A DNA stretch of 64,000 nucleotides from Thermoproteota archaeon (GTDB taxonomy: Archaea; Korarchaeota; Korarchaeia; Korarchaeales; Korarchaeaceae), in NCBI GenBank assembly GCA_027492205.1, contig JAOZFN010000011.1, forward strand, positions 1-64,000, given 5' to 3'. The position numbers and the translations under genes were made by a program. How positions within the stretch are numbered: the first letter of the stretch is position 1; each line of letters begins with the position of its first letter. Of this stretch, positions 1 through 64,000 are shown piece after piece. Under the pieces are notes generated by a model. That model worked only from the letters and a program-made list of their open reading frames with translations. It was not told the origin of the DNA and ran no database searches.

Positions 1-1509
1 AAGGTCCAGCTGACGGGTAGGCTGGCTGAGATAGAGGAGGCGCTGGTTGAGAGAGGGGTCGAACTCCGAGGAGTTCAATCGGAGCTCGAGAAACTTAGAG
101 CGAAGTTGCAATCTCTCAGGGAGGAGATTCGCTCTCTCTACGAAAGAAAGCACGCCCTCAAGTTTCGGGCTGAAACACTCACCAAGGCGGCCCTCGGTCT
201 CATGGGCCTCGGGGCCGCGGCGCTCTTCCTCTCATTCCTCACCCCCGGAGTCCCCCGCACTCCGGCGGGCGCCCTCCTCGGGATCGGCCTGGCAGTCTTC
301 ACGTACGCATCAAAGCCGAGGGAAGAATTCCGCAGGATCGAGGGGATGATCCCAGCCATGGAAGCTCAGGAGAGATCCATCTCTGAGGAGATACGGAGGG
401 CTCAACGCCGCGAGGCCAAAATCTCCAGAGAGCTTGAGGGGCTGCGGCAGGAGAGGAGTTCTAGACGGGAGGAGCTCCGAGAGGTCACTGACACCATGGC
501 GTCCCTGACCCGAGATCTGAGGTCGCAGGGCGTCGATCTGCCCCAAGACCTGGCTGACCCGGAATCCGTCGATCCGTCGATCATGAGGTGGGAAGAGATC
601 CTGGAGGAGAAGAGGGCGGAGGCTGCCAAGAGAGAGGAGAACAAGAAACACCTCCTCGAGAAGGAGAGCGACTTGAGGGGCGCCGTTGAAGGGCTGAGAG
701 GTGCCCCCGAGAGGCTCAAGGAGATGGAGAGGGAGTTCGGTAAGGTAAAGGAGGAGCTGGAGAGCCTCACCGAGAGACTGAGGAGACTCGCGGAGCCCGA
801 GCTTCCGGAGCACCTCAGGCCCTACTCCGACGGGCTCCTGGAGTCTTACCAGGAGAGGTTCACCGCGGCCTCCGAGGAGGTTGCAAGAAGGGAGAAGGAG
901 CTGGAGAACCTTCGCGAGAGGAGGAGAGAGCTCGAAGAAGAGCTGAAGGCCCTCGAGGGCATCGAGGAGAAGGTCAAGGACGCTGAGGACAGGCTGAAAG
1001 AGCTCGAGAGGGAACTCAAGGTCGTGAGGCTCGCTATAAGCCTCCTCGAGGACTCGGCAGAGGCCACCAGGAGGTCCATAAGGCCCGCCATCGAGGAGGG
1101 CATGTCCAGGATACTCCCGACGATCACGAGCGGGAGGTACGGCAGGGTCAGGATAGACGAGGCCACGTTCGAGGTCAGCGTGTACGACTCCGACGCCGGG
1201 GCCTACGTGAGGCTGGACAGGTTCAGCGGGGGAACCGTCGACCAGGTCCTCCTGGCCATGAGGCTGGCCTTCACGCTCTCGGTCGTCCCCAAGATGAGGG
1301 GCACGCACCCGGAGTTCCTCTTCATGGACGAGGTCCTGGCATCGAGCGACTCCGACAGGAGGCGCCAGATAATGGAGCTGGTGGCCAAGAACCTCAGGAG
1401 GAGCTTCGCCCAGATAGTCGTGATAAGCCACCAGGAGGACGTGCTGAGGCAGGCGGACAGGAGCCTGGTGCTCAGGGAGGGTGAGGTGGTCAGGGCCGGG
1501 GCAACCTGA
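1..1509 (+). CDS. SbcC/Rad50-like or YhaN-like coiled-coil ATPase, 3' part
   Basis: The frame is open from base 1, so the N-terminus with Walker A lies outside the window. Visible are a coiled coil, a hydrophobic hairpin (roughly bases 190-310), a second long Glu/Arg-rich coiled coil, and a C-terminal ABC ATPase lobe. That lobe has the signature FSGGTVDQV, Walker B FLFMDEVLASSD and a switch histidine in VVISHQED. A membrane-like hairpin inside the coiled coil is typical of the YhaN family rather than canonical Rad50, so a membrane-associated SMC-like ATPase is likely. No Mre11-like partner is visible, although it could lie upstream. The last 88 bases of coding sequence recur twice downstream (5319-5417 and 6154-6252), which points to former paralogs or rearrangement here. 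Confidence 0.85.
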   Translation, partial: KVQLTGRLAEIEEALVERGVELRGVQSELEKLRAKLQSLREEIRSLYERKHALKFRAETLTKAALGLMGLGAAALFLSFLTPGVPRTPAGALLGIGLAVFTYASKPREEFRRIEGMIPAMEAQERSISEEIRRAQRREAKISRELEGLRQERSSRREELREVTDTMASLTRDLRSQGVDLPQDLADPESVDPSIMRWEEILEEKRAEAAKREENKKHLLEKESDLRGAVEGLRGAPERLKEMEREFGKVKEELESLTERLRRLAEPELPEHLRPYSDGLLESYQERFTAASEEVARREKELENLRERRRELEEELKALEGIEEKVKDAEDRLKELERELKVVRLAISLLEDSAEATRRSIRPAIEEGMSRILPTITSGRYGRVRIDEATFEVSVYDSDAGAYVRLDRFSGGTVDQVLLAMRLAFTLSVVPKMRGTHPEFLFMDEVLASSDSDRRRQIMELVAKNLRRSFAQIVVISHQEDVLRQADRSLVLREGEVVRAGAT

Positions 1510-1658
1510 TAGGATCTGCTCAGAGTTGGCTCCTAAAGGGGGCCCTCGATTGAGAATGTTGCCGGGGGTCAGGGAGATCGCATAACCATTCAACCCTTAG
1601 TGAGTCAGCCCTAGGCTCCCGGTGAGGCGGGCCGCGGCGCTCATGGCTGTCAGTGTGC

Positions 1659-1698
1659 TTATAAATTAGCTGACAATGGACTGTCAACTTATTTATAA
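1659..1698. promoter_or_regulatory. Inverted repeat overlapping TATA boxes
   Basis: Two 17-base arms (1659-1675 and 1682-1698) are inverted copies, 15 of 17 pairing, around a 6-base centre. The core is CTGACA...TGTCAA, with AT-rich TATAAAT-like outer ends. The right end (TTTATAAA, 1692-1699) is 27-30 bases before the ATG at 1724, as for a leaderless archaeal promoter. I infer an operator for a dimeric regulator of the next gene. Confidence 0.55.
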
Positions 1699-1723
1699 AT
1701 AAGTGGTCACTCCGACGTCAGAG

Positions 1724-3208
1724 ATGCTCCCAGAGCTGTCCCGCCAGAACCCCTGGTGGGTCGATCCCGGGGCCATAGAGAGGGACCCGCTGATCGAGGC
1801 CTGGGAGAGGTCCAGGCTCCGGTGGGACCCCCGAATAAGGCACACGTTCGACCTGGAGAGCGACGCCGTCTACACGCTCAGAGGTCCCCGGCAGATAGGC
1901 AAGTCAACGACGCTCAAGCTGATGATCAGGGACCTGCTGTCGAGGGGGGTGGAGCCTCAGAGGATACTCTACTACTCCTGCGACCTCGTCGAGGGCCCCA
2001 GGCGCCTGCTCGAGGTGCTGCGCTCTTACCTGGGCTGGGCGAGGAGGCTCACCCGCGAGAGGCTGTACCTCTTTCTAGACGAGGTTTCGTCGGTCAGGGA
2101 TTGGCAGCTGGCGGTCAAACAGCTCGCGGATCTCGGCGAGCTGAGGGGCTGCACCCTCGTGCTGACGGGCTCGCACTCCCTCGACGTGAAGAGATCCTCG
2201 GAGAGGATGCCCGGCAGGAGGGGCCGGGCCTCCACCCCCCTCGACAAGATCATGCTCCCCATGAAGTTCGCCGAGTACGTCGAGAGCCTGGATGAGGAGA
2301 TCGCGGGACTCTTGAGGAGGGCGGGGCTCCTGTCCAGGTCTGAGAGGCTGAGGGTCGTCCAGGAGGTTGCCTCCGGGGACCTGCCCCCGGAGGTGAGCCT
2401 GCTCGCGCCGCTGGTCGACAGGCTAAACGGCCTGCTCGAGAGCTACCTGATCACCGGCGGAATGCCTCGAGCGGTGAACGAGTTCTTGAGCCGCGGGTCC
2501 ATCCCGAGCTCTGCCTATCGGGTCTACGTGGACTTCGTGATCGGGGACCTGGCGAGGTGGGGGCTTCAGGAGCTCTACCTCAGGCAGGTGATACGCGCCG
2601 TCATCGAAACACTGGGCAGTCCAGTCTCCTGGGTCTCCCTCAGGGAGAGGACGGATCTGGGGAGTCACGTTACCGTTCAAAGGTACGTCGACGCTCTCGA
2701 GGCCAGCTTCGTCTTGCTCCGCCTCTACCACCTCAACTCAGTGAGATCGGGGCCCGACCCGAGGAAGAACAAGAAGCTCTACATCAGGGATCCCTTCCTG
2801 TTCCACGCGCTGAGGGGCTGGGTCACGTCGAGCGATCCGTACGAGGAGAGTCTCAGGGCAGTGGGGGATCCGGAGCTCGCCTCCAGGCTGGTCGAGGGGG
2901 TGGTGGCCGACCACCTCGTGAGGCTGGCCTTCGCGGCCTCCGAGGCTCCGGAGAGCTTTGAGTGCGAGAACTTCCTCCTGTACTGGAGGGGTAAGAAGGG
3001 GCGCGAGGTGGACTTCGCGCTCAGGCTTCGAAGCCGCTGGCTACCCGTCGAGGTGAAGTTTCAGCGGAGCGTCGGGAGGGGCGATCTGACGGGGATCCTC
3101 AGGTTCAGGGGAGGTGGGAGGGGTGGAATCGTGCTGACCAGAGACCTGCTGGGTGAGAGGGCCGGCGTCTCGATGGTCCCCGCATCACTCTTCCTCCTGC
3201 TCGTCTGA
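1724..3208 (+). CDS. AAA ATPase with C-terminal DUF4143 domain
   Basis: This is an AAA_14/DUF4143 protein of about 494 residues. It starts with the family-typical RQNPWW motif, followed by Walker A GPRQIGKST, Walker B LYLFLDEV, a sensor-like LTGSHS, and a C-terminal PD-(D/E)XK-like end (GREVDF...LPVEVKFQ). Such ATPases are abundant in archaeal accessory regions; their biological role is poorly known and no substrate can be given. A GTG at 1703 would add seven residues, but ATG 1724 is preferred because TATA box 1692-1699 sits 27-30 bases upstream. It stands alone with its own promoter and possible operator. Confidence 0.85.
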   Translation: MLPELSRQNPWWVDPGAIERDPLIEAWERSRLRWDPRIRHTFDLESDAVYTLRGPRQIGKSTTLKLMIRDLLSRGVEPQRILYYSCDLVEGPRRLLEVLRSYLGWARRLTRERLYLFLDEVSSVRDWQLAVKQLADLGELRGCTLVLTGSHSLDVKRSSERMPGRRGRASTPLDKIMLPMKFAEYVESLDEEIAGLLRRAGLLSRSERLRVVQEVASGDLPPEVSLLAPLVDRLNGLLESYLITGGMPRAVNEFLSRGSIPSSAYRVYVDFVIGDLARWGLQELYLRQVIRAVIETLGSPVSWVSLRERTDLGSHVTVQRYVDALEASFVLLRLYHLNSVRSGPDPRKNKKLYIRDPFLFHALRGWVTSSDPYEESLRAVGDPELASRLVEGVVADHLVRLAFAASEAPESFECENFLLYWRGKKGREVDFALRLRSRWLPVEVKFQRSVGRGDLTGILRFRGGGRGGIVLTRDLLGERAGVSMVPASLFLLLV

Positions 3209-3308
3209 GTCCGCGAACCCACAATTCTTCTCTAGGGGGCGGCCTGAGTCAGGTTGAGGAAGTTTCCGATCGGAGAACCATTTTTAGCAGGGGCAGACCT
3301 TATCCTTG

Positions 3309-4349
3309 ATGAGCCCCGTCACTGGGATCACGTTTACCGACTTCAAGGGAATAAGAAAGGGACGCGTGAGCCTGGAGAGGTTCACCCTACTCATCGGGAG
3401 GAACAACTCTGGCAAGAGCTCCGTGCTGGAGGCGCTGTTTCTGCTTCCCCTCCCCTACAGGGAAACCCCTTACGGAAACGCCCTGTCGGCGATCAGGTCT
3501 CTTCACGACACCCTGGGGAGCAGGAGCTTCTCGTTCCTCCTCAGGGACTACATCTCAGAGGGGTGCAGGGTGGAGTACGACGTGGACAATGGAGTCAGGG
3601 CCGCCTTCTCGTGCGTCCCAGCGGACGGGGTGATTGACGCGGAGATGAGCTGGTTCAAAGGCGCAGACCGCGCGGCCTCGATGAGGCTGAGATTGGGGGA
3701 GGGACTAGAACTCCTACACCCAAAGGTACACGAGATCTCAGAGATTAGGAAGAAGCTCAAGTCGCTGGGGGTTCCAGAGACCCTGCTCATTCACCCCAGC
3801 CTGATTCAGGCGGGCTGGGACTACATCAAGGCTCAGTGGGGGAGGGTGACGCAGCGTGGCCTCGACAGGAAGGTCGCGAGGGAGCTGAGCAGGCTCGTCG
3901 GGGGGAATTACGTGGGAATGACCCTCGAGCCCCTCTTGAGGGAGAAGATCTCGCTGAACCTTCAGGATGAGGAGGGGAGGAGGATAAGGCTGGGCGACCT
4001 TGGAGATGGCGTCCAGATACTCGCCACGGTCATGCTCCTCGTGAGGCTGACCGGGCCCGATCTGCTCCTGTGGGACGACCTGGAGGCGCACCTGAATCCA
4101 CAGCTCCTGTCCTTCACCCTACGATGGCTGGATGAACTGGCCGCGGGCGGAGTGCAGGTGGTCACCTCGACCCACAGCCTCGAGGTCCTCCGTTACGCGT
4201 CTCAGCTCCTCGGCGACAGGGAGTGGTTCGGTGTGAGGCTGCTCACGCTTAGGGACGGAGAGCTCAGGCCGATCTCCCTCACCAGAGACAAGCTGGATGA
4301 GCTTCTCGAGGCTGGCGTAGATGTGAGGGTGGCGGAGGCTCTTCTATGA
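3309..4349 (+). CDS. RecF/OLD-like AAA ATPase of an ATPase-Toprim pair
   Basis: A 346-residue ATPase of the AAA_15/AAA_21 (OLD/RecF) type. Walker A is GRNNSGKSS near residue 28. The C-terminal lobe has the signature-like LGDLGDGVQ, Walker B LLLWDDLEAHL with the expected acidic pair, and switch histidine VVTSTHSLEVL. The long coiled coil of SMC proteins is absent. TATA box ATTTTTAG (3280-3287) lies 22-29 bases before ATG 3309; a TTG at 3306 is less likely. The stop overlaps the next start (ATGA), so the two proteins are co-translated. The layout matches two-gene defence systems in which an OLD-like ATPase restrains a Toprim effector (PARIS, class 2 OLD); that role is inferred from context. Confidence 0.8.
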   Translation: MSPVTGITFTDFKGIRKGRVSLERFTLLIGRNNSGKSSVLEALFLLPLPYRETPYGNALSAIRSLHDTLGSRSFSFLLRDYISEGCRVEYDVDNGVRAAFSCVPADGVIDAEMSWFKGADRAASMRLRLGEGLELLHPKVHEISEIRKKLKSLGVPETLLIHPSLIQAGWDYIKAQWGRVTQRGLDRKVARELSRLVGGNYVGMTLEPLLREKISLNLQDEEGRRIRLGDLGDGVQILATVMLLVRLTGPDLLLWDDLEAHLNPQLLSFTLRWLDELAAGGVQVVTSTHSLEVLRYASQLLGDREWFGVRLLTLRDGELRPISLTRDKLDELLEAGVDVRVAEALL

Positions 4350-5071
4350 GGCTGGCACCCCTCTCTCCCACTTCCCCAACGGCCGCGAACCTGGAGAGGT
4401 TCTCTCGACGGCTGGGGCTCAGAGACCTCCTGGTGGCGGAGCTCAGAGACAAGGTCGCTGTTCTGGGAGACGGGACCCCCGACGATCTTGTGCTGGCAGT
4501 GCTTGCGCACAGGCTCGACGGAAGGGACGTCCTGGGAGTCGTAAAACCGGAGTACACGGGTCCATCCTCGGTCAAGGCTGTGAAGGCAATTTACAGCGTT
4601 CCCCAGTTCCGCCGGGTGAGCAGGTTCCTCCTGACCATCGATCAAGAGGACCTAGACCTACCTGAAGTGAGGAGCCGAGTGGAGTGGGAGCTCCGTGCGG
4701 TTGGCATGGCGACGTCAGACCAAGGCGAAGAAGAGGGAGGTAGGTTGCTCCGCTACTCATGCGAGTTTACCGGAGCTGCGCTGGAGCTGATCGTCGTGAT
4801 AAGCGGACTCGACGGGGTTCCTTATCCTAAGCACACGGTTGAGGATCACCTACTGATGGCCGCTGAGCGCCTCCTAGGCGAGGAGTCGGTGCCCTCGGGA
4901 GTGAGAGATCCAAAGAGGGCCTGGGCTATTCTGCGCGAGAGGCACGATGAGATCTTCGCTCGGCTACTGGGGGCAAATCGTGACCTGCTCAGAGAGCTTT
5001 TCCCACAGCACATCCGCGCTCTGGAGATCCTCCATGCGGCGAACTCCGGGGAAGATGACGTGAGTCGATGA
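4346..5071 (+). CDS. Toprim-like partner of the AAA ATPase (DUF4435/DUF3226-like)
   Basis: A 241-residue soluble protein whose ATG overlaps the stop of the ATPase gene. Family assignment is by weak motif reading. LLTIDQEDLDLP could be the Toprim DxD strand, and PYPKHTVEDHLL resembles the GTLEDLLL segment of DUF4435/DUF3226 Toprim-fold proteins. The N-terminal glutamate motif is unclear. If correct, this is the nuclease-like effector regulated by the preceding ATPase, comparable to AriB of PARIS. It could instead be an unrelated accessory subunit. No frameshift is seen, so this pair looks intact, unlike the pair at 7606-9081. Confidence 0.55.
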   Translation: MRLAPLSPTSPTAANLERFSRRLGLRDLLVAELRDKVAVLGDGTPDDLVLAVLAHRLDGRDVLGVVKPEYTGPSSVKAVKAIYSVPQFRRVSRFLLTIDQEDLDLPEVRSRVEWELRAVGMATSDQGEEEGGRLLRYSCEFTGAALELIVVISGLDGVPYPKHTVEDHLLMAAERLLGEESVPSGVRDPKRAWAILRERHDEIFARLLGANRDLLRELFPQHIRALEILHAANSGEDDVSR

Positions 5072-5261
5072 AAGGAAGGAGAGGACCTCTTCTACGTTTA
5101 TTTCACACCTCGTCCCACGGCCTGACTCTCCCGGCCTCGGGGGGCTACCCGAAGAGCCTGAGGAAGCAAGGTTTGAGCAGCTCTACAGGGAGGATCTCTG
5201 AGATCCTTTGAATGAGAACAGAGTTCGAGCTCTTTGAGAGGCGAATGCCTGGTGTGAAGGT

Positions 5262-5417
5262 GGGCGTGAGGCTTCGTCTCTGCTGACGGAGTTTTTCGGG
5301 GTCGTGGGATCTCGACGCTTCGCCCAGATTGTGGTGATAAGCCACCAAGAGGACGTGCTGAGGCAGGCCGACAGGCACCTGGTGCTCAGGGAGGGGGAGG
5401 TGGTCAACTCGAGCTAG
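5262..5417 (+). pseudogene. Remnant of the 3' end of an SbcC/YhaN-like gene (copy 2)
   Basis: Bases 5319-5406 align without gaps to 1405-1492, the last coding bases of the first gene, and read FAQIVVISHQEDVLRQADRH to a stop at 5415-5417. The upstream 57 bases resemble those before copy 3 (from 6103) but have no open frame. Copies 2 and 3 share bases that differ from copy 1, so they derive from one paralog. Within the otherwise gene-free stretch 5072-5512 I see only this remnant and the promoter of the next gene. Confidence 0.75.
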
Positions 5418-5512
5418 CCTCTGGGTCCCTGAAGTTCTCTTCCGCTCCTCTGCCCTGACATGGCGTTCGCCCCAGAGACGCTCGGATCCCGGAAGTTTTA
5501 AGGAGGGCTAAG

Positions 5513-5803
5513 GTGAAAGCTTGGATCCAGCCTGTGGAGGGGAAGTTGTTGAACACCGAAGAAGAGCGCCTACTGAGGAGGATTTCCGTGAACCCCAAGG
5601 TCATGGCTGGCAAGCCCGTGATCAGGGGCACCCGGATAACGGTAGAGCAGATACTGCGCCTGCTCGCGCAGGGGCTGTCTCCAGAGGAGATACTTCGAGA
5701 CTTCCCCCACTTGACCGAGGAGGATCTGAGGGCCGCGCTGCTCTACGCCTCTAAGGTCTTGGAGGGTGAGGAGATATTCCCCGCCGCGGAGGCAGAGACC
5801 TGA
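5513..5803 (+). CDS. DUF433 antitoxin-like protein
   Basis: A 96-residue protein with the DUF433 signature: ISVNPKVMAGKPVIRGTRIT, then QILRLLAQGLSPEEIL and a C-terminal helix. DUF433 proteins carry a small DNA-binding helical domain and act as antitoxins of PIN-like DUF5615 toxins. A remnant of such a toxin follows directly, which supports the call. The GTG at 5513 is only 12-20 bases below the TATA box GTTTTAAGG (5493-5501), so a later GTG (5534) may be the real start; the conserved domain begins well after both. Its toxin is broken, so it may be an orphan. Confidence 0.8.
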   Translation: MKAWIQPVEGKLLNTEEERLLRRISVNPKVMAGKPVIRGTRITVEQILRLLAQGLSPEEILRDFPHLTEEDLRAALLYASKVLEGEEIFPAAEAET

Positions 5804-6064
5804 AGTTCCTAGTCGACGAGAGCGCCGGGATCGCGCTCCACAGGGAGCTCATCTCAAGGGGTTTTGACTCCAAGTCTGTGATAGAGGAGATGAGGGACGA
5901 GGGGACTGAGGCTGAGGGACGAGAGGACGGAGAATAAGATCCGGCGGACCCTTGATGTTATAGAGAGGTTCGGCCTGGATCTCTACGGTCGGCTGATTGT
6001 GATCTCAGATGCCAGGATTAGGGTCAGGAGGCTTCGGGAGGAGGCCTTCGGCTCTAGTACCTAA
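5800..6064 (+). pseudogene. DUF5615 PIN-like toxin, internally deleted
   Basis: The start (LKFLVDESAGIALHRELISR) and the end (DVIERFGLDLYGRLIVISD, then RIRVRRL) match the two ends of the Mut7-C-like DUF5615 toxin. The middle part, normally holding the TNDKDFG catalytic strand, is missing, and the two ends are in different frames. The first frame stops soon after EEMRDEGTEAEG; the second runs to a TAA at 6062-6064. The only start available in the overlap with the antitoxin is a CTG in CTGA (5800-5803). I call it a dead toxin. Confidence 0.7.
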
Positions 6065-6102
6065 TCCTGCCTCTGAGAGCCTCACATCGGTTGGCCGTAG
6101 CG

Positions 6103-6252
6103 TGGGGGCTTCGCCTCTACCAACGGGGTTTTCGACGTCGTGGAAATCTGGTTTTCGCCCAGATAGTCGTGATAAGCCACCAAGAGGACGTGCTGAGGCA
6201 GGCCGACAGGCACCTGGTGCTCAGGGAGGGGGAGGTGGTCAGGTCAGGCTGA
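6103..6252 (+). pseudogene. Remnant of the 3' end of an SbcC/YhaN-like gene (copy 3)
   Basis: Bases 6154-6241 repeat the last 88 coding bases of the first gene and differ from copy 2 (5319-5406) at only a few positions. The frame ends GEVVRSG-stop at 6250-6252. The preceding 51 bases also resemble those before copy 2, so the duplicated block is about 150 bp. The rest of 6065-6432 shows only the promoter of the next gene (GTTTTAATC near 6387-6395). Confidence 0.75.
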
Positions 6253-6432
6253 GCCCGTGCGTGCCTCCCTCTGATGAGCTCGGCGACCTCCCTCCCCTCG
6301 CTTGCCTTGCGCGAGTTGCGATACCGCGCCGCGCTTGATAGGAGGCTAACCTCCTGAGCTGGCTAGATCCCCAACCTCAATAGAGAAGTTTTAATCGCCG
6401 CCTCTCCAATTAGCTTGGTGATCTAGGGAACC

Positions 6433-6684
6433 GTGAAGGTGAACGAGGCGGTTCTAGAACTAATCAAGGACAGGCTCAGGGAGATAGCGGAGAGGCTAAG
6501 GGAGCTGAAGTCTCGAATTCAGTACTTTGAGCGGAAGCACGCAATGTCGAGCAGAGAGTTCCTCAGGAGGTACAGGTCGGGGGAGCTGGGCGACGATCAA
6601 GACTTCATGGAGTGGGAGGCGTGCCTCACGCTGGTTGAGGAGCTAGATAGGGAGAGGGAGGCGCTGAGAGGGGCGCTGGAGTGA
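6433..6684 (+). CDS. Small coiled-coil protein, probable TumA-like antitoxin
   Basis: An 83-residue charged helical protein with heptad-like Leu/Arg/Glu repeats (LIKDRLREIAERLRELKSRI) followed by a conserved-looking FERKHAMSSREFLRRYRSGE and an acidic end. It begins with GTG and its stop overlaps the GTG of the next gene, a TumE-like DUF6516 protein. Small helical proteins in this place serve as the antitoxin. I recognise no DNA-binding motif. The call rests mainly on its partner. Confidence 0.65.
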   Translation: MKVNEAVLELIKDRLREIAERLRELKSRIQYFERKHAMSSREFLRRYRSGELGDDQDFMEWEACLTLVEELDREREALRGALE

Positions 6685-7081
6685 GCAGCAGCGAGGTAGC
6701 GTCCTACCTAGAGCGGTTGGTCAGGTCAGCCTCAAACTCACCCTACGTCGAGGGAGTGGGGGTCATCTCGCGATTCATCGACAGGCGAGGGGGATACTTG
6801 AGGTTCCGGGCCGACTTCATCGACGGATCTCGACTCTTCGCCTTCGAGTTTGTGGACGCCCGCCTTAGGAGGCTGAGATACTCCTACCACTACCAGGACG
6901 CGTCCGGAGATCTCATCTTCAGGTATGACAATGCTCCGCACCACCCTGAGGTTCGAACACACCCGCATCACAAGCACACGCCGCAGGGGGTCGTTGAGGC
7001 GGAGAGCCCTCGACATTCTTAGAGGTGCTCTATGAGATTGAGAGGGCTGTTGAGGCGAAGAGGGGGCAACCGAGAGTGTAA
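6681..7081 (+). pseudogene. TumE-like toxin (DUF6516), frameshifted near its C-terminus
   Basis: The frame from GTG 6681 encodes the DUF6516/TumE core: GYLRFRADFIDGSRLFAFEF, then YSYHYQDASGDLIFRYDN and APHHPEVRTHPHHKH. It stops at 7020-7022 after an atypical end. Shifting frame by one base near 7003-7010 restores the expected tail (STFLEVLYEIERAVEAKRG), ending at 7079-7081. One missing C in the run after GGAGAG would explain it. The product is either truncated by about 25 residues, read through, or the base is a sequencing error. The partner antitoxin is intact. Confidence 0.7.
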
Positions 7082-7332
7082 GGGGCTTTTGGCTATAGGG
7101 GGGCTCTCTTGGGCCCTTCCCCCCAGCCTTTCAAGCACAGACAAGGAGCCCCATGAGCCGGGCTCACCAAGATGAACCGAGTGGGTTGAGGCCCACGCTG
7201 GCGCCTTGTCGCACTCAGTCGTCCTGAGGAGCGTTCGACGGCCCTGAGCCCTACCCAAAAGTCCAATTCACTCTGAGCAGAAGCTTCTCTCATGGAACCA
7301 TTTTTAGTTGAAGGCGCCTCCCTCTGATTGAG

Positions 7333-7554
7333 ATGGGCGAGAGGCTGAGGTTCAGGGTGATCATAGAGAGGGACGAGGACGGGATGTACGTGGTTCAGTG
7401 CCCCGCCCTCCCGGGCTGCGTGTCCCAGGGGAGAACTAGGGAGGAGGCCTTGGAGAACATAAAAGACGCCATTAAGGGGTACCTGGAGAGCCTGAGGAAG
7501 CATGGGGAGCCGCTCCCAGAGGTGGAGGAGGACACGGTGGAGGTAGTTGCCTAG
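7333..7554 (+). CDS. hicB: HicB family antitoxin
   Basis: A 73-residue partial-RNase-H-fold HicB: FRVIIERDEDGMYVVQCPAL, PGCVSQGRTREEALENIKDA and a C-terminal EDTVEVVA. It has no DNA-binding extension, as usual for short HicB proteins. TATA box ATTTTTAG (7300-7307) lies 26-33 bases before the ATG. The promoter shares the 13-base string GAACCATTTTTAG with the ATPase gene at 3309. A HicA start overlaps its end, but that toxin is cut short. Confidence 0.9.
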   Translation: MGERLRFRVIIERDEDGMYVVQCPALPGCVSQGRTREEALENIKDAIKGYLESLRKHGEPLPEVEEDTVEVVA

Positions 7555-7620
7555 GCTACCAGTTCTGTCTGGGAGAGAGCTGGTCAAGATCCTCGAGAAG
7601 ATCGGCTACGAGGAATCGCG
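7547..7620 (+). pseudogene. hicA: HicA toxin, 5' fragment only
   Basis: The TTG at 7547 opens RLPVLSGRELVKILEKIGYE, the conserved N-terminus of HicA mRNA interferases. The similarity then ends abruptly near 7610, exactly where the oppositely oriented Toprim-like gene finishes (stop at 7606-7608). The dsRBD-like catalytic part with its active histidine (GSHVVL region) is absent. I infer that arrival of the 7606-9081 module, or a deletion, removed the rest. The antitoxin gene is left alone. Confidence 0.7.
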
Positions 7621-8092
7621 GCTCTTTAGGGCCTTCCTCAACTCGAGGATTACACCCTTCAGCTCCTTGAATTCCTTGCTTTGGTCTACTTCATCTAATA
7701 ACCTCTCAAACTTGGCCTGCACGCGCCTCGCGTTGATGACCCTGTGGAGTTCCTTCCAGTCGCCTGGCAGGCCCAGCTTCGTCACGTCCACCCCCCGCCA
7801 TCCTCGCCGCCCTCAGAACCCAGGCCTCGAGCACCGGGCAGATGATCACGAGATAGGATACTCCACCCATGCTCCTGAGCACCTTGAGGTGGCCTAGGTC
7901 GCGCTCCAGTCTGAACTCCTCCAGGCGTCGAGGTTGAGGCGACTCCGGATCCTCGTCCACGATGCCTATGCTCGGCCCTCTGAGGACCCTCTTTAGGACC
8001 TCTCCTTTGCCGCTGCTGTGCCTTATCTCACGCCCCGGGACTCCGAGCTTCACGATCAGGGCCGCGTCGGGGGAGCACTCCACGTAGATCAC
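7606..8092 (-). pseudogene. Toprim-like protein of a second ATPase-Toprim pair, one frameshift
   Basis: The gene starts at GTG 8092, overlapping the stop of the ATPase (GTGA). The N-terminus IYVECSPDAALIVKLG and the strand SIGIVDEDPES fit the conserved Glu and DxD of the Toprim fold; VIICPVLEAWVL follows. At a run of six C on the + strand (7791-7796) the frame breaks. Removing one base joins RAARMAG to VDVTKLGLPGDWKELHRVIN and a helical end RLLDEVDQSKEF, giving about 161 residues. The tract could be an assembly error, a real inactivation or a slippery, phase-variable site. The 3' end abuts the hicA fragment. Confidence 0.65.
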
Positions 8093-9081
8093 GGCTGCTC
8101 CCTCGCCAGCGACTCTATGTTGAAGAAGGCATCGGAACCCATGTCAATCAGCTCCTCGATCCTGTCGTCGCTCAGCCTCGCCACCCTTGTCTCGATCCCC
8201 TCCAGATACGTAACGAAGACCGCGGCCTCCCCCCTCGGCGCCTTCTCCAGCACGGCCATCAGGAAGTACGGGTTGTGCGTCGTGATGAAGTACTGGTTCC
8301 TATTGTCGAGGGCCACCCGCTCGGCCAGGTACTTCGTGTAGTACGGGAAGGCGTGAGCCCCCGGCTCCTCCATGGTTATCACCGCGTTCTCGTTGGACTC
8401 TATCGCCGCCAGGTGAAAGATCAGCCTCCTGAGAGTGTCGGAGACCAGGACGTAGGGGATGGACACTAAGGCACCCTCCACCTCCCTCACGATCTCTAGC
8501 CTATCCTCGTATGGCTTTATCAGGAGTCTGTAGCCGAACTCTTCTAGAATCTCAGAGATGATCTTCCTCAACTTTTTGTTCATCGTCAGGACTGAGGGCA
8601 GATTTTCCCCGGTGGGAGGTAGGAGGGACTCTTCCGCGCTCCCACGGAGGGCGACATCTCGATCGAATCTGTAGAACCTAATACTCCTCATCTCTGGAAG
8701 CGGGCTTCGAACTACTTCCCACTCCGTACTCACCAAAGGACCGGTTCTCTTTCCCGCCTTGAGCGAAAGGACAACCTTCTCCCGAGAGGAGAAGGAGACC
8801 CCTCCCCTCTCATAATTGCCCAGGATCTCACAGTCGTCGACCCTTATCCTGACCGACCTATCCACCGAATAGAGGTAAAATAGATCCTGGGGCTTTTCAA
8901 GCCTGACGTAGTCTCTAAAATCTCCAATGCCCCAACCGATGTAGGAGAGCAAGCCTAAGGCCTCGAGTACGTTGGACTTTCCCACATTTGGTGCACCTAT
9001 GAACACGTTAACCCTGGCGCACTCTATGCTGAGCGATCTGATCGATTTGAAGTTCTCTATGGAGAGGAGCCTTACAGCCAT
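8089..9081 (-). CDS. RecF/OLD-like AAA ATPase of the second ATPase-Toprim pair
   Basis: A 330-residue AAA_21/OLD-like ATPase. It starts RLLSIENFKSIRSLSIE, with Walker A GAPNVGKSNVLEAL. Near the C-terminus are Walker B NAVITMEEPGAHAFP and a switch histidine in QYFITTHNPYFLM. It is shorter than SMC-like proteins and differs from the ATPase at 3309, so this is a separate module, not a duplicate. It is co-translated with the Toprim-like gene downstream. A TATA-like ACAAATAATC lies about 30 bases above the ATG on the minus strand. Defence is inferred only from gene layout and the toxin-antitoxin surroundings. Confidence 0.8.
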   Translation of the reverse strand: MAVRLLSIENFKSIRSLSIECARVNVFIGAPNVGKSNVLEALGLLSYIGWGIGDFRDYVRLEKPQDLFYLYSVDRSVRIRVDDCEILGNYERGGVSFSSREKVVLSLKAGKRTGPLVSTEWEVVRSPLPEMRSIRFYRFDRDVALRGSAEESLLPPTGENLPSVLTMNKKLRKIISEILEEFGYRLLIKPYEDRLEIVREVEGALVSIPYVLVSDTLRRLIFHLAAIESNENAVITMEEPGAHAFPYYTKYLAERVALDNRNQYFITTHNPYFLMAVLEKAPRGEAAVFVTYLEGIETRVARLSDDRIEELIDMGSDAFFNIESLAREQP

Positions 9082-9252
9082 TCCTTTCTCATCCCAAATG
9101 ATCGGCGGTCGATTATTTGTAAAAGCTATAAGTCAGGGGTCGTCCAACAGAGTCAAGCTGGGCCCCTAGCTCCTCTCGGTAGACTTGTGGGGCGGCTCTG
9201 AGGGATAACCCTCTCCTCTTGTGAAATCGGATCTTGGAAACTCTGATTGGGG

Positions 9253-9504
9253 TCAGGCCGAATCCGCGTGGGCCTCTCTAAGGATGAGTTCGGCCACCTC
9301 CTTCCTCTCGCTGGCAAGGTCGACTAGGGCCTTCAGCAGGCCCCTCTTCGACGCCTCCCAGATCTCCAGAACGGCTATTCTCCCCTCCTTGTCGAGTCCC
9401 AGGACGACGTCGCTGTCCAGCAGCTCCTCGTCCTTGATGGCGCCCTCCCTGAGCTTGATGACCAGGATATCTGCCTTCGGATCGTACCTGATGATCAGAT
9501 CCAC
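9253..9504 (-). CDS. DUF2283 family antitoxin-like protein
   Basis: An 83-residue DUF2283 protein. It shows IIRYDPKADILVIKLREG, DSDVVLGLDKEGRIAVLEIW and an acidic/alanine-rich helical tail. DUF2283 proteins typically follow DUF4258 genes, as here (10-base overlap with 9495-9767), in a presumed type II toxin-antitoxin unit with DUF2283 as antitoxin. Start is GTG at 9504. Confidence 0.85.
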   Translation of the reverse strand: MDLIIRYDPKADILVIKLREGAIKDEELLDSDVVLGLDKEGRIAVLEIWEASKRGLLKALVDLASERKEVAELILREAHADSA

Positions 9505-9767
9505 CTTCCAGCCCTCCTCCTTCTCCTCACCACATCTCTGAGCCGGCTGCTGTATATTACGGTTATCACGGTCTCTTCGCGACCAGACCTCTCGTATGTG
9601 ACTGCGACGTTGCGGCCCCAGCTGATGGCCACAAACCTAGCGGTTAGGGTGTCATAGAGCAGATCATCAGGGTTCTCCAGAATTTCCTCGACGACCCGTT
9701 CGGTGATGCCGAGCCTCTCGAGTTCGGTCCTTATTTTGTCTCTGGCGTGGTTCGTGAAGGTCGTCAT
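9495..9767 (-). CDS. DUF4258 family toxin-like protein
   Basis: A 90-residue DUF4258 protein: FTNHARDKIRTELERLGITE (the conserved H-A-x-x-R motif), then ILENPDDLL, ISWGRNVAVTY and VITVIYSS followed by an Arg-rich end. DUF4258 has a RelE/BECR-like shape and is the presumed RNase toxin of the DUF4258-DUF2283 pair. It is upstream of its partner, overlapping by ten bases. This appears to be one of the few intact toxin-antitoxin units of the first 10 kb. Confidence 0.85.
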   Translation of the reverse strand: MTTFTNHARDKIRTELERLGITERVVEEILENPDDLLYDTLTARFVAISWGRNVAVTYERSGREETVITVIYSSRLRDVVRRRRRAGRWI

Positions 9768-9811
9768 CAGACCACCCTCGGCGCGCCCCCAGGATCACTT
9801 CGGCCCGTTTT

Positions 9812-10003
9812 TTACGTCGGTCTGGCCCTGCTCTCGGGGGAGTACGACCCGTACGCCCGTCCCTCCCTCGCCACCTCGTCGTACGGCCTGATCTTCTCGA
9901 CCTTGAGATCCTCCTCAGCCTCCCTCATGGCGGGGAGCAGTTCTCGATCCTCCAGAACCTCGAGCGTCTCTAAGAGTTCCTCGAGGAGCGAGCTTACCCT
10001 CAT
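9812..10003 (-). CDS. Small antitoxin-like protein (RelB/VapB type?)
   Basis: A 63-residue helical protein: SSLLEELLETLEVLEDRELL, then PAMREAEEDLKVEKIRPYDEV. Archaeal antitoxins often show ETLEILSDRELMESI and a later DEV/EEL segment, so it resembles such a protein. The last dozen residues look like out-of-frame sequence, and reading without a start codon extends upstream to about 10050. No toxin gene follows; the next gene is DUF4258. It may be an orphan or decayed antitoxin. Confidence 0.45.
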   Translation of the reverse strand: MRVSSLLEELLETLEVLEDRELLPAMREAEEDLKVEKIRPYDEVAREGRAYGSYSPESRARPT

Positions 10004-10169
10004 GAGCAGGCACCTGTCCCTGCCTGTGAGTAGGGCGCTAAGGGTCCATCTCAGACCTCACAGCAACCTTCTGGTCTCTCCATTGAAAAGTGAACGGGGC
10101 GCTAAATCATTTCAGCGGGTGAGGAGGCGACACGGAGATATCTTAGACACGACTTCAGGTCTGGGGCAG

Positions 10170-10364
10170 CTACTCCTCCTGGAGTTCCCTCTTCAGCTCC
10201 TCCCAGGAGATGGACTCCCCCTCAAGCGCCTCCTTAACGGCTCTCCTGAGGTCCTCAAGCTCCTCCTCTGACAGCTCGACCTTCGGCAGCATCGCCCTCC
10301 TGAGGAGGTACACCTCCCGCCTGAGCTCCTCGACCTCCCTCTTCAGCTCCTCTAGCTCCGACAA
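10170..10364 (-). CDS. Small coiled-coil antitoxin-like protein
   Basis: A 64-residue coiled coil: SELEELKREVEELRREVYLL, then PKVELSEEELEDLRRAVKEA, ending SWEELKRELQEE. The final ...ISWEELKREL motif is typical of archaeal antitoxins that precede RelE or PIN toxins, but no toxin frame follows in 10005-10169. I therefore list it as an orphan antitoxin candidate. The stretch 10365-10643 shows nothing I recognise. Confidence 0.5.
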   Translation of the reverse strand: MSELEELKREVEELRREVYLLRRAMLPKVELSEEELEDLRRAVKEALEGESISWEELKRELQEE

Positions 10365-10643
10365 GGCATTCTCCTAGAGAGGGGTTATCGTGACGAACAA
10401 GAAGGTTGAGTCGCGCATCGGCGCTGTAGTCAGTCTTGTTGTTCTAAGAAACGACGACTACGGGCGGCCTGAGATCCTCTGATGACCTCAACGTGGCCCG
10501 GGAGTTCCATAGACCTAGCTAGGCTAAGGGTAAATCATCAGATTAACTCGATGTTCAAATCCGGAAGAGAGGTTGGGCAGGCTAATCGAGCTTGGCCTCG
10601 TCGACTCCTTCGCGTCCAGCAGGTTGGGCCTCAGAGACTGGGG

Positions 10644-10690
10644 GTAGACGATTCGTCCATACGGGTCGTTCCCCCGGGATAAATATGGTC
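10644..10690 (+). promoter_or_regulatory. Promoter of the secreted-protein gene, conserved with 16116-16162
   Basis: This 47-base block matches 16116-16162 at 42 of 47 positions and ends in a TATA box (ATAAATATGG, 10679-10688), 28-37 bases before the TTG start at 10716. The conserved part upstream of the TATA box (TCCATACGGG) may be a regulator site or the BRE surroundings. Confidence 0.65.
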
Positions 10691-10715
10691 TAGAAACCCT
10701 GTTCCTGGATCTACC

Positions 10716-11921
10716 TTGAAGTCTGGGGTAGTGCTGGCGGTCGTCGCCCTGGCGCTCGCTGGCTCTGCCATCCTCTTCCTGACCCTGCACCAGCGTCCAG
10801 CCCCGTCCCCAACCCCGACTCCAACTCCCGCCCCATCGGGAGAGAGTTCTCCGATCCAGGTGAGCCCGCCGGTCATCCCCATGACCCCCAAGCCGGGCAA
10901 GAGGGCGGAGGGACACGCGCAGGTGTCGAACGTCGCCGATCACTCCGTGTCCGTCCAGGCGCGGGTGGAGGGAGTCGAGGGAAGCGTGACGCCAGACTCC
11001 TTCGGCCTGAGCCCCGGGGACGCGGTGGAGGTCACGGTCGAGACAACCCTGCCTCCTAGGAAGGCCATATCTTCGGGGAGCTACTTCCTCGTGCTCGACT
11101 ACGGCTCGGGGGAGGTCAGGGTGCCCCTCCAGTACCCCGTCCCTGGCCAGACCCCTGCTCCCGGGGAGGGCGTAGGCGAGAGCGAGGGAGAGGGAGAAGA
11201 AGGGGGAGGCCAGGGTCAGGGCGCTCCTAGCGAGGAGGTCGGGGAGGTCGAAGCATCTGCTGAGAGCCTGTGGCTCCAGATAACCCTGGAGCTGACGATA
11301 ACTGGCGGGGGATCCTCCACGATCTCCGCGGGGGACGTAACGACCCACGCTAAGGGGTCGGTGGTGAGAGAGGAGACGCTCATCCTCACCGTGAACCTGA
11401 TCCGCATGGCGGGCAACACGTACGGCGGGAGGGGGACGCTCGAACTCCAAGGGCTCTACGTGAACGCGCAGAACCACATCAAGATGGTGTCGCCGGAGGG
11501 AGAGTGCAACACGAACCAGACGTACCAGTACAGCTACAGCGGGAGCTGGGAGGTGCTCGTGTACGTGGTGCTCGACGACAGTGGGAGGATAGTCGAGCTC
11601 GACGTCAACAACCTGCCGGAGTCGAAGAACCGCACGCCCGACTCCTTCGACGTTCCAGGGGACTTCAAGTCGGTCTGCGTCGTCAACGGCGTCTACGCGA
11701 GCAACTCCGGGCCCCTACCCTCCAAGCTCATCGGGGCCTACTTGGAGGAGCACATCGAGTCCCTCGTGGAGTGGGTCGGCCCGCTGGAGTCCGGCGTTTA
11801 CCAGGTCAGCGCTAGCTACCACGGACCTTGGCAGGGTCTCGAGGCCCTGATGCCGCTGCTCCCAGACGATGTGTCGTTCCGCGTGGCGGGCACGGCCTCG
11901 GTGGTCCTCACCCCCTCCTGA
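10716..11921 (+). CDS. Membrane-anchored or secreted protein with Pro/Thr linker
   Basis: A 401-residue protein beginning at TTG. A signal/anchor segment (VVLAVVALALAGSAILFL) is followed by a PSPTPTPTPAP linker. Next is a beta-sandwich-like domain (VSVQARVEGVEGSVTP...VEVTVETTLPP), reminiscent of extracellular CARDB/NEW3-type folds. An acidic Gly/Glu linker (GEGVGESEGEGEEG) leads to a larger C-terminal domain with one CNTNQT and one VCVVNG cysteine. Start choice rests on the TATA box and on the identical start (ttgaagtc) in the paralog at 16188. Function unknown; it acts outside the cell. Confidence 0.75.
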   Translation: MKSGVVLAVVALALAGSAILFLTLHQRPAPSPTPTPTPAPSGESSPIQVSPPVIPMTPKPGKRAEGHAQVSNVADHSVSVQARVEGVEGSVTPDSFGLSPGDAVEVTVETTLPPRKAISSGSYFLVLDYGSGEVRVPLQYPVPGQTPAPGEGVGESEGEGEEGGGQGQGAPSEEVGEVEASAESLWLQITLELTITGGGSSTISAGDVTTHAKGSVVREETLILTVNLIRMAGNTYGGRGTLELQGLYVNAQNHIKMVSPEGECNTNQTYQYSYSGSWEVLVYVVLDDSGRIVELDVNNLPESKNRTPDSFDVPGDFKSVCVVNGVYASNSGPLPSKLIGAYLEEHIESLVEWVGPLESGVYQVSASYHGPWQGLEALMPLLPDDVSFRVAGTASVVLTPS

Positions 11922-12338
11922 ACGGTCCGGCGAGGAATCCGGAGGCGGGCTCGTACAAGGCCCCACAGCATCGGGAGTTCTAGTCTTGACCGCAGGCCCT
12001 CGCCCATCTCCGGCCTTTTTCACCTCCAGATGACTCCTTCCAAGTCTCGACGGGCTCCCTCTCGGTCCCCGCGAACGGAGCTGAGGTTTATTGATATGGT
12101 AGCATTTTGTGAGTTAGCGTGGGATCTATTGACAGTAGGCTGTACAGGTCCTCTAGGTCGTGCTCGATGCCGAGCGCCTCAAGGATCGAGCGATCTATGC
12201 TCCTCCTAACCGTTCCGTGCGCGCGGAGGGGGGATTCCCGCGCGGCTGAGAAGTTAGCTCGTGGAGCGGCAGAGGCCCTCTGGGCACGGGGCGCTGGCTC
12301 CACGAAACCTCGCGGAGCGACCCGGACCCGCGCCAGGT
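11922..12338. other. Gene-free stretch, possible gene remnant on minus strand
   Basis: No convincing gene. On the minus strand, about 12208-12088, a short frame reads RSIDRSILEALGIEHDLEDL then YSLLSID to a stop; it has protein-like composition but no clear start or family. The rest appears non-coding. Confidence 0.3.
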
Positions 12339-12359
12339 CGGTGGATATTTATTCCACCG
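12339..12359. promoter_or_regulatory. Perfect inverted repeat enclosing the TATA box of the HEPN-MNT operon
   Basis: The arms CGGTGGA and TCCACCG flank exactly the seven bases TATTTAT, which lie 26-32 bases before the HEPN ATG (12378). A dimer bound to both arms would cover the TATA box, so self-repression by the toxin-antitoxin complex is the natural inference. Confidence 0.7.
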
Positions 12360-12377
12360 CGGGCTGGTAGGGGGAAG

Positions 12378-12761
12378 ATGAAACCAGTCGATTGGTTGGA
12401 GAGGGCAAAGAAGTTCCTGAGATCCGCTCAGAGGAACCTGGAGGCCGGCGACTACGAGATAGCGTGCTTTGACTCCCACCAGGCCGCAGAGCTGGCCCTG
12501 AAGGGACTCCACATAAGCAGGTTCGGCTCGAGGCCGTACACCCACGACCTCATCGCCCTGGCCGAGCCCCTCGGCTTCAGCCACGAGTTCCTACTCGCCC
12601 TCACGTCGTTCTACGCGCCCTCCAGGTACCCCGAGTCCGCGGTGACCTTCAACGAGGGGGTGGCGAGGAGGTGCGTCGAGACGGCCAGGGAGGTGCTCAA
12701 ATTTGTTGAGAGAGAGCTTGAGAAGGAGGCTGGAGGGCTTCGCCGAGAGGGTCGCCGGTAG
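12378..12761 (+). CDS. HEPN domain protein of a HEPN-MNT pair
   Basis: A 127-residue HEPN protein: WLERAKKFLRSAQRNLEAGD, YEIACFDSHQAAELALKGLH, and YTHDLIALAEPLG. In type VII HEPN-MNT modules the HEPN RNase carries an Rx4-6H motif and is silenced by AMP transfer from the MNT partner. Here the C-terminal ARRCVETAREVLKFVE lacks an obvious RxxxxxH, so it may be the non-catalytic HEPN subtype. ATG 12378 is chosen because an upstream extension would cross the TATA box; the spacing fits a leaderless mRNA. The next gene overlaps its end. Confidence 0.85.
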   Translation: MKPVDWLERAKKFLRSAQRNLEAGDYEIACFDSHQAAELALKGLHISRFGSRPYTHDLIALAEPLGFSHEFLLALTSFYAPSRYPESAVTFNEGVARRCVETAREVLKFVERELEKEAGGLRREGRR

Positions 12762-13125
12762 GTACGGCAGGGCGCTCGTGATAGTCTTCGGCAGCAGGGT
12801 CAGGGGGGAGGATTACGCGTCCAGCGACACCGACATCCTCGTGGCCCTCGAGAGGGCGACCCTGGAGGACCTGATATGGCTGGCGAGGGAGGCCAGGAGC
12901 TTGGGAGTCCCCTCCCCAGAGATCCACCTGTACTCCTTCGAGCGGCTGGTGGAGTTTGAGGGGAACCCGGTCGTCATGGACGCCGTCCTGGAGGGGGTCC
13001 CCCTAGTCGACACCGAGGGGCTGGCGGATCGCCTGAGGAGATCCGTAACTCAATACGCTAGGGAGAGGGGGATCGTGAGGACCAGGACAGGTTGGTGGCC
13101 CTCCGAGCACGCGGGGGATTGTTGA
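12703..13125 (+). CDS. Minimal nucleotidyltransferase (MNT) of a HEPN-MNT pair
   Basis: A 140-residue DNA-polymerase-beta-fold nucleotidyltransferase. It has IVFGSRVRGEDYASSDTDIL, the GSxxxG plus DxD catalytic motif, and a third strand EIHLYSF. It would act as antitoxin by adenylylating the HEPN partner. The TTG at 12703 overlaps the HEPN gene; a second TTG at 12718 is also possible. The last ~25 residues (RTRTGWWPSEHAGDC) look poorly conserved. Confidence 0.85.
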   Translation: MLRESLRRRLEGFAERVAGRYGRALVIVFGSRVRGEDYASSDTDILVALERATLEDLIWLAREARSLGVPSPEIHLYSFERLVEFEGNPVVMDAVLEGVPLVDTEGLADRLRRSVTQYARERGIVRTRTGWWPSEHAGDC

Positions 13126-13187
13126 CACCCCTTGAGGGGGCCCGAGGGAATATTAGGTTCCGCCCCGAGGTCGCCCGGTGCCGCCGG

Positions 13188-13979
13188 ATGGGCTTCCCCG
13201 AGGTGATCACCTATAGGCCGATCGGGGTGATCAGGTCCCCGTTCTCCTCCCCGCCGGGCACCCCCATACAGCCGGCGGCCGCCGAGGGGGTGGAAGGCAC
13301 GGTTGAGGTCTTCCCCGAGTACGAGGAGGGCCTGAGGGACCTGGAGGGCTTCTCTCACGTTATCCTGATATACCACTTCCACCTGGCAGGGGAGCCCAGG
13401 CTCCTGGTCAGGCCCTTCATGGACGACCGCCTCAGGGGGGTGTTCGCCACCAGGGCCCCCTCGAGGCCGAACCCCATCGGGCTCTCCGTGGTGAGGCTGG
13501 CCTCAGTCGAGGGCAGGTTCCTCAGGGTGCTGGACATAGACGTGGTGGACGGTACCCCCCTGCTCGACCTGAAGCCCTACGTTCCCGAGTTCGACGTTAG
13601 GAGGGTCGACTCGGTCGGCTGGCTGGAGGGGAAGTCGGGGAGGCTGCGCGAGGTAAGGGACGACGGGAGGTTCGCCGGGATTCAGTCCGCGAGTGGGCGC
13701 GGGCGGCGGGCCGGTCTTCGCTCCGGGCCAGGTGGAGACCGCCGGGGTGGCCGGGCTAACCTTGGAGCGGGTCCGACGCGAAGCGGTCGGCGGGTTCTCC
13801 ATGGGAGGTTTATAGGCTGGCCCTCGACGCCCGCGCGGGAAGTGAAGGGAGGACGGTTAGCCCGGCCGACGTCCTGCTCTACCTGCTGGCCGCCGCGGCC
13901 GCCTCCCAGGTCGCCGTCAGGGTGCTCTCCAAGGTGGTCAGGAGGAGGATCCAGACCAGGGACCCCGCCGTTCTCCTGA
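13188..13979 (+). CDS. trmO: TrmO/TsaA-like tRNA methyltransferase
   Basis: The first ~165 residues match the TsaA/TrmO beta-barrel: YRPIGVIRSPFSS at the start, GFSHVILIYHFH, and ATRAPSRPNPIGLSVVRL, the SAM-binding signature. Members methylate N6-threonylcarbamoyl-adenosine 37 of tRNA. The family usually ends near here at KPYVPEFDV...VGWLEG. After about base 13690 the frame continues for ~95 residues of Arg/Pro/Ser-rich, shadow-like sequence, so I suspect a lost stop or frameshift and a true end near 13680-13700. ATG 13188 is preferred over upstream GTG codons. Confidence 0.8.
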   Translation: MGFPEVITYRPIGVIRSPFSSPPGTPIQPAAAEGVEGTVEVFPEYEEGLRDLEGFSHVILIYHFHLAGEPRLLVRPFMDDRLRGVFATRAPSRPNPIGLSVVRLASVEGRFLRVLDIDVVDGTPLLDLKPYVPEFDVRRVDSVGWLEGKSGRLREVRDDGRFAGIQSASGRGRRAGLRSGPGGDRRGGRANLGAGPTRSGRRVLHGRFIGWPSTPAREVKGGRLARPTSCSTCWPPRPPPRSPSGCSPRWSGGGSRPGTPPFS

Positions 13980-14608
13980 GGCTCCTTGACAGCAGGGTCA
14001 GGCTGGCCCTGCAGCCCCCGGAGGTCGTGGTCGACAGGTCAGGGGTGGGGGAGGGGATGGCGGTCCTCGACCTGGGGTGCGGCGTCGGGACCCTCACGAT
14101 CCCGCTGGCCAGGGCGGTCGGACCGGCGGGTATGGTGTACGCGGTGGACCTGAACGGGAGATCCCTCGAGGTCCTCCGGAGAAAGCTGGAGAGGCCGGAG
14201 AACTCCGACGTCAGGGGGAGGATAGAGACGCTGCGCGCCTCCGCGACGGACCTCCCCCTGAAGGACGGCTCGATCGACGCCTGCGTCGCCGTGGCCGTGA
14301 TCCAGGAGATACCCGACAGGGTGAGGGCGCTCAGGGAGGTGTGGAGGGTCCTGAGGCCTGGGGGCACCCTGGCGGTCTTCGAGGTCCTGCTGGATCCGGA
14401 CTACGCCCTCAGGTCCACCACCGTCAGGCTGGGGGAAGAGGCGGGGTTCGAGGTGGACGCCGTCCTGGGGAACTTCTGGAGCTACACCGTCAGGTTCAGC
14501 AAGCCGCGCTCCGGGTCGGAGGGGTCGAGTTGGGGCGAGTTTCGACCGGTCGGCTCAGGGGGGAAGAAGCTCGAGAGCCGCCGACTCCCACACCCTCGGG
14601 ATCGGTGA
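13922..14608 (+). CDS. SAM-dependent methyltransferase, class I
   Basis: A 228-residue methyltransferase of the UbiE/Methyltransf_11 type. It has motif I AVLDLGCGVGTLTIPLA, an acidic end of strand 2 VYAVDLNGRS, SIDACVAVAVIQEI, and the post-motif VWRVLRPGGTLAVFEVL. The substrate cannot be deduced. In frame upstream of GTG 13922 lies a hydrophobic stretch (LLYLLAAAAASQVAV) without a usable start, so an N-terminal membrane anchor may be missed if a frameshift lies near 13850; TATA box TTTATAGG (13809-13816) would suit a start around 13840. The C-terminal ~40 residues look disordered. Confidence 0.8.
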   Translation: MLSKVVRRRIQTRDPAVLLRLLDSRVRLALQPPEVVVDRSGVGEGMAVLDLGCGVGTLTIPLARAVGPAGMVYAVDLNGRSLEVLRRKLERPENSDVRGRIETLRASATDLPLKDGSIDACVAVAVIQEIPDRVRALREVWRVLRPGGTLAVFEVLLDPDYALRSTTVRLGEEAGFEVDAVLGNFWSYTVRFSKPRSGSEGSSWGEFRPVGSGGKKLESRRLPHPRDR

Positions 14609-14668
14609 GTCGGCCGCGCTCCCTGGTAGACTTTTAAGTAATACTTTAGGTTATACATAGGGTGCGAC

Positions 14669-14905
14669 TTGGTGAGCGACGTGGTTAGCTTCAAGGTCAG
14701 GAGGGAGATAAAGCGGAAGATGGACAGGTACAGGGGCGAGATAAACTGGAGCGAGGAACTCAGGAGGTTCGTCGAGGCCAGGATAAGGGAGTTGGAGGCC
14801 AGAGAGAACCTGAGGCGCGTCGTGGAAGAGCTCTCAAGGGCTGGCTGGAGCGTGCCCAGGGGGTTCGCCACCTCTTCGGTGAGGGAGGACCGTGATAGTC
14901 GTTGA
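14669..14905 (+). CDS. vapB: VapB-type antitoxin (CopG-like)
   Basis: A 78-residue protein with a ribbon-helix-helix-like N-terminus (VVSFKVRREIKRKMDRYRGE, then INWSEELRRFVEARI) and a helical C-terminal toxin-binding part. The WSEE(L/I)RR pattern is typical of archaeal VapB proteins. The start is TTG 14669 or GTG 14672. AT-rich promoter AAGTAATACTTTAGG lies about 35 bases upstream. The next gene, a PIN toxin, overlaps its end by 14 bases. Confidence 0.85.
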   Translation: MVSDVVSFKVRREIKRKMDRYRGEINWSEELRRFVEARIRELEARENLRRVVEELSRAGWSVPRGFATSSVREDRDSR

Positions 14906-15290
14906 CGCTTCGGCCCTGACGGCGTTCGTCCTGAGGGAGGAGGGCTGGGAGACCATCGCCGGACACCTGACCGTGGCCTCCTCGGTGGAGGATGTCGCCA
15001 AGGAGGTCTCGAATGCCATATGGAAGGCCTGCCTGCTGAGGGGATTCATCTCCGTGGAAGATGCGACGAGGGCGCACGGGATCCTCCAGTCCATGCTGGC
15101 CAAGAACATCAGGCTCTACAGAAGCGTGGATCTGCTGGACGACGCCTTCAAAATATCGCTCCAGCACAGGCTGACGGTCTATGACTCCGTCTACCTGGCC
15201 CTGGCGCTGAGGGAGGGGGCCGACCTCCTGACCCTGGATGAGGGGCAGGCGGGTGTGGCAGAGGAGCTCGGCATACGCGTGATCCCGTAG
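14892..15290 (+). CDS. vapC: VapC-type PIN domain ribonuclease toxin
   Basis: A 132-residue PIN protein with the acidic active-site set: first Asp in IVVDASALTAFVLREE, Glu in VAKEVSNAIWKA, Asp in LTVYDSVYLALALREG, and Asp in LLTLDEGQAG. It should be an Mg-dependent RNase held by the preceding antitoxin. All catalytic positions are present, so it looks functional. The start is GTG within the antitoxin gene. Confidence 0.9.
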   Translation: MIVVDASALTAFVLREEGWETIAGHLTVASSVEDVAKEVSNAIWKACLLRGFISVEDATRAHGILQSMLAKNIRLYRSVDLLDDAFKISLQHRLTVYDSVYLALALREGADLLTLDEGQAGVAEELGIRVIP

Positions 15291-15434
15291 CCCCCGAGAT
15301 GTCGAGGCACAATGAAGCCGCCGCTAGGCGGTAATTGTCAATAATCTGTGCGTTGGAGACGATCAGCGCATGTGAGGGCCTCAACCGCAGGACGGTGCGG
15401 CCGCCATAAATTTCTCCCCGAGGGGGCTGAGTGG

Positions 15435-16016
15435 GTGCCACGCATGAGGTCCTACAACTTCAACCTCGCGCTGGGGATCCTCCCGTTCATCCTCGCGTTC
15501 GCGCTCATAGCCCTATCGATCAACACCTATCCCGGGTTCAGCTTCAGGAGAAACGCCCTCAGCGATCTGGGCCACGCCACGAAGAGCCCCGCCGCCGTGG
15601 CCTTCAACCTCGGGCTCCAGACCGCTGGCTTCCTGACGGCCTGCTACGCTCTGACGCTCGTCAGGAGGACGTTCCCGCTGACCGGCTGGTCCCTGGTGGT
15701 CTCGGCGTACCTCCTGCAGCTGGTGGCGGTTTTCGACGAGGTCTACGGGGCGGTGCACTTCCTGGTGTCGGCCCTCTTCTTCCTGTCCCTGCTCGCCGCC
15801 GCCCTGGTTCACTCCTATGAGGCAAGGTCCGCGCTTCCCGCCTTCATGGGGGCCGTTGGTGCCCTGGCCTGGCTCGCCTTCTGGCTTGGGCCCTTTGAGT
15901 GGGGAGTTGCCGCCCCTGAGACCGTCTCCGTCGCGGCCACCTTCGCCTGGTACGTCAGGATGGCCTCAGAAGTCGCGTCGGAGGCGGCCAACGCCAGCGG
16001 AGGAAGCCCCCGCTAG
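15435..16016 (+). CDS. DUF998 family membrane protein
   Basis: A ~193-residue protein with six predicted membrane segments and the DUF998 hallmark NTYPGFSFRRNALSDLGH near the first loop (S-D-L-G-H). Other hydrophobic blocks are FNLGLQTAGFLTACYAL, SLVVSAYLLQLVAVFDE and FLVSALFFLSLLAAALVH. GTG 15435 lies about 27 bases below the TATA box CATAAATTT (15403-15411); ATG 15444 is the alternative. Function unknown. Confidence 0.8.
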   Translation: MPRMRSYNFNLALGILPFILAFALIALSINTYPGFSFRRNALSDLGHATKSPAAVAFNLGLQTAGFLTACYALTLVRRTFPLTGWSLVVSAYLLQLVAVFDEVYGAVHFLVSALFFLSLLAAALVHSYEARSALPAFMGAVGALAWLAFWLGPFEWGVAAPETVSVAATFAWYVRMASEVASEAANASGGSPR

Positions 16017-16115
16017 GGGGCTAGTGGGCCACGTGGTCGCCCGAGGGACCCCGGCGCGCCCCACCTAGGATTGACTCGATCTCGTCTCACCATAGGGGGA
16101 CGCAGCCGCGCAGAA

Positions 16116-16162
16116 GTAGACGATTTGTCCATACGGGCCGTTCCCTCGATATAAATATGGTC
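16116..16162 (+). promoter_or_regulatory. Promoter conserved with 10644-10690
   Basis: 42 of 47 bases match the promoter of the paralog at 10716. The TATA box ATATAAATATGG lies at 16149-16160, 28-39 bases before the TTG at 16188. The conserved element TCCATACGGG lies above it. Confidence 0.65.
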
Positions 16163-16187
16163 CATCGGCCCTAAGCTCGGGTTCACC

Positions 16188-17331
16188 TTGAAGTCCGGCG
16201 TGCTGCTGGCGGTAGTCGTACTGGCGCTGGTGGGGGCCGCGCGGGACCCCCTCCCCGATCGACATGGGTGGGATTCCCCCAATCTCCGTGGATCCTCCGA
16301 CCACCCCGATGAGCCCCAAGCCCGGCAGGAGGGCCGAGGGTCGCGCGCTGGTCCCCAACCTGGGCTCCGACGAACTCCATGTGCAGGCGTGGGTTGAGGG
16401 GGTTTATGGCACAGTCGATCCGAGCACGTTCAGCCTCAGCGGGGGAGAGGCCATCGAAGTCACGGTCGAGACCGCTCTCCCGCCCAGGAACGAGCTGTCG
16501 TCGGGGAAGTACTTCCTCGTACTTGACTGGGGACCCGACCAGCTGAGGGTCCCGCTCCTGTACCCTGAGCCGGATCAGGCGGGTCCTGGGGGCGTCGGCG
16601 AGACGGGAGGGGAGACCGGCGGGGCCGCGGAGGGGCTTGGAGCCGAGGCGGGCGAGGGGGAGGGGTCGGCGCCGGAGACGCTGTGGCTTGAGATAGACCT
16701 CGGGCTCAAGGTGATCGGCTCCGGATCCTCGACGACGACGGCTGGAGTGGCGACCACCGCCGCCTCGGGCGAGGTGCTCAGGGAGGAGGTGCTCGTGCTC
16801 AGGGTGAACCTGACTAGGGTGGCCGGGAGGACATACCAGGGGGTGGGGACGCTGGAGCTCAGGAGGATCTACGTGACTGCCACGAACAGGGTGATAATGA
16901 CGTCGCCGGAGACGCAGTGCAACTCGACCATCGCGTACGAGTACAGCGGGGACGGGTCCTGGGACATCCTGGTCTACGCGATGCTCGACGAACGTGGGAG
17001 GATAGTCGAGATCGACGTCAACAGCCTTCCCGACTCGACGAATCCCGTGCCGGCCTCCATCGAGATTCCCGGGAGTTCCGTGACGACCTGCGTCTCTCAC
17101 GGCCGCGCGGTCACCACCTCCGGCGAGAGCAGCAAGCTGATCGGGGCCTACTTCGAGGAGCACATAGAGTCGCTGGTCGACTGGGTCGGACCGCTGGAGC
17201 CCGGGACCCACGAGTTCTCAGACTACTACGAGGTCTCCTGGCAGGGACTCGAGGCGCTCCTCGAGTGCATGCCCGAGGACAGGTCCTTCACCCTCGGCGG
17301 AATAGTCACCCTCGCCCTCGCGTCTCCCTAG
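16188..17331 (+). pseudogene. Paralog of the secreted protein at 10716, frameshift after the signal peptide
   Basis: The TTG at 16188 encodes a signal/anchor (VLLAVVVLALVGA) nearly identical to that at 10716. A single-base shift around 16230-16250 then separates it from the mature part, which is open from about 16246 and reads ISVDPPTTPMSPKPGRRAEG onward to 17331. The domains match the paralog throughout: VQAWVEGVYGTVDPSTFSLS, an acidic Gly-rich linker, and CNSTIAYEYSGDGSWDILVY. The Pro/Thr linker of the first copy is missing. Without the signal the product could not be exported, so this is either a decayed copy or a sequencing error in the G/C-rich stretch. Confidence 0.7.
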
Positions 17332-17395
17332 GGACTTGGGGCCCCCTCGCGAGCCCTGATGGCCCCGGTGAGGAGAGCGCCAGGGGCGCCGGCCG

Positions 17396-17647
17396 TCAGC
17401 GGACCCTCGACAGGACCTCCCAGACCCCCCTGGGGAGCAGGACCAGCACCTCTCCGCCACCCACACCGACCTCCGCCAGCGTGAAGGCCTCCGGGAGCGC
17501 GGCCTCTCCCCTGGTCAGGACGTACCCCTCGGGCCTCAGGCCCAGGGCGGCGCAGGCCTCGTCCTTGACCGACCGCACCGTGGCGTCGGGCTCGACTTCG
17601 AGGGTGACCTCCATCCCCCTCCCCGGGTCCACGACCTTGATCTCCAC
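17396..17647 (-). CDS. Small ubiquitin-like (beta-grasp) protein
   Basis: An 83-residue protein with the strand-helix-strand order of a ubiquitin-like fold: MEVTLEVEPDATVRSVKDEA (hairpin and start of helix), CAALGLRPEGYVLTRGEAAL, FTLAEVGVGGGEVLVLLPRG. There is no C-terminal diglycine (it ends VWEVLSRVR), so a conjugating role of the SAMP/Urm1 kind is unlikely without processing. GTG 17647 is chosen because a TATA box (AATATTT, 17670-17676) is 23-29 bases upstream; a longer frame exists but is low complexity. It is divergent from the PIN gene at 17802. Confidence 0.6.
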   Translation of the reverse strand: MEIKVVDPGRGMEVTLEVEPDATVRSVKDEACAALGLRPEGYVLTRGEAALPEAFTLAEVGVGGGEVLVLLPRGVWEVLSRVR

Positions 17648-17676
17648 CGGTCGCACCGGTGGGCGGGTGAATATTT
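17644..17676 (-). promoter_or_regulatory. TATA box and palindrome at the start of the ubiquitin-like gene
   Basis: A perfect inverted repeat, CCACCGGT-CGC-ACCGGTGG (17644-17662), covers the start codon and the presumed transcription start, just below the TATA box at 17670-17676. It could be an operator blocking initiation, or an RNA hairpin hiding the start. Confidence 0.5.
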
Positions 17677-17801
17677 CGTCTGCGCCCGAAGGCGCGTGGT
17701 CCGGTGGCGGCATCAATGGGCGTCGGCGGCCGGCGCGTGGCCGCAGGCGGCCGGGGCCCGGGGACAAGGAAATAAGGTCTCCGAGTCGGGGGAGCTGGGG
17801 G

Positions 17802-18425
17802 GTGACGCTGGCGCCCGTGAACGACCGCCGAGCGCGGGGGGCGGGGGATCCCCGCCGGGGCATAGCCCCGGACGTGATGGAGCTGATTCTGGGCAGGGCG
17901 CACAGGTTGAGCGAGAGGTGGCGGGCGGCCTCTCGCCTGGCCGAGTCGATAGGCCTCAGTCGAGAGCTGCCGAGGCCTTCGGGCGGAGATTCCTATACCC
18001 CGGTCGTGCTGGATTCCTCCGCGGCCTTCCGCCTCGTCCTGCCGCCAGAGCCTCGCTTTGCCGAGGGCGCGGCGCGACTGCTCGGGGACATAGCCTCGGG
18101 AGTGGTTGAGCCAATCTCCCCGACGCCGCTGATCTACGACGTGGGAGAGTACCTGGCCTCCGCCGCCATGCTCGGCGAGATCACGGCGGAGGCGGCTGCA
18201 GAGAGGCTCGAGGACCTCTCACATCTGGTGAGCCTGTTCTCCCCCGACATGCCCCACCTCAGGTTGGCGATCGACTGGAGCGTCTCCGCAGGTATCTCCC
18301 TGAGATCTGGGGTGTACGTGGCCGCCGCCGTCTCGTCGGGGTATCCGCTGATCACCGCAGACGACGTGGTCTTCGACGCCGCCTCCGACGTCGAGGTGAT
18401 CCACCTCAAAGACTACGGGAGCTGA
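17802..18425 (+). CDS. PIN domain protein with an atypical active site
   Basis: A ~207-residue protein. An N-terminal helical region (LILGRAHRLSERWRAASRLA) precedes a VapC-like PIN fold: PVVLDSSAAFRLVLPPE with the first Asp, PTPLIYDVGEYLASAA with a Glu, and PLITADDVVFDAA with the last Asp. The usual YDA-x-Y motif is replaced by LRSGVYVAAAV, so one catalytic acid is missing. It may be an inactive PIN or use another residue. GTG 17802 is 26-33 bases below the TATA box AAATAAGG (17769-17776); ATG 17877 is the alternative. No separate antitoxin gene is seen; the N-terminal helices could replace it. Confidence 0.65.
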   Translation: MTLAPVNDRRARGAGDPRRGIAPDVMELILGRAHRLSERWRAASRLAESIGLSRELPRPSGGDSYTPVVLDSSAAFRLVLPPEPRFAEGAARLLGDIASGVVEPISPTPLIYDVGEYLASAAMLGEITAEAAAERLEDLSHLVSLFSPDMPHLRLAIDWSVSAGISLRSGVYVAAAVSSGYPLITADDVVFDAASDVEVIHLKDYGS

Positions 18426-18599
18426 GGCGGCCCGCTCACCGGACCGAGTGGGGTCTCACCTTCCACGACGTCCCCGTTCCCCGAGGCCTCATTTTTCTAT
18501 GGACCTCAGGCGAGCCTCAGATGGCCGGGCCGCGAACTCCCGGGCACCCGACCGACCGGCCGCCGCTCTCGTTGGCTGGGATCGTCGCCCGATGAACTC

Positions 18600-19105
18600 T
18601 CACCCCAATTCGACGAGTTCCCTCACCCCGACAGGGTCGTCGGCGATGACGTAGTCGAAGTAGCCCATCAGCCTCGGGAGGTCGAGAGCTCGTCCGCCTC
18701 GTAGCTCCAGAAACCTATCTTCAACCCGATGAGCCGGGCCCACCTGACCAGCAGCTTGAAGATCGGCATGCTCATGCGATTCACGCCGTCCAGCGGGACG
18801 GCCACCGGATCCTTCACGTCCGCGTTGAGCGTACACCCCTGCTCTCGGACACGTCGAGCATCTCCCCCACGGTGGGGATCAGCTCGCCGATGGGGTGAAA
18901 GGGCGCGGAGCTCCAGGAGGCTCACGTCCTTCACGCGGTAAGTCTTCCCACCCGACGTGAACTCTTGGTCGTAGAGCACCACGAGCCTACCATCCCCGGT
19001 CAACCACACGTCGAACTCGACGCCGAACCCGTGCTCTACCGCCCTCTCGAAGGCTGTGATGGTGTTGCGGGGCTCTCCCATCCCTCTGTGAGCTATTATC
19101 AGCAT
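18600..19105 (-). pseudogene. Glycerophosphodiester phosphodiesterase (GDPD), broken
   Basis: The N-terminus LIIAHRGMGEPRNTITAFER and VEFDVWLTGDGRLVVLYD carry the HRG...E-N-T and E-x-D motifs of GDPD. The frame then shifts three times: the HPIGELIPTVGEMLDVSESR segment (about 18905-18845) is in a second frame, LNADVKDPVAVPLDG in the first again, and the end YFDYVIADDPVGVRELVELG in a third. The total of about 168 residues is also short of the usual 230-250, so an internal deletion is likely. Several independent lesions make real decay more likely than sequencing error. Confidence 0.75.
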
Positions 19106-19136
19106 GCCGCCTCGCCTTCCGGTGGAACGCGGCGAG

Positions 19137-19469
19137 CTACCAAACCTTTGCTCCGACCGGCACCCCCTCTCCGACCTCTATCAGGTGGACCCTCCCGGAC
19201 TCCTCCTCCGCCACCACCAGCATGCCCCTGCTCTCGACGCCCATGAGCCTCTTGGGCTTGAGGTTGAGGACGAAGATCATCTTCTTGCCCACGAAGTCCT
19301 CCGGGCCGTACTGATCCCCAACCCCCGCCACGATGGTCCTGGACTCTCCCCCGAAGTCCACCTCCAGCCTGATCAGCTTCCTCGACTTGGGGATCCTCTC
19401 CGCAGACCTGATCAGGCCGACCCTCACGTCGAACTTCCAGAACTCCTCGACGTCAAACAGCTCGGACAT
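19137..19469 (-). CDS. tRNA-binding OB-fold protein, MetRS beta-subunit/C-terminal-domain like
   Basis: A 110-residue OB-fold protein of the EMAPII/Trbp111 family: FWKFDVRVGLIRSAERIPKS, KLIRLEVDFGGESRTIVAGV, then FVLNLKPKRLMGVESRGMLV. In many archaea this domain is a separate protein that binds the elbow of tRNA and associates with methionyl-tRNA synthetase. ATG 19469 is chosen: a TATA-like TTATTATTTC lies about 15-25 bases upstream on the minus strand. Confidence 0.85.
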   Translation of the reverse strand: MSELFDVEEFWKFDVRVGLIRSAERIPKSRKLIRLEVDFGGESRTIVAGVGDQYGPEDFVGKKMIFVLNLKPKRLMGVESRGMLVVAEEESGRVHLIEVGEGVPVGAKVW

Positions 19470-19577
19470 CCAGCCTTCCACTCGCGAAATAATAAGGCGT
19501 TTCTCTGGGCGGCGTCAGGGACTGAAGGCGAGGCCCTCGTCGAACAGTTGCCTCAGGCGAAAATCCCTGGGCGCAGG

Positions 19578-20763
19578 TCACGTCACCTCGGGGCCGACTA
19601 CCTGCGCGATCTCCGTTAGCCCGCTCATCTTCCCGTAGAGACCCAAGACCTTCCAGACGTTCTTCTCGATCGTGAACTTAAACCTCGACTCCAACGCCCT
19701 CTCTTTGATCTCTCGAGGCCCCTCTCCCTCCAGCCAGCGAGCCAGCTCGTCCACGTCGCCGAAGGTGAAGCCAACTCCGTGCACCTCCACGAACTCCTTG
19801 ATCGTCTTGTGGGGGAAGGCGAGCACGGGGAGACCGCAGACCACGTACTCGAGCACCTTGTTTGGGAGGGCCACGTCCACATGCCTCCAGTTCTTCTCGT
19901 TGGAGTTGAAGCCGGCCCAGCCGAAGTCGTACTGCGTTATCTCTTCCAGGAGCTTTCTCCTCTCTCGATATCCGTGGTAGTGAATCGGGATGTTCTCCTC
20001 AGCGAGCTCCCGGTAGGTAGCGTCCTTCCTGCTGATTCCCGACGGGTATATGTGGACGTGAATCCCCCTCTCAACCAGGCTCTTGAAGATGTCCACCAGA
20101 TAGTACTGGCTGTCTCTCTTCAGGCCCGTCAGCGTCCCTATGTAGACGATATGAACTCCACCGTGTCTCTCGGAGAGCTTAGACCTCAGGTCTCTCGGGA
20201 TGACAGACTCGGACACGTAGCTGGGGAAGACGAGGTCCCCCTCGGGATCCATGTCATATCTGTGTTGAATGTATTCCCTCATGCCCTCAGAGACGTAGAT
20301 CCTGGCGTCGCTCCCCTCAATGGCGATCTTCTCCTCCCTGGGGTAGACCCCCAGGATCTTTCTCTCATTGTCATCGACGTAGTATCCGGTTGTTCTGAGC
20401 GAGAGGGCCTCGTGGCAGTCGTGTATGATGGGGACGGAGCCGCCAACGGCCTCTATGGCTGCGACGGTCAGGAAGTCGGGAGCGTTGTGGCTGTGTATCA
20501 GGTGAGGCCTGTACTTCTCCACCAATCCCCCTATGGAGCCCTCGAGATTCTCTGGATCGAGCTTCTCGAGGGAGTCAAAGAACCTCATCTCCGTAGCCGT
20601 AGAGTTCGCTCAGCCTGTAATGCATGTAACCGAAGACTAGCTTGACCCTGTCCCTCAGGGCCCACCTGAGCCCCTTCGCGTACTTCAAGGCACGCACGCA
20701 AGGCTGAGGCTGTAGGAACAGAACTCTAAGATCGCTGGAATTCTCACGCGAAACCGATCCCAC
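19578..20763 (-). pseudogene. Family 4-like glycosyltransferase, one frameshift
   Basis: The C-terminal 336 residues (from 20588) form the body of a GT-B glycosyltransferase: HLIHSHNAPDFLTVAAIEA, VHIVYIGTLTG, GWAGFNSNEKNWRHVDVALP, NKVLEYVVCGLPVLAFPHK with the usual E-x7-E-like donor site. The missing N-terminal strand (RVLFLQPQPCVRALKYAKGL) is in another frame from GTG 20763 to a stop at 20575. The two join as GYGDEV + FDSLEKL if one base near 20578-20582 is removed. It probably transfers a nucleotide-sugar to a surface glycan or protein. Confidence 0.75.
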
Positions 20764-20791
20764 GTAAAAGGCCCAAGAAAACGCCCTGTCC

Positions 20792-20808
20792 TTTGATTTT
20801 AAATCAAA
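20792..20808. promoter_or_regulatory. 17-base palindrome at the glycosyltransferase promoter
   Basis: TTTGATTT-T-AAATCAAA is a perfect inverted repeat whose centre reads TTTTAAAT, a TATA box on the minus strand about 37 bases above GTG 20763. Regulation by a dimer at the TATA box is plausible. Confidence 0.5.
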
Positions 20809-20895
20809 TCTCCTTGAATCACGGGGGCTCGAGTCGAATCTCAGCCTGCAGTGTGGAGATTTCCGACTGCCGGAATCGCATAGAACCCGTCTTCC

Positions 20896-21774
20896 CTATC
20901 GAGTTGACGCCAGGGCTTCTAAGAACCTCCTAGCGTGCCTCCTCACGTCTTCCATGCTCATAACCGCTACCTCCTCCAGGCTCATCCTGCCCTCGAGGGA
21001 CTTCACGAACTCGTGACCCAGGTAGTAGCCCACCTGGCTCCTGCCCTCCACGCTCAGCCAGGAGCCGAAGAAGTCATTGACAGGTTCATTCTCCTCCACC
21101 CTCCTCAGGTACTCAGACGCCAAGAAGCCCAGGTTGTCCCCGCACCACTCAAGCCAGGACTCGTCAGGGGCGATCCTCCACACCTCTCCGCCGAGTATCA
21201 GGTGCTCGCACCTGGTGGCGAAGCCCTCGCTGTACAGCAGGAAGAGCGGGTCAGCTTCGAGCCCCTCAAATTCCTTGGCTGAGACGCCTCTCAGGACCAT
21301 GTGGGCTATGTGCGAAAGCTCGTGCAGGATCAGCCCCTCTAGGTCTCCTTTGCTCTGCCACTCCAGCTCCGCTATGTTCTCGAGTCCCAGCAGCACTGCG
21401 TAGCGTCCGCCGTACTCTGTCGCCCAGCCTGCGCCGCAGCCGATCCCCACGTAGATGACGAAGGTCACGTCAAAATCCCGCTTCCAGAAGTCCACAAACT
21501 TCTTGAACGCCCCTGGGATCACTTCAAGGAGGTTCTGCCAGGCCTCCTCCATTAGTGGGAGCATGTTCTTGAGCCCTGGGAAGATTCGCTCTCCGGCAAT
21601 CTCCCTCCAATCGATCCCCATGTCCTCGTAGTTCTTCACCTGCAGCCAGAGGAGTTCAGGGAACCTGGACATGTAGTCCTTCTCCCACGCCTCTACTAGG
21701 CGGTCTGGGCTCGACCCTGCCCGCTCCCACCACTCCTTGAAAGTGGGATAGGCGTCGACGATCGTGTAGGGCAT
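20896..21774 (-). CDS. Zincin metallopeptidase (gluzincin-like)
   Basis: A 292-residue soluble protein with the zinc motif HELSHIAH (HExxH) in GDLEGLILHELSHIAHMVLR and a third ligand candidate Glu in LFLLYSEGFATRCEH about 30 residues later, as in gluzincins such as DUF2268-like predicted proteases. There is no signal peptide, so it should be cytoplasmic. The C-terminal part (VGYYLGHEFVKSLEGRMSLE) matches the helical end of these families. The TATA-like GATAAATAAC lies about 40 bases above ATG 21774. The gap 21775-22029 has no gene; a short plus-strand frame with KVCPWC may be a relic. Confidence 0.8.
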   Translation of the reverse strand: MPYTIVDAYPTFKEWWERAGSSPDRLVEAWEKDYMSRFPELLWLQVKNYEDMGIDWREIAGERIFPGLKNMLPLMEEAWQNLLEVIPGAFKKFVDFWKRDFDVTFVIYVGIGCGAGWATEYGGRYAVLLGLENIAELEWQSKGDLEGLILHELSHIAHMVLRGVSAKEFEGLEADPLFLLYSEGFATRCEHLILGGEVWRIAPDESWLEWCGDNLGFLASEYLRRVEENEPVNDFFGSWLSVEGRSQVGYYLGHEFVKSLEGRMSLEEVAVMSMEDVRRHARRFLEALASTR

Positions 21775-22029
21775 TGACTCCCAGCCTCAAGCCCGTTCTC
21801 TCTGTGAGGTTATTTATCGCGCACCTCGGGGCCCATCTGGGCGCCGCAAGAGCCGCCGGCTGTTGGCCTGCACAGGCCCCCGCAGGAGAATCACGAACCT
21901 GAAGGTGTGCCCCTGGTGCTCCGCGGGTATCCCAGAACCCTCTGGAAGCACTCTCGGATCTCGCCAGAAGTAGCCCGATCCCTCCCGGCACGTTCCCCCT
22001 CTGATTCCAGGAGAGACATCGCGATCAGC

Positions 22030-22488
22030 CTAGTCGCCCCCGGACAGGAGGGCTGAGAGCGCTCCAGCCACCAGCACGATGGGCAACATCACCAGGAGCC
22101 CAACGAGCGCATCTCCGACTCCCACTAGGATGATGGCGTTCGCGAGCACGCGGTTGCTCACTCTGAAGGCAGGAGCAGAGTTTACAACGGCCTCAGCGAC
22201 GAGAGCTCCGACAGAGAATGTCAAGACCCTCAGCGTGGCCTCCTTCACTCCCGACCCCCAGCACGCGGCGAGCACCGAGACGAGCGTGACGGAGACGGGT
22301 ACGTAGGAGGGCAGCACGCCCTCCCCGGTCCACGCCATCAGCAGGCCGGCCAGGGCCCCGAGCGCCAGCGCCAAGATTATCCGGAGTGTCCTCTTGAAGT
22401 CGCCAGCGCACAGAGGGGACTGAGCCTCGCCCGCGATCACCTCAGGCATTCCTCTGGCCGAGATCTTAAGCGTCACGTCCAGGTCCAC
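22030..22488 (-). CDS. Small integral membrane protein downstream of an ABC exporter
   Basis: A 152-residue protein with four hydrophobic segments (IILALALGALAGLLMAW, VPVSVTLVSVLAACWG, VLTFSVGALVAEAVV, LVGLLVMLPIVLVAGALSAL). No family recognised. It begins with GTG 42 bases after the permease gene and probably belongs to the same transcript, perhaps as an accessory subunit. Confidence 0.55.
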   Translation of the reverse strand: MDLDVTLKISARGMPEVIAGEAQSPLCAGDFKRTLRIILALALGALAGLLMAWTGEGVLPSYVPVSVTLVSVLAACWGSGVKEATLRVLTFSVGALVAEAVVNSAPAFRVSNRVLANAIILVGVGDALVGLLVMLPIVLVAGALSALLSGGD

Positions 22489-22529
22489 GCGAGTCAGCGA
22501 TCCTCGGCCCCGCTACCCCGACGTCTGCG

Positions 22530-24176
22530 CTACGAGGCGAGGTCGAACACCCTTATGGCCCCCGCCAGCGCCTTCTTCGAGGCCTCGTGGAGCAGCCAGG
22601 ACAGGCCGAGCGAGGCCGCCACCACGAGCGCGGTCGTCTGGGGCGTGAGCCGCGGTAGGAGGACCTCCTTGAAGAGGAACGTCGCCAGCATGTACGCGGG
22701 CACCACTATTAGCGCGACCACGAGCAGGGCGATGTCCTCGAACATGTAGAGGCCGGTGGGCATCCGCCTGACGATCCTCCTCTTCGAGGCCAGGTAGCTC
22801 GTCGACACCAGCAGGAGGAGCACCACGAAGACCGTTATTGGGAGCACCACCAGCGGCTGGAGCAGGGCCAGGGGCTCCCTCACGATCAGGGATTCGAAGA
22901 CCCCGAGTACCAGGAAGGCCTCCGAGAGGTAGACCGTGTACTTCAGGAGCAGCCCGGACGCGAGGGGTACTAGGTCGAGGGCGTACACCCTCAGCACCCA
23001 CATGGCCGCCAGGTCCCTGGCCATGATGGAGCCGACGAGGAATATGGCCATCTCCGCCACCACGAGAGGGGTAACGAGGGACACGGCGACGGAGGCGGCG
23101 CCCAGCTCGAGGCCGAACCTGGGGCCGACGCGGAGCATGGCGAGGCCGGCCACGCCGGAGGCCGCCAGGGCGATCGCCAGGTTCCTCAGGTGAACTGGGC
23201 TCAGCACCTCCAGGCTGAAGGCGAACCTGAACAGCGAGGCGCCTGGGTCAGGAGAGTAGAGCGAGATTTCCTTCCTCCCGCCCTTGGATCTCGCCTCCCT
23301 CGCCAGCTCCGAGATCGGCCTCACGAACTCTGGCGGCACCAGGTCGGCCAGGCGAATCGTGACGGCTTCGATGGCCAACAGGATCGAGACGCTCAGACCC
23401 CAGCCGATGAGAACCTCCCTCACCCCCTCGGTGATCGTGACACAGTGAACCAGCGCCTCGGCGAGAGGCTTGAAGGGGAGGGATAGCAGGGGCGAGATCT
23501 GCCAGGTCAAGAGAGAGTGCGCCGCCCCTACTGAATAGTAGGCGGCGGCGCCCAGGCGAAGGAGTCGCTCCCTCTCCTCCGCCAGTATCCTGACCACGTT
23601 GACCAGCGTTGAGAGGGCCGATAGGAAGGCCACGGCCGTGAACATGGTCACCGGGAAGAGGAGGGCCTTCGTCATGTTTCCGCCGGAGAGTTCGTAGGCG
23701 ATGGGGAGGAATCCGAAGTAGGGCAGGCTCATCAGCGACATCTGCGCTAGCTCTGCGATCTCCCTCCCCAGGAAGTAGGTGCTCAGTTCCATGGGCTGGG
23801 CCAGCAGGAGTTCGTACTCCGCCTCCTCCATGACCCGGATGGCGGCCGTCCCGACGGTCAACATGAGCAGGAGGGAGAGCGCGAACATCGCGCCCAGGGC
23901 CGAGATTGCGTCCCCCTTGTCTATCCCGGCTTGGAGGAGCGCCTCCCTAATGGACCAGCCTAGGCCCGGCTCCTCGCCCGTCTGGTTGGCCTCGGCTTCG
24001 GGCTGGCTCGGGGAGAGGGAGAAGGCGACGGCGGCCAGAATTCCAGCGGCGACGCATACGATCAGGAAAGCGAGGACGGCCGTCTTGAACCTCTTGACGA
24101 ACGGGTTGAGCACGTAGTTCTTGAAGAGGTACTTGGCCACCGTTAGGGACTTCCTCGCATCCATCTCCTCATTCAC
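22530..24176 (-). CDS. ABC-2 type transporter permease
   Basis: A 548-residue membrane protein with about 12 predicted membrane segments. It starts with a cytoplasmic ARKSLTVAKYLFKNYVLNPF helix, as in ABC-2 permeases, and carries two halves of similar topology; the first outer loop is NQTGEEPGLGW. Its start overlaps the end of the ATPase gene by 8 bases, so the two form an exporter. Substrate unknown. Confidence 0.75.
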   Translation of the reverse strand: MNEEMDARKSLTVAKYLFKNYVLNPFVKRFKTAVLAFLIVCVAAGILAAVAFSLSPSQPEAEANQTGEEPGLGWSIREALLQAGIDKGDAISALGAMFALSLLLMLTVGTAAIRVMEEAEYELLLAQPMELSTYFLGREIAELAQMSLMSLPYFGFLPIAYELSGGNMTKALLFPVTMFTAVAFLSALSTLVNVVRILAEERERLLRLGAAAYYSVGAAHSLLTWQISPLLSLPFKPLAEALVHCVTITEGVREVLIGWGLSVSILLAIEAVTIRLADLVPPEFVRPISELAREARSKGGRKEISLYSPDPGASLFRFAFSLEVLSPVHLRNLAIALAASGVAGLAMLRVGPRFGLELGAASVAVSLVTPLVVAEMAIFLVGSIMARDLAAMWVLRVYALDLVPLASGLLLKYTVYLSEAFLVLGVFESLIVREPLALLQPLVVLPITVFVVLLLLVSTSYLASKRRIVRRMPTGLYMFEDIALLVVALIVVPAYMLATFLFKEVLLPRLTPQTTALVVAASLGLSWLLHEASKKALAGAIRVFDLAS

Positions 24177-24900
24177 CCACGATCCTCAGGAACACCTCCT
24201 CAAGCGTCGCCTCCTCTCCCGATTCTGCCCTACTCTTCACTTCCTCGACCGTGCCCTCGGCCACGAGCACCCCCTCGTTGATTATTCCCACCCTCGTGCA
24301 GAACCTCTCCACCATGTCGAGCAGGTGGCTTGAGATCAGGGCTGTTACTCCTTGGGACGTCATCCTCCTGACCTCCTCCTTGAAGGCGTGCTGGGCCTCC
24401 GGGTCCATCCCGGCCATCGGCTCATCCATCACCAAGACCCTCGGCCTCACCATGAAGGCCGCCGAGACCAGCACCTTCTGGATCATGCCTCGAGACAGGT
24501 TCCCCAGCAGCTCGTCTCTCTTTTCGCTCAGCCCAAAGAGGCTGAGGTAGCGGTCGATCGCCTCGTGGACATCATCCTCGCCCAGCCTCCTCAGGGCACC
24601 CACGAACTCAAGAAACTCCCTCACCGTCAGGTTCTGAAAGCAGACGGGATTCTCGGGGACATAGCCGACCGCCTCTAGGGCCCTGACCCTATCCCTCACG
24701 ACGTCGTGGCCGCAGATCCTGGCCACCCCGGCGTCGGGCGTCAGGAGGCCGACCAGTATCTTGAGAGTCGTCGTCTTCCCGGCGCCGTTGGGTCCAAGGA
24801 GTCCGTAGATCTCTCCCTCCCTCACGGAAAAGGTGAGCCCCCTCAGAGCCTCCGTCCTGCCGTATCGCTTGATGAGACCAGAGACCTCGATCGGGCGCAT
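24169..24900 (-). CDS. ABC transporter ATP-binding protein
   Basis: A 243-residue CcmA/DrrA-type ATPase. It has Walker A LLGPNGAGKTTTLKIL, a Q-loop in VGYVPENP, the signature NLSRGMIQKVLVSAAF (LSRGM in place of LSGGQ), Walker B PRVLVMDEPMAGMDP and switch His ALISSHLLDMVERF. It powers the permease that follows. The ATG is preceded by a GGAGTGGAGAA ribosome site and a TATA-like TTAAAACC about 35 bases upstream, so this first gene of the operon seems to have a short leader. The stretch 24901-25184 has no convincing gene. Confidence 0.9.
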   Translation of the reverse strand: MRPIEVSGLIKRYGRTEALRGLTFSVREGEIYGLLGPNGAGKTTTLKILVGLLTPDAGVARICGHDVVRDRVRALEAVGYVPENPVCFQNLTVREFLEFVGALRRLGEDDVHEAIDRYLSLFGLSEKRDELLGNLSRGMIQKVLVSAAFMVRPRVLVMDEPMAGMDPEAQHAFKEEVRRMTSQGVTALISSHLLDMVERFCTRVGIINEGVLVAEGTVEEVKSRAESGEEATLEEVFLRIVGE

Positions 24901-25184
24901 TTCTCCACTCCTGAACGCCTCAGTCCCGGGGTTTTAACCTTGTTCCGCTCCACCCACCTCCGCTCAAGACGCCCCCTCATCCTCGCCTCTACCCTGGAGG
25001 GAAAGGGCTGGCAGGCCGACTCGACTCTCCCCAAGCAGTCAAGCTCGAGCCTGACCTCCATGTGGGGAAGGACCGCGATCGCGGCCGCAGATCCTCGGGG
25101 AGGAAATTGCTGATTGCGACGTGGAGGGCGCCGCCTGATCTCAGGCTCAAGGCTCCTCAGCGCCCTTGCGCTTTAGAGTTTAAC

Positions 25185-25442
25185 TCAGACGTCAGTAGAC
25201 GCCCTAGAGCGACTCCCCTCGAAGAAGGCCCGCTCCAGCTCGGCCACCCTCAGGGCCAGGCCCACGATGACCCCGAGCAGGGCGACCTCCCAGGCGTCCG
25301 TGGGGAACTCGGGGCCCGAGCCGAAGGCGTCCAGCAGGATCTCCCCTCCCTCCAGCAGCCTCTCGAGCTCCCTCCTAATCCTGGGGTCGCGCTCCGCCCT
25401 CGCGACCCTCCGGAGCCTCTCCAGCTCCCTCCTCACAGCCAC
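25185..25442 (-). CDS. Small helical protein co-encoded with a RecA-fold protein
   Basis: An 85-residue helical protein: VAVRRELERLRRVARAERDP, RIRRELERLLEGGEILLDAF, and DAWEVALLGVIVGLALRVAE. It begins at GTG 25442 inside the end of the RecA-like gene (10-base overlap), so co-translation is likely. Family unknown. The position next to a RecA-fold protein and near polymerase B suggests a role in repair, by context only. Confidence 0.6.
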   Translation of the reverse strand: MAVRRELERLRRVARAERDPRIRRELERLLEGGEILLDAFGSGPEFPTDAWEVALLGVIVGLALRVAELERAFFEGSRSRASTDV

Positions 25443-26134
25443 TCTGAGAGTCGGGGCAGACCTTCCCAAGGCGACGCGCCCCCCAGCTCCCCCACGGTCA
25501 GCCACTCCGAGGCCGGGGGCCTGGACGGGTGCTTGACCAGCGTGGCCCTCACCAGCCCCCTGGGGCGCGGGTCCAGCCTCACGGCGGCGTGGATCGAGTG
25601 GGCGTGGTAGGTTCCGCCCAGGGGCGACCACCCCCGCCCGTCGAGGGAGCACCTGTTGAACGAGACCACGGTCCTGTCCGCGGCCAGCTCTCTGAGCGCC
25701 TGGGTCAGGCGCGTGGCCGTCCAGGCCTCCCGCCAGTCCACGTGCAGGTAGGGGTCGAAGACCAGGGCGAACTCCGACTCCTCTCGGGACGCCCTTGAGA
25801 GCAGGTCGAGGGCGTCCTCGAGCTTGAACGCCCGGGCCACCATGAGGTTCTCCCCCACCGCCCGCCAGTCCGCGCCGAGCCTCCTGGCCATGGACCTGAG
25901 CATGTAGGGGTCCAGGCCGCCGAAGTCCTGCACGTGGACCGCCAGCGTCCTCCCCCTGGCCGAGGCCATCACCGCTATCCTGTGGTAGAGTAGGCCGACG
26001 ATCCTGACGCTGGGGGAGTAGAACTCGGTCAGCGAGCGCTCCTCGATCCCCCCGCCGAGCAGCCTGTCGAGTCCCTCCACGCCCGTCCTCACGATCACCC
26101 CGGCGCGCCCGCCGGCTGAGGCGAGGGGGAGCAT
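25433..26134 (-). CDS. RecA/RadA-fold protein with no P-loop
   Basis: A ~233-residue protein with the RadA/RadB/KaiC start VRTGVEGLDRLLGGGIEERS, but where Walker A should follow it reads LTEFYSPSVRIVGLLYHR, without GxxxxGKT. Later strands match the fold: RTLAVHVQDFGGLDPYMLRS, FALVFDPYLHVDWREAWTAT (Walker B place), RTVVSFNRCSLDGRGW and a C-terminal RATLVKHPSRPP. ATP binding by the usual loop seems lost. ATG 26134 is preferred because TTTACTTTT (26160-26168) gives a TATA box; an upstream frame is low complexity. The nearby PolB gene suggests a functional link. Confidence 0.7.
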   Translation of the reverse strand: MLPLASAGGRAGVIVRTGVEGLDRLLGGGIEERSLTEFYSPSVRIVGLLYHRIAVMASARGRTLAVHVQDFGGLDPYMLRSMARRLGADWRAVGENLMVARAFKLEDALDLLSRASREESEFALVFDPYLHVDWREAWTATRLTQALRELAADRTVVSFNRCSLDGRGWSPLGGTYHAHSIHAAVRLDPRPRGLVRATLVKHPSRPPASEWLTVGELGGASPWEGLPRLSEWL

Positions 26135-26280
26135 CCCCCCAACTCCCGGGGGACGCGAGAAAAGTAAACCGGGGTCGGGGGTCACCGGTATCCCGTGGGG
26201 AAAGTTTCGGCCCCCGGGGGCGCGCCGACGCGGCGATCCCGCGGGGACCCTTTTAACCGGACGGCGGGTCAAGCTGACGG

Positions 26281-26664
26281 ATGTTTCTCCTGAGGGGGAG
26301 GTTGGCACCAGAGAAGGCCTCCGAAAGGCTCTCCAAGGTTCCGGGGGCGCTGAGGCTCGTGCTGTTCGGCAGCTCGGCCAGGGGGGCGCTGGGCCGGAGA
26401 GCGACCTCGACCTGATGCTGGTCGTGGAGGAAGGCCTCCTACCCAGGGCCCGAGCGGAGGCGTCCGAGGCGGCGGATGTCTACGCGGACACCGGGGTGTC
26501 GGTGACCGTGCTCGTGGTGTCGGGGGGTCTCGGAGGCCCGCTGGGAGGTGATCAGAAGGGCGAGGGAGGAGGGCGTGGTGATACGGACCAGCCGACCGAG
26601 GCGAGGTCCCTCGCCGGAAACTTTCGCCGGAACCAGCCCAGGATCTCAGGGCCCGATTTCCTAA
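26281..26664 (+). pseudogene. Minimal nucleotidyltransferase (MNT), two frameshifts
   Basis: From ATG 26281 the sequence reads APEKASERLSKVPGALRLVL then FGSSARGALG, the MNT GSxxxG motif. The DxD part (PESDLDLMLVVEEGLL) is one base out of frame from about 26395, and the end (SEARWEVIRRAREEGVVIRT) is shifted again at a G run near 26523, stopping at 26662-26664. The promoter (CTTTTAACC, 28 bases upstream) looks good. Either two sequencing errors in G runs or a dead gene. No HEPN partner is present. Confidence 0.7.
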
Positions 26665-26692
26665 TCTTCTCCTGGGGGCCGTCGCGCCAGGC

Positions 26693-28750
26693 TTGAGGGG
26701 CTGGCTCCTGGATGCCCGGGTGGACGGTGAGTCGCTGAGGCTGACCCTCCTGGACGAGTCCGGCGACCCGTCCATGGCGGAGGTGCCGGCTAGGGAGAGG
26801 CTCTACCTCACGCCGAGGTCCGTCGGCCTCGAGAGGCTCGCGGACTCCCTGTCCGAGCTAGAGGGCGTCCTCTCGGTCGGAGTGGAGCGGTGGCTCATGC
26901 CCCCGAGGTACAGGGAGGAGGCCGACGTCCTAGTCGTGGACTGCGGGCCGAGGGAGGCCCGCCTGATACTGAGGAGGGCTCAAGAGCTGGGCCTGGCGGA
27001 GGCGTGGAACAGGTTCCCATCCCTGATCCAGAGGGCGATCCGGGCCAGGGGGGCGACGGCGTGCTCCTGGGTCGAGGTGAGGGGCGGGGAGGTGAGGCCC
27101 CTGGAGGACCCCGGCTCCGTTCCATACGAGGTCCCTGAGCTCAGGGCCGTGAGGGTGTCCTTCCTGGGGTGGGCCGGCGCGCCGAACGCTCCCTCCTGGG
27201 AGACGGTGGATCGGGTTAGGCTCTCCCCTCTCCGGGGGGAGCCGATCGAGCTATCGGTAGAGAGGGCCAGGTTCGGAGAGCTGGCGGACGCCATAAAGTC
27301 GCTCCTCCCACAAGTGGTCGCGTTCGACTCGCCGGGCTGGGCCGAGCTGGCCCTGAGGGTCCCGGGGGTGGCCAGGGGGCTGGAGGCCGCCGGCGCGGTC
27401 GTCCTGCGCAGGCCCCCTCCCCTGGGGATCGACCTCTGGGGGGCCGTGGAGTGGTCCCGCCTCTCCGCCCTCCCGCTGAGCCGGGTGGTCGACGCCACCA
27501 TCGGCCAGGTGCTCACCAGCGCGGAGGCCTTCGAGGCCCTCCGCAGGGGGTACCTGATACCGGAGGTGAGGAGGTTCGTTGAGTCTTGGAAGAGCCCCTC
27601 CCGGCTGCTGGCCGCCGACAGGGGCGGGCTCGTGCTCACCCCCAGGCCCGGGGTCTACTGGGACGTCTACCAGCTCGACTTCAACTCACTCTACCCCTCC
27701 ATAATCGCCAGGGAGAACGTGAGCCCCGAGACGGTGAACGACCCCTCGTGCCCCGGCCCCCGCAGGGAGGTCCCGGAGGTCGGCCACTTGATATGCCTCG
27801 ACAGGAGGGGGCTCGTCTCAGAGGCCGTCGGGAGGCTCGTGGAGAGGAGGGCCAGGCTGAGGGAGCTGGCCCGGCTCGGGGGTGCGGACGCCGAGAGGTA
27901 CGAGTCCGCCCAGGCTGCGGTCAAGTGGGTGCTCGTGGCGTGCTTCGGCTACCTGGGGTACAGGAACGCCAGGTTCGGGAGCATAGAGGCCTACGAGTGC
28001 GTCACCGCCCTGGCGAGGGACGTCGCCAGGAGGGCCGTCAGGGCCGCCGAGGGGGCTGGCTACAGGGTGCTCCACGTGTTGGTTGACTCCCTGTTCGTCC
28101 AGCCCACCCCCGAGGCCGGCAGCGTCGAAGAGCTCGTTCGCATCGTGGAGCGGGAGACCGGATACGGCCTGAAGGTGGAGGCCGAGTACGAGTGGGTCGC
28201 CTTCTTCTCGGGCGTCACGACGGGCGAGGGGGTGCCCTCCAGGTACCTGGGGAGGCTCACGTCTGGAGGGACTGAGTGGGGCGCGTTCAAGGTGAAGGGG
28301 CTGGAGTTCGCCAGGAGGGACGCGCCGCAGGTGGTCCGGAAGGCGGCGATGGAGGCCCTGTCCGAGCTGGAGCGGGCCGAGTCCCCCGGGGAACTCGAGG
28401 GGGCGTCGATCAGGGCCGTCGAAGTCTTCGGGGCCTGGGCCCGGAGGCTGGCTCGGGGCGAGGTGGACCTCGCCGACCTCGTCGTGGAGAGGAGGCTGTC
28501 CAGAGATCCAAGATGGTATGAGAGGTCCCCGTCCCACGTCGTGGCGGCTCGGGGGCTCAGACCCGGAAAGGGGTCGGCGGGGGCCGTCAGGTACGTGGAG
28601 GCCAAGACCCCCTACCCGGTCGACCTGGGCCCCGGGGGCTACTCGGTGGAGAGGTACCTCGCGTGGCTCGACAGGGCGGCCAGGCCGTTCAGGGCCCTGG
28701 CGAGGCTAACTCGCTCAGAGCGGCCAGGTCGCCGGTTGATTATTAATTGA
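26693..28750 (+). CDS. Family B DNA polymerase, PolB2-like with degenerate motifs
   Basis: A 685-residue polymerase, shorter than replicative PolB (about 780-900). Motif A is intact: YQLDFNSLYPSIIARENVSP near residue 330. Motif B reads AVKWVLVACFGYLGYRNARF. Motif C reads VLHVLVDSLFVQ, so YGDTDS has lost its first Asp and keeps the second. No DIET-type exonuclease motif is visible in the N-terminal half (VSFLGW and VVAFDSPGW stand in similar places), so proofreading is probably absent. This pattern fits archaeal PolB2/Dpo2. In Sulfolobales that enzyme is damage-inducible. The start overlaps the region after the broken MNT gene. Confidence 0.85.
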   Translation: MRGWLLDARVDGESLRLTLLDESGDPSMAEVPARERLYLTPRSVGLERLADSLSELEGVLSVGVERWLMPPRYREEADVLVVDCGPREARLILRRAQELGLAEAWNRFPSLIQRAIRARGATACSWVEVRGGEVRPLEDPGSVPYEVPELRAVRVSFLGWAGAPNAPSWETVDRVRLSPLRGEPIELSVERARFGELADAIKSLLPQVVAFDSPGWAELALRVPGVARGLEAAGAVVLRRPPPLGIDLWGAVEWSRLSALPLSRVVDATIGQVLTSAEAFEALRRGYLIPEVRRFVESWKSPSRLLAADRGGLVLTPRPGVYWDVYQLDFNSLYPSIIARENVSPETVNDPSCPGPRREVPEVGHLICLDRRGLVSEAVGRLVERRARLRELARLGGADAERYESAQAAVKWVLVACFGYLGYRNARFGSIEAYECVTALARDVARRAVRAAEGAGYRVLHVLVDSLFVQPTPEAGSVEELVRIVERETGYGLKVEAEYEWVAFFSGVTTGEGVPSRYLGRLTSGGTEWGAFKVKGLEFARRDAPQVVRKAAMEALSELERAESPGELEGASIRAVEVFGAWARRLARGEVDLADLVVERRLSRDPRWYERSPSHVVAARGLRPGKGSAGAVRYVEAKTPYPVDLGPGGYSVERYLAWLDRAARPFRALARLTRSERPGRRLIIN

Positions 28751-28822
28751 TATATCGAAATTGGTAATGATAATGATAATCTTTAATTAACCGGGTGCCC
28801 GGAATCGCGGGGGCGAGACCGC

Positions 28823-29035
28823 GTGGGGGTCACCACGATAAGCGTCAGGCCGGAGACCAAAAGGCTGCTCGCCTCGCTGAAGGGTGACAAGTCCTGGGAC
28901 GAGTTTCTGCTGGAGCTTGCGGAGGAGCTGCGCAGGAGGAGGCTTGAGGGGGCCCTCAAGAAGCTTAGGCAGATCCCGATGGACGCTGAGTACGAGGAGG
29001 TGAGGCTGAGATTAGGCCTCAGAGGGTCCTCCTAG
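28823..29035 (+). CDS. Antitoxin of a VapBC-like pair
   Basis: A 70-residue protein: TTISVRPETKRLLASLKGDK, SWDEFLLELAEELRRRRLEG and a helical tail. ISV-x-PETKRLL...SWDEFL is the archaeal VapB (DUF217-like) pattern. The region just upstream (28740-28800) is very AT-rich (repeated GATAAT and TTTAATTAA) and likely holds the promoter. The PIN toxin gene overlaps its end. Confidence 0.8.
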   Translation: MGVTTISVRPETKRLLASLKGDKSWDEFLLELAEELRRRRLEGALKKLRQIPMDAEYEEVRLRLGLRGSS

Positions 29036-29382
29036 ACACGGACTTCCTGATCGAAGTGGACAGGGGGAGGGAGGAGCTCCCCGACGCACTGTGCCAGATC
29101 TCCATCGTGACGCTCTACGAGTTCGTCAGGGGGAAGGCTGATCCCACCCTGGCGAAGAGGCTGCTCGAGGAGATATTCGAGGTGGTTCCGCTGGACAACA
29201 GGGTGGTGTCCACGGCGACGGAGATCTGGAGAGACCTCAGGCGGTCGGGCGCCTCTCTGGACGACAGAGACCTACTCATCGGGGCCACGGCCATAGCGAA
29301 CGGAGTCCCCCTCCTCACGAGGAACGTCCGCCACTACGACAGGCTCAGAGAGTACGGGCTCAAGTTCTGGCGGGTGGAGTAA
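29011..29382 (+). CDS. VapC-type PIN toxin with no canonical start codon
   Basis: PIN domain with all acids: RVLLDTDFLIEVDRGREELP (first Asp), VTLYEFVRGKAD (Glu), GASLDDRDLLIGATAIANGV (Asp) and PLLTRNVRHYDRL. The first conserved Asp (29035) lies upstream of the first normal start, GTG 29056, so that start would cut the active site. In frame before it only ATT (29011), GTC (29026) or CTC are available, all within the antitoxin gene. I give ATT as the most start-like. Either the start is non-standard or a base is wrong. Confidence 0.75.
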   Translation: MRPQRVLLDTDFLIEVDRGREELPDALCQISIVTLYEFVRGKADPTLAKRLLEEIFEVVPLDNRVVSTATEIWRDLRRSGASLDDRDLLIGATAIANGVPLLTRNVRHYDRLREYGLKFWRVE

Positions 29383-29647
29383 CCCGAGACCGCTTGAGTT
29401 TGGCTCGGTGGGCAGGCGACTGGGCTGGTCGCCCTCCCTGCCCGGGGGCCCCTGACGGGTTGTCGGCATGGGCGCGGCACGGGAGGCGAGCCTACTCCAC
29501 CACTCGGCCCGAGACGCGCGGAGAGCGGACTGTCCCAGGGGACACCCTCCAGCGGGATGGGAGGCACGATCCTCAGACCCGTTCCGCCCCGTTTCACGCC
29601 GATCCTCTATATCCTCGCCGCCCCGCGAAGCTCTGGGGCGGACAGCC

Positions 29648-32038
29648 GTGAGGCGTCCAAAGCTCGAGCTCTGGCCCAGGGTCCACCCGCTCGACATCGT
29701 TCCCCTCGGACTGGTGGCGCTCCACGCCGCCCTTCTGCTCGTCAACAGGAACAAGCTTCCCTTCTCCTACGACACCCCCTATCACCTGCTGATCGGGAAG
29801 ATGTACTCCGACTTCGGGAGGGTGGTCCTCTGGGACTACTACGAGTACGCCCCCGTGGGCAGGCCCCAGCTCTACCCGCCCCTCCTCCACGTCGTCATCT
29901 GGTGGACCCACTCGCTCACCGGGCTGGACTTCGTCTCTGTCGGCAGGGTCATAGCCCTCGTCCAGTATCCGGCGTCGCTCCTCCTCTCCTGGGTCGCGGT
30001 CAGGAAGATGTTCGGCCCCGAGGTTGGCGCAGCGTATGCTGGCCTTCTGTCGGCCGACCCGAGGTTCTGGACCTGGCAGCTCACAGTCGCCCCGACGGCC
30101 ATGATCATGGCCCTCCTCATGCCCCTCATCTACCTCTTCTGGCGGAAGAAAACGGTCCCGGCGGTCCTACTGATGACGGCCTTCCTTTACTCTCACCTGG
30201 GCCTCCCGTACGTCGTCCTCCTCTCGCTGATCCTCGGGGGGCTGCTGTCCCTGCCGCTGGACTCCGGCTACGTCAGGGAGGCCCTGAAGGTCGGTGGGGT
30301 ATCGCTCCTCCTCTTCACGCCCTGGGCCCTCCACGTCCTGTCCAACAGCGAGGCGATCCAGGCCGGGAAGATGTCGACCGGCGGGAAGGTCCTGCTGGGG
30401 TTCTTGACGGTTGACCTCTTCGTGCTCCTCCTCCTGCCCCTGGGAATATACGCTGCCTACAGGGCCGGAGCGGGGGGCAGGATCCTCCTGGGGATCGGCG
30501 CCGCCTTCCTGGCGATCCTCCCCACTTACGGTATGAGGTACTTCCTCCACTCTCCGCCCGTCAACTGCGCCATCGCCGCCGTTGGATTCGGATGGCTGGT
30601 GGACATGATCCGCCACCGCCTGGACCGGAGGGCCCTCTTGGGAGTGGTGGCCGCGTTCGCCCTGACGTCCTCGGCGTTCGCCCCGACCGTCGCCGGACGG
30701 CGCGCGCTGGGGCCCATGTCCGGGGGGCCAACGCCCGTCGTCAGGGAGCTGACAGGCGGCATGGAGGAGGTGATACCACCTAACTGGAGGCTGTACAGCG
30801 TGACCAACCCCTGCGTGCGGGAGCTGGCCAGGTGGATAGATGAGAACCTGCCCGAGGGGGAGATAGTCCACGTGGGCATCGGCCCCCTGGCCGACTGCAT
30901 AACCCTGCTCTCCGGCAGGCTCACCGACGGGGGGATGTACAGGGAGGTCAGGACGGGGGAGATGCTCCGGGCCGTCGCAGAGGGCGGGAAGAGCGGCATC
31001 TTCGTCTCCCTGCGCAGGGACCTCCCGAGAGAGGCGAGGGGCAGGGACGTGACCGTCTTAGCGGAGATCGGTCCGTTCGTCGTGTTCTACGCGGCCCCAC
31101 CGGTTGGGGCCGTGAGCCTGGAGTCCCTGGGGGTTGGGCTGCTGGTGAGGCTTCGTCCGGGCTCAGATCCGGCGGAGTGGGTGAGCGCCCTCGAGGCGAT
31201 CAGGCCGGGCAGGCTGTCCATATCTCCGGCTCCCACCATCGGCGGAGTCCACTCGGCCGTAGAGCTCGCGAGGGAGGTCTCCGGGTTCGCCCGGGAGATC
31301 GAGGTGGTCTTGGTGGCCAGGGACCCGACCGTCGCACAGCTGGCCGAGCTGGTCTCCAGAGAGCTGGCGGGGGTCGTGAGGGCCGTGAGGATATCTGGGA
31401 CGGTCCCGACGCTGAGGTCCATCGACATCGAGTCCGCCGCCGGCGCGGTGAGGTCCGAGGGCGCGGAGTTCGGACTCGGGCTGATAGGCAGGGCCAGCCC
31501 GGGCGACCTCAAAGCGGCCCTCCAGGCGGCCGACTACGTCGTCATCCACGTCCCCCCGACCCCGGAGGTCGTTGAACCCCTCTCATTGGCCCGGGAGGCC
31601 GGCGGCGGGAGGATAGTCGTGCAGGTGGACCTGACCCTCGCCCCGCCCGACGCGCGCTCAAGGGCTTTGCAGGCGTTCCTGAGGGAACTCTCGGCCAAGA
31701 TGCCTGGGTGCACGGCGCTAATCGAGGTGGACGACCCCACGGCCCTGAAGGACGTCGACTGGGCCCTTGTCGGTGAGCCTCGCCAGCCCCGGGCGCTTCC
31801 CCCGAGCGCCCCGGCCGACGGGGGCGATCGGGTTATTACTTTCCCACCCCGGCGCTTGCCCGTGCTCATCCGAGGCGTGGAGGTACTTCACGTGGCCATG
31901 AGACTGGTGGAGCCCTTCGAGACGAGCCTCGGGGTCGAGAGCGTGCGGCACACCATCCTGATCAGGGTGGAGGAGAGGGGCGGCGAGGTGGGATGGGGCG
32001 AGGCGGGCCAGGCCCCGTTCAGAACGCCTCAACCCTGA
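29648..32038 (+). CDS. Multi-membrane GT-C-like protein with soluble C-terminal part; 3' end replaced
   Basis: The N-terminal ~340 residues have about 9-10 membrane segments. After the first comes an acidic loop KLPFSYDTPYHLLIGKMYSD, as in GT-C-type glycosyltransferases (ArnT/PMT/OST-like); this assignment is tentative. A soluble region follows (CVRELARWIDENLPEGEIVH), then two phosphoglycerate/dehydrogenase-like strands. From 31825 the frame runs into a perfect copy of the start of the MenC-like gene (LPVLIRGVEVLHVAMRLVEP) and stops at 32038, so the natural C-terminus has been lost or replaced. GTG 29648 is chosen; the region before it is low complexity. Confidence 0.7.
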   Translation: MRRPKLELWPRVHPLDIVPLGLVALHAALLLVNRNKLPFSYDTPYHLLIGKMYSDFGRVVLWDYYEYAPVGRPQLYPPLLHVVIWWTHSLTGLDFVSVGRVIALVQYPASLLLSWVAVRKMFGPEVGAAYAGLLSADPRFWTWQLTVAPTAMIMALLMPLIYLFWRKKTVPAVLLMTAFLYSHLGLPYVVLLSLILGGLLSLPLDSGYVREALKVGGVSLLLFTPWALHVLSNSEAIQAGKMSTGGKVLLGFLTVDLFVLLLLPLGIYAAYRAGAGGRILLGIGAAFLAILPTYGMRYFLHSPPVNCAIAAVGFGWLVDMIRHRLDRRALLGVVAAFALTSSAFAPTVAGRRALGPMSGGPTPVVRELTGGMEEVIPPNWRLYSVTNPCVRELARWIDENLPEGEIVHVGIGPLADCITLLSGRLTDGGMYREVRTGEMLRAVAEGGKSGIFVSLRRDLPREARGRDVTVLAEIGPFVVFYAAPPVGAVSLESLGVGLLVRLRPGSDPAEWVSALEAIRPGRLSISPAPTIGGVHSAVELAREVSGFAREIEVVLVARDPTVAQLAELVSRELAGVVRAVRISGTVPTLRSIDIESAAGAVRSEGAEFGLGLIGRASPGDLKAALQAADYVVIHVPPTPEVVEPLSLAREAGGGRIVVQVDLTLAPPDARSRALQAFLRELSAKMPGCTALIEVDDPTALKDVDWALVGEPRQPRALPPSAPADGGDRVITFPPRRLPVLIRGVEVLHVAMRLVEPFETSLGVESVRHTILIRVEERGGEVGWGEAGQAPFRTPQP
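31825..32005 (+). repeat. 181-bp perfect direct repeat, left copy
   Basis: All 181 bases equal those at 35309-35489. The unit holds a TATA-like GTTATTACT, the TTG start and the first ~50 codons of the MenC-like gene. Here it is fused to the end of the GT-C-like frame and breaks off at the GAGGCG end, after which the sequence is unrelated. Confidence 0.95.
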
Positions 32039-32694
32039 CCCCCCTCGAATCGGCGTAGCCGGCGACGCCTCGCGGGATCAAGGCCCCCGGAGGGGGAAAT
32101 ATGATCTTCACCCCCCTTCAGGGACCAGACTTCGTCCGGCAGGTCGTCCACGTCCCACCTGCTCGGCCTTACCTTCGCGTCAACGCGAAGGTCTCCCCGT
32201 CCACCCGGCGACCCCCCGAGGCCCCCCGTCCCCCTCCAGGGGGGGTTCCATGGGCCCTTCCTCAGGGAGACATTGCTCAATTCCCTCGTATCCCCCCTTT
32301 CAAGCCAACTTCGTCGGATCCCGGTTAGAAAAGTTGCATTTGCGTGCAGTCCCGGGGGGCGGGTAGGCTGACGCTTCTGATGAGAAGTCTCTTCCGGCGA
32401 TCATGGAGCCAAGGTCGCTCTGCTCAGCCTAAATTTCACGGCGGACGCCGCCGAGGTTCCTGGAGATCGCTAGAGACTCCGCAATCGGACGATCTCCAGA
32501 GCCGCCTCTCCAGGCCCACGGCCGGAGGGGCCTCCCTGTGGGACATGCTGGGATCGCCGGTCGATTATCTGAGTGGGAGTTCGACGGGCCGACCCCCCGG
32601 CGGCTGAGCCCACGGGGAGGCCCGAGAATGCAGGGATGCCGACGTGCCAACCCCAACTTTATTAGGGAATCTCTGGACGCACCCCCCCAGCTGG
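32039..32694. other. Gene-free GC-rich stretch with one strong hairpin
   Basis: About 650 bases without a credible gene on either strand. It holds a perfect hairpin at 32171-32192, several C/G runs and, at its end, the promoter of the next gene (ACTTTATTAGG, 32655-32665). No tRNA, SRP or RNase P RNA pattern was recognised. Confidence 0.5.
32171..32192. repeat. Perfect 10-bp inverted repeat
   Basis: ACCTTCGCGT-CA-ACGCGAAGGT: two perfect 10-base arms around two bases. No T run follows, so it is not a simple terminator. It may be a DNA-binding site or a hairpin of a small RNA. Confidence 0.6.
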
Positions 32695-34824
32695 GTGAGT
32701 CCTCGGTTGTCTCTTAACAAACCTATCCTGGCCTTTTTCCTGGTTATCGGCCTCCTCCTGTCTCTATTCCTCACGTCGTCCAGTGCCCAACCCAGAGAAC
32801 TCGAGTGGAATCACGTCTGGGGCGGATCCGAACTCGACGTAGCCAGGGCCGTCACTATGGCCCCGGACGGCACGGTCCTCATTGCTGGCGGGACTGAAAG
32901 CTTCGGCCCGCCCGGAGGTGGGGATGGGGACGCCTTCGTCGCCACCTTCAGCTGGGCCACCGGCCACTACACCGGAGGTGGAACCTGGGGGGGTCCGGGC
33001 TACGAGTATGCTTGGGGTGTAGCGACCCCCTGGAACACGTTCAGCAACTTCTACCTGTCGGGCAACACGAACAGCTTCGGCTCCACATATGACGCCTTCC
33101 TCGCGAGATTCGGCTCGGATGGGGCTCACTTCTGGAGCAAGACCTGGGACGGCGGCGACTACGACGGCTCTTGGGACGTCGCCGTCGACCCCAACGGGTA
33201 CATCTACATAGTCGGAGAGACCCACGGCCTCGGGGAGGGATTCGCCGACGCGTTCCTGGCCAAGTTCAGCGAGAGCGGAGCTCATATATGGAGCAGGACC
33301 TGGGGAGGGGTCAGCTACGATTCCGCCAACGCAGTCACCACCGACGCGAGCGGGAACGTCTACGTGGTCGGGTCCACGGGGAGCTTCAACCCGGAGGGGA
33401 AACTCGATGTCTTCGTCCTCAAGTTCAGCTCATCCGGGGGCCTGCTCTGGTCGCTGGTGTGGGGGCTCGAGATGGACGACACCGCCTGGGACGTGGAGTG
33501 GTATGACGGCGTAGTCTACGTGTCCGGGTTCATGAAAAGGCTCCACGGCTATCCCTCGGGGTCCGTCACCGATGACTCCTTTGTGATAGCCCTAGACGAC
33601 TCGAATGGGAACGTCCTCTGGGCCAGGGGGCTGACCGGGGCGGATAGAGGCGTGGGCTCCTCAAGGAGCTTCGCGGTATCTGTCGACGAAGGAGGGGTGG
33701 CCGTCGTGACCCAAGAGTCTAGTGGCCTCAGTCACGTCTACGTGTTCGACAGGCCCTCGGGCCGCCTCCTCTGGGCCAGGAGCATAATACCCGGGCTGGG
33801 GACCAACATATACGCGAGAGCGTACGCCGCCACCTTCAAGTACGGGAAGATCGTGGTCGCGGGCACGGCAAACACGGAATCACAGTATATTTGGCCAGCC
33901 TATCTGTCGCTCTCCTGGCTCAGCGGTGACGTCCAGAGGAGCGTGGGCGCCGTGCACGACGTCACCTCCCAGGTGACGGTCCAGGACGTGACGTCTCAGG
34001 TCACCCTCGGAGATCCCCCCAACCCCGTGGACAGCGGGGGAGAGGAGGCAGGGGGCGCCTTCATCATGTCCATCGACTCCTGGACGGCCGAGGAAGCGCT
34101 GGCCAACGTGGACGCCTGGGCCGACTGGACCGGGACCGATGCCTACAAGCAGGTCGCCGTGGTCGTCGGGGCCCCGGTGAACAGGCCCGACAAGGTCGAG
34201 GGACCCTACAAGCAGTGCAGGACCACGGCGGTGGCTGGCGCCATGTCGATAGCCGGGGCCCTGGGCGCCAGGGATAGCTTCTTGGACGACGAGGCGGTGG
34301 AGTACGACCCTGCGGCCGACGAGGTGAACTGGATCGGGGACTTCGTCGACCACTACGGGAGGGTCGCGGCCGTGGGCGGGCCGATAGTCCACATGATCGT
34401 GGACAAGTACATGGACCAGTCAGTGTTCCCGTTCTCCTCGGTGACTGAGGGCGGGCACGAGCTGTACCAGATTACGGTGAACGAGAACGGCATAGCAAGG
34501 GTGTACCTGAACCGCACAGACAAGTACATGTACATAGAGTACGAGGACGGGAGCCTGGACAAGGTCGGCAAGGTGGGGGAGGCGGACTTCGCGGTCGTGG
34601 AGATGTTCCACGACTCGGACGCGGAAAAGTGGGTTCTCACAGGCTACGGGATAACGAAGTACGGGTCCCTGGCGTCGGGCAGGTGGCTCGGATCGATAGT
34701 CGGGTTTACCTACTTCTACACCTTTGACGCGAAGGCCGTCGTCCTCCTCTGGGAGGACAGCAACGGAGACGGGATGGTCCAGTCCGCGGAGGTCAACGTC
34801 CTGGCCCGGGGCTACGGACCCTGA
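32695..34824 (+). CDS. Secreted beta-propeller protein (SBBP-like repeats)
   Basis: A ~709-residue protein with a signal peptide (LAFFLVIGLLLSLFLTSSSA) and then about six beta-propeller blades. Each has the pattern W-x-x-x-WGG...A-x-x-V-x-x-D-x-x-G-x-x-Y-x-x-G, e.g. HIWSRTWGGVSYDSANAVTT and GNVYVVGST, as in bacterial SBBP repeats. A separate C-terminal domain (TCRT-less, with CRTTAVAGAMSIAGALGARD) ends the protein. GTG 32695 follows TATA box ACTTTATTAG; an upstream GTG (32644) would lie before it. It is the only gene inside the 3.3-kb segment between the 181-bp repeats. Confidence 0.75.
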   Translation: MSPRLSLNKPILAFFLVIGLLLSLFLTSSSAQPRELEWNHVWGGSELDVARAVTMAPDGTVLIAGGTESFGPPGGGDGDAFVATFSWATGHYTGGGTWGGPGYEYAWGVATPWNTFSNFYLSGNTNSFGSTYDAFLARFGSDGAHFWSKTWDGGDYDGSWDVAVDPNGYIYIVGETHGLGEGFADAFLAKFSESGAHIWSRTWGGVSYDSANAVTTDASGNVYVVGSTGSFNPEGKLDVFVLKFSSSGGLLWSLVWGLEMDDTAWDVEWYDGVVYVSGFMKRLHGYPSGSVTDDSFVIALDDSNGNVLWARGLTGADRGVGSSRSFAVSVDEGGVAVVTQESSGLSHVYVFDRPSGRLLWARSIIPGLGTNIYARAYAATFKYGKIVVAGTANTESQYIWPAYLSLSWLSGDVQRSVGAVHDVTSQVTVQDVTSQVTLGDPPNPVDSGGEEAGGAFIMSIDSWTAEEALANVDAWADWTGTDAYKQVAVVVGAPVNRPDKVEGPYKQCRTTAVAGAMSIAGALGARDSFLDDEAVEYDPAADEVNWIGDFVDHYGRVAAVGGPIVHMIVDKYMDQSVFPFSSVTEGGHELYQITVNENGIARVYLNRTDKYMYIEYEDGSLDKVGKVGEADFAVVEMFHDSDAEKWVLTGYGITKYGSLASGRWLGSIVGFTYFYTFDAKAVVLLWEDSNGDGMVQSAEVNVLARGYGP

Positions 34825-35308
34825 GCCGGGACGGCCCCTCACTTTTTCGGTGGCCTGCGCGGGCGCGAGACTCGCCGCCCAGCCTCAGGCGACGATCCAG
34901 AACGGGCCGCCGGGCGCGGGTGACCCATGCTGCCCTCGTCGACCGCGGGGGGCGTCTCTAGACCCCTCGTGACCCCTGCCTCGGGGGCTGCAACCACGCG
35001 ACTGGTCGGTGCGGAGGGTACACGGCCGGGGGATTCGCGCCCACATTCGGGGATGCGGGCGCAGGATGGGGAAGCGTGCGCGCTTGTTCTGGGCCGGCCC
35101 ACCCTGCCGGCCGCGGGCGCGGGGTGTGCGGGAGCGCCCGGGACTGCCGGGTCGGGTAGGCTCTCCGCATCTCGTCCCCGGTGTGGGCGTGTTAACGGTT
35201 GTCTGCGGGGTTCACAGGGGCGGTCTCCTAGTTCGCTCTGAACAACGTCAGAAGAGCCCTGTCGCGTCGACCCTGCGGCCCCCCGCACACCCGAGCACAG
35301 GCCCCGGT
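34825..35308. other. Gene-free, very GC-rich stretch
   Basis: Nearly 500 bases with open frames on both strands but no recognisable protein, RNA or repeat. The codon pattern is unlike that of the neighbours. It forms the right end of the segment enclosed by the 181-bp repeats. Confidence 0.5.
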
Positions 35309-35489
35309 CGATCGGGTTATTACTTTCCCACCCCGGCGCTTGCCCGTGCTCATCCGAGGCGTGGAGGTACTTCACGTGGCCATGAGACTGGTGGAGCCCT
35401 TCGAGACGAGCCTCGGGGTCGAGAGCGTGCGGCACACCATCCTGATCAGGGTGGAGGAGAGGGGCGGCGAGGTGGGATGGGGCGAGGCG
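35309..35489 (+). repeat. 181-bp perfect direct repeat, right copy
   Basis: Identical to 31825-32005. This copy is in its natural place: promoter, TTG start at 35340 and first ~50 codons of the full-length MenC-like gene. The two copies enclose 3,303 bases (32006-35308). Confidence 0.95.
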
Positions 35490-36461
35490 CCGGTGTCCGT
35501 CGGTCCGTGGTACAGCCCCGAGACTGTGTCCACGGCGTGGCACGTATTGAGGGACTTCCTGATCCCCCCCGTCGTTGGCTCGGAGGTCGATGGGCCGGAG
35601 GACTTCCTCGAGAGGATCTCTAGGGTGAGGGGGCACAGGATGGCGAGGGCCGGGCTAGAGTTCGCTCTCTGGGATCTGAAGGCCAAGCTCGAGGGTAAGT
35701 CCCTGAGCGATGTGATAGGGGGTACCAAGGAGAGGGTTCAGGTGGGCGTCAGCGTGGGCATCCAGCCAGGGGTAGAGGAGACCCTAAGGGTGGTGGAATC
35801 CTACCTCGATAAGGGCTACAGGCGGGTGAAGCTTAAGATAAGGCCTGGGTGGGATAGGCAGCCCGCTCAGGCCGTCAGGGAGGCGCATCCCGAACTGAAG
35901 CTAATGGTGGATGCAAACGGCGCCTACACGCTCGCCGGCATCGAGAGGCTGAGGGCCCTGGACGACCTGGGCCTCATGATGATCGAGCAGCCCCTGAGAC
36001 CCAGGAACCTACTGGCTCACGCCGGGCTGGCAAGGCACCTCGAGACCCCCCTCTGCCTTGACGAGAGCGTGGAGAGCGTCGACGACGCGGTTGAGGCCCT
36101 CCAGCTGGACTCGGCCCTTGTACTGAACCTCAAGCCCGCCAGGGTTGGGGGGCTGCTGGAGTCGCTGAGGATACACGACCTGTGGGCCGCCTCCGCCGGG
36201 AGACCACTCTGGATTGGGGGTCTGCTCGAGACCGGGATAGGCAGGGCGTTCTTGGTCGCCGCCGCCTCCCTCCCGGGCGTGACGATGCCCTCGGACATAT
36301 CGGCCAGCGACAGGTACTACGAGGAGGACCTGGTGGAGCCGCCATGGACCCTCAACGAGGACGGGACGCTGAGCGTGCCCAGAGGGCCGGGCATAGGGGT
36401 GGAAGTCCTGGATGACAGGGTGGAGAAGTACACCGTGAGGAGGGATGAGATACGGGTGTGA
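35340..36461 (+). CDS. Enolase-superfamily enzyme, MenC/N-acylamino acid racemase-like
   Basis: A 373-residue muconate-lactonizing-enzyme group protein. It has the KxK catalytic lysines in YRRVKLKIRPGWDRQP, metal ligands in LMVDANGAYTL, MIEQPL and CLDESVESVDD, and the second-face lysine in VLNLKPARVGG. This set is that of o-succinylbenzoate synthase and N-succinylamino acid racemase; the two activities cannot be told apart by sequence. No other menaquinone genes are nearby, so racemase is the likelier role. TATA-like GTTATTACT lies about 24 bases above the TTG; a GTG at 35346 is possible. The next gene overlaps by four bases. Confidence 0.85.
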   Translation: MPVLIRGVEVLHVAMRLVEPFETSLGVESVRHTILIRVEERGGEVGWGEAPVSVGPWYSPETVSTAWHVLRDFLIPPVVGSEVDGPEDFLERISRVRGHRMARAGLEFALWDLKAKLEGKSLSDVIGGTKERVQVGVSVGIQPGVEETLRVVESYLDKGYRRVKLKIRPGWDRQPAQAVREAHPELKLMVDANGAYTLAGIERLRALDDLGLMMIEQPLRPRNLLAHAGLARHLETPLCLDESVESVDDAVEALQLDSALVLNLKPARVGGLLESLRIHDLWAASAGRPLWIGGLLETGIGRAFLVAAASLPGVTMPSDISASDRYYEEDLVEPPWTLNEDGTLSVPRGPGIGVEVLDDRVEKYTVRRDEIRV

Positions 36462-37417
36462 TCCCGACCCGCAGGCTCTGCCTGGTCCTGGGGGACGAAC
36501 TGAAGCTGTACTCCTTCCCGGAGCCGCACCCGTTCAGGTCGGACAGGTACGAGGCCTTCCTCAGTCGCCTCAGGGGGGAGGGCCTGGACACCCACCCGGG
36601 GGTGACGGTCTGCGGGCCGAGGATGGCGTCGAGGGACGAGGTGGAACTCTTCCACGATCCCGACTACGTGGAGTTCGTGGCCCGGATGTCCGAGGGAGGG
36701 GTCGGCTACCTGGACTACGGCGATACGCCAGCGTTTCCGGGCGTGTACGAGGCCTCGCTGTGGGTCGTTGGAGCCACGCTCAGGGCCCTTGAGGCCGTGC
36801 TGAGTGGGGAGAGCCTGAGGGGCTTCAACCCCATTGGCGGGCTCCACCACGCCCGCAGGGATCGAGCGGCCGGCTTCTGCGTATTCAACGACGTGGGTGT
36901 CGCCTTGGAGTTTGCCCTCCGGGCTGGCGTGGAGAGGATCCTCTACGTCGACATGGACGCCCACCACGGAGACGGGGTGTTCTACGGGTTCTACGCCGAC
37001 CCGAAGGTCTGGATCTTCGACGTTCACGAGGACGGGAGGTACCTATACCCTGGCACAGGGTTCAGGCACGAGGTCGGGGAGGGCGAGGCCAGGGGGACGA
37101 AGCTAAACGTCCCGCTTCCGCCCGGAGCCGGGGACGACGAACTCGCGGAGGCAGCTGGGAAGTTGGCCGAGTTCGCCGACAGGGCGGATCCCGAGTTCGT
37201 GGTTCTTCAGGCGGGCGCGGACGGGCTGGCGGTGGATCCGCTGACGCATCTGTCCTACACAACGTCGGGTTACCTAAAGTTCGTCGATGAGGTCGTTAAG
37301 GTCGCCGAAAAGCACGCGAGAGGTCGAATCCTCGCGGTTGGGGGTGGGGGATATAGAAGAGAGGCCCTAGCGTCAGCCTGGGTGGGGCTCCTAAGGAGGC
37401 TCTTGGGGCGAACCTGA
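36458..37417 (+). CDS. Histone deacetylase/AcuC family deacetylase-like protein
   Basis: A 319-residue arginase-deacetylase-fold protein. Conserved are GGLHHARRDRAAGFCVFND (the HH pair), RILYVDMDAHHGDGV (zinc Asp/His), and VVLQAGADGL (zinc Asp), plus a Gly-rich LAVGGGGYRREALAS with the catalytic Tyr. Archaeal members may deacetylate proteins (e.g. Alba), polyamines or other acetyl-amides. Translation is coupled to the enolase-superfamily gene by a GTGA overlap, hinting that the two handle N-acyl compounds together. Confidence 0.85.
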   Translation: MIPTRRLCLVLGDELKLYSFPEPHPFRSDRYEAFLSRLRGEGLDTHPGVTVCGPRMASRDEVELFHDPDYVEFVARMSEGGVGYLDYGDTPAFPGVYEASLWVVGATLRALEAVLSGESLRGFNPIGGLHHARRDRAAGFCVFNDVGVALEFALRAGVERILYVDMDAHHGDGVFYGFYADPKVWIFDVHEDGRYLYPGTGFRHEVGEGEARGTKLNVPLPPGAGDDELAEAAGKLAEFADRADPEFVVLQAGADGLAVDPLTHLSYTTSGYLKFVDEVVKVAEKHARGRILAVGGGGYRREALASAWVGLLRRLLGRT

Positions 37418-37499
37418 TCGGAGATCTATCCCGGGAGGAGGGGTCACTCAAGGCGCGGGTTTGATAGAGCCTCCAACCAACCCGGGCGCGGCACAAGGA

Positions 37500-37534
37500 T
37501 TTTTTTAGTTTCCGCCGGGGGCCCCCGGCGGAAA
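37500..37534 (+). promoter_or_regulatory. TATA box and 26-base perfect palindrome before the gene at 37535
   Basis: A T-rich TATA box (TTTTTTTAG, about 37500-37508) is followed directly by two perfect 13-base arms (37509-37521 and 37522-37534) that touch the ATG. The core is CCGGGGGCCCCCGG. It occupies exactly the bases where transcription should begin, so it is either an operator or, in the mRNA, a very strong hairpin masking the start. Confidence 0.65.
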
Positions 37535-37930
37535 ATGCGTCCGCTCATGGCGCTCGCCGGGCTCATCCTATTGGTGTCCTCCCTCTTCCTGCTCTCTTTA
37601 AGCAAACAAACAACCCTCCCGGCCCTTCAAACGAGTCGGAACGAGTTGGTCGAGAAGTTCCTCGCGTCGAGCTCCAAGGTTCCGCTCGCCCTGGGCGCCC
37701 TGGGTGCGGCCGCATTCTTCGCGGGGGCCGCCCTCCCCTCGCCCGAGGAGCCAGGCGCCCGTAGGGGACTCGACCCCGAGTTCATATCTTTCATGGAGGA
37801 GATGAGGGCCCTGAGGTCACGGCTGGAGGGGGGCCTCATATCCCAGGAGGAGTTCAACAGGCTCAGGGCCGAGGTTTATCAGAGGCACAGGGCGCTGTTT
37901 CAGAGGTACTTGGGCAAGAGGTCGAGGTAG
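37535..37930 (+). CDS. Small membrane protein with two membrane segments and SHOCT-like tail
   Basis: A 131-residue protein: first membrane segment MALAGLILLVSSLFLLSL, an outer loop, second segment VPLALGALGAAAFFAGAAL, then a cytoplasmic helical tail. The tail (MRALRSRLEGGLISQEEFNR) resembles the SHOCT motif, a short oligomerisation element with the G-x-I-x-x-E-E-F pattern. Function unknown. It sits just below the 26-base palindrome. Confidence 0.6.
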   Translation: MRPLMALAGLILLVSSLFLLSLSKQTTLPALQTSRNELVEKFLASSSKVPLALGALGAAAFFAGAALPSPEEPGARRGLDPEFISFMEEMRALRSRLEGGLISQEEFNRLRAEVYQRHRALFQRYLGKRSR

Positions 37931-37991
37931 GCCCAGGGAAGTGGGGGACTTGGAATACCTTTTTGGCGTGGCGGGCGGTGGATGACCACGA

Positions 37992-38678
37992 ATGTCGTCT
38001 GACTCCACAGGGCCTGACCTAAGCCTGACGCTCGCGGTGCTCGACAAGAGGATCGACGACCTCGAATCGAGGCTGGCCTCCTTGGAAAATACGATATCCA
38101 GGCTGAGGGACGAAGAGGCCTCGATATCAGATAGGGTGGACCGCCTCGTCAGGAGGGTTCTCGAGGGCACGGTGATCCTGGCCGCCATGGTGATCGCGTC
38201 GATGATGCTGCTCCCGTCCGGGAGGGTGGCCCCGTGGGTGCAGCGTGCCCTGACCATGGCCGCCCTGGGAGGGGCGGTTGTCCTGTGGGCCATCCTGAGG
38301 TTGGGCTCCTCCAGGCTCGAGCGGCGGAGAGTGGAACTCGATAAGGAGATATCCAAGAGGGCCCTCCAGCTGGAGGACTTGGAGGCGGAGGCCCGGGCGC
38401 TCGGCAGGGTCAGGACGGCCCTGGCGATAGCCCACGGGGGAGATGTGGTCAGGGCCTACGAGGAGCTCTCCAACGTCGTCCTGAGGATGCCCTCGAGCAG
38501 CGAGGCCCTGGAGGCTATTCTGATCGGCCTCAAGGCCCTCGCAGAGGGGGCCCCGAGGGATTACGCCGTGAGGCTATCCGCCGGCCTCGAGAGGAGGGCC
38601 TGGGAGCAGCCCCAAGACTCCTGGGAGAGGGCCGCCCTGCTGGCCATCGCCGACGCGCTGACCGCCAAGGCGAGGTGA
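37992..38678 (+). CDS. Coiled-coil membrane protein, unknown function
   Basis: A 228-residue protein: N-terminal coiled coil (LDKRIDDLESRLASLENTIS), two membrane segments (VILAAMVIASMMLLP and ALTMAALGGAVVLWAIL), a second coiled coil (RRVELDKEISKRALQLEDLE) and a helical C-terminal domain perhaps of TPR-like kind (AIAHGGDVVRAYEELSNVVL). I do not recognise a family. Confidence 0.6.
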   Translation: MSSDSTGPDLSLTLAVLDKRIDDLESRLASLENTISRLRDEEASISDRVDRLVRRVLEGTVILAAMVIASMMLLPSGRVAPWVQRALTMAALGGAVVLWAILRLGSSRLERRRVELDKEISKRALQLEDLEAEARALGRVRTALAIAHGGDVVRAYEELSNVVLRMPSSSEALEAILIGLKALAEGAPRDYAVRLSAGLERRAWEQPQDSWERAALLAIADALTAKAR

Positions 38679-38695
38679 CGCCCCGCGGGGCTCTA

Positions 38696-39358
38696 TCACC
38701 CGCTCAACTCGCCCGATAAGACTCTCTTCAGGAGGGCTAGGGCCCCCGCGACGGCCCCCAACTCCGCGAGCACGTGATCTCCAGACGTGCCTATGATGAT
38801 GGCGTCTCCTGGCTTCGCCTCCAATTCCCTGGCTATCTCCCTGGCCCTCCTCTGGAGCTCCCCGGGGCACCTGACGCCGCCAGGAAAGTAGACGGCATCC
38901 CCCTTCGGGATTAGAACTGTAGCCCCGTCCGCACCCGCCCTGAAGGCGGCGTCTCGAATTCCCAGCCCAGTGGTCACACCTCGGGCGCCCCCCTTGACCA
39001 GCACCGCGGCGTCCCTCGAACTTACCGTGAGGCCACCCGCCCTCACCCTCAGGGGCCCCCTCAGGTGCCTCCTGAGGGACTTGAGCAGCACCTCCCCCCC
39101 GGTTGTCAGGCCCCAGCCGGCCCTCGAACTCTCGGCAAATCCACCGGCCTCGAGCCTCTTGAGCAAACTCCTGACGCTGCCCTCCCCCAGCCCTAGTTCG
39201 GAGGCCAGGGCTCTCCTCCCGATTCTCCTCTTCTCCCCCAGCTTGATCAGCGCGAGCAGGACGTGTTCTAGTCTAAACCTGGCCTCTGGACCGGGTTTCG
39301 GCTCAATCAATGCTTCCAGAGTGGAGAAGGGCTCTGTCAGGGCTGAGGTCCCACCCAT
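38696..39358 (-). CDS. HTH regulator with DUF4443 domain
   Basis: A 220-residue archaeal protein. An N-terminal winged helix (ALASELGLGEGSVRSLLKRL then EAGGFAESS) is followed by a DUF4443 ligand-like domain (GATVLIPKGDAVYFPGG, REIARELEAKPGDAIIIGTS). It resembles CggR/DeoR-like sensors in layout. It is divergent from the DUF4430-ECF operon with a palindrome between, so it probably controls that operon and itself. Confidence 0.75.
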   Translation of the reverse strand: MGGTSALTEPFSTLEALIEPKPGPEARFRLEHVLLALIKLGEKRRIGRRALASELGLGEGSVRSLLKRLEAGGFAESSRAGWGLTTGGEVLLKSLRRHLRGPLRVRAGGLTVSSRDAAVLVKGGARGVTTGLGIRDAAFRAGADGATVLIPKGDAVYFPGGVRCPGELQRRAREIARELEAKPGDAIIIGTSGDHVLAELGAVAGALALLKRVLSGELSG

Positions 39359-39385
39359 TGTCTCGCGGTTGGCTCTCTGAAGAAA

Positions 39386-39417
39386 CTTAATATGAATATG
39401 GATGGATTATCCATCCA
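39386..39417. promoter_or_regulatory. Palindromic operator between the DUF4443 regulator and DUF4430 operon
   Basis: TGGATGGAT-T-ATCCATCCA (39399-39417) is a perfect 9-base-arm inverted repeat. It lies between a TATA-like AATATGAATATG (39389-39400) and ATG 39427, i.e. at the presumed transcription start, and 41 bases from the start of the divergent regulator. Confidence 0.65.
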
Positions 39418-39426
39418 GGATAACCC

Positions 39427-39894
39427 ATGGAGAGGTGGATCGCCGTCTCAGTCCTCCTCATGATCTGGGCGGTTTCGGCCTCCATGCTGGCGATCTACTA
39501 CCGATCAGAGATAACCACCCTGAACCAACGGCTGAGCGCCACGGTCGGAGGGGAAAGCGAGTACGTGACCGTCAACCTCGGGATAGGGGTCCAGGGAGGC
39601 GACGTCACGTGGTACAACGGGACCCGTGTGAAGAGGGGGTCGACGCTCCTCGACGTTACCTCGCAGGTGGCCGACGTGAACTACACCGTCTACCCTGGGA
39701 TGGGGGCGTTCGTTCAGTCGATAAACGGGGTCGCCAACAGCGACCCGTACTACTGGATGTGGTGGACCTGGACCGACTGGGGGGGCTGGCAGGAGGGCCC
39801 GGTCGCCGCAGACAGGTACGTCGTGGCGGACGGCGAGACGCTCTTCTGGTACTTCGAGGACGCCTCACAGAGCCCGCTTCCGACCCCACCCTGA
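39427..39894 (+). CDS. DUF4430 family membrane-anchored protein
   Basis: A 155-residue protein with an N-terminal anchor (WIAVSVLLMIWAVSASMLA) and a DUF4430 (transcobalamin-C-like beta-grasp) domain: VNLGIGVQGGDVTWYNGTRV, GSTLLDVTSQVADVNYTVYP, FVQSINGVANSDPYYWMWWT, and an end VADGETLFWYFED. In animals the related fold binds cobalamin; in prokaryotes DUF4430 genes often neighbour ECF or BtuCD transporters. It is probably an extracellular substrate-binding part for the transporter encoded next. Confidence 0.8.
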   Translation: MERWIAVSVLLMIWAVSASMLAIYYRSEITTLNQRLSATVGGESEYVTVNLGIGVQGGDVTWYNGTRVKRGSTLLDVTSQVADVNYTVYPGMGAFVQSINGVANSDPYYWMWWTWTDWGGWQEGPVAADRYVVADGETLFWYFEDASQSPLPTPP

Positions 39895-39909
39895 GGCGGT
39901 GAGGGCCGG

Positions 39910-40461
39910 GTGAGGGTCGGGACGCCGAGCCGGAGGGCGGCCGTGATAGGGCTGCTCTCCGCCCTCGCCATCGCCACCAACTACGCCATGATCGGCATCC
40001 CGAACGTAAAGCTCATGGACTCGATCGTCTTCCTTGCGGGCATGGGCCTCGGGTTCGCGGACGGGGCGGCGGTGGCGACCCTCACCTGGCTCGTCTACGG
40101 CTTTCTCAACCCGTACGGGTTCGTCCCGACGATCTGGCTCGCGACGACGCTGGGCGAGTGGCTGTTCGCGCTCGCGGGCAGCCTATCGAGGGCCCTGCCC
40201 GGCGGGAGGAGGGTCCCGGCCCTGGCAGTCCTCGGGTTCGCCACCACCCTCGCCTACGACCTGATCACCAACGCCGCCTTCGCCACAACATTCGGCCTCC
40301 CGGTCTGGACGGCCCTCGTAGCCGGGGTCCCCTTCGCACTCCTGCACGAGCTGACCAACGCCGCGGCCTTTTCCATCTTGGTTCCCAGGGCGGAGGCAGC
40401 GGTCGGGGCGCTACTCAAACTCATGGTCGAGGGTAGGCCCGTCAAGGCTGGCCGATTATGA
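39910..40461 (+). CDS. ECF transporter S component-like membrane protein
   Basis: A 183-residue protein with six membrane segments: AAVIGLLSALAIATNYAMIG, DSIVFLAGMGLGFADGAAVA, LTWLVYGFLNPYG and later LLHELTNAAAFSILVPRAEA. The size and the A-x-x-x-A motif near the first helix fit S components. The DUF4430 gene 15 bases upstream suggests cobalamin or a related ligand. No ECF A/T energising genes are present in the window. GTG start. Confidence 0.7.
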   Translation: MRVGTPSRRAAVIGLLSALAIATNYAMIGIPNVKLMDSIVFLAGMGLGFADGAAVATLTWLVYGFLNPYGFVPTIWLATTLGEWLFALAGSLSRALPGGRRVPALAVLGFATTLAYDLITNAAFATTFGLPVWTALVAGVPFALLHELTNAAAFSILVPRAEAAVGALLKLMVEGRPVKAGRL

Positions 40462-40777
40462 ACCTCGGGGGCTCGATCCACTCGTTCCCGCACTTCGGAC
40501 ATCTGCTTGGTTTTCTGGGCTTCTTAAGGCTCTTGAAGACGTAGCCGCACTTCCTGCAGTATGGGGGCTCCATGAGGAGCATCAGGGAGCCGCCGTACGT
40601 CCTGTTCAGCGTCTTCGCCACGTGTTCCAAGTGGGCGTAGACAGACCTAACCTCTCCGGGCGGCAGGCCGAGCTCCCGGGCGATCTCCGCAGCAGACATG
40701 GGGTACTCCGCGGAGGAGAGGAGCCTCACGATCCGCTGCCGTATCGTCCCCTCCTCGGGGTCCGTCACTCCGTTCAC
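40442..40777 (-). CDS. HTH and zinc-ribbon transcription regulator (COG3357-like)
   Basis: A ~111-residue protein: winged-helix part (GTIRQRIVRLLSSAEYPMSA then AEIARELGLPPGEV) and a zinc ribbon with four cysteines (CRKCGYVF...CPKCGNEW), the typical archaeal COG3357 layout. The GTG at 40777 overlaps the stop of the preceding gene (GTGA); a second GTG at 40768 is possible. Its 3' end overlaps the convergent ECF gene by about 20 bases. Confidence 0.8.
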   Translation of the reverse strand: MNGVTDPEEGTIRQRIVRLLSSAEYPMSAAEIARELGLPPGEVRSVYAHLEHVAKTLNRTYGGSLMLLMEPPYCRKCGYVFKSLKKPRKPSRCPKCGNEWIEPPRFIIGQP

Positions 40778-41775
40778 CCCCAGGAGAAGCTCACGAGGGA
40801 CATGACTGAGAGAGGCCCTCCGGGCTGGTAGTCGATCACCTCGACGATTCCCGTTATGGGGACGTCGGGGCTCACCCACACGGCTCCGGTCTGTCGGGCG
40901 AACTTCGCGCAGAGGAACCTCCCGGCCGGCACCTCCCTGTACTCGGCGGTGGCCCTCCCCAAGACCCTCGGGATCTCCTGCTCAGAGAGGTTGGGGGGCT
41001 CCCAGAGCCGGCAGGACAGGTTTGAGGAGAAGCTCTCCACCCCCGCGCCGCTGATGGAGGCGTAGGTACACACCGTCCCATTGGAGAGGTAGTAGGCGAC
41101 GCTGGTGGCGTTGGACTGGGGAGCGTACACGTTCACGGCGCTCTGGACTATGACGGTCGCCGGGACGTCTCTCAGGCTGCCGGAGGAGACCCTGTAGAGC
41201 ATGTAGCCGGTGACGTTGTCCCCGTAAGGTGAGATTATCGTGGTCGAGTAGTTCGCGTACTGCCCAGGGGATAGGCCCCTGGCCTCCAGGCTCGTCATGA
41301 CCGCGGTAATGGGTGAACCCGGAAAGCCGGAGACCGCGTACAGCTTGGCGGCGAGGAGGGTCTCGTTCCTGGTCTGACCGGCTATCACCACCGCGGTCCG
41401 GTTGCCCCAGTATCCCAGGTAGACTAGGATGGCCCCGGGCACCTGCCTGAGCCAGTCCTCGTCGCTGTCGTTGAGTACCATGGCAGAGATCTCCCCAATA
41501 CCCTCGTAGGCGTCGGGCCCACCCAGGATCACGGGGAACCGGTCCCCCACCTCACCCGCACTATCGGGGGAGAGCAACTCGACGTCAACGCCGACCCTCT
41601 GGAGGCTCTCCACTATCACCTGGGCCGCCTGGGCGTCGTAGGAGTTGGCGATCACGGCAACTCCCCCGATCGAACCCTCGGCGGCCAGGACCGAGGATAC
41701 GCCGGGGATCGGCGCAGCGAGCACGAGAGTCAGAATCAGCGCGCAGAGAGAGGACGTCTTGAGCCTCTTCACCAC
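40774..41775 (-). CDS. Secreted protein of unknown function with N-glycosylation sites
   Basis: A ~333-residue protein with a signal peptide (LCALILTLVLAAPIPGVSSV LA-type cleavage site) and mature part GGVAVIANSYDAQAAQVIVE, an alpha/beta start that resembles the cell-wall-binding/S-layer outer domain repeats which read VILGGPDAYEGIGEI. Several N-x-S/T sites suggest surface glycosylation. GTG 41775 is used because a TTAAATC TATA box is about 25 bases upstream; earlier starts would fall close to it. The HTH-zinc-ribbon gene is translationally coupled. Confidence 0.65.
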   Translation of the reverse strand: MVKRLKTSSLCALILTLVLAAPIPGVSSVLAAEGSIGGVAVIANSYDAQAAQVIVESLQRVGVDVELLSPDSAGEVGDRFPVILGGPDAYEGIGEISAMVLNDSDEDWLRQVPGAILVYLGYWGNRTAVVIAGQTRNETLLAAKLYAVSGFPGSPITAVMTSLEARGLSPGQYANYSTTIISPYGDNVTGYMLYRVSSGSLRDVPATVIVQSAVNVYAPQSNATSVAYYLSNGTVCTYASISGAGVESFSSNLSCRLWEPPNLSEQEIPRVLGRATAEYREVPAGRFLCAKFARQTGAVWVSPDVPITGIVEVIDYQPGGPLSVMSLVSFSWG

Positions 41776-41835
41776 CGGCGACCCCGACCCCAAGGAGATT
41801 TAAGGTTCCCTCGTCCCCAGCCCGCGGGCGGCCGA

Positions 41836-42603
41836 TCAGCCAGAGACGAGTCGGACGTCTCCAGCGTCCTGCGGGTACCACCTGAGGCGTGCCCCGTACA
41901 GGGGATCGGGCCCGAGGGCCTCCATGACCCCGGTCACCGCCTCTTTGACGGTGTTCCCATCGGCGAGGAGCCTGACCAGCATGACCACGGCCCTGTCCGT
42001 GTGAGTTGCAGTGACGTCCTCATCCCACCCTATGACCACGGACGCGCCCCTCCTCACCAAGGCCTCCGCGGTCACGTTGGTCACGAGCCCCTTGCATCCG
42101 GCGATGATTATCACGGCCCCGTGAAAGTTCCCCTCCATCTCCGATGAGATGAACTCAGGCGGTATCGCGAAGTACCTGTCCTCTGACTTGAGGAGCACCA
42201 GGGCGCCGACCTTCTTGGAGAGCTGCAGGTCCACGTACCTTTGGGGGGCGAAGGGCTCGCCGGTCCCCAGCGCCACGTGAACGGGCCTACCGTCTTTGTA
42301 GAAGGCCGCCGTGTGGACTCGGAGTATTAGCAGCCGGTAACTAAGCATGGGGAGCGTGCGATACAGCTCTACGGAGACATTCCAGTGCGTGAAGACGTCC
42401 AGGGTCATGTTTACCCTGCTCAGCGCCTCTCTCAGGTCCTCAGCCAGGCGAGGGTTTGGAAACTCTATGGCCAGCGAATCAAGGAGCGCGGCATCTCCCG
42501 CGACCCGGGTGGGGGGCTGCCTGGGCGACCTCAGCAATATTGCCGGAGTCGCAAGGGCCACCACGACCACGGCCAACATGAGCGGCAGTCGTCTGAGGCT
42601 CAT
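41836..42603 (-). CDS. Secreted protein with a caspase-like (CHAT/C25-type) fold, tentative
   Basis: A ~255-residue protein with a signal/anchor (LPLMLAVVVVALATPAILL). Its C-terminal half reads EGNFHGAVIIIAGCKGLVTN, then AEALVRRGASVVIGWDEDVT and LLADGNTVKEAVTGVMEALG. This order (His, then a strand ending in Cys, then G-A-x-x-V-I-G) is that of CHAT and other caspase-like peptidases, with candidate dyad His in NFHGA and Cys in AGCKG. The His-Cys spacing is shorter than usual, so catalytic activity is uncertain. ATG 42603 fits a TATA-like CTTTTTTGAA about 29 bases upstream. Confidence 0.5.
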   Translation of the reverse strand: MSLRRLPLMLAVVVVALATPAILLRSPRQPPTRVAGDAALLDSLAIEFPNPRLAEDLREALSRVNMTLDVFTHWNVSVELYRTLPMLSYRLLILRVHTAAFYKDGRPVHVALGTGEPFAPQRYVDLQLSKKVGALVLLKSEDRYFAIPPEFISSEMEGNFHGAVIIIAGCKGLVTNVTAEALVRRGASVVIGWDEDVTATHTDRAVVMLVRLLADGNTVKEAVTGVMEALGPDPLYGARLRWYPQDAGDVRLVSG

Positions 42604-42654
42604 CGGGGGGCGGCCCAACCAGCGGCATTCAAAAAAGGTGGGGGAGGGGCCCGG

Positions 42655-45600
42655 TCAGCGCCTCCTCCTGTGGTAGACCACCAGGGCCGCCGAGGCCGCC
42701 GAGACGAATGCGGCTACCGCGGCCGCGGCGGCGAGGCTGGAGGGCTGATAGATCCCGCCCACTGCGGAGACGTCCAGGGTCCCAATGGACCCGGAGCCGA
42801 ATATGACCAGGCTGAACGAGGGGTCCTCGCTCGGGGTGTTGATGGCGTATATCCTTATCTGGTACCGACCAACCTCGGGGGAGTCTATTATCACCCTCTC
42901 GACGTTGTTCACCCTGTCGACCTCGTCGTCGTAGGGTGGAACGAGGTCGTTTCCGTGGTATATCGTGCCGTCAGGGGCGACGACGTAGAGGTCGAAGTCG
43001 TTGACCAGCGCGGGGACGCCGGGGACCCACTGGGGCGCGTCGCTCCAGGCCAGGGTCACCTCCAGCGGGGTGCTGGGATCAGTCACCTCGAACGATAGGT
43101 AGGCCACGTACCCGGTAGAGATACTGACGCACTCGTCGCAGAGGTAAAGGAGCCCGGGGTGGGTCAGGATGTCGTAGAAGTCAAGCTGGCCGAACCCCAT
43201 GTCGTAGAGGTCGGGGTTGCCGTTTCCGTCAGAGTCGGCGGTCGGGTCGAGGCCCATCCAGTCGGCGAAGTTCACTATGAGGGCCTTGACCGCAGACGGG
43301 GAGATCGTGCCGGCGAAGCTGAACAGGTCCTGCCAGAGGGCAGCGGCCCCCGCCACCTGCGGGGTGGCCATGCTGGTGCCGGCGGCCCACGCGTGCAGAG
43401 CCTGCACGGGGTCGGGGGTCAGCCGGCCGTACATGAACATGCCGGTGATCGGCCCGACCACATAGTAGCCTGGGGCCACGACATCCGGCTTTATCCTGCC
43501 GTCCGCGGTCGGACCCCTGCTGCTGAAGTCGGCGAACTGGTAGGGGGCGAAGAACGGCGGGTTGGTCGTGGCGCCGACTTGGATCACGTTCTTTGCTATC
43601 CCGGGACCGTCGAGGCTAACGGTGGGATCCGGCCCGGCGTTGCCGGCGGCGAAGACGCAGGTTATCGGCGGCTCCGGGGTGCCGTCCCCGTCCCAGTCCT
43701 CGCCTCCCTTGACGAAGAGGTCCCAGTACGCCTCATAGAGGCTGTACTCTCCCTCGGACGGATAGCCCCAGGAGTTGGAGGTGATTATGGAGCCAGTCGC
43801 CCTGTGGGCGATGGCGTAGGCCGCCCACTCGTCTATGTAGTTGTAGTTCACGTCCCAGGCGTACGGGTAGCCCGTGTCCCCGAAGAACCTGACCATCGCC
43901 AGGTCGGCCCCGGGCGCCACTCCGGGTATGGGGGGCCAGTAGTACATGGCGCCGGCCCCGCCGTACTTGCCCCACATGCTGGTCCCGAGCCCCAGGGCCG
44001 ACTCGGAGACGTGGGTGCCGTGGAACCAGAAGTCCTCGGCTGAGCCGTCTCCGGTGTACTCCCACCACTCGGTGGCGTCTATCAGCGCCCTTACCTTCCC
44101 CACGAAGTCGGGCCAGATCTCAGTGTCCTCGTCCACCAGCCCGTCCCCGTCGTTGTCTATCCCCGCCGGGTCCTCGTCCACCAGCCCGTCCCCGTCGTTG
44201 TCTATGCCGTCGACCGGATCCTCGTCAAACGAACCGTCGTTGTCATCGTCACCCGTGAAGAACGGGAGCCCCGTTCCGAAGTAGTCGTGCCACGGGATCG
44301 GATCCTCGTCCACCAGCCCGTCCCCGTCGTCGTCCTCCCCGGGGGCCGGGTCCTCGTCGAAGTACCCATCACCGTCGTTGTCGCACCCCGGGACGTCCTC
44401 GTCCACCAGCCCGTCCCCGTCGTCGTCTATCCCGTTGGGGAGCTCCTCGTCGTATAGCCCGTCCCCGTCGTCGTCGTCCATGTACCAGAACCCGTCTCCG
44501 TCCAGGTCAAGGAGGCCGCACGCCGCGTCGTCGGACATGCCGTCCTCGTCCACCAGCGTGTCCCCGTCGTTGTCCCCGTAGTTCGGCGGATCCTCGTTGA
44601 GCCTCCCGTCCATGTCGTCGTCATACGGGTCCTCGTTGATCAGCCCGTCCCCGTCGTTGTCTATGCCGGCTGGGTCCTCGTTGATCAGCCCGTCCCCGTC
44701 GTTGTCGGCGCACGGAGGGGCGGTCTCCACGGGGTCCTCGTCAATGAGCCCATCCCAGTCGTTGTCTATGCCGGCTGGGTCCTCGTCCACGTAGCCGTCC
44801 CCGTCGTTGTCGGCGCCGTCGATCGGGTCCTCGTCGACCAGCCCGTCCCCGTCCTCGTCCAGCCCGGCGACGGGGTCCTCGTCCACGTAGCCGTCCCAGT
44901 CGTCGTCAAGCCCGTTCACCGGGTCCTCGTCAACCAGCCCGTCCCCGTCGTCGTCGGGATCGTCCTCGTTTATGAGGTAGTCCCCGTCGTTGTTGATCCA
45001 GCAGCCCGGCTCCACCGGGTCCTCGTCAACCAGCCCGTCCCCGTCGTCGTCCACACCGGCTGTGTCACCGGTGTCGAGGCCCGTGTCCCCCACCGCTACG
45101 GTTACGCCTGCCCCGGTGATCCCCCACAGTAGATTGATCCAGTAGGAGCCCGTGACCTGCCCGGCCCAGTAGTTCTCGGGCTGAGCGTTGGCCGGCGGGG
45201 CCGCCTCGCCCTGTATCTGGACCGGGGCGACCGGAGCCTTCGGCTCCACGAGGTCCATCGACAGGACGTAGGCGCTGGAGGCGAGGTCGCCCGCCCTGTC
45301 CGCAGGGAGGACCACGAATGCGCCGTTCATTGGCAGCTCCCTGACCACCCTGCCGCCGAGGGACTCCACGGCCCTCCTGAGATCCTCCGGGGAGTCTGCG
45401 GCGAACCCCTTGACCAGCATCATCACCGGCCCCGTGGAGGCGGATAACCGCTGGGCGGTCCTCTGGGTCATCTTGTACTCGGGCCTGAACGGGCCGATCC
45501 GCCTCACGTGCTCCACGCTCAGGAGTTCGCTGACGAGGTCGCTGGGGACGGTTATGAGGAGGGCGTTGTCGGGTATGTAGGTCTCTACCACCGCGCCCAT

Positions 45601-45918
45601 TGACTCCAGCTGCTGAGTCCACTCCGGCATGATGGGCCCGTCGAACTGCACTATCACCCTGGCCCTGTCCCCTGGGTACAGCGCCCTTATCCCTTCGATG
45701 TCAGGCTCTCCCGGGGAGAGGGTGCCGCTCGGCAGCTTGAGGACTGCCTCGGGCTGGGGTCCCGCCCAACCGCCAAACTGGATTTCAAAGTCCTTTGGAT
45801 GAATTAGCTGGACCTGTGGACTTCCTGTGAACTTTGGGGCCGCTGCAACAGGTATTCTGAGGACTGTTAGGAAGACGACGAGTATCCCGAACAGCAGGGT
45901 TCTGTGGATCCTCTTCAA
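42655..45918 (-). CDS. Subtilisin-like serine protease with calcium-type repeats, membrane anchored
   Basis: A 1087-residue S8 protease. Order: signal peptide; propeptide (RARVIVQFDGPIMPEWTQQL, VVLPADRAGDLASS); catalytic Asp in TVAVGDTGLDTGDT; then 19 Asp-rich repeats of the D-x-D-G-D-G-x-x-D-E-D-P kind (about 45050-44130); catalytic His in WFHGTHVSESALG; oxyanion Asn in FAAGNAGPD; catalytic Ser in AAGTSMATPQVAGAAALW; a P-domain-like beta sandwich; and a C-terminal membrane helix with an RRRR end. The repeats resemble thrombospondin type 3 calcium sites. It should work on the outer cell face. Confidence 0.9.
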   Translation of the reverse strand: MKRIHRTLLFGILVVFLTVLRIPVAAAPKFTGSPQVQLIHPKDFEIQFGGWAGPQPEAVLKLPSGTLSPGEPDIEGIRALYPGDRARVIVQFDGPIMPEWTQQLESMGAVVETYIPDNALLITVPSDLVSELLSVEHVRRIGPFRPEYKMTQRTAQRLSASTGPVMMLVKGFAADSPEDLRRAVESLGGRVVRELPMNGAFVVLPADRAGDLASSAYVLSMDLVEPKAPVAPVQIQGEAAPPANAQPENYWAGQVTGSYWINLLWGITGAGVTVAVGDTGLDTGDTAGVDDDGDGLVDEDPVEPGCWINNDGDYLINEDDPDDDGDGLVDEDPVNGLDDDWDGYVDEDPVAGLDEDGDGLVDEDPIDGADNDGDGYVDEDPAGIDNDWDGLIDEDPVETAPPCADNDGDGLINEDPAGIDNDGDGLINEDPYDDDMDGRLNEDPPNYGDNDGDTLVDEDGMSDDAACGLLDLDGDGFWYMDDDDGDGLYDEELPNGIDDDGDGLVDEDVPGCDNDGDGYFDEDPAPGEDDDGDGLVDEDPIPWHDYFGTGLPFFTGDDDNDGSFDEDPVDGIDNDGDGLVDEDPAGIDNDGDGLVDEDTEIWPDFVGKVRALIDATEWWEYTGDGSAEDFWFHGTHVSESALGLGTSMWGKYGGAGAMYYWPPIPGVAPGADLAMVRFFGDTGYPYAWDVNYNYIDEWAAYAIAHRATGSIITSNSWGYPSEGEYSLYEAYWDLFVKGGEDWDGDGTPEPPITCVFAAGNAGPDPTVSLDGPGIAKNVIQVGATTNPPFFAPYQFADFSSRGPTADGRIKPDVVAPGYYVVGPITGMFMYGRLTPDPVQALHAWAAGTSMATPQVAGAAALWQDLFSFAGTISPSAVKALIVNFADWMGLDPTADSDGNGNPDLYDMGFGQLDFYDILTHPGLLYLCDECVSISTGYVAYLSFEVTDPSTPLEVTLAWSDAPQWVPGVPALVNDFDLYVVAPDGTIYHGNDLVPPYDDEVDRVNNVERVIIDSPEVGRYQIRIYAINTPSEDPSFSLVIFGSGSIGTLDVSAVGGIYQPSSLAAAAAVAAFVSAASAALVVYHRRRR

Positions 45919-45976
45919 AACTTTTCACCCGCTGGGCCGAGCCAGCCGGCGTACAATAAAAGTAATTCCGAGCGCA

Positions 45977-46020
45977 GTGTGGATACGTGACCCCCGCCGT
46001 GTGGATACGTGACCCCCGCC
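45977..46020. repeat. Two perfect tandem copies of a 22-base unit
   Basis: Units 45977-45998 and 45999-46020 are identical; each contains GGATACGTGACCC. They lie in the intergenic stretch upstream of the protease gene (45918), beyond its TATA-like TTTTATTG (about 45955-45962), where a regulator might bind. Confidence 0.8.
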
Positions 46021-46149
46021 CCGTCCACCCCCGCCCCACCCACCCTAAGTACCCCCAGGTGGGGGCCCGGCGCGGAGGCGGCGAAGGGCCGCAGTGGTTC
46101 ACATGGCCACCGCCGCAGCCCTCGGTTGCCGATTCGCCGGTCGGAGGAA

Positions 46150-47778
46150 TCACCTCCTCCTCGAGATCATGGCCCCAAGGGCGGTCCCCAGGGCCGCCGA
46201 GGCGGCGGCGACGGCCAGGGTGAGGGTGTAGGACGGGCCGCCGACCTCCTGCCTCGCCGATCGTGGAGGGGGCTGGGAGGAAGCTTCCTCGGGTGGGTGT
46301 GACAGCGCGGCGTTTGCGGCTGCTATCAGCCGGGAGGCTGACCTGAGCAGGTTAACCTTCTCGGCGGGGGAGTTCGCCTCCTCGTATGCGCGCAGGAGGG
46401 CCCAGATGGCCTCAGACAGCGCCGTGGCGCTTGGGTCTCCCAGAGATCCCAATCTATTGGCCTCGTTCACGATCCACTGGGCAGAGCGGGACATGGCCAG
46501 CTCTGCGAGTTCGTTGGCTCCTTTAACGACCGACTCAAGCAGTTCCTGGGCGCCGGTGCAGTTTCCCGACCGGGCCGCTTGGTCCGCCCGCCCGAGCAGA
46601 CTCTCCAGCCTCGAGAGGTCGTCGAGTCCCTCGCCCGCCCCGGTCAGGTTTGACGCGAGTTCTACCGATGACTTCGCCAAGGTCAGGGCCTCCCACCCCC
46701 TAGAAAGGTCGATGGCTGCGCATGCGTTCGCGCCGCCAGACTCCGCGGCAGCGGAGGCGGCAGTCAGCGTTCTAACCTCCCTCACCTCCAGACCTCGCCT
46801 CCCGGTTACGAGGACCTCCAGCTGCAGGGCCCCGGCGACGTCCTCAGGGACGCGTATTCTCAGGGAGAACTGCCTGCCCAGGCCTGGGGGGATGTCCCCC
46901 AAGTAGGCGGATCCCGCCGCCCTGCCGCCCAGCATTACCCTGACGGTGACGCCCCTCGCGGGAACCCCTCCCGCGTTCCGCACCGTCCCGTTGACCCAGA
47001 CCTCTTGACCGGGCGAGGCCTCCTGGGGGGCGACGACGTACAGATCTAGCATAGCCCTGCTCACGACGCTCACGTCCACCTCAGCTTTTGCGGATCCCTG
47101 AGAGGTGACCAGGACTAGGATAAGGTGGCGGGTCCCCTCGCCGAGCGGAGAGGAGTCGAACCTGACCCCGAGGGTCCTCTCGGAGCCAGCTGGTATGGTG
47201 ATCGCCAGTTCCACGGTGTCCAGGAGCGTCCAATCTTCCAGGTAGATTAGGACCTGCACGTTTTCAGCTGGCCGATCACCCTCATTCAGTACCCTAAGCC
47301 TGACCTCTACAGGCTCACCGAGCGCCGTCTCCCCTACGGTGGCCTCCAGAATCTTGACGTGCGAGACCCGCCCCCCTCCAGCCCACCCCCCTCCACCTCC
47401 ACCTCCGGACTGACTCCTAAGGGTCAGATTCACCTGAACCTTTCCAGTGCCCTCACCTACTTTGATGTACCTCACGGCCGACAGGTCGCCTTTCCTCGCC
47501 GTGACCCTGACGGTCTGCGATCCCTCTATCGAGAGAGTTATCTGGTAATATCCCTGGGGGTTTGTAGTGGCTGATCCGGAATCGCTGTCACACGTGGCCA
47601 AAACGCTCGCGCCGGCAGCTGGAGACCCGTCGGGCATGTGGACGTAGCCGTATATCACGACCGGAACCCCCTGCGCCCTGGCCGGGCTGACGCCCGCAGA
47701 CGAGGCCATCAGAGCTAGGCAGAGTAGGAGCGAGGCCTGAAAGAGTTTCAGAGATCTCTCTCGCCTCACCAGGTTCAT
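46150..47778 (-). CDS. Secreted CARDB-like protein with C-terminal anchor
   Basis: A 542-residue protein starting at the ATG that overlaps the stop of the C25 peptidase gene. It has a signal peptide (LLLCLALMASSAGVSPARAQ), a carboxypeptidase-regulatory-like domain (VVIYGYVHMPDGSPAAGASV), a Gly-rich linker, two CARDB-like domains (GEPVEVRLRVLNEGDRPAEN and PGQEVWVNGTVRNAGGVPAR), a helical region and a C-terminal membrane helix with an RRR end. A longer upstream frame is not coding. It probably holds or presents partners at the surface. Confidence 0.75.
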   Translation of the reverse strand: MNLVRRERSLKLFQASLLLCLALMASSAGVSPARAQGVPVVIYGYVHMPDGSPAAGASVLATCDSDSGSATTNPQGYYQITLSIEGSQTVRVTARKGDLSAVRYIKVGEGTGKVQVNLTLRSQSGGGGGGGWAGGGRVSHVKILEATVGETALGEPVEVRLRVLNEGDRPAENVQVLIYLEDWTLLDTVELAITIPAGSERTLGVRFDSSPLGEGTRHLILVLVTSQGSAKAEVDVSVVSRAMLDLYVVAPQEASPGQEVWVNGTVRNAGGVPARGVTVRVMLGGRAAGSAYLGDIPPGLGRQFSLRIRVPEDVAGALQLEVLVTGRRGLEVREVRTLTAASAAAESGGANACAAIDLSRGWEALTLAKSSVELASNLTGAGEGLDDLSRLESLLGRADQAARSGNCTGAQELLESVVKGANELAELAMSRSAQWIVNEANRLGSLGDPSATALSEAIWALLRAYEEANSPAEKVNLLRSASRLIAAANAALSHPPEEASSQPPPRSARQEVGGPSYTLTLAVAAASAALGTALGAMISRRR

Positions 47779-50700
47779 CAAGACCACCCCTCCTTGTCGA
47801 CGGGCTCCTGGCCCTCTACCCACGCCAACGTGGCCGGGGAGTCGAGGAACACGAAGTACCCGTAGCCCCTTAGGACGGGGAAGTCGTACTCGCCGGGACT
47901 CGTGCCCGGCAGGTACGAGTAGTACCTCTTGGCGGCCGGGTCCCACCTGCTGATGACGCTGCAGGCATCGCCTATTGCCATTCCCAGGTCCCTCGCAGTG
48001 AGGCCGCCCCTGGTCGGCTCGGCGACCGAAACTATGGTCCACCCCTCCTGCAGGTGGGTCACGTGCACCCTCAGTGACAGTCGGAGGTTCTTCGAGGCTC
48101 CCTTCACCAGAATCGTGAGTAGGTGCTCTCCCTCCTCGAGCGAGGAGGCGTCCACCTCGATGAACAGGTCCTCCCTCGCCTCGTCCGCGGATCCGTCGAC
48201 CACTTGGAGGGGGGTGACCGGATCTCCGTCTATGCCGTATCGGGCGCCCGAGATTCCGAGGGGGTGAACCGCCGTGAGATTGACTCTTATGGTCCCGTTC
48301 AGCACGTGAGGGTGGTCTGAGAGGACCACAGGCGCGTTTGAATCTCCTCCGAGGGTCCATAGCAGGGAGTTCCTGATCAGGATCTCCCTGTGAGTTGCGT
48401 TCAGGTAGTGGAGCGGGAAGGCGAAGTACACCACCCTCGACCCGTTTCCCCCTATACCGTCGTAGGCCACCGCCGCTGAATAAGCGGTCCCAGAGTACCT
48501 CAGGAACTCGAGTCCGCCCGGCAGGGGTGAGACTCCGTCGGGGAAGGGAGGCGCGACGTTGAAGTCGGAGGAGGATGGAAGATCGAGCGTGAGGGGGTGG
48601 TCGACGGACACCTCCAGGCTGGCTGGCCCCGCGTCATCTACCTGGTATGAGGCGTGCAAGACTTCCCTCATGAGCCCGTCCGAACCGTGGTCGTACGCTA
48701 CGTCTTCCCCCTCAACGACGAGCGAGCCCCCCCTCTTCACGTACTCGATGAGCAGGTTGGCATCGGTCTTGGAGACCGCCTCCCCGTAGTAGGTGCCCGC
48801 GTGCCAGAAGACCGCGACGGCTTCAAGAAGGGTGTCGAGCGTAGGCTCCCCGTACTCGCTCTCCCGGTAGACTACCGCGTTGAATCCCAGAGAGGCTGCG
48901 ACCTGACTTATCTCGTCCGGCCAGACCCCTCCGTCGTACATGCCAGCGCCGTCATCGTCCACAACTATCAGCACCGTGTTCGGCGGGAGCGCCGCCGCGA
49001 AGACCGAGACATCGACCCTGAACTGGTCCCTCACCAGGTAAGTGTCTCTGGATCCGCCCAGGGTGCTGTCCGTCGGGGACACCCTCAGGGAGGCCGCCAT
49101 GGGCGGCGTGGAGGTCAGTGGAATCTCGAAGTACCCGTCCGGGTCGGTGACGGTCTGCGCGACGAGGGAGTTCGCGTCGTACTCGTAGAGCGACACGGTC
49201 GCCCCCGCGACGGGGAGCCCGTTGGAGTCCATCACGCGGCCGAAGAGTTTGGGGCCTGGGGTCGGAGGCGGCGGGGAGCCGGTTGGAGTCAGCTCGATGG
49301 TCGGGTCTCCCAGCAGGGTGCCGTACTCCGCCACGGTCTTCCAGTTGTACTCGTCGGCGACGCCGAAGGTAAGGACGTAACCCCCTATGGCGGACGCGTG
49401 CGCGGCCCCCACCCAGGGTTTGGCCGATCCCACCGCCGAGATCAGTTCCTGGATGAGGAGTCTGTCCATCTTCCCGGCCAGTCCATCGTCTATCGAGAAA
49501 CCCTCGTACCCCCACGCCACCCTCGTGGCCCCGAAGTACCCCACGGCCCCGCCGGGGTTCGTCAGGAACGCCTCCCCAATGGAGTCGACATCCACGAACC
49601 TGGCGGTCATGCAGGCCATCGCCACGACTATGGCCGGCGACTCAGAGTTGTTGAGCGTGGCCGCCAGGGTGGAGGAATAGACGGTCCTGTAGCCGTACAG
49701 CGGTCCGGAGTACCACCCGCTCGGGTTGCCGTGGCCGGCGAAGTTCACGAACCCGTACCCCCTGTTGATCTCGGCCTGAACGGCCGAGGGGGAGAGGTTA
49801 CCCAGGTGGTCGTAGAGCTTGACCCAGCGGAACTGCTCGGGGAGGTCCTCGTACTCGATCACGTCGTTCAGGTACTCCCCCTCGGGGTGCAGGTCGTCGT
49901 CGAACGTCACGGTCCCGATCATGAGGAACCTGTAGAACCAGGAGGCGCCGGGTGAGTAGTTCGCAACCTTCGACACCATCGCCTGGGCTTCCGCGAGGCT
50001 ACTGGCCGGCAGCCTCCCGACAATCACGTCCGGAACCCCGTCTACCTCTCCAACCTCTCCGTACCTCCCATTTCCGTTGGGATCCCACGTCCCGTCAAGG
50101 TCCGCGTAGTATAGGTCCGTCTCCACGAAGGAACCGTCCTCGGACTCGTCGTTGTCGGCGTACCCGTCGGGTATGTAGGCGAGCCTCGCCGGGACCTGAT
50201 CCGCGTCCCCCAAGATGAGGAAGAAGGCGTATCCTTCGGCCTTCTTGTCGGCGATGAACGACCTGATCTCCTCCTGCAGGTCGCTTCCCGTGTAGTTGGC
50301 GTCGATTTCGTCCGTCGTGACGACGAGGACGCCCCAGCCCTGATCCCGCTTGGAGGCGGCCAGGTCGTTCGCCGCGGCCAGGAGGGTCGAGCTCGTAATT
50401 ATCACCAGCCTCCTGTCGTAGGTCTGAGCGGGCACCCTCTGGACCCTGTATGTGACGGTGACCATCATCTCCCTGGCGAACCTCACCTCGCCGAGGGCGG
50501 GCGAGTACCTCACCGGGAAGAGCCTCACTGCCAAGATGGCAGCGTCCCTCATCGTCTCGACGTCCAGCCCGAAGTGAAGCGAGTAGGTGAAGTTCTCCTC
50601 AGGAAGGAACTCCCTCGAGGAGTAGACGGTCGGGTCGGGCTCCGCCCTGTAATTCAGCCTCGTGTCGTTGAGCCAGGGCGGGCCCAGGGGCCTGGGTTTT

Positions 50701-51041
50701 GGACCGGGGGCTATCCTATAATTCCCCTCCAGTACCTCGTACTCCGCCGACACGTTGACTGACTCCAACTCCACACCCGGCGGCAGGGTAAGCGTCACCG
50801 TGACGAAGGGTAGGATGGGATACCCGGGCTTGACCAGCAGGTCGGCCCCGGGTATCGTGATCATATCGTACTTGCCTTCGACTGCCTTGAAGTGAACCTC
50901 TGGCGGGCTTAGAGTTACGAGGACGGACTTAGTCTCGAGCGCCGGCGCGTCTGCTGCCAATGCGGGCGCAGCCGCCGTGACCAAGATCAGCGTCAGGACA
51001 AGGGATGCCGACGGGGCGGGACCTCTAGGGGCCGCTGTCAT
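47778..51041 (-). CDS. Gingipain-like C25 cysteine peptidase, secreted
   Basis: A 1087-residue secreted protein. It has a signal peptide, a propeptide-like beta region, and the C25 domain: RRLVIITSSTLLAAANDLAA, YAFFLILGDADQVPARLAYI, the catalytic His in FVNFAGHGNPSGW and Cys in VVAMACMTARFVD. After it come a carboxypeptidase-regulatory-like domain (LFGRVMDSNGLPVAGATVSL), a ThuA/DUF4350-like domain (VVVEGEDVAYDHG) and a beta C-terminal domain. TATA CTTTTTATTC lies 25-30 bases before the ATG (leaderless). It is the first gene of an operon with the CARDB-like protein. Confidence 0.85.
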   Translation of the reverse strand: MTAAPRGPAPSASLVLTLILVTAAAPALAADAPALETKSVLVTLSPPEVHFKAVEGKYDMITIPGADLLVKPGYPILPFVTVTLTLPPGVELESVNVSAEYEVLEGNYRIAPGPKPRPLGPPWLNDTRLNYRAEPDPTVYSSREFLPEENFTYSLHFGLDVETMRDAAILAVRLFPVRYSPALGEVRFAREMMVTVTYRVQRVPAQTYDRRLVIITSSTLLAAANDLAASKRDQGWGVLVVTTDEIDANYTGSDLQEEIRSFIADKKAEGYAFFLILGDADQVPARLAYIPDGYADNDESEDGSFVETDLYYADLDGTWDPNGNGRYGEVGEVDGVPDVIVGRLPASSLAEAQAMVSKVANYSPGASWFYRFLMIGTVTFDDDLHPEGEYLNDVIEYEDLPEQFRWVKLYDHLGNLSPSAVQAEINRGYGFVNFAGHGNPSGWYSGPLYGYRTVYSSTLAATLNNSESPAIVVAMACMTARFVDVDSIGEAFLTNPGGAVGYFGATRVAWGYEGFSIDDGLAGKMDRLLIQELISAVGSAKPWVGAAHASAIGGYVLTFGVADEYNWKTVAEYGTLLGDPTIELTPTGSPPPPTPGPKLFGRVMDSNGLPVAGATVSLYEYDANSLVAQTVTDPDGYFEIPLTSTPPMAASLRVSPTDSTLGGSRDTYLVRDQFRVDVSVFAAALPPNTVLIVVDDDGAGMYDGGVWPDEISQVAASLGFNAVVYRESEYGEPTLDTLLEAVAVFWHAGTYYGEAVSKTDANLLIEYVKRGGSLVVEGEDVAYDHGSDGLMREVLHASYQVDDAGPASLEVSVDHPLTLDLPSSSDFNVAPPFPDGVSPLPGGLEFLRYSGTAYSAAVAYDGIGGNGSRVVYFAFPLHYLNATHREILIRNSLLWTLGGDSNAPVVLSDHPHVLNGTIRVNLTAVHPLGISGARYGIDGDPVTPLQVVDGSADEAREDLFIEVDASSLEEGEHLLTILVKGASKNLRLSLRVHVTHLQEGWTIVSVAEPTRGGLTARDLGMAIGDACSVISRWDPAAKRYYSYLPGTSPGEYDFPVLRGYGYFVFLDSPATLAWVEGQEPVDKEGWS

Positions 51042-51171
51042 CGCAGGGGCCCTAATCTAGGTGAATAAAAAGATCTCCGGCACACCTCGCCTCAAAAATA
51101 GCCGGGGCGTCCCCTCGGGAGAAATTTAAGTCCCTCTGGTCGCCCGGGACGATTCGACGGGGTGAAGGCCA

Positions 51172-51459
51172 ATGGTCGCTCCGTCGCGGCTGACGCTGGT
51201 CGTGGCCACGCTGTCCGCCGTGCTTGGGATAGGGATGGTGACCGTCGGCTTCTACTACAGCCTCCAGATGTTCTCAAGCGCCTCGCCCGCCGGAGACCTG
51301 GAGGGGGAGCTCGCCAACCTCGTCTCGATAATAATACGGCTGGTTCCCCTGGCAGTCGGCATGACCGCCGGTGGCTACCTTCTGGACAGGGGCCTCTGGA
51401 GCCTCCTGAAGCTGAGAGAGAGGGAGGAGGGGGCCGTTGAGTCCACATACTCCCCTTAG
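51172..51459 (+). CDS. Small membrane protein, unknown
   Basis: A 95-residue protein with two membrane segments (LVVATLSAVLGIGMVTVGFY and IIRLVPLAVGMTAGGYLL) and a charged C-terminal tail. First of three overlapping genes; no family recognised. Confidence 0.6.
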   Translation: MVAPSRLTLVVATLSAVLGIGMVTVGFYYSLQMFSSASPAGDLEGELANLVSIIIRLVPLAVGMTAGGYLLDRGLWSLLKLREREEGAVESTYSP

Positions 51460-51787
51460 GGTGGCGATCGCAGCTCTCTTCTGCCTATACCTCGTCCCGT
51501 GGACGCTGCTCGCCTACTCCCTGCACCAGGGGATGATCCAGGTGGAGCACGCTCCAGACGGCTCCCTGATACTCAGGAACTCGTCCCCGCTCAGAGTGAG
51601 GGTCGGCGTCTCGCTCTACTCGAGGCAGGCGCGGGTCGACGGGGAGGAGGTCAACCTCCCTCCCAGGTCGCAGAGGAGGGTTCCACTCGATCCAGAGAGT
51701 CTGAGGACCGCCGACAGGGTGGAGATGACCCTCTCGGCAATGGGGTTCGTGGAGGTGAAGGCCAGCTGGGCTCTGCCGGGTGGCTGA
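51437..51787 (+). CDS. Small membrane-anchored protein, unknown
   Basis: A 116-residue protein with an N-terminal membrane helix (VAIAALFCLYLVPWTLLAYS) and an outer beta domain (VEHAPDGSLILRNSSPLRVR). Its start overlaps the previous gene by 23 bases. Function unknown. Confidence 0.6.
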   Translation: MSPHTPLRVAIAALFCLYLVPWTLLAYSLHQGMIQVEHAPDGSLILRNSSPLRVRVGVSLYSRQARVDGEEVNLPPRSQRRVPLDPESLRTADRVEMTLSAMGFVEVKASWALPGG

Positions 51788-52215
51788 GTCCGGGGGACCT
51801 CCTCGACCCGAGGGAGGGAGTCAGGAGAGCGCTCTCCTCCGCAGCCTTCTGGCTCCTGCTAAGCTTCCTGGCCGCCGTGCTGCCGGCCCCCGGCGAGGAA
51901 CTCGGGCTTCACCCTCCCTCGCCCGCCGACCTGCTCACTCTGGACCTAGTGATCTACGCGTCCATATCCTTTCTCTCCGGCGTCCTTCGACGAACGCCCC
52001 TGGCCCCGGTCCTCTCCGTGTCGGCCGGCGCCTACTTTGCAGCGACGATAATCGGAATGCCCGGGACCCTCACCACGACCTTTCCGGGGGGAGTAGTCGA
52101 GGTCGACCTGACTCCGCTCAGGGACATTCTAGCGACTTGGGCGCTCCTTGACTCTGCCCTGTGGGCTCTCAGTCCCCCAGAGAGGAGCCCCCTGAGGCTG
52201 GGTGAAGGGGAGTAG
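51784..52215 (+). CDS. Membrane protein, unknown, with no canonical start codon
   Basis: A ~143-residue protein with three to four hydrophobic segments (AFWLLLSFLAAVLPAP, LDLVIYASISFLSGVLRR, PVLSVSAGAYFAATIIG). In this frame no ATG, GTG or TTG lies near its beginning; the most likely start is the CTG that overlaps the stop of the previous gene (CTGA, 51784-51787). The frame continues further upstream in a non-coding-like way. Confidence 0.55.
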   Translation: MSPGDLLDPREGVRRALSSAAFWLLLSFLAAVLPAPGEELGLHPPSPADLLTLDLVIYASISFLSGVLRRTPLAPVLSVSAGAYFAATIIGMPGTLTTTFPGGVVEVDLTPLRDILATWALLDSALWALSPPERSPLRLGEGE

Positions 52216-52249
52216 ACATCGGAACGGCGGGTTGCCTGTGGCTCGGGGC

Positions 52250-54721
52250 TCAGGGGACTATCCTGTACTCCACCCTCAGCACGACGTCCACCCCGAGGGC
52301 ATCGGAGAGCGCATCCTGAGCCGCGGCGACCACCTTGGGCGTCATCACCGTCCCCGCCCTCAGCCTGGACTCGCTCACGGTCACCACGGCCCTGACGACC
52401 CACCTCCCCAGCTCGACCCCCACGCTGACGTCAACGTCCGAGGGGTTCACTCCGGCGTATGAGGCGACGACGCTCCGCACCAGCTGACCCACGGTCTCCG
52501 ATCCCATCGCCTCCGCCGCCCTCGCCCTCTCGAACGCGGCGGCGCTGTGAACCATCAACGTGAACAGGGTGAAGACCACGAACCCGTATAGGGCGACGCG
52601 CCTCCTCCTCCGCCATAGCCTCTTGAGGGAGGCCACCCCCATGCCGGCCGCCAGCGCGATCGTGTACGCCGCGGCCACGTGGGAGAACTTGTGCAGCCCA
52701 AGCAGGTAGCCGGTGGTTGCCCAGAACGTGAATCCGGCCCCGAACGCTCGGGCGTAGTCCCCGAGCCCGCTGGACTCCCTGGCCCTCGCCACCTCGGCCA
52801 AGAGCGTCCTGCCCGACGCCGCCGAGGCGACCGCCACCCCCAGGATCTGGATGTCGCCGCCTGGGGAGGGAACCGGCAGTCTCGCCAGCAGGCCCTCCCA
52901 CAGCCCCTCCACAGCCTCGAAGAGGGCTGAGTAGTCGACCGAGAAGGCGTGGGACAGGTCAGTTGATATGGCGGCGCCGAGGGCCCAGGCGACGAGGATG
53001 GGGCCGACGAGCACGACCGCCCTGCGGGCCACCCTCGAGGCCACGTCGGAGATCGAGCGCGGCTCTCCGAGTATTCCGATGGTGACCCTGAGCCACGTGG
53101 AGAAGATTATGAGGACGAACCTCAGCGTCTCGCCCGTGGCCCTGGCCACCCTAGCGGCCGGAGAGCCCTCGCCCCATGCCTCCGAGATCGAGTCGACGGC
53201 CTCCCGGTAGAGGCCCCTGATGAGTGGGTAGATGGCGTAGATCTTCGCCGACAGGTATCCGGCGGAGACTATGGCCACCACGTTGACCGTCGTGAGCGTC
53301 AGGGCCCCGACGGCGAGGGACGGGTTCCCCATCGCCAACCCCACGCCCACGGCCGCTGCCGGGGGGACCAGCGCGATGGCGACCGCGGACCCCACCAGGG
53401 AGCTGGCGTCGCTCAGCTGCATCGAAGCCACCGCCCCGGCGAAACCCGCCGCGAGGGCTATGGCCAGGTCCGCCAGGTTCGGGCTCCCCCTGAGGGCCAG
53501 CTGCTCGGTCATCCTCACGGGGACGAAGGCCCTCGTGAAGAACGTGGTCAGGGCCGAGAGGGCCACGATGAGGGCAACCCCCTTGATCCCCGCCCTGAAG
53601 CCCCGGTAGAACAGGTCCAGGCCCAGCGGCCTGCCCTCGCTCCAGACGTCGTAGAGGGCTAGGCCCACCGCCCCCGCCACGAACGTGCTCATGAGGGGGG
53701 CCAGGAGCATGGAGCCTATCACCGCCGTGACGTTGTTCGCCATCATGCCCACGCTGGCCAGCGCGCCCGCCAGCGCCGCCATGACCATGCCGCGCATCGA
53801 GCTCGCCACCCTGAGCTCTCCCTGGACGCTCTTCAGCATCTCGACGGCCCTGTCGTTCACGGACTCCAGCGCCTCCTCGCCCAGGCCGAGTTCCCTCACC
53901 AAGAGCGTTGCGAGGGTGCCGTAGCCCGTGGAGTAGAAGGGGAACAGGGCGAGCGCGACCAGGAGGACCCACATCGAGGCGGTGGCCACCTTGGCCCAGA
54001 ACTCGAGGGAGAGTTGGGGGCTGAAGCTCAGAGATAGATCCATCTCCCGGGAGAGGGACCAGAAGAAGACTCGAAGGTCGCTCACCTCGTTGATCTCCTC
54101 CTCCATGCCGTCCAGCGAGGATGAGATCTCTTCGTACAGATCGGCGGCCTTCTCTGCATCTCCCCCCTCCACCGCGAGCTTCGCCAACTCTCCAAACTTG
54201 ATCGAGAGCGACTCTCGCATGGCGGAGAGCGCCTGAACCCTCGGGTCGTCCCCCCTCACCTGGGTGAGGCGGTCCAGCCTCTCATCGACCGCCGTGAGCC
54301 TCATGGCGAGCTCCGCTATCTGGGCGAGGGTAGGGGTAACGTAGAAGGTCAGCTCCTCAGACGGGGATGCGCCGCCCACCGAGAGCGTGACCCTGAGGGT
54401 GTAGACTCCCGGGGCGGCGTCCTCAGGCACCCTCAGGGAGACCGTCATCGATGCGGTCTCTCCAGGGGGAATCTGGAGGAGGCGGGGAGATGCCGACGAG
54501 ACCACCTCCCCCGCGCGGACCAGGGAGACGTGGAGTATGCCCTCCCCCCGACCTCCACATGGACCGACCAGGCTGACTCGAACCTCGACCTCCCCGCCGG
54601 GGGGAGCCGCCCGAGTGCTGGCGGAGACGCTCAGCCTTACGTCTGGTTGGGCCAGACCGTGAGCCGCGCTTGCCAGCAGTGCCAAGAGAGCCAGCGTCCC
54701 CAGGGCCCCACGGAGATTCAC
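52250..54721 (-). CDS. DUF389 membrane protein with secreted N-terminal domains
   Basis: An 823-residue protein. It has a signal peptide, a CARDB/NEW3-like beta sandwich (APPGGEVEVRVSLVGPCGGR), a long helical region (LTAVDERLDRLTQVRGDDPR), then the DUF389 membrane core: NNVTAVIGSMLLAPLMSTFV, SPNLADLAIALAAGFAGAVA and LVPPAAAVGVGLAMGNPSLA. Further membrane helices and a C-terminal soluble domain (VNPSDVDVSVGVELGRWVVR) end it. DUF389 proteins are normally 300-450 residues with a small cytoplasmic domain, so the outer N-terminal part is unusual. Transport or sensing is likely but unproven. Confidence 0.8.
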   Translation of the reverse strand: MNLRGALGTLALLALLASAAHGLAQPDVRLSVSASTRAAPPGGEVEVRVSLVGPCGGRGEGILHVSLVRAGEVVSSASPRLLQIPPGETASMTVSLRVPEDAAPGVYTLRVTLSVGGASPSEELTFYVTPTLAQIAELAMRLTAVDERLDRLTQVRGDDPRVQALSAMRESLSIKFGELAKLAVEGGDAEKAADLYEEISSSLDGMEEEINEVSDLRVFFWSLSREMDLSLSFSPQLSLEFWAKVATASMWVLLVALALFPFYSTGYGTLATLLVRELGLGEEALESVNDRAVEMLKSVQGELRVASSMRGMVMAALAGALASVGMMANNVTAVIGSMLLAPLMSTFVAGAVGLALYDVWSEGRPLGLDLFYRGFRAGIKGVALIVALSALTTFFTRAFVPVRMTEQLALRGSPNLADLAIALAAGFAGAVASMQLSDASSLVGSAVAIALVPPAAAVGVGLAMGNPSLAVGALTLTTVNVVAIVSAGYLSAKIYAIYPLIRGLYREAVDSISEAWGEGSPAARVARATGETLRFVLIIFSTWLRVTIGILGEPRSISDVASRVARRAVVLVGPILVAWALGAAISTDLSHAFSVDYSALFEAVEGLWEGLLARLPVPSPGGDIQILGVAVASAASGRTLLAEVARARESSGLGDYARAFGAGFTFWATTGYLLGLHKFSHVAAAYTIALAAGMGVASLKRLWRRRRRVALYGFVVFTLFTLMVHSAAAFERARAAEAMGSETVGQLVRSVVASYAGVNPSDVDVSVGVELGRWVVRAVVTVSESRLRAGTVMTPKVVAAAQDALSDALGVDVVLRVEYRIVP

Positions 54722-54791
54722 CGCGCACCCTCCCAGGCTGTCAGCACTCCTCTCAGTGGGTAGGGCCCGGCAGCTGCCGCCCTACCGATAT

Positions 54792-55985
54792 TTAATCGGG
54801 ACTGGCACGATCGCGGCCTCTCTTCCTGAGGAGGAGCAGGAGCGGGACCGCCGAGGCATTGTACAGGGAGGCGACGAGGAACGGCGACTTGGGGCCAAAC
54901 CTGTCCCAAATCAGTCCGCCCAGGAGGTAACCCACCGCTGAGGCCACGCCGGTCACTGCGTCCACTAGGCCCATCGACCGAGCCCGCTCCTCGCCCGGGG
55001 TGCTGAGTTCGGAGATGAGGGTCCTCCTGGCCGGCATGTCCAGGGCGCCCACCACGCCGCCGAACAGCAGGATGGCCGCCGCCGACCAGAACCCGCTCGC
55101 GAGCGTGAAGGCGGACCAGGACACGGAGGACAGCAGGACGTGGGCGGCGAGCACCTCCGCCGACCCCACTGCCGCGGTCAGGTAGCCGGCCGCGATCTCG
55201 CTCACCATGACGCCCGCGCTCCTGATGGACATCAGCGTGCCGATGAGTCCCTCGCTCAGCCTCAGCTCCTCCAGCGCGTAGAGCGAGAAGAAGGGGCTCA
55301 CGGACATGAACCCCATGGTGTGCAGGAAGAGCGCGACCAGGAGGACGGTCATCGGTCTAGAGATCCCCCCGCGCGACCTGAGACCGTCACCCCTCCCCTC
55401 CACCCTGCTGGCACCGCGGGCTCCGACCTTACCCCTGAGCAGGATGGCGGAGGGGGCCGCCGCTGCCATGAGCAGGCCTCCGGCCAGGAGGAGGTACTCG
55501 TACCCCATTCCCTCGATTATGGCCCCGGCGAGGGCGCCCGACACGGTTCTGCCGAGGACCACCGCCGTGTAGAAGGCCCCAAAGGATACTGCGGCTCCCC
55601 ACCTTCCCGGGATCTCCGACAGGAGGCCCACGGCCGCCGTGCCAAAGGCGCCGTTGGAGAGCCCGTAGACCAAGACGGCCGTGATCGTGACGAGCGGAGT
55701 CATGGCCAGGGGGAAGAGGGGGGCGAGGGCGGCCGGCGGAGCCAGCGACAGGAGGAGGGCGGTGACGTATCCCCTGGAGGCCGACATCCTCCCGGCCGCC
55801 CAGGACGCGAGCGCCGAGGCGACGGTGAAGCCGGCGTTGAAGAGCCCAATCTGAGCCCCGCCGTAGCCCATGGCGTTCAGGTAGAGGGAGAGGAGGGTGG
55901 TCACTATCCCGTGGGCCAGCGTGACGCTGAACGCGAGGTAGTAGAGGGTGAAGCGAGCCGATCCGTGGTCCTCAGGACCGCCCAT
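54792..55985 (-). CDS. Major facilitator superfamily transporter
   Basis: A 397-residue protein with 12 hydrophobic segments and the MFS loop motif GRMSASRGYVTALLLSLAP (loop 2-3, G-x-x-S-x-R-x-G) and a second-half equivalent GALDMPARRTLISEL. Substrate unknown; the drug:H+ antiporter or sugar branch is possible. TATA-like AGATTTTTG lies about 30 bases before ATG 55985. Confidence 0.85.
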   Translation of the reverse strand: MGGPEDHGSARFTLYYLAFSVTLAHGIVTTLLSLYLNAMGYGGAQIGLFNAGFTVASALASWAAGRMSASRGYVTALLLSLAPPAALAPLFPLAMTPLVTITAVLVYGLSNGAFGTAAVGLLSEIPGRWGAAVSFGAFYTAVVLGRTVSGALAGAIIEGMGYEYLLLAGGLLMAAAAPSAILLRGKVGARGASRVEGRGDGLRSRGGISRPMTVLLVALFLHTMGFMSVSPFFSLYALEELRLSEGLIGTLMSIRSAGVMVSEIAAGYLTAAVGSAEVLAAHVLLSSVSWSAFTLASGFWSAAAILLFGGVVGALDMPARRTLISELSTPGEERARSMGLVDAVTGVASAVGYLLGGLIWDRFGPKSPFLVASLYNASAVPLLLLLRKRGRDRASPD

Positions 55986-56105
55986 CGCCGCGGCGCCGGG
56001 CGCAAGTCGTCAAAAATCTGCACGCAACGTCGCCTCGGCCGCCGGGTTCCGCGCGCCGCCGCGGAACGTTTATCCCATGTCGAGGCCGGCGACACCGGAT
56101 CTCTG

Positions 56106-56531
56106 ATGAACCCGGGCGATGATACCGTTGACAGGCTGGCTGAGATTGTTCGGGACAGCCTTGACGATCCTTCCAGGGTGTTCAGCCTAATAAAGAGGAT
56201 GGAGAGGGACCAGACCCTCTCAAAGCTCGTCTTCGCCATCAGGCACCCCCTCCTCTACGGGAGCAAGTTCCTGGGCCTCCTGTACGTCCTCATGCAGTTC
56301 CTGCTCTCGGCCCTGTTCCTGGTCGTCGGCCTCCTGCTGGTGGTTCCATCGAGTGAGGAGGAGTTTCAGACGGTGACTTACCAGTTCCTGGACCTGCTGA
56401 CCCAGGCCAACGTCTCGGGACTCAGGTTTCTCGCCTTCCTGGTCGGACTGGCCCTGCTCGTGATGTGCGTCAACAGCCTGGCCAACGCCGGCGAGGTCAT
56501 GCAGGGCCTCGGGGTCACGGAGGAGGGATGA
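56106..56531 (+). CDS. Small membrane protein upstream of an APC-type permease
   Basis: A 141-residue protein: an N-terminal helical region (RLAEIVRDSLDDPSRVFSLI) and two membrane segments (LYVLMQFLLSALFLVVGLLL and RFLAFLVGLALLVMCVNSLA). It ends seven bases before the permease start, so the two are one operon. No family recognised. Confidence 0.6.
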   Translation: MNPGDDTVDRLAEIVRDSLDDPSRVFSLIKRMERDQTLSKLVFAIRHPLLYGSKFLGLLYVLMQFLLSALFLVVGLLLVVPSSEEEFQTVTYQFLDLLTQANVSGLRFLAFLVGLALLVMCVNSLANAGEVMQGLGVTEEG

Positions 56532-56537
56532 TCGCCG

Positions 56538-58505
56538 GTGGTCGTCGTCGAGCAGCTCAGGAAGGCGCTGATCGTCGTCAGGCTGTTCGCGGGCGCGCTC
56601 AGCCTGATCTTGGCGGCCGCCCTCCTGGCGGGTCTCGCCCTGTTTCAGGACAGGAACCCCGCCTCCCTCATCCTGGGCTCCGCGCTGGCCATGGTCTACG
56701 GCATAGGGGGTCTGATCTTCTTGGGGGGCATGTTCGGTAGGCTGGCCAGGAGGTTCGAGATGAGAGGCGAGGCGGCGACGCCCGAGCCCATCTACGGCTT
56801 CTTGTCCCTGCTCGTCGCCGGCATCGGGTCGACGATGGGCATCTCCATGCTGACGGTCCTCCCCTACGCAATAAGGTCCTCCTCGCTGGCCTCCACCCTG
56901 GCCGCCATAGCCCTGTCCGGGGGCATCTCCCTCCTGCTGGCGCAGGCCTACGGCACCATGGGGAGGCTCCTCTCCGGCCGTGGGGAGAGGTCGGTCGGCG
57001 GCCCGGCCTTCGTCAAGTCGGCCTACGGACCCGGGGCGTCGTACTTCCTCAGCAGGCTCAGCATGTGGGTGGGCACCACGGCACTCACGGCCTTCAACCT
57101 GGTGATGTCGATCAAGTTCCTGGCGTCCTACCTCCCGGACGTCCTGCTCGCGTTCCGGATCTCGGGATTCGCGTCGTACGTCACGATCGCCGTCGTGGGC
57201 CTTGCTGTCCTCCTATGGGCCGCCATCCTGTTCAAGTACGAGGGCACCCACAGGCGGGAGGTCGCGCTGGTCCAGGCGGGCCTGATAGCCGCCTTCCTGA
57301 CCCTCCTGACCCTCAGCCTGTCCAGCTTCCTGGGGTCGGCTCCATCGCCCCCCCTCCGCGTCCTCGCGGAGAGCCACCTGACCCTCAGAGACGTGATATT
57401 CAACGCCGGCTACATCTACCTGGTCCTCTTCGGCTTCCAAGAGGTCCAGGCCCTCTTCGAGGAGAGCAAGCCCGAGGTGAGGATTCCGCTCCTGGGAGCA
57501 GTGCCAAGGGAGAGGTACGTCGGCTGGGCGATGATGCTCACCGTCGCCGCGTCGACGGCGATCTTCGCGGTCTACTCGATAGTCATCTCCCCCTTCGACC
57601 TCTCTGGCGACATCCCTCCCCTGGAGATCTCCTTCGGGATCGGGGAGATGGCCATCCTCGTGAACGCCTCCCTGGTCCTGCTGGCCGCGATAACGACCCT
57701 CACTCCCTCCTACATGGCCGCCAAGAGGCACCTGGAGGAGCTCGGGAGGGACGGCCTCATACCCGCCTCCATCACGAGGCACTCCTGGATGTTCACCCTG
57801 GCCATGGCGCTCATCATGGGCCTCCTGGAGACCAACACCCTCGTGGGGATAGCGGACGTGGGCATACTCCTCTCCCTCGCCCTCATCTCCCTGGCGGACT
57901 TCCAGCTCAGGAGGGGGAGCATAGGGCCGCTGGCGACCGCCAGGGACCTGGCCGTGTCTGCGGCCTGCCTGGTCGTGCTCGCCGCGTACTACCTCATCGA
58001 GCCCCAGACGTTCATCCTCGGCATCATGTTCCTCGTCCTGAACTGGTTCATCTTCTCGGTGTTCAGGCTGGGGGCCGGAATGAACCTCTTCATGGCCACC
58101 CTGACCCTCACGACCTACGTGGTCATCGAGCGGGTTCAGCTCGCGCAGGCCTTCTTGGGCGTCTGGGTGACCAAGAGGGTGGGGACCGTCCTCCTACTGC
58201 TGGCCGCGGCCTACTTAGTTCAGGCCGTGCTCCAGCTCAGGCTCAGGGAGGTGTGGTACGACCTCCTGAGACTGGTCGGGTCCGGACTCAGGTCACTCAA
58301 GGTGGCCTTCTCCCCAGTGATCTCGGACGTGAGGGACGAACTCGAGAAGACCTCGCTCATGAGGAAGAGGTACGAGATCATCGACGCGGCCATAAGGCTC
58401 GAGCACCTCAGGGAAGAGAGCCCAGAACTCTACAACAAGCTTCAGCCGCTGGTGAGGAGGGATCTCGAGAGGCTGCTGAGGTACGTGAGGCAGGAGGGCG
58501 GCTGA
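56538..58505 (+). CDS. APC superfamily amino-acid-permease-like protein
   Basis: A 655-residue protein. After two extra N-terminal membrane helices, it shows the APC core: GPAFVKSAYGPGASYFLSRL with the usual helix break, and FGFQEVQALFEESKPEVRIP, which resembles the F-x-G-F-E-x...E-x-x-P-x-R-x-I-P motif of amino acid permeases. A long cytoplasmic C-terminal tail (RKRYEIIDAAIRLEHLREES) is coiled. Substrate unknown. GTG start. Confidence 0.75.
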   Translation: MVVVEQLRKALIVVRLFAGALSLILAAALLAGLALFQDRNPASLILGSALAMVYGIGGLIFLGGMFGRLARRFEMRGEAATPEPIYGFLSLLVAGIGSTMGISMLTVLPYAIRSSSLASTLAAIALSGGISLLLAQAYGTMGRLLSGRGERSVGGPAFVKSAYGPGASYFLSRLSMWVGTTALTAFNLVMSIKFLASYLPDVLLAFRISGFASYVTIAVVGLAVLLWAAILFKYEGTHRREVALVQAGLIAAFLTLLTLSLSSFLGSAPSPPLRVLAESHLTLRDVIFNAGYIYLVLFGFQEVQALFEESKPEVRIPLLGAVPRERYVGWAMMLTVAASTAIFAVYSIVISPFDLSGDIPPLEISFGIGEMAILVNASLVLLAAITTLTPSYMAAKRHLEELGRDGLIPASITRHSWMFTLAMALIMGLLETNTLVGIADVGILLSLALISLADFQLRRGSIGPLATARDLAVSAACLVVLAAYYLIEPQTFILGIMFLVLNWFIFSVFRLGAGMNLFMATLTLTTYVVIERVQLAQAFLGVWVTKRVGTVLLLLAAAYLVQAVLQLRLREVWYDLLRLVGSGLRSLKVAFSPVISDVRDELEKTSLMRKRYEIIDAAIRLEHLREESPELYNKLQPLVRRDLERLLRYVRQEGG

Positions 58506-58513
58506 GCCCAGCC

Positions 58514-59308
58514 TCAGCCGCTGACCTTCACCAGCTCGGGCCCCTCGGCCCTCTTCCTGCCCTCCATTCGTGAGGCGGCGACTCGAAAGTACCCCACCCT
58601 CCTCGCCACGACGAGTCCACGCTCGGTCAGCCTTATCCTGAATCCCCTCCCCTCCCCCTGGGCGGGGGTCACCTCGACGAGGCCGTGGGGCTTCAGGTAG
58701 CGGTTGATGTAGTAGTCGATGGTCGCCACCCTCCTCCTGAGTTCGTCGGTCTTCCCCCTCCTCTTCCCCCTCCCCCTGTGCTCCACGCTGGTTGCCAGCT
58801 CGCTGAGCTTCACCCCCCCTGGGTTCTTCGCGAGCGCGTCTATAATGTCGAGGACCCTCTCGGGCATCGCCAGCACGCTAGCCGGAGGGACCGGGATCTC
58901 GTCGACCGAGTCCCCGTAGGCGACCACCACCCTGAGGCCGAAGAAGGAGGCGGCCAGCTGGAAGGCGGCCGGGACCACCGGGGAAACGGAGTTGAGAAGG
59001 AGGTAGACCTCGGCCCCGGCCCTCTGGGCGTCGTGGGCCACGTGCTCGACGACGTCGAGCACCTCGTCAATGTTGTACAGGTTGACCTCCTCTACGACTA
59101 CCCTCTCAACAAAGGGGCCGACCCGCTCGCAGTACTCCTTTACGGCCGACTCTCCCCTCGAACCCCTCTGAACAAGTCCATAGACCACCTTGGGGGGCAG
59201 CTTCCTGTGTACGGCCGTTAGCTCCTCTATCGAGCCGTTCTCGGCAAGCACCAGGTAGATGCCCCCGGCCAAGGCGGTCGCCTTCCGCTGCAAAATACAT
59301 TTTGACAA
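58514..59308 (-). CDS. CARF-like/winged-helix regulator (HFX_2341/DUF6293-like)
   Basis: A 255-264-residue protein. The N-terminal half resembles a Rossmann-like CARF domain: VYGLVQRGSRGESAVKEYCE, NIDEVLDVVEHVAHDAQRAG and EVYLLLNSVSPVVPAAFQLA (the N-x-x-x-G/P ligand loop), then VVVAYGDSVDEIPV. The C-terminal half is a winged helix (VLDIIDALAKNPGGVKLSEL...YINRYLKPHGLVEVTP). Such proteins sense nucleotides and regulate genes. TTG 59308 lies very near a TATA box (59310-59318), so TTG 59293 or 59278 may be the true start. It is divergent from nurA. Confidence 0.65.
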   Translation of the reverse strand: MSKCILQRKATALAGGIYLVLAENGSIEELTAVHRKLPPKVVYGLVQRGSRGESAVKEYCERVGPFVERVVVEEVNLYNIDEVLDVVEHVAHDAQRAGAEVYLLLNSVSPVVPAAFQLAASFFGLRVVVAYGDSVDEIPVPPASVLAMPERVLDIIDALAKNPGGVKLSELATSVEHRGRGKRRGKTDELRRRVATIDYYINRYLKPHGLVEVTPAQGEGRGFRIRLTERGLVVARRVGYFRVAASRMEGRKRAEGPELVKVSG

Positions 59309-59413
59309 CTAAAAAAGGCTTCTAACATCAAAGCAACTTCCACGTTGTATGCTGGGCATTTGAAGTTAAGTTTTGAATTTACACAGGAACTTTAAGTACC
59401 ACAATTTATCTAT

Positions 59414-60574
59414 ATGATCGGTGAAAGTTATGTCAAACTTACGCGAAAGTGGGGGTGCGCATTGGTCAAGGCCGTCAGGCGCCGCGCCGACCAGCTTGGC
59501 CCGCTGGAGCCCTACCTGGGGGAGGCTCCCCTAGAGTACAAGCTGGTACCGTACGAGAGCCTGAGGACTGAACTCGCCACCCAGGCTGTTGAGTACGCCG
59601 CCGAAACCGCGAAGCTCGCCTTAAAGGTTCGGAGGCTCAGGGCCGCCCTGGAGTCCGCCGTCGGGATCCTCCGGGTTGACCCGGTCGACCCCTCTTCCTC
59701 CCTCTTCGGTGCCGCGGACGCCGGCGCCAACGGCCGAGATCTGCTGGTTGGAGTCTACCCCGTGATCACGGCCGTGGGGGCGACCTTCAGAGGCGCCTCC
59801 ATGCTCTTCGGCCCCAAGTCCGCGACGACCAAACTCCCAAGGCTCTACGGGGATGAGGAGGAGGCGAGAAAGCTCTCCACCCTCGTGGGGTACTATCTCC
59901 AGTTCGAGCTGGCCAGGCACATGCTCGAGGAGGCCAGGGACGGGGTCCTGCTCGACGGCCCGTTGATCCTCAGGAGGAGCGTCTACAGTCCGAGGGGTAG
60001 GCACTACGGGGAAACCTACGTCCGGGCCTACTGGTCGGCGTGGAGGTCGCTCGCGCTCCTGCTCGAGGAGGCCAGGGACAGGGGGGTCCCGGTCGTCGGC
60101 GTCGTGAAGCGGGTCCGGTCGACGCAGGTTGCCAGGAGGGTGGGGCTGGACTCGACTGGCGACTCTGCCCTGGCGGCCCTCTGCCTGTCTCCGGGGGAGT
60201 ACACCTCCCCCACGCCGATGGAGTCCGCCTGGGTCGACCTGGTCGGACACCTCAGGGAGGCGGACGTGAGCCCCCGCGGCCTGAGGCCCCACTCCCTGAT
60301 CGTTAGAGCGGGGCAGGGCGGGCAGTCCTACAGGGTGGATGTGCCGGAGTTCGCCCTCGACAGGGTACACGAGATCGTCAGCAGGCTCTACTCACTCCGG
60401 GTCCCGCCCTCAGGTCTACCCGTGCCGATAGTGGCGGTGGACCGCCTTACCCGGGTGACGAACCGCGAGGCCGCCCTGCTCCACCGCCGGATGTTCTCGA
60501 CCCTGGCCTCCAAGCTGGGGGCCGACAGGGTCGACATACTCACCCTGCTGACCCTGCAGCACGGTGAGTCGTGA
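59414..60574 (+). CDS. nurA: NurA 5'-3' nuclease
   Basis: A 386-residue NurA. The RNase-H-like nuclease core is seen: first Asp in LFGAADAGANGRDLL, GVYPVITAVGATFRG, the second Asp in GVLLDGPLILR, VVGVVKRVRSTQVAR and a late Asp in VPIVAVDRLTRVTNREA. With HerA it forms the end-resection machine that makes 3' overhangs for RadA. Its stop overlaps the herA start (GTGA). TATA-like ACTTTAAGTA lies about 20 bases before the ATG; a TTG at 59462 could be an alternative start. Confidence 0.85.
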   Translation: MIGESYVKLTRKWGCALVKAVRRRADQLGPLEPYLGEAPLEYKLVPYESLRTELATQAVEYAAETAKLALKVRRLRAALESAVGILRVDPVDPSSSLFGAADAGANGRDLLVGVYPVITAVGATFRGASMLFGPKSATTKLPRLYGDEEEARKLSTLVGYYLQFELARHMLEEARDGVLLDGPLILRRSVYSPRGRHYGETYVRAYWSAWRSLALLLEEARDRGVPVVGVVKRVRSTQVARRVGLDSTGDSALAALCLSPGEYTSPTPMESAWVDLVGHLREADVSPRGLRPHSLIVRAGQGGQSYRVDVPEFALDRVHEIVSRLYSLRVPPSGLPVPIVAVDRLTRVTNREAALLHRRMFSTLASKLGADRVDILTLLTLQHGES

Positions 60575-63273
60575 GGTGCCGCCGATTGGAGGACGCCAGG
60601 ATTGTGGGCTACGTGATGTCGGGGTCGACTCCAACGAGGATAGCGTTCGTCGTTCGAAGAGACAGGAGAGTTGCCGTTGGAAGGTACTACGGGTTTAAAC
60701 ACCCGTTCTTTGGTCCGGACGGGCCCACGGTCTTCGTCCGGGTCTACGAGATCACCGCGATCAACGAGGAGATGGAGTCGGGCAGGGCCGCGGTCCTGGC
60801 ATCCTCCTCCGGGCTCGTCCCGGACTACCCCAGCGAGCTGGAGTACCTTCTCGCTGAGTCGGAGGTGCTCGGGTACAGGGATCCAGCCACGGGGGAGATA
60901 ACGCCCCTAGAGTCTCCCCCGTCCACCATGACGCCGGTGCTGGAGCCGACGGCCGAGGAGCTGGCCCGCTTCGTCGGAGACACCGCCACCGGCGGGACCC
61001 CCGTGAGGGTGGGGGCGATGAGGGGCCTCGGAGCCCCCCTCCACCTGGACCTCGACGCCATCGCCAGGGGGCACATGTTCGTCGCGGGCATGACCAGGTC
61101 GGGTAAGAGCGTATCTGGAGACACTGTAGTGGCGATCTACGACGTTGCAGAGGACAGGATGTGGCTCGGCCCCATCGGGGACTTCTTCGCGGCCATGAGG
61201 GGCAGGGTGGGGGGGGTTAGGTTCTTCACGCTCGCCCTCAACAGGAGGACCCTCCAGCCCGAGTGGGCGCCGGTCAAGGCGGTCTTGGCCCACCCCGCCC
61301 CCAGGAGGATGTACGAGATCGTCACGGAGACCGGTCGGAGGCTGAGGGTGACCGGCGACCACTCCCTCCTTGTGTTCAGGGGCGGCAGGGTAGTCGCCGT
61401 CAGGCCCGAGTCGGTGAGGGTGGGCAGGGACTACGTGATCGTCCCCTGGGGCGGCGGGGAATTGGGCAGGGGGGGGATCGACAGGCCGGAGGCGATGGTG
61501 GCTGGGGTGGTGGCGGCTCAGGGGCTCCCGTGGAGGGGTGGAAGTGAGGTCTTCGTCTTCGGCGTGCCGGAGGACTTCACGCTCTCCCTCGCTTCTCTGG
61601 GGATCGACTGGGCCGAGCTTCGCGATCCTTCGAGCGTTTTAATTAGTGGAGAAGGGATCGTGAGAGTCGCCGCGCGAGAAGGACCGGCCTTTGCCCTCAG
61701 ATTCGATGGCAGAACCGCTAAAGCGGCCATTTACTCCTCTCTGAACTCGATGGGCTCTGCCTGCAACGGAAATGGAAACTTCACGGTGTTCTCAAACTCC
61801 CAGCTGGAGCTCCGGATAGCGTCGATCCTGGCCGGGATAGTCGGGGTCAGGACTGTGGAGCTCGGGGAAGGTTACCTCATCCTGGACTCTAAGGACTTCA
61901 GGATCCTCAAGGAGGACGTCACCGGGAGGCTCAGCGGAGCGGGGGCGCTCACGATCCGAATCCCGCTCGACGGCCCTCGAAAGATCAGGCTCCTGGCAAA
62001 GAAGATCCTCGGCCCGGGAGATCTCGTGGACAAGGAGAGGCTCCTAAGGGCCCAAGAGAAGATTACGAGGCTGCTGGAGAAAGCGGGCAGCTCCAGGGAC
62101 CGGGCCCAGCTCGAGAGGCTCGCCAGGCTCATAGGCAGGATCCTGAACGCCAGGGTCACGTTCGAGAAGGTGGCCGCCGTGATGGAGGTTGACTCGGAGG
62201 AGGAGCTCGTCTACGACCTGAGCGTCGAAAGGCGCGAGAACTTCCTGGCTAACGGCGTCTTCGTCCACAACAGCAGCTTCACGCTGAACCTGATCAGGAG
62301 GGGCATGGAGGTCAACCCCAGCCCAAGGTTCCTGATACTCGACAGGAGGGGGGAGTACGAGGGCCTCGCCGACCTGGGCGGGACCGTGATGGAGTACAGG
62401 GCCTTCCTACCGACGTCGGGCGCCCTCAGGCCGGAGGACGTCGCCCGCAGGGCCGGGCTAGACAGGGGGACCAGGGCGTGGGAGCTGACCGTGATGGCGG
62501 CCGAGGAGGCTGCGGCTGCGGGGGACGCGACCGTGGACGGCATAATCTCGAGGGCTCGAGCCCTGGCCGCCAGGATGGCCCTCAGGGACAGGACGCACCT
62601 CCTCCGCCGCCTCGAGGCGAGGCTCAGGAGGGCCGCCCACGATATAGAGAGGTCCAGGGGGGAGGGCGTCGACGTGGTGAAGGTCCTCAGGGAATTCCCG
62701 GCGGTGGTGGTCGACCTGAGCCTCGACAACCACTACGACGACCAGTTTGTGGCCCTCCGCAGTATGATCAGGAGGCTGGTGTCGCACGCGGTCGGCAGGA
62801 GGAAGGCCGGGGACTTCGCAGCCATAGTGGTGGTGGAGGAGGCCCAGTACCTCGCCCCGGAGAGAGGGTCGCCGGTGGTGGGCGACCCCTACGGCTCCGG
62901 CGTGGCGTCGGCCCTGACCGAGGCCATCAGCCAGGCCGGGGGATACAACCTAGGGTTCGTCGTGGTGACGCAGAGGCCGAGCTACGTGTCCAAGGGGGTC
63001 ATCAGCCAGTGCAACACAGTCGCCGCCTTCAGGCTGCAGAGCGGAAACGACCAAGAGGCTATAGCCAAGTACACCGAGGCGGGCGAGGCAGTGGTCAGGT
63101 TCCTGCCGTCCCTCAGGGACCACGAGGCGGTCGTGTGGGGAATGGCCAGCCCGATCCCATTCCCCGTCCTGGTCAGGGTGGAGGTGGAGGCCTTCCCGTC
63201 AAAGGCCTCGGCGAGGCCCAGCGAGGCCTGGAGGAGGATGGCCAGGGCCCAGGGGGGGCCGGGGCCGAGGTGA
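60571..63273 (+). CDS. herA: HerA DNA translocase/helicase, interrupted by an intein
   Basis: A 900-residue precursor; about 514 residues remain after splicing. Features: N-terminal HAS barrel (VGYVMSGSTPTRIAFVVRRD), Walker A FVAGMTRSGKSV split by the intein, then SSFTLNLIRRG, Walker B AAIVVVEEAQYLAPE, and FVVVTQRPSYVSKGVISQCN with the arginine-bearing segment, ending in a C-terminal helix. It forms a hexameric ring that drives NurA. GTG start overlaps the nurA stop. The host protein cannot work unless the intein is removed, since it disrupts the P-loop. Confidence 0.9.
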   Translation: MRCRRLEDARIVGYVMSGSTPTRIAFVVRRDRRVAVGRYYGFKHPFFGPDGPTVFVRVYEITAINEEMESGRAAVLASSSGLVPDYPSELEYLLAESEVLGYRDPATGEITPLESPPSTMTPVLEPTAEELARFVGDTATGGTPVRVGAMRGLGAPLHLDLDAIARGHMFVAGMTRSGKSVSGDTVVAIYDVAEDRMWLGPIGDFFAAMRGRVGGVRFFTLALNRRTLQPEWAPVKAVLAHPAPRRMYEIVTETGRRLRVTGDHSLLVFRGGRVVAVRPESVRVGRDYVIVPWGGGELGRGGIDRPEAMVAGVVAAQGLPWRGGSEVFVFGVPEDFTLSLASLGIDWAELRDPSSVLISGEGIVRVAAREGPAFALRFDGRTAKAAIYSSLNSMGSACNGNGNFTVFSNSQLELRIASILAGIVGVRTVELGEGYLILDSKDFRILKEDVTGRLSGAGALTIRIPLDGPRKIRLLAKKILGPGDLVDKERLLRAQEKITRLLEKAGSSRDRAQLERLARLIGRILNARVTFEKVAAVMEVDSEEELVYDLSVERRENFLANGVFVHNSSFTLNLIRRGMEVNPSPRFLILDRRGEYEGLADLGGTVMEYRAFLPTSGALRPEDVARRAGLDRGTRAWELTVMAAEEAAAAGDATVDGIISRARALAARMALRDRTHLLRRLEARLRRAAHDIERSRGEGVDVVKVLREFPAVVVDLSLDNHYDDQFVALRSMIRRLVSHAVGRRKAGDFAAIVVVEEAQYLAPERGSPVVGDPYGSGVASALTEAISQAGGYNLGFVVVTQRPSYVSKGVISQCNTVAAFRLQSGNDQEAIAKYTEAGEAVVRFLPSLRDHEAVVWGMASPIPFPVLVRVEVEAFPSKASARPSEAWRRMARAQGGPGPR
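61114..62271 (+). mobile_element. Intein in the HerA P-loop
   Basis: 386 residues in frame. The N-terminal splice block is S-GDTVVAIYDV (Ser instead of Cys at position 1), block B is RLRVTGDHSLLVF with the T-x-x-H motif, and the C-terminal block is ENFLANGVFVHN, followed by Ser as +1 residue. The length allows an endonuclease domain; AMVAGVVAAQG and RIASILAGIVG occupy places where LAGLIDADG motifs are expected, but acidic residues are lacking. It is therefore probably a splicing-competent intein with a decayed LAGLIDADG endonuclease. Confidence 0.85.
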
Positions 63274-63317
63274 GGCGGTCAGACGAACCTCGCGGCGGGA
63301 CTGCCAGGAGAACTCTC

Positions 63318-63366
63318 AAGTAACTTCTTTGAGTTTTTGCATTACAGAAGTTATTTATTTTTTTGT
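63318..63366 (+). terminator. Hairpin plus T run after herA
   Basis: Arms AAGTAACTTCT (63318-63328) and AGAAGTTATTT (63346-63356) pair at 10 of 11 positions. They are followed by a T-rich stretch to about 63366. This would end the nurA-herA transcript; archaeal termination mainly needs the T run. Confidence 0.6.
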
Positions 63367-63433
63367 TTCAACGCGGAGCCTGAAATTGCCGAAACCCTTA
63401 AAAGGAAGATCGGAGACATCTCCCGGGACCCGC

Positions 63434-64000
63434 ATGAGGTCACGGCTTCAGAGAGCTTTCTGGGCCGCGGTCCCCATCCTCGTCTTCGTTGCGGGTTCGC
63501 CCCTCCTAACTGGGGGGGCGTACGGGCCGGTCAACGGGCAGCCATCGCCCGATACGTCCGCAGTGACCCCCGTTGACGGAAGCGTGAGAGAAGCGAGGGT
63601 GCTGGGGCAGAGTGTGGGGGAGCCGGGCGGGTACCCCTTCGCCGGCTGGTACACGGACTCCGTCGCCGTAGACGAAGCAGGAGACACGGCGATCTTCGCT
63701 TGGGTCTCGGTAGACAGTCAGGGAGACAGAGACGCGGTCTATCTGATGTTTATGAGGTTCGGCGAGTGGAACGCGACGAAGAGGGTGGAGAGGGCCGCCC
63801 TCTGGGAGGACGTCGTGAGCCTAGACTCCATCGCCGTGGGGGGCGGCGTGATCCTCGTGACGATGACCGAGACCGAGTCTGATGGCTCTCAGACCGACGT
63901 CTACGCGTCCATTTTCACAACGGACGGGCAGCACGTGTGGAGCGGCCTGGTGGCCGACACGGTTGACGTGTACGATGAGTACAGCAGGTCCTGCTGGGTT
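63434..64000 (+). CDS. Secreted protein, N-terminal part only
   Basis: The frame starts at ATG 63434 and remains open to the end of the window (189 codons). A signal peptide (FWAAVPILVFVAGSPLLTGG) precedes a mature part with repeat-like beta strands: GWYTDSVAVDEAGDTAIFAW and WEDVVSLDSIAVGGGVILVT, suggesting a beta-propeller. TATA box CTTAAAAGG (63401-63409) is 25-33 bases before the ATG. Function unknown. Confidence 0.75.
   Translation, partial: MRSRLQRAFWAAVPILVFVAGSPLLTGGAYGPVNGQPSPDTSAVTPVDGSVREARVLGQSVGEPGGYPFAGWYTDSVAVDEAGDTAIFAWVSVDSQGDRDAVYLMFMRFGEWNATKRVERAALWEDVVSLDSIAVGGGVILVTMTETESDGSQTDVYASIFTTDGQHVWSGLVADTVDVYDEYSRSCWV

Follow-up and report, generated by a model that had tools for sequence, protein, structure and literature searches.

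The closest described counterparts of the locus reported here are transposed genes of Arabidopsis with direct repeats of genic target-site sequence on both flanks, for which circle formation and reinsertion have been proposed (PMC2869330). Similar cases in Drosophila are cited in the same source (PMC2869330). We analyzed a 64,000-nucleotide stretch of DNA from a Thermoproteota archaeon (the window), in which a self-comparison of the sequence indicated that positions 31825-32005 and 35309-35489 are identical across all 181 bp, at a spacing of 3484 bp. An earlier note on this DNA had described this pair as perfect direct repeats; the identity was verified, and a search of the whole 1.94-Mb genome indicated that the 181-bp segment is present in these two copies only. 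For comparison, we used the sister genome G001 (MAG Thermoproteota archaeon Aegir_M25_B147), which is the only genome that shares this gene neighbourhood. The features of the locus are as follows.

29636-31824, forward strand: GT-C-like membrane glycosyltransferase gene, the left neighbour, with ~94% identity to a 720-aa protein of G001
31825-32005, forward strand: left repeat copy, collinear with G001 on its left side and now a 5' fragment of MenC
32006-32694, forward strand: left non-coding part of the insert, lacking coding periodicity, Pfam matches and DNA relatives
32009-32017, forward strand: left copy of the directly repeated 9-bp word CAGGCCCCG, just inside the insert end
32695-34824, forward strand: gene for a secreted SBBP beta-propeller protein of 709 aa (start GTG at 32695), with a signal peptide, propeller repeats and a C-terminal domain
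34825-35308, no strand assigned: right non-coding part of the insert, with a GC content of up to 75%
35298-35306, forward strand: right copy of the directly repeated 9-bp word CAGGCCCCG, just inside the insert end
35309-35489, forward strand: right repeat copy, the start of the intact MenC-like gene
35340-36461, forward strand: intact MenC-like (o-succinylbenzoate synthase type) gene of the enolase superfamily, with 93% identity to G001

The length of the match is far beyond chance, and, among exact direct repeats whose copies lie within 20 kb of each other, the 181-bp pair is the longest in the part of the genome that was checked (576 kb); it extends to 184 bp if one mismatch, at 31823/35307, is allowed. 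The repeat is host genic sequence, being the 5' part of the MenC-like gene, and not a transposon. In agreement with the earlier description of its content, it holds the putative MenC promoter, which it likely spans, and the first ~50 codons of the gene, with the right copy opening a complete MenC gene and with the first 15 bases of the repeat, CGATCGGGTTATTAC, conserved in G001. The MenC-like protein was also confirmed to match TIGR01928 above the cut-off.

The order in G001 is the GT-C gene, one copy of the 181-bp segment and the MenC-like gene, with the insert absent. Positions 26609-32005 of the window aligned with G001 at 96.5% and positions 35306-42492 at 87.9%, and the 184 bp that the two alignments have in common correspond to the single repeat copy. 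The G001 contig (GenBank JAOZFH010000013.1) is continuous across this empty site, and the repeat segment is present once in the G001 genome. When the MenC neighbourhood was inspected in other genera of the family, the GT-C gene was absent from the flanks examined, and no further empty site was found. Because one genome shares the neighbourhood, a gain here and a loss in G001 can be told apart only by the identity of the copies. At 26609-26612, upstream of the PolB gene, ~540 bp of extra DNA was observed in G001.

The repeat differs from its counterpart in G001 at 23 of the 181 sites (12.7%), with no gaps, whereas the two copies in the window show no difference from each other. Because of this contrast, the duplication is estimated to be younger than ~10% of the time since the split of the two species, unless gene conversion has acted, which places an age bound on the earlier interpretation of the perfect identity as the mark of a very recent event. 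Divergence from G001 reaches ~14% around the junction, compared with a level of 3-5%. An origin of this divergence in imported or mutagenised DNA was considered and rejected, because non-coding DNA here diverges by ~18% between the two species, as determined for a decayed gene fragment common to both, and relaxed constraint is enough to account for it.

The GT-C-like protein had no Pfam match, the GT-C label coming from the earlier reading of the sequence. It had been claimed that the left copy replaces the end of this gene, which was not borne out: in the G001 ortholog, the gene's own TGA closes the frame before the single repeat copy is reached, and the MenC start lies 49 bp further. In the window, the TGA stop has been lost by small changes near ~31800, leaving an open frame that runs through the left copy to 32038. 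Judging from this comparison, the repeat did not replace the gene end; the GT-C stop was lost through a small change of its own. The stop loss (31785-31825) puts GT-C in frame with the MenC start; before the insertion, the two would have formed a fused frame, unless the change is of later date or reflects a sequencing error.

The insert between the copies is 3303 bp in length and consists of one gene and two non-coding stretches, the total gain being 3484 bp when the second 181-bp copy is included. The encoded protein contains ~53-aa SBBP repeats (Pfam SBBP) and was related to CylK chains in a phmmer search (E=5e-25). A signal peptide is predicted at its N-terminus, and its C-terminal domain ends in a calcium-loop-like DSNGDG motif, both as read from the sequence. 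The layout of a propeller followed by this C-terminal domain, at lengths of 706-765 aa, recurs in distantly related korarchaeal proteins from other genomes of the phylum (L025, L029, L030 and L137), and the C-terminal domain is also present elsewhere in the same genome; in G001, the C-terminal domain was found on its own, with no full-length relative of the propeller gene. Near ~32656, at the end of the left non-coding part and ahead of the propeller gene, there is a candidate archaeal TATA box, TTTATTAG, which is possibly that of the propeller gene. The flanks, 32006-32694 and 34825-35308, exhibited no coding periodicity, and their main open frames had no meaningful Pfam match. The SBBP match and the character of the flanks thus support the earlier view that the segment encloses a secreted beta-propeller gene and two gene-free stretches.

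The insert is native-looking in composition and does not look foreign: its GC content is 65.1%, versus 64.3% for the contig as a whole, and its tetranucleotide distance falls at the 89th percentile of that contig. A foreign origin was thus not supported by composition. With respect to a donor, DNA searches gave no match elsewhere in the same genome or in 30 relatives, and protein searches of the phylum, GTDB contigs, viral contigs, phages and plasmids gave distant SBBP relatives only; the donor may belong to an unsampled lineage. The word CAGGCCCCG is present just inside both ends of the insert, and a 9-bp match within the outer 20 bases occurs in 0.1% of random 3303-bp segments; this pair may have been left by the joining step, for example, if a circle was closed or opened there.

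The best reading of the locus and, in our assessment, probably the correct one is that this lineage recently underwent an insertion-duplication. The earlier note had offered a duplication-insertion, an excisable circle or an assembly join; insertion is supported by the empty site in G001, and the segment has no feature indicative of a dedicated excisable element. Starting from a G001-like order of the GT-C gene, one 181-bp copy and the MenC gene, the locus would have gained 3303 bp of non-homologous DNA with its one propeller gene, and the 181 bp would have been copied so that they flank it on both sides. This could have occurred if a circle already bearing a copy of the 181 bp integrated by one crossover, or if replication or break repair switched template to other DNA and re-entered the site 181 bp behind the point of exit. 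We infer that the route, circle integration or template switching, was driven by homology or by a template switch. Both routes would leave the GT-C gene whole and the MenC gene with an intact promoter and gene body, and the preservation of both genes may be a reason why the insertion was tolerated. Because of its direct-repeat structure, the segment should be removable by recombination between the copies, which is predicted to restore the empty site, that is, the G001 arrangement, and to release a 3484-bp circle. If the junctions are real, a reversible state in the population is also predicted.

An assembly artefact, which we regard as rather unlikely, would consist of two contigs with a 181-bp overlap that were left unmerged and an unrelated 3303-bp contig or separate circle placed between them, and the true join would then equal the G001 arrangement. 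De Bruijn graphs do not distinguish an integrated copy from a free circle that coexists with an empty site. Furthermore, this assembly contains neighbouring contigs whose ends overlap exactly by 23-480 bp without having been merged. The overlaps that were checked are unique in the genome, and 181 bp falls in this range; positions 1-212 of the window, for instance, are the last 212 bases of contig C8 and are found nowhere else, the overlap between C8 and contig C17 being 212 bp. However, there are no Ns at the junctions or in the whole window, the 576 kb checked yielded no second case of a perfect unmerged duplicate around unrelated DNA, the insert comprises a whole gene with non-coding margins, unlike a random contig of a gene-dense genome, and its composition matches that of the genome. 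The sole other perfect long unmerged duplicate in these 576 kb is a 163-bp ABC-ATPase stretch at the start of contig C10. It lies in two tandem ABC-ATPase genes (L148, 1-279 and 858-1136), whose 280-bp starts are 96% identical, with 163 bp exact, and this shared start is a probable result of gene conversion. If the junctions prove to be an assembly error, the placement of the propeller gene beside MenC in this genome is to be dropped.

It is very unlikely that the insert is ancestral to both species and was lost from G001 by repeat recombination, gene conversion having kept the copies identical here. Such a loss would leave one clean copy, as G001 shows, and gene conversion can keep nearby direct repeats identical; against this, conversion would be needed across all 181 bp, with zero residual difference, despite the 12.7% divergence from G001. 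Even less probable is a small mobile element that uses the MenC 5' end as a site-specific attachment site, with an integrase supplied elsewhere. Integrative elements inserting into gene ends restore the target gene via a direct repeat, and the direct repeat here likewise restores its target gene. However, the segment is devoid of an integrase, a transposase and a tRNA, outside this locus the 181-bp segment has no copy in the same genome or in the sister species, no further insert bounded by it was found, and the junction and repeat patterns were unmatched in viral contigs. Pfam searches of the propeller and the other frames, together with a tRNA search, detected no recombinase, integrase, transposase or tRNA in the segment, and searches with Rfam and for tRNAs revealed no meaningful candidate for an integration target or an RNA. 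Inverted repeats were not found at the insert ends, nor was a replication gene on the 3303 bp. An integrative element with an att site was rejected because the segment has no recombinase and the propeller gene is its only gene, and a transposon or insertion sequence was rejected because of the 181-bp direct repeat and the lack of a transposase and terminal inverted repeats.

Other repeats were also observed in this genome. An SMC/Rad50-like gene (106-1509) is represented by three copies of its 3' end, at 1403-1494, 5317-5406 and 6154-6243, with 92-94% identity, and these repeats bound an ATPase cassette (1703-5071) and small genes (5520-5930), the latter a putative DUF433-type antitoxin and a PIN-like partner, as named from their sequences. 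Copies two and three are alike in their flanking DNA as well (84%), and this region at the 5' end of the window had no match in G001. It is doubtful, and in our view improbable, that single-gene gain is recurrent here, in the sense that accessory segments enter beside host genes and become bounded by directly repeated pieces of those genes; in this view, the SMC-fragment repeats would be an older case. In contig C17, positions 184016-184253 (L134, 16-253) are a decayed 5' fragment of an antiporter-like gene (180477-181733) and lie beyond a pyrophosphatase-like gene. This antiporter-fragment repeat (180507-180746 and 184016-184253) was rejected as an independent example, because G001 has it too and it resembles a tandem copy that has decayed. 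A short-repeat array at 44122-45073, with a spacing of 45-48 bp and multiples thereof, encodes Asp-rich repeats on the minus strand, which are possibly calcium-binding.

If the junctions are real, the locus captures a gene gain by a probable korarchaeote at a very early stage, with its flanking copies not yet diverged, and the way in which such archaea acquire single genes without mobile-element enzymes could be read from one locus. The insertion would be of wider interest if the SMC-fragment repeats prove to reflect the same process. Among known systems, template-switching duplication, whether break-induced or microhomology-mediated, is similar in that it too yields inserted DNA next to a segment of the target that was copied a second time. 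Campbell-type integration by a single crossover is similar in that one copy lies on each side, the two being identical if the circle carries the resident sequence, but it differs in that the 3303 bp here have no replication gene and no free circle was observed. The likeness is closest to the Arabidopsis cases, in which a gene is bounded by repeats of ordinary host genic sequence that match the target site in a sister species (PMC2869330). For this class of target-site direct repeats, the sister species is the point of reference, and the orthologous site in G001 has a single copy and no insert. Unlike the Arabidopsis cases, the host is an archaeon and the 181-bp repeat is still perfect, and the donor site is known in some of those cases (PMC2869330), whereas none was found here. 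Taken together, these comparisons show that the locus closely resembles the transposed genes of Arabidopsis (PMC2869330).

Follow-up and report, generated by a model that had tools for sequence, protein, structure and literature searches.

A subtilase of a korarchaeal archaeon with a 19-unit calcium-type array between its catalytic Asp and His

What can an acidic array of some 300 residues be for when it lies between two members of a protease's catalytic triad? This question is raised by a minus-strand open reading frame at positions 42655–45918 of the window, i.e., the 64-kb stretch of DNA analysed here, which is the opening part of a 193-kb contig (C17) in an assembly of 1.94 Mb and 17 contigs. 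The original prediction, made from the letters of the DNA, described a subtilase in which 19 calcium-type repeats split the catalytic Asp from the catalytic His. The gene, its relatives and the solved structures of other subtilases were examined to find out how the array is built, how it is conserved and which role it may play.

The protease and the insertion in its catalytic domain

The frame runs from a TTG start through the stop codon and encodes 1087 residues. Peptidase_S8 (PF00082) matches residues 271–896 with an E value of 2.2e-33 and 116.2 bits (Pfam cut-off of 21.8), and no other frame of the genome assembly matches S8. The catalytic triad consists of Asp278, His636 and Ser849, together with Asn760, and these residues lie in the motifs of the S8 family, GDTGLD at 277, HGTH at 633, AGN at 758 and GTSMATP at 847.

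All features of the protein are encoded on the minus strand. The boundary of a putative signal peptide (residues 1–27; 45838–45918) was set by eye from a basic start and a hydrophobic stretch. The region that precedes the catalytic strand (residues 28–255; 45154–45837) may be a propeptide, apparently of two I9-like units, and no Pfam family model matched it at an E value of 0.001. The strand that carries Asp278 (residues 256–289; 45052–45153) was aligned with the DTGLDTG of KP-43 and SubHal, and the remaining catalytic domain with His636, Asn760 and Ser849 (residues 599–905; 43204–44124) was delimited by alignments, by PF00082 and by the motifs. A C-terminal beta domain (residues 906–1045; 42784–43203) is matched in the alignments by the C-terminal portion of KP-43 (PDB 1wmd) and SubHal (5fax), and a PPC-like score of 25.3 bits for this domain is slightly below the Pfam cut-off of 25.9. 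Near its end, the translation shows a hydrophobic helix followed by a basic tail (residues 1061–1085; 42664–42738), judged by eye to be a probable membrane anchor; the helix is also present in a low-confidence AlphaFold model. The product reads as a secreted and membrane-anchored subtilase, which would degrade protein at the cell surface of an archaeon that is presumably thermophilic.

The predicted insertion is indeed there. Asp278 and His636 are 358 residues apart, and between them lies an array of 309 residues (290–598; 44125–45051), which agrees with the insert of about 300 residues that had been proposed. It is made up of 19 acidic units with the consensus GIDNDGDGLVDEDP, spelled out for the array as G-I-D-N-D-G-D-G-L-V-D-E-D-P, which start at residues 290, 309, 322, 338, 354, 370, 385, 405, 420, 433, 449, 471, 482, 498, 513, 529, 557, 573 and 588. 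The full 11-residue unit pattern fits 18 of the 19 units, the unit at 471 being a degenerate DLDGDG. Both in this protein and in a related one from another genus (G017, see below), Asp occupies unit positions 3 and 5 in all 19 units and Glu occupies position 10 in 18 of them. As many as 125 of the 309 residues are acidic (40%), and there is one Arg and no Lys. Of the 19 copies of the linear motif Dx[DN]xDG in the protein, 18 belong to the array. When the whole protein was shuffled (5000 times), the number of motifs averaged 0.47 and never exceeded 5, against the 19 observed; when the array was shuffled by itself (5000 times), the number averaged 2.0 and never exceeded 7, against the 18 observed. 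The pattern suggests that the array may bind calcium.

The array does not resemble the classical calcium-binding repeats in every respect. Classical EF-hand and thrombospondin type 3 loops have an acidic ligand at position 12, which is missing from the array unit. For either of the two arrays, Pfam returned no family up to an E value of 10, thrombospondin type 3 and EF-hand included, a result in which the low-complexity correction may mask a relation. The only family model to score above its cut-off is the acidic double-disulfide repeat (NF033662), with 46.3 and 43.4 bits against a cut-off of 41 when the two arrays were scanned alone; the whole protein gave no match to it at an E value of 0.001, and a genome-wide search with the model was empty, as was its control. 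The name of this family implies two disulfides per repeat, whereas the array has only four Cys in its 19 units, at 306, 403, 467 and 512. Cys467 and Cys512 are matched by residues 463 and 515 of the protein from the other genus, and Cys306 and Cys403 are found in the window and in its genus mate (G001) and are both missing from G017. This pattern would fit two disulfides.

The array is a clean insertion in one loop between Asp278 and His636. The search against solved structures was run with the whole protein and then with the array left out. The whole protein found KP-43 and SubHal as top relatives, with the Asp and His regions apart. Once the array was omitted, SubHal aligned unbroken across the junction, with 177.7 bits as against 159.5 with the array, and the pairing there is DTGLDTGDTAG-TEIWPDFVGKV of the window protein with DTGLDTGRND-SSMHEAFRGKI of SubHal. 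KP-43 spans the junction as well, in two pieces, and in its alignment the Asp and the His are 38 residues apart. The array precedes an HPDL-like element, which here reads WPDF (residues 602–605). A relative from Methanohalobium is also a subtilase without the insert. As both KP-43 and the Methanohalobium protein are free of it, the enzyme family does not need the array.

Conservation and distribution of the array

The full protein was found in three of the 29 genomes of the phylum, namely that of the window, the genus mate G001 and G017, which belongs to another genus of the same family. The assemblies of both orthologs are separate from that of the window, and both carry the insert. In G017, the gene is complete on a single contig and contains 19 units in the same order as in the window. 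The repeat number, which was to be compared between relatives, is therefore 19 in both genera, and neither of the two orthologs found lacks the insert. The irregular units are also common to the window and G017: units 10 and 13 are close to their neighbours, unit 12 is the odd DLDGD unit, and a Cys stands before unit 15. In G001, the gene is split over two contigs inside unit 16, one with 15 whole units and the second with units 16 to 19; these contigs are likely to abut, because the flanking genes keep the order seen in the window. The family-B polymerase was tried as a yardstick for vertical or horizontal descent and was dropped, since that gene is itself patchy.

Units of the window and G017 were compared in and out of register. 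The mean amino acid identity was 0.776 in register and 0.559 out of register, and none of 20000 permutations reached this result. For 14 of the 19 units, the own counterpart was the best or tied-best match in amino acid sequence, and for nine of them uniquely so. Along the protein, identity to G017 was 0.31 in the propeptide, 0.59 in the Asp strand, 0.79 in the array, 0.62 in the rest of the catalytic domain, 0.52 in the C-terminal domain and 0.26 in the tail, and the difference between the array and the catalytic core was significant (Fisher p = 6e-6). Low complexity inflates the identity of the array, but the out-of-register pairs reach only 0.56. The array also had the lowest pN of the protein against G017, 0.134 as compared with 0.274 for the catalytic core, and at synonymous sites every large region was at or close to saturation. 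No other region is as conserved in this comparison, and the array is under purifying selection; between genera, it is constrained more strongly than the core of the enzyme. Against G001, conservation of the array was not clearly above that of the catalytic core, with identities of 0.89 and 0.92 for the two parts of the array, 0.885 for the core, 0.76 for the propeptide and 0.66 for the C-terminal domain.

It had also been proposed that the DNA repeats are near-identical and prone to copy-number change, and neither statement is borne out. The 48-nt units have a mean pairwise identity of 0.66 at the DNA level, with a maximum of 0.875, and the longest exact repeat in the array is 39 nt. Among the units of the window, 0.789 of the synonymous codons were identical, whereas codon usage elsewhere in the gene predicted 0.683, and this slight excess would fit weak gene conversion or a codon preference. 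The presence of all 19 units in unchanged order on one contig of G017, together with the lowest pN of the protein, speaks against instability, and a change of copy number or an assembly artefact was rejected. Of the collapse or expansion of the assembly that had been held out as a refutation, what remains is a real difficulty inside unit 16 of G001; G017 is continuous. It is hardly credible, then, that the array is a functionless low-complexity expansion that drifts, or a product of assembly. Tandem repeats and the interruption of the G001 assembly, of the kind that repeats cause, are what such an explanation would lead one to expect, but it does not account for the 19 units, the order and the odd units shared by the window and G017, for a G017 contig that reads through the array, or for a low pN where synonymous sites are saturated.

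Outside the phylum, the array was sought with strict cut-offs and with queries that differed between searches. No match was found in any of 769 genomes of four other archaeal phyla: 115 genomes (833-residue query at 1e-20, a query without positive control), 227 genomes (384-residue query at 1e-10), 29 genomes (1e-10) and 398 genomes (1e-5). The 384-residue query had as its positive control the three of 29 genomes in its own phylum. Bacteria were reached mainly via plasmids, and 85 plasmid records had a subtilase match, none of which covered 80% of the query with the low-complexity filter on. A scan of genome contigs matched only the two contigs of G001. Among 18 weaker subtilase loci (L007–L024), the seven for which the catalytic-His motif was printed have no Dx[DN]x[DN]G array, the motif being absent from L007, L008, L010, L012, L013 and L019 and present once in L024. 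A viral contig (L042) matches the unit pattern once.

Possible function of the array

For calcium, the original prediction had offered two roles, to stabilise the enzyme or to switch it. Stabilisation is the likelier by the precedent of malaria SUB1 and Tk-subtilisin, and the switch is less likely. Calcium binding, the fold of the array and the dependence of activity on it are here predicted from sequence. The most economical interpretation is an element of folding and stability that would be saturated outside the cell, because so large a number of neighbouring acidic residues would hardly fold in the absence of cations, because the array joins the Asp strand to the His helix, and because the precedents need calcium to fold. 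In each unit GIDNDGDGLVDEDP, the Asp residues at positions 1, 3 and 5 and the acidic or amide groups at positions 9–11 would serve as ligands. A metal-free array, with 125 acidic residues and a single Arg in 309, would be unfolded by charge repulsion, so that Asp278 and His636 would not be brought together. Upon export into calcium-rich fluid, the array would load many calcium ions and become a rigid, protease-resistant body; the loop would then be locked, and the triad could form. On the whole, it is moderately likely that the array is a greatly expanded element of calcium-dependent folding and thermostability, constitutive in situ. Structure prediction gave a mean pLDDT of 32 for the whole protein (three sequences, including the two G001 halves, the C-terminal one trimmed in the alignment to start near the last unit) and of 47 for a four-unit piece (10 rows, the others being pieces of the same arrays), and both models were discarded as evidence.

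A more specific form of this idea is that the array acts as an export checkpoint. In the low calcium of the cytoplasm, the polyanionic array would keep the halves of the triad separate, and outside the cell some 19 or more calcium ions would load cooperatively, whereupon the active site would assemble. This remains a tentative and somewhat doubtful proposal. If it were true, the split active site would be clamped by metal, and this would be, to our knowledge, the largest calcium insertion inside the catalytic domain of a protease.

The position of the array between triad residues would also suit a reversible switch, in which calcium is loaded and released within the calcium range of the organism and the activity of the protease is toggled. 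The record of G001 is titled Aegir_M25_B147, which we take to be the name of a marine vent. Sea and vent fluids contain millimolar calcium, which would saturate the sites permanently, and the switch is the less likely because marine calcium is so high. SUB1 does lend the switch some credit, as its activity is stated to be optimal at about 40–500 µM calcium (PMC4024747). However, the loops of SUB1 and of Tk-subtilisin are described as high-affinity and required for folding (PMC4024747; PMC3123361), and a switch is considered distinctly improbable. A folding and stability element is thus more likely to be constitutive than to be a switch.

Another explanation places the function of the array outside catalysis. 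A stiff, acidic, calcium-loaded arm could fasten the enzyme to the S-layer, mineral or basic substrates while hardly influencing the reaction itself. The composition of the array (40% acidic and without Lys, with a single Arg in 309 residues) and the apparent membrane anchor are compatible with docking, and similar acidic repeats are otherwise common in surface proteins. For a docking arm, however, a terminal position would be expected, and the array is found inside the catalytic domain, where its units keep their register and are more conserved than the core in comparison with G017. This explanation is unlikely, although less so than the switch. If the folding and stability element is real, the protein would allow a natural test of the number of metal sites that one loop of a catalytic domain can carry, and it would inform how an active site in two halves comes together only after export and how a protease survives heat. 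The enzyme could also prove to be a protease of very high heat stability under the control of calcium.

Comparison with known calcium insertions in subtilases

The best solved relatives of the window protein are the oxidatively stable proteases KP-43 and SubHal, with which both the catalytic and the C-terminal beta domains were aligned; unlike the window protein, they have no insert. Pyrolysin of Pyrococcus furiosus reportedly gains stability and activity from four inserts in its catalytic domain. One of them, presumably of 147 residues, lies between the Asp and the His, and we know of no repeat array in that enzyme. In the parts of the open-access literature available, no subtilase with thrombospondin or calcium repeats inside its catalytic domain was found.

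Calcium-type motifs had been said in the original prediction to lie usually outside catalytic domains. This is not always the case, as they are found inside the catalytic domains of SUB1, deseasin MCP-01 and Tk-subtilisin. The insertion loop of malaria SUB1 (Leu388–Tyr411) holds two calcium ions between the catalytic Asp372 and His428 (PMC4024747). Loop 1 of the Plasmodium enzyme resembles the array in being an insertion between Asp and His and in its motif GxDDDxNGxVDD, which has the same spacing, but it is one loop of 24 residues with two calcium ions, whereas the window protein has 19 units. Tk-subtilisin of Thermococcus kodakarensis is an enzyme of an archaeal thermophile, as the window protein probably is too, and has a multi-calcium insertion that, like the array, contains Dx[DN]xDG. 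Its insertion, of 25 residues and four calcium ions, lies within the catalytic domain (PMC3123361) and is said to be in a loop other than that of SUB1 (PMC4024747). The Tk-subtilisin report presents it as the first clear case in which calcium bound by Dx[DN]xDG takes part in protein folding (PMC3123361), and the SUB1 report regards both this insertion and the SUB1 loop as indispensable to folding (PMC4024747).

A search of solved chains with a consensus motif as the query matched SUB1 (4lvn, 4tr2 and others) and deseasin MCP-01 (3vv3), and in both the motif stands immediately ahead of the catalytic-His motif. In deseasin MCP-01, this segment, GIDNDGNGYIDD, is almost the consensus of the array and is present in a single copy. 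The array could have arisen in place, through multiplication of the one calcium motif found between Asp and His in other subtilases, rather than by capture of a foreign repeat domain. Deseasin MCP-01 (GIDNDGNGYIDDVHG) and SUB1 (GVDDDSNGVVDDVYG) do have a motif similar to the unit GIDNDGDGLVDED ahead of the His. Yet acidic repeats that are unrelated (NF033662) have a comparable consensus, and the site of insertion differs with respect to the HPDL-like element, the array standing before this element and the SUB1 loop, as judged by eye, after it. Such an origin is held as possible but doubtful and, as the insertion points differ, neither a shared insertion point nor a common origin with the SUB1 loop is claimed.

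The finding adds no new type of system. Subtilases with calcium motifs in the catalytic domain are already known, and it is the unusual size that differs here. Small calcium loops that subtilases need for folding are familiar, and in the window protein the same idea would appear multiplied to 19 units.

Genes around the subtilase

The subtilase gene (42655-45918, minus strand) shares its strand with the gene of a C25 (gingipain/PorU-like) peptidase, which was recognized by a family-model match at 47778-51041 (minus strand) and lies two genes upstream. The order of these two genes is also kept in a genus mate, G001, and a search of G017, a genome from another genus of the family, returned no match to the C25 peptidase. 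On a contig of a further genome (G008:C1), a frame of 773 aa matches the C-terminal ~170 residues of the C25 peptidase, and the subtilase hit on this contig sits in a frame of 773 aa as well. This suggests secreted peptidases that share a C-terminal domain.

Between the two peptidase genes lies an ORF with CarboxypepD_reg and CARDB domains by Pfam match (46150-48360, minus strand). The true start of this gene is probably internal to the ORF, since its counterpart in G001 is 553 aa long. Downstream of the subtilase, two minus-strand ORFs (41836-42618 and 40774-41793) follow in the same order as in G001; a Pfam search assigned no family to either.

The repeat unit in other contigs

The contig break in the G001 ortholog (end of L003, start of L002) falls within unit 16 of the calcium-type repeat array, where ~20 nt, judged by eye, are common to both contig ends. 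The unit pattern, back-translated, also occurs once without mismatch on one viral contig (L042, 1410-1448).

Other genes in the window

By family matches, a 900-aa ORF (60571-63273, plus strand) contains an intein splicing domain (Pfam) and resembles HerA at its C terminus, and a 726-aa ORF (32644-34824, plus strand) has SBBP/delta-60 repeat matches that score below the curated cut-offs. A family-B DNA polymerase-like protein was found by sequence matches at 26693-28750 (plus strand). Its identity to G001 is 97%, compared with about 80% for the subtilase, and falls to 48% in G016 and to only about 30-36% in the remaining matches. Judged by these identities, it looks like a separate and perhaps mobile polymerase.
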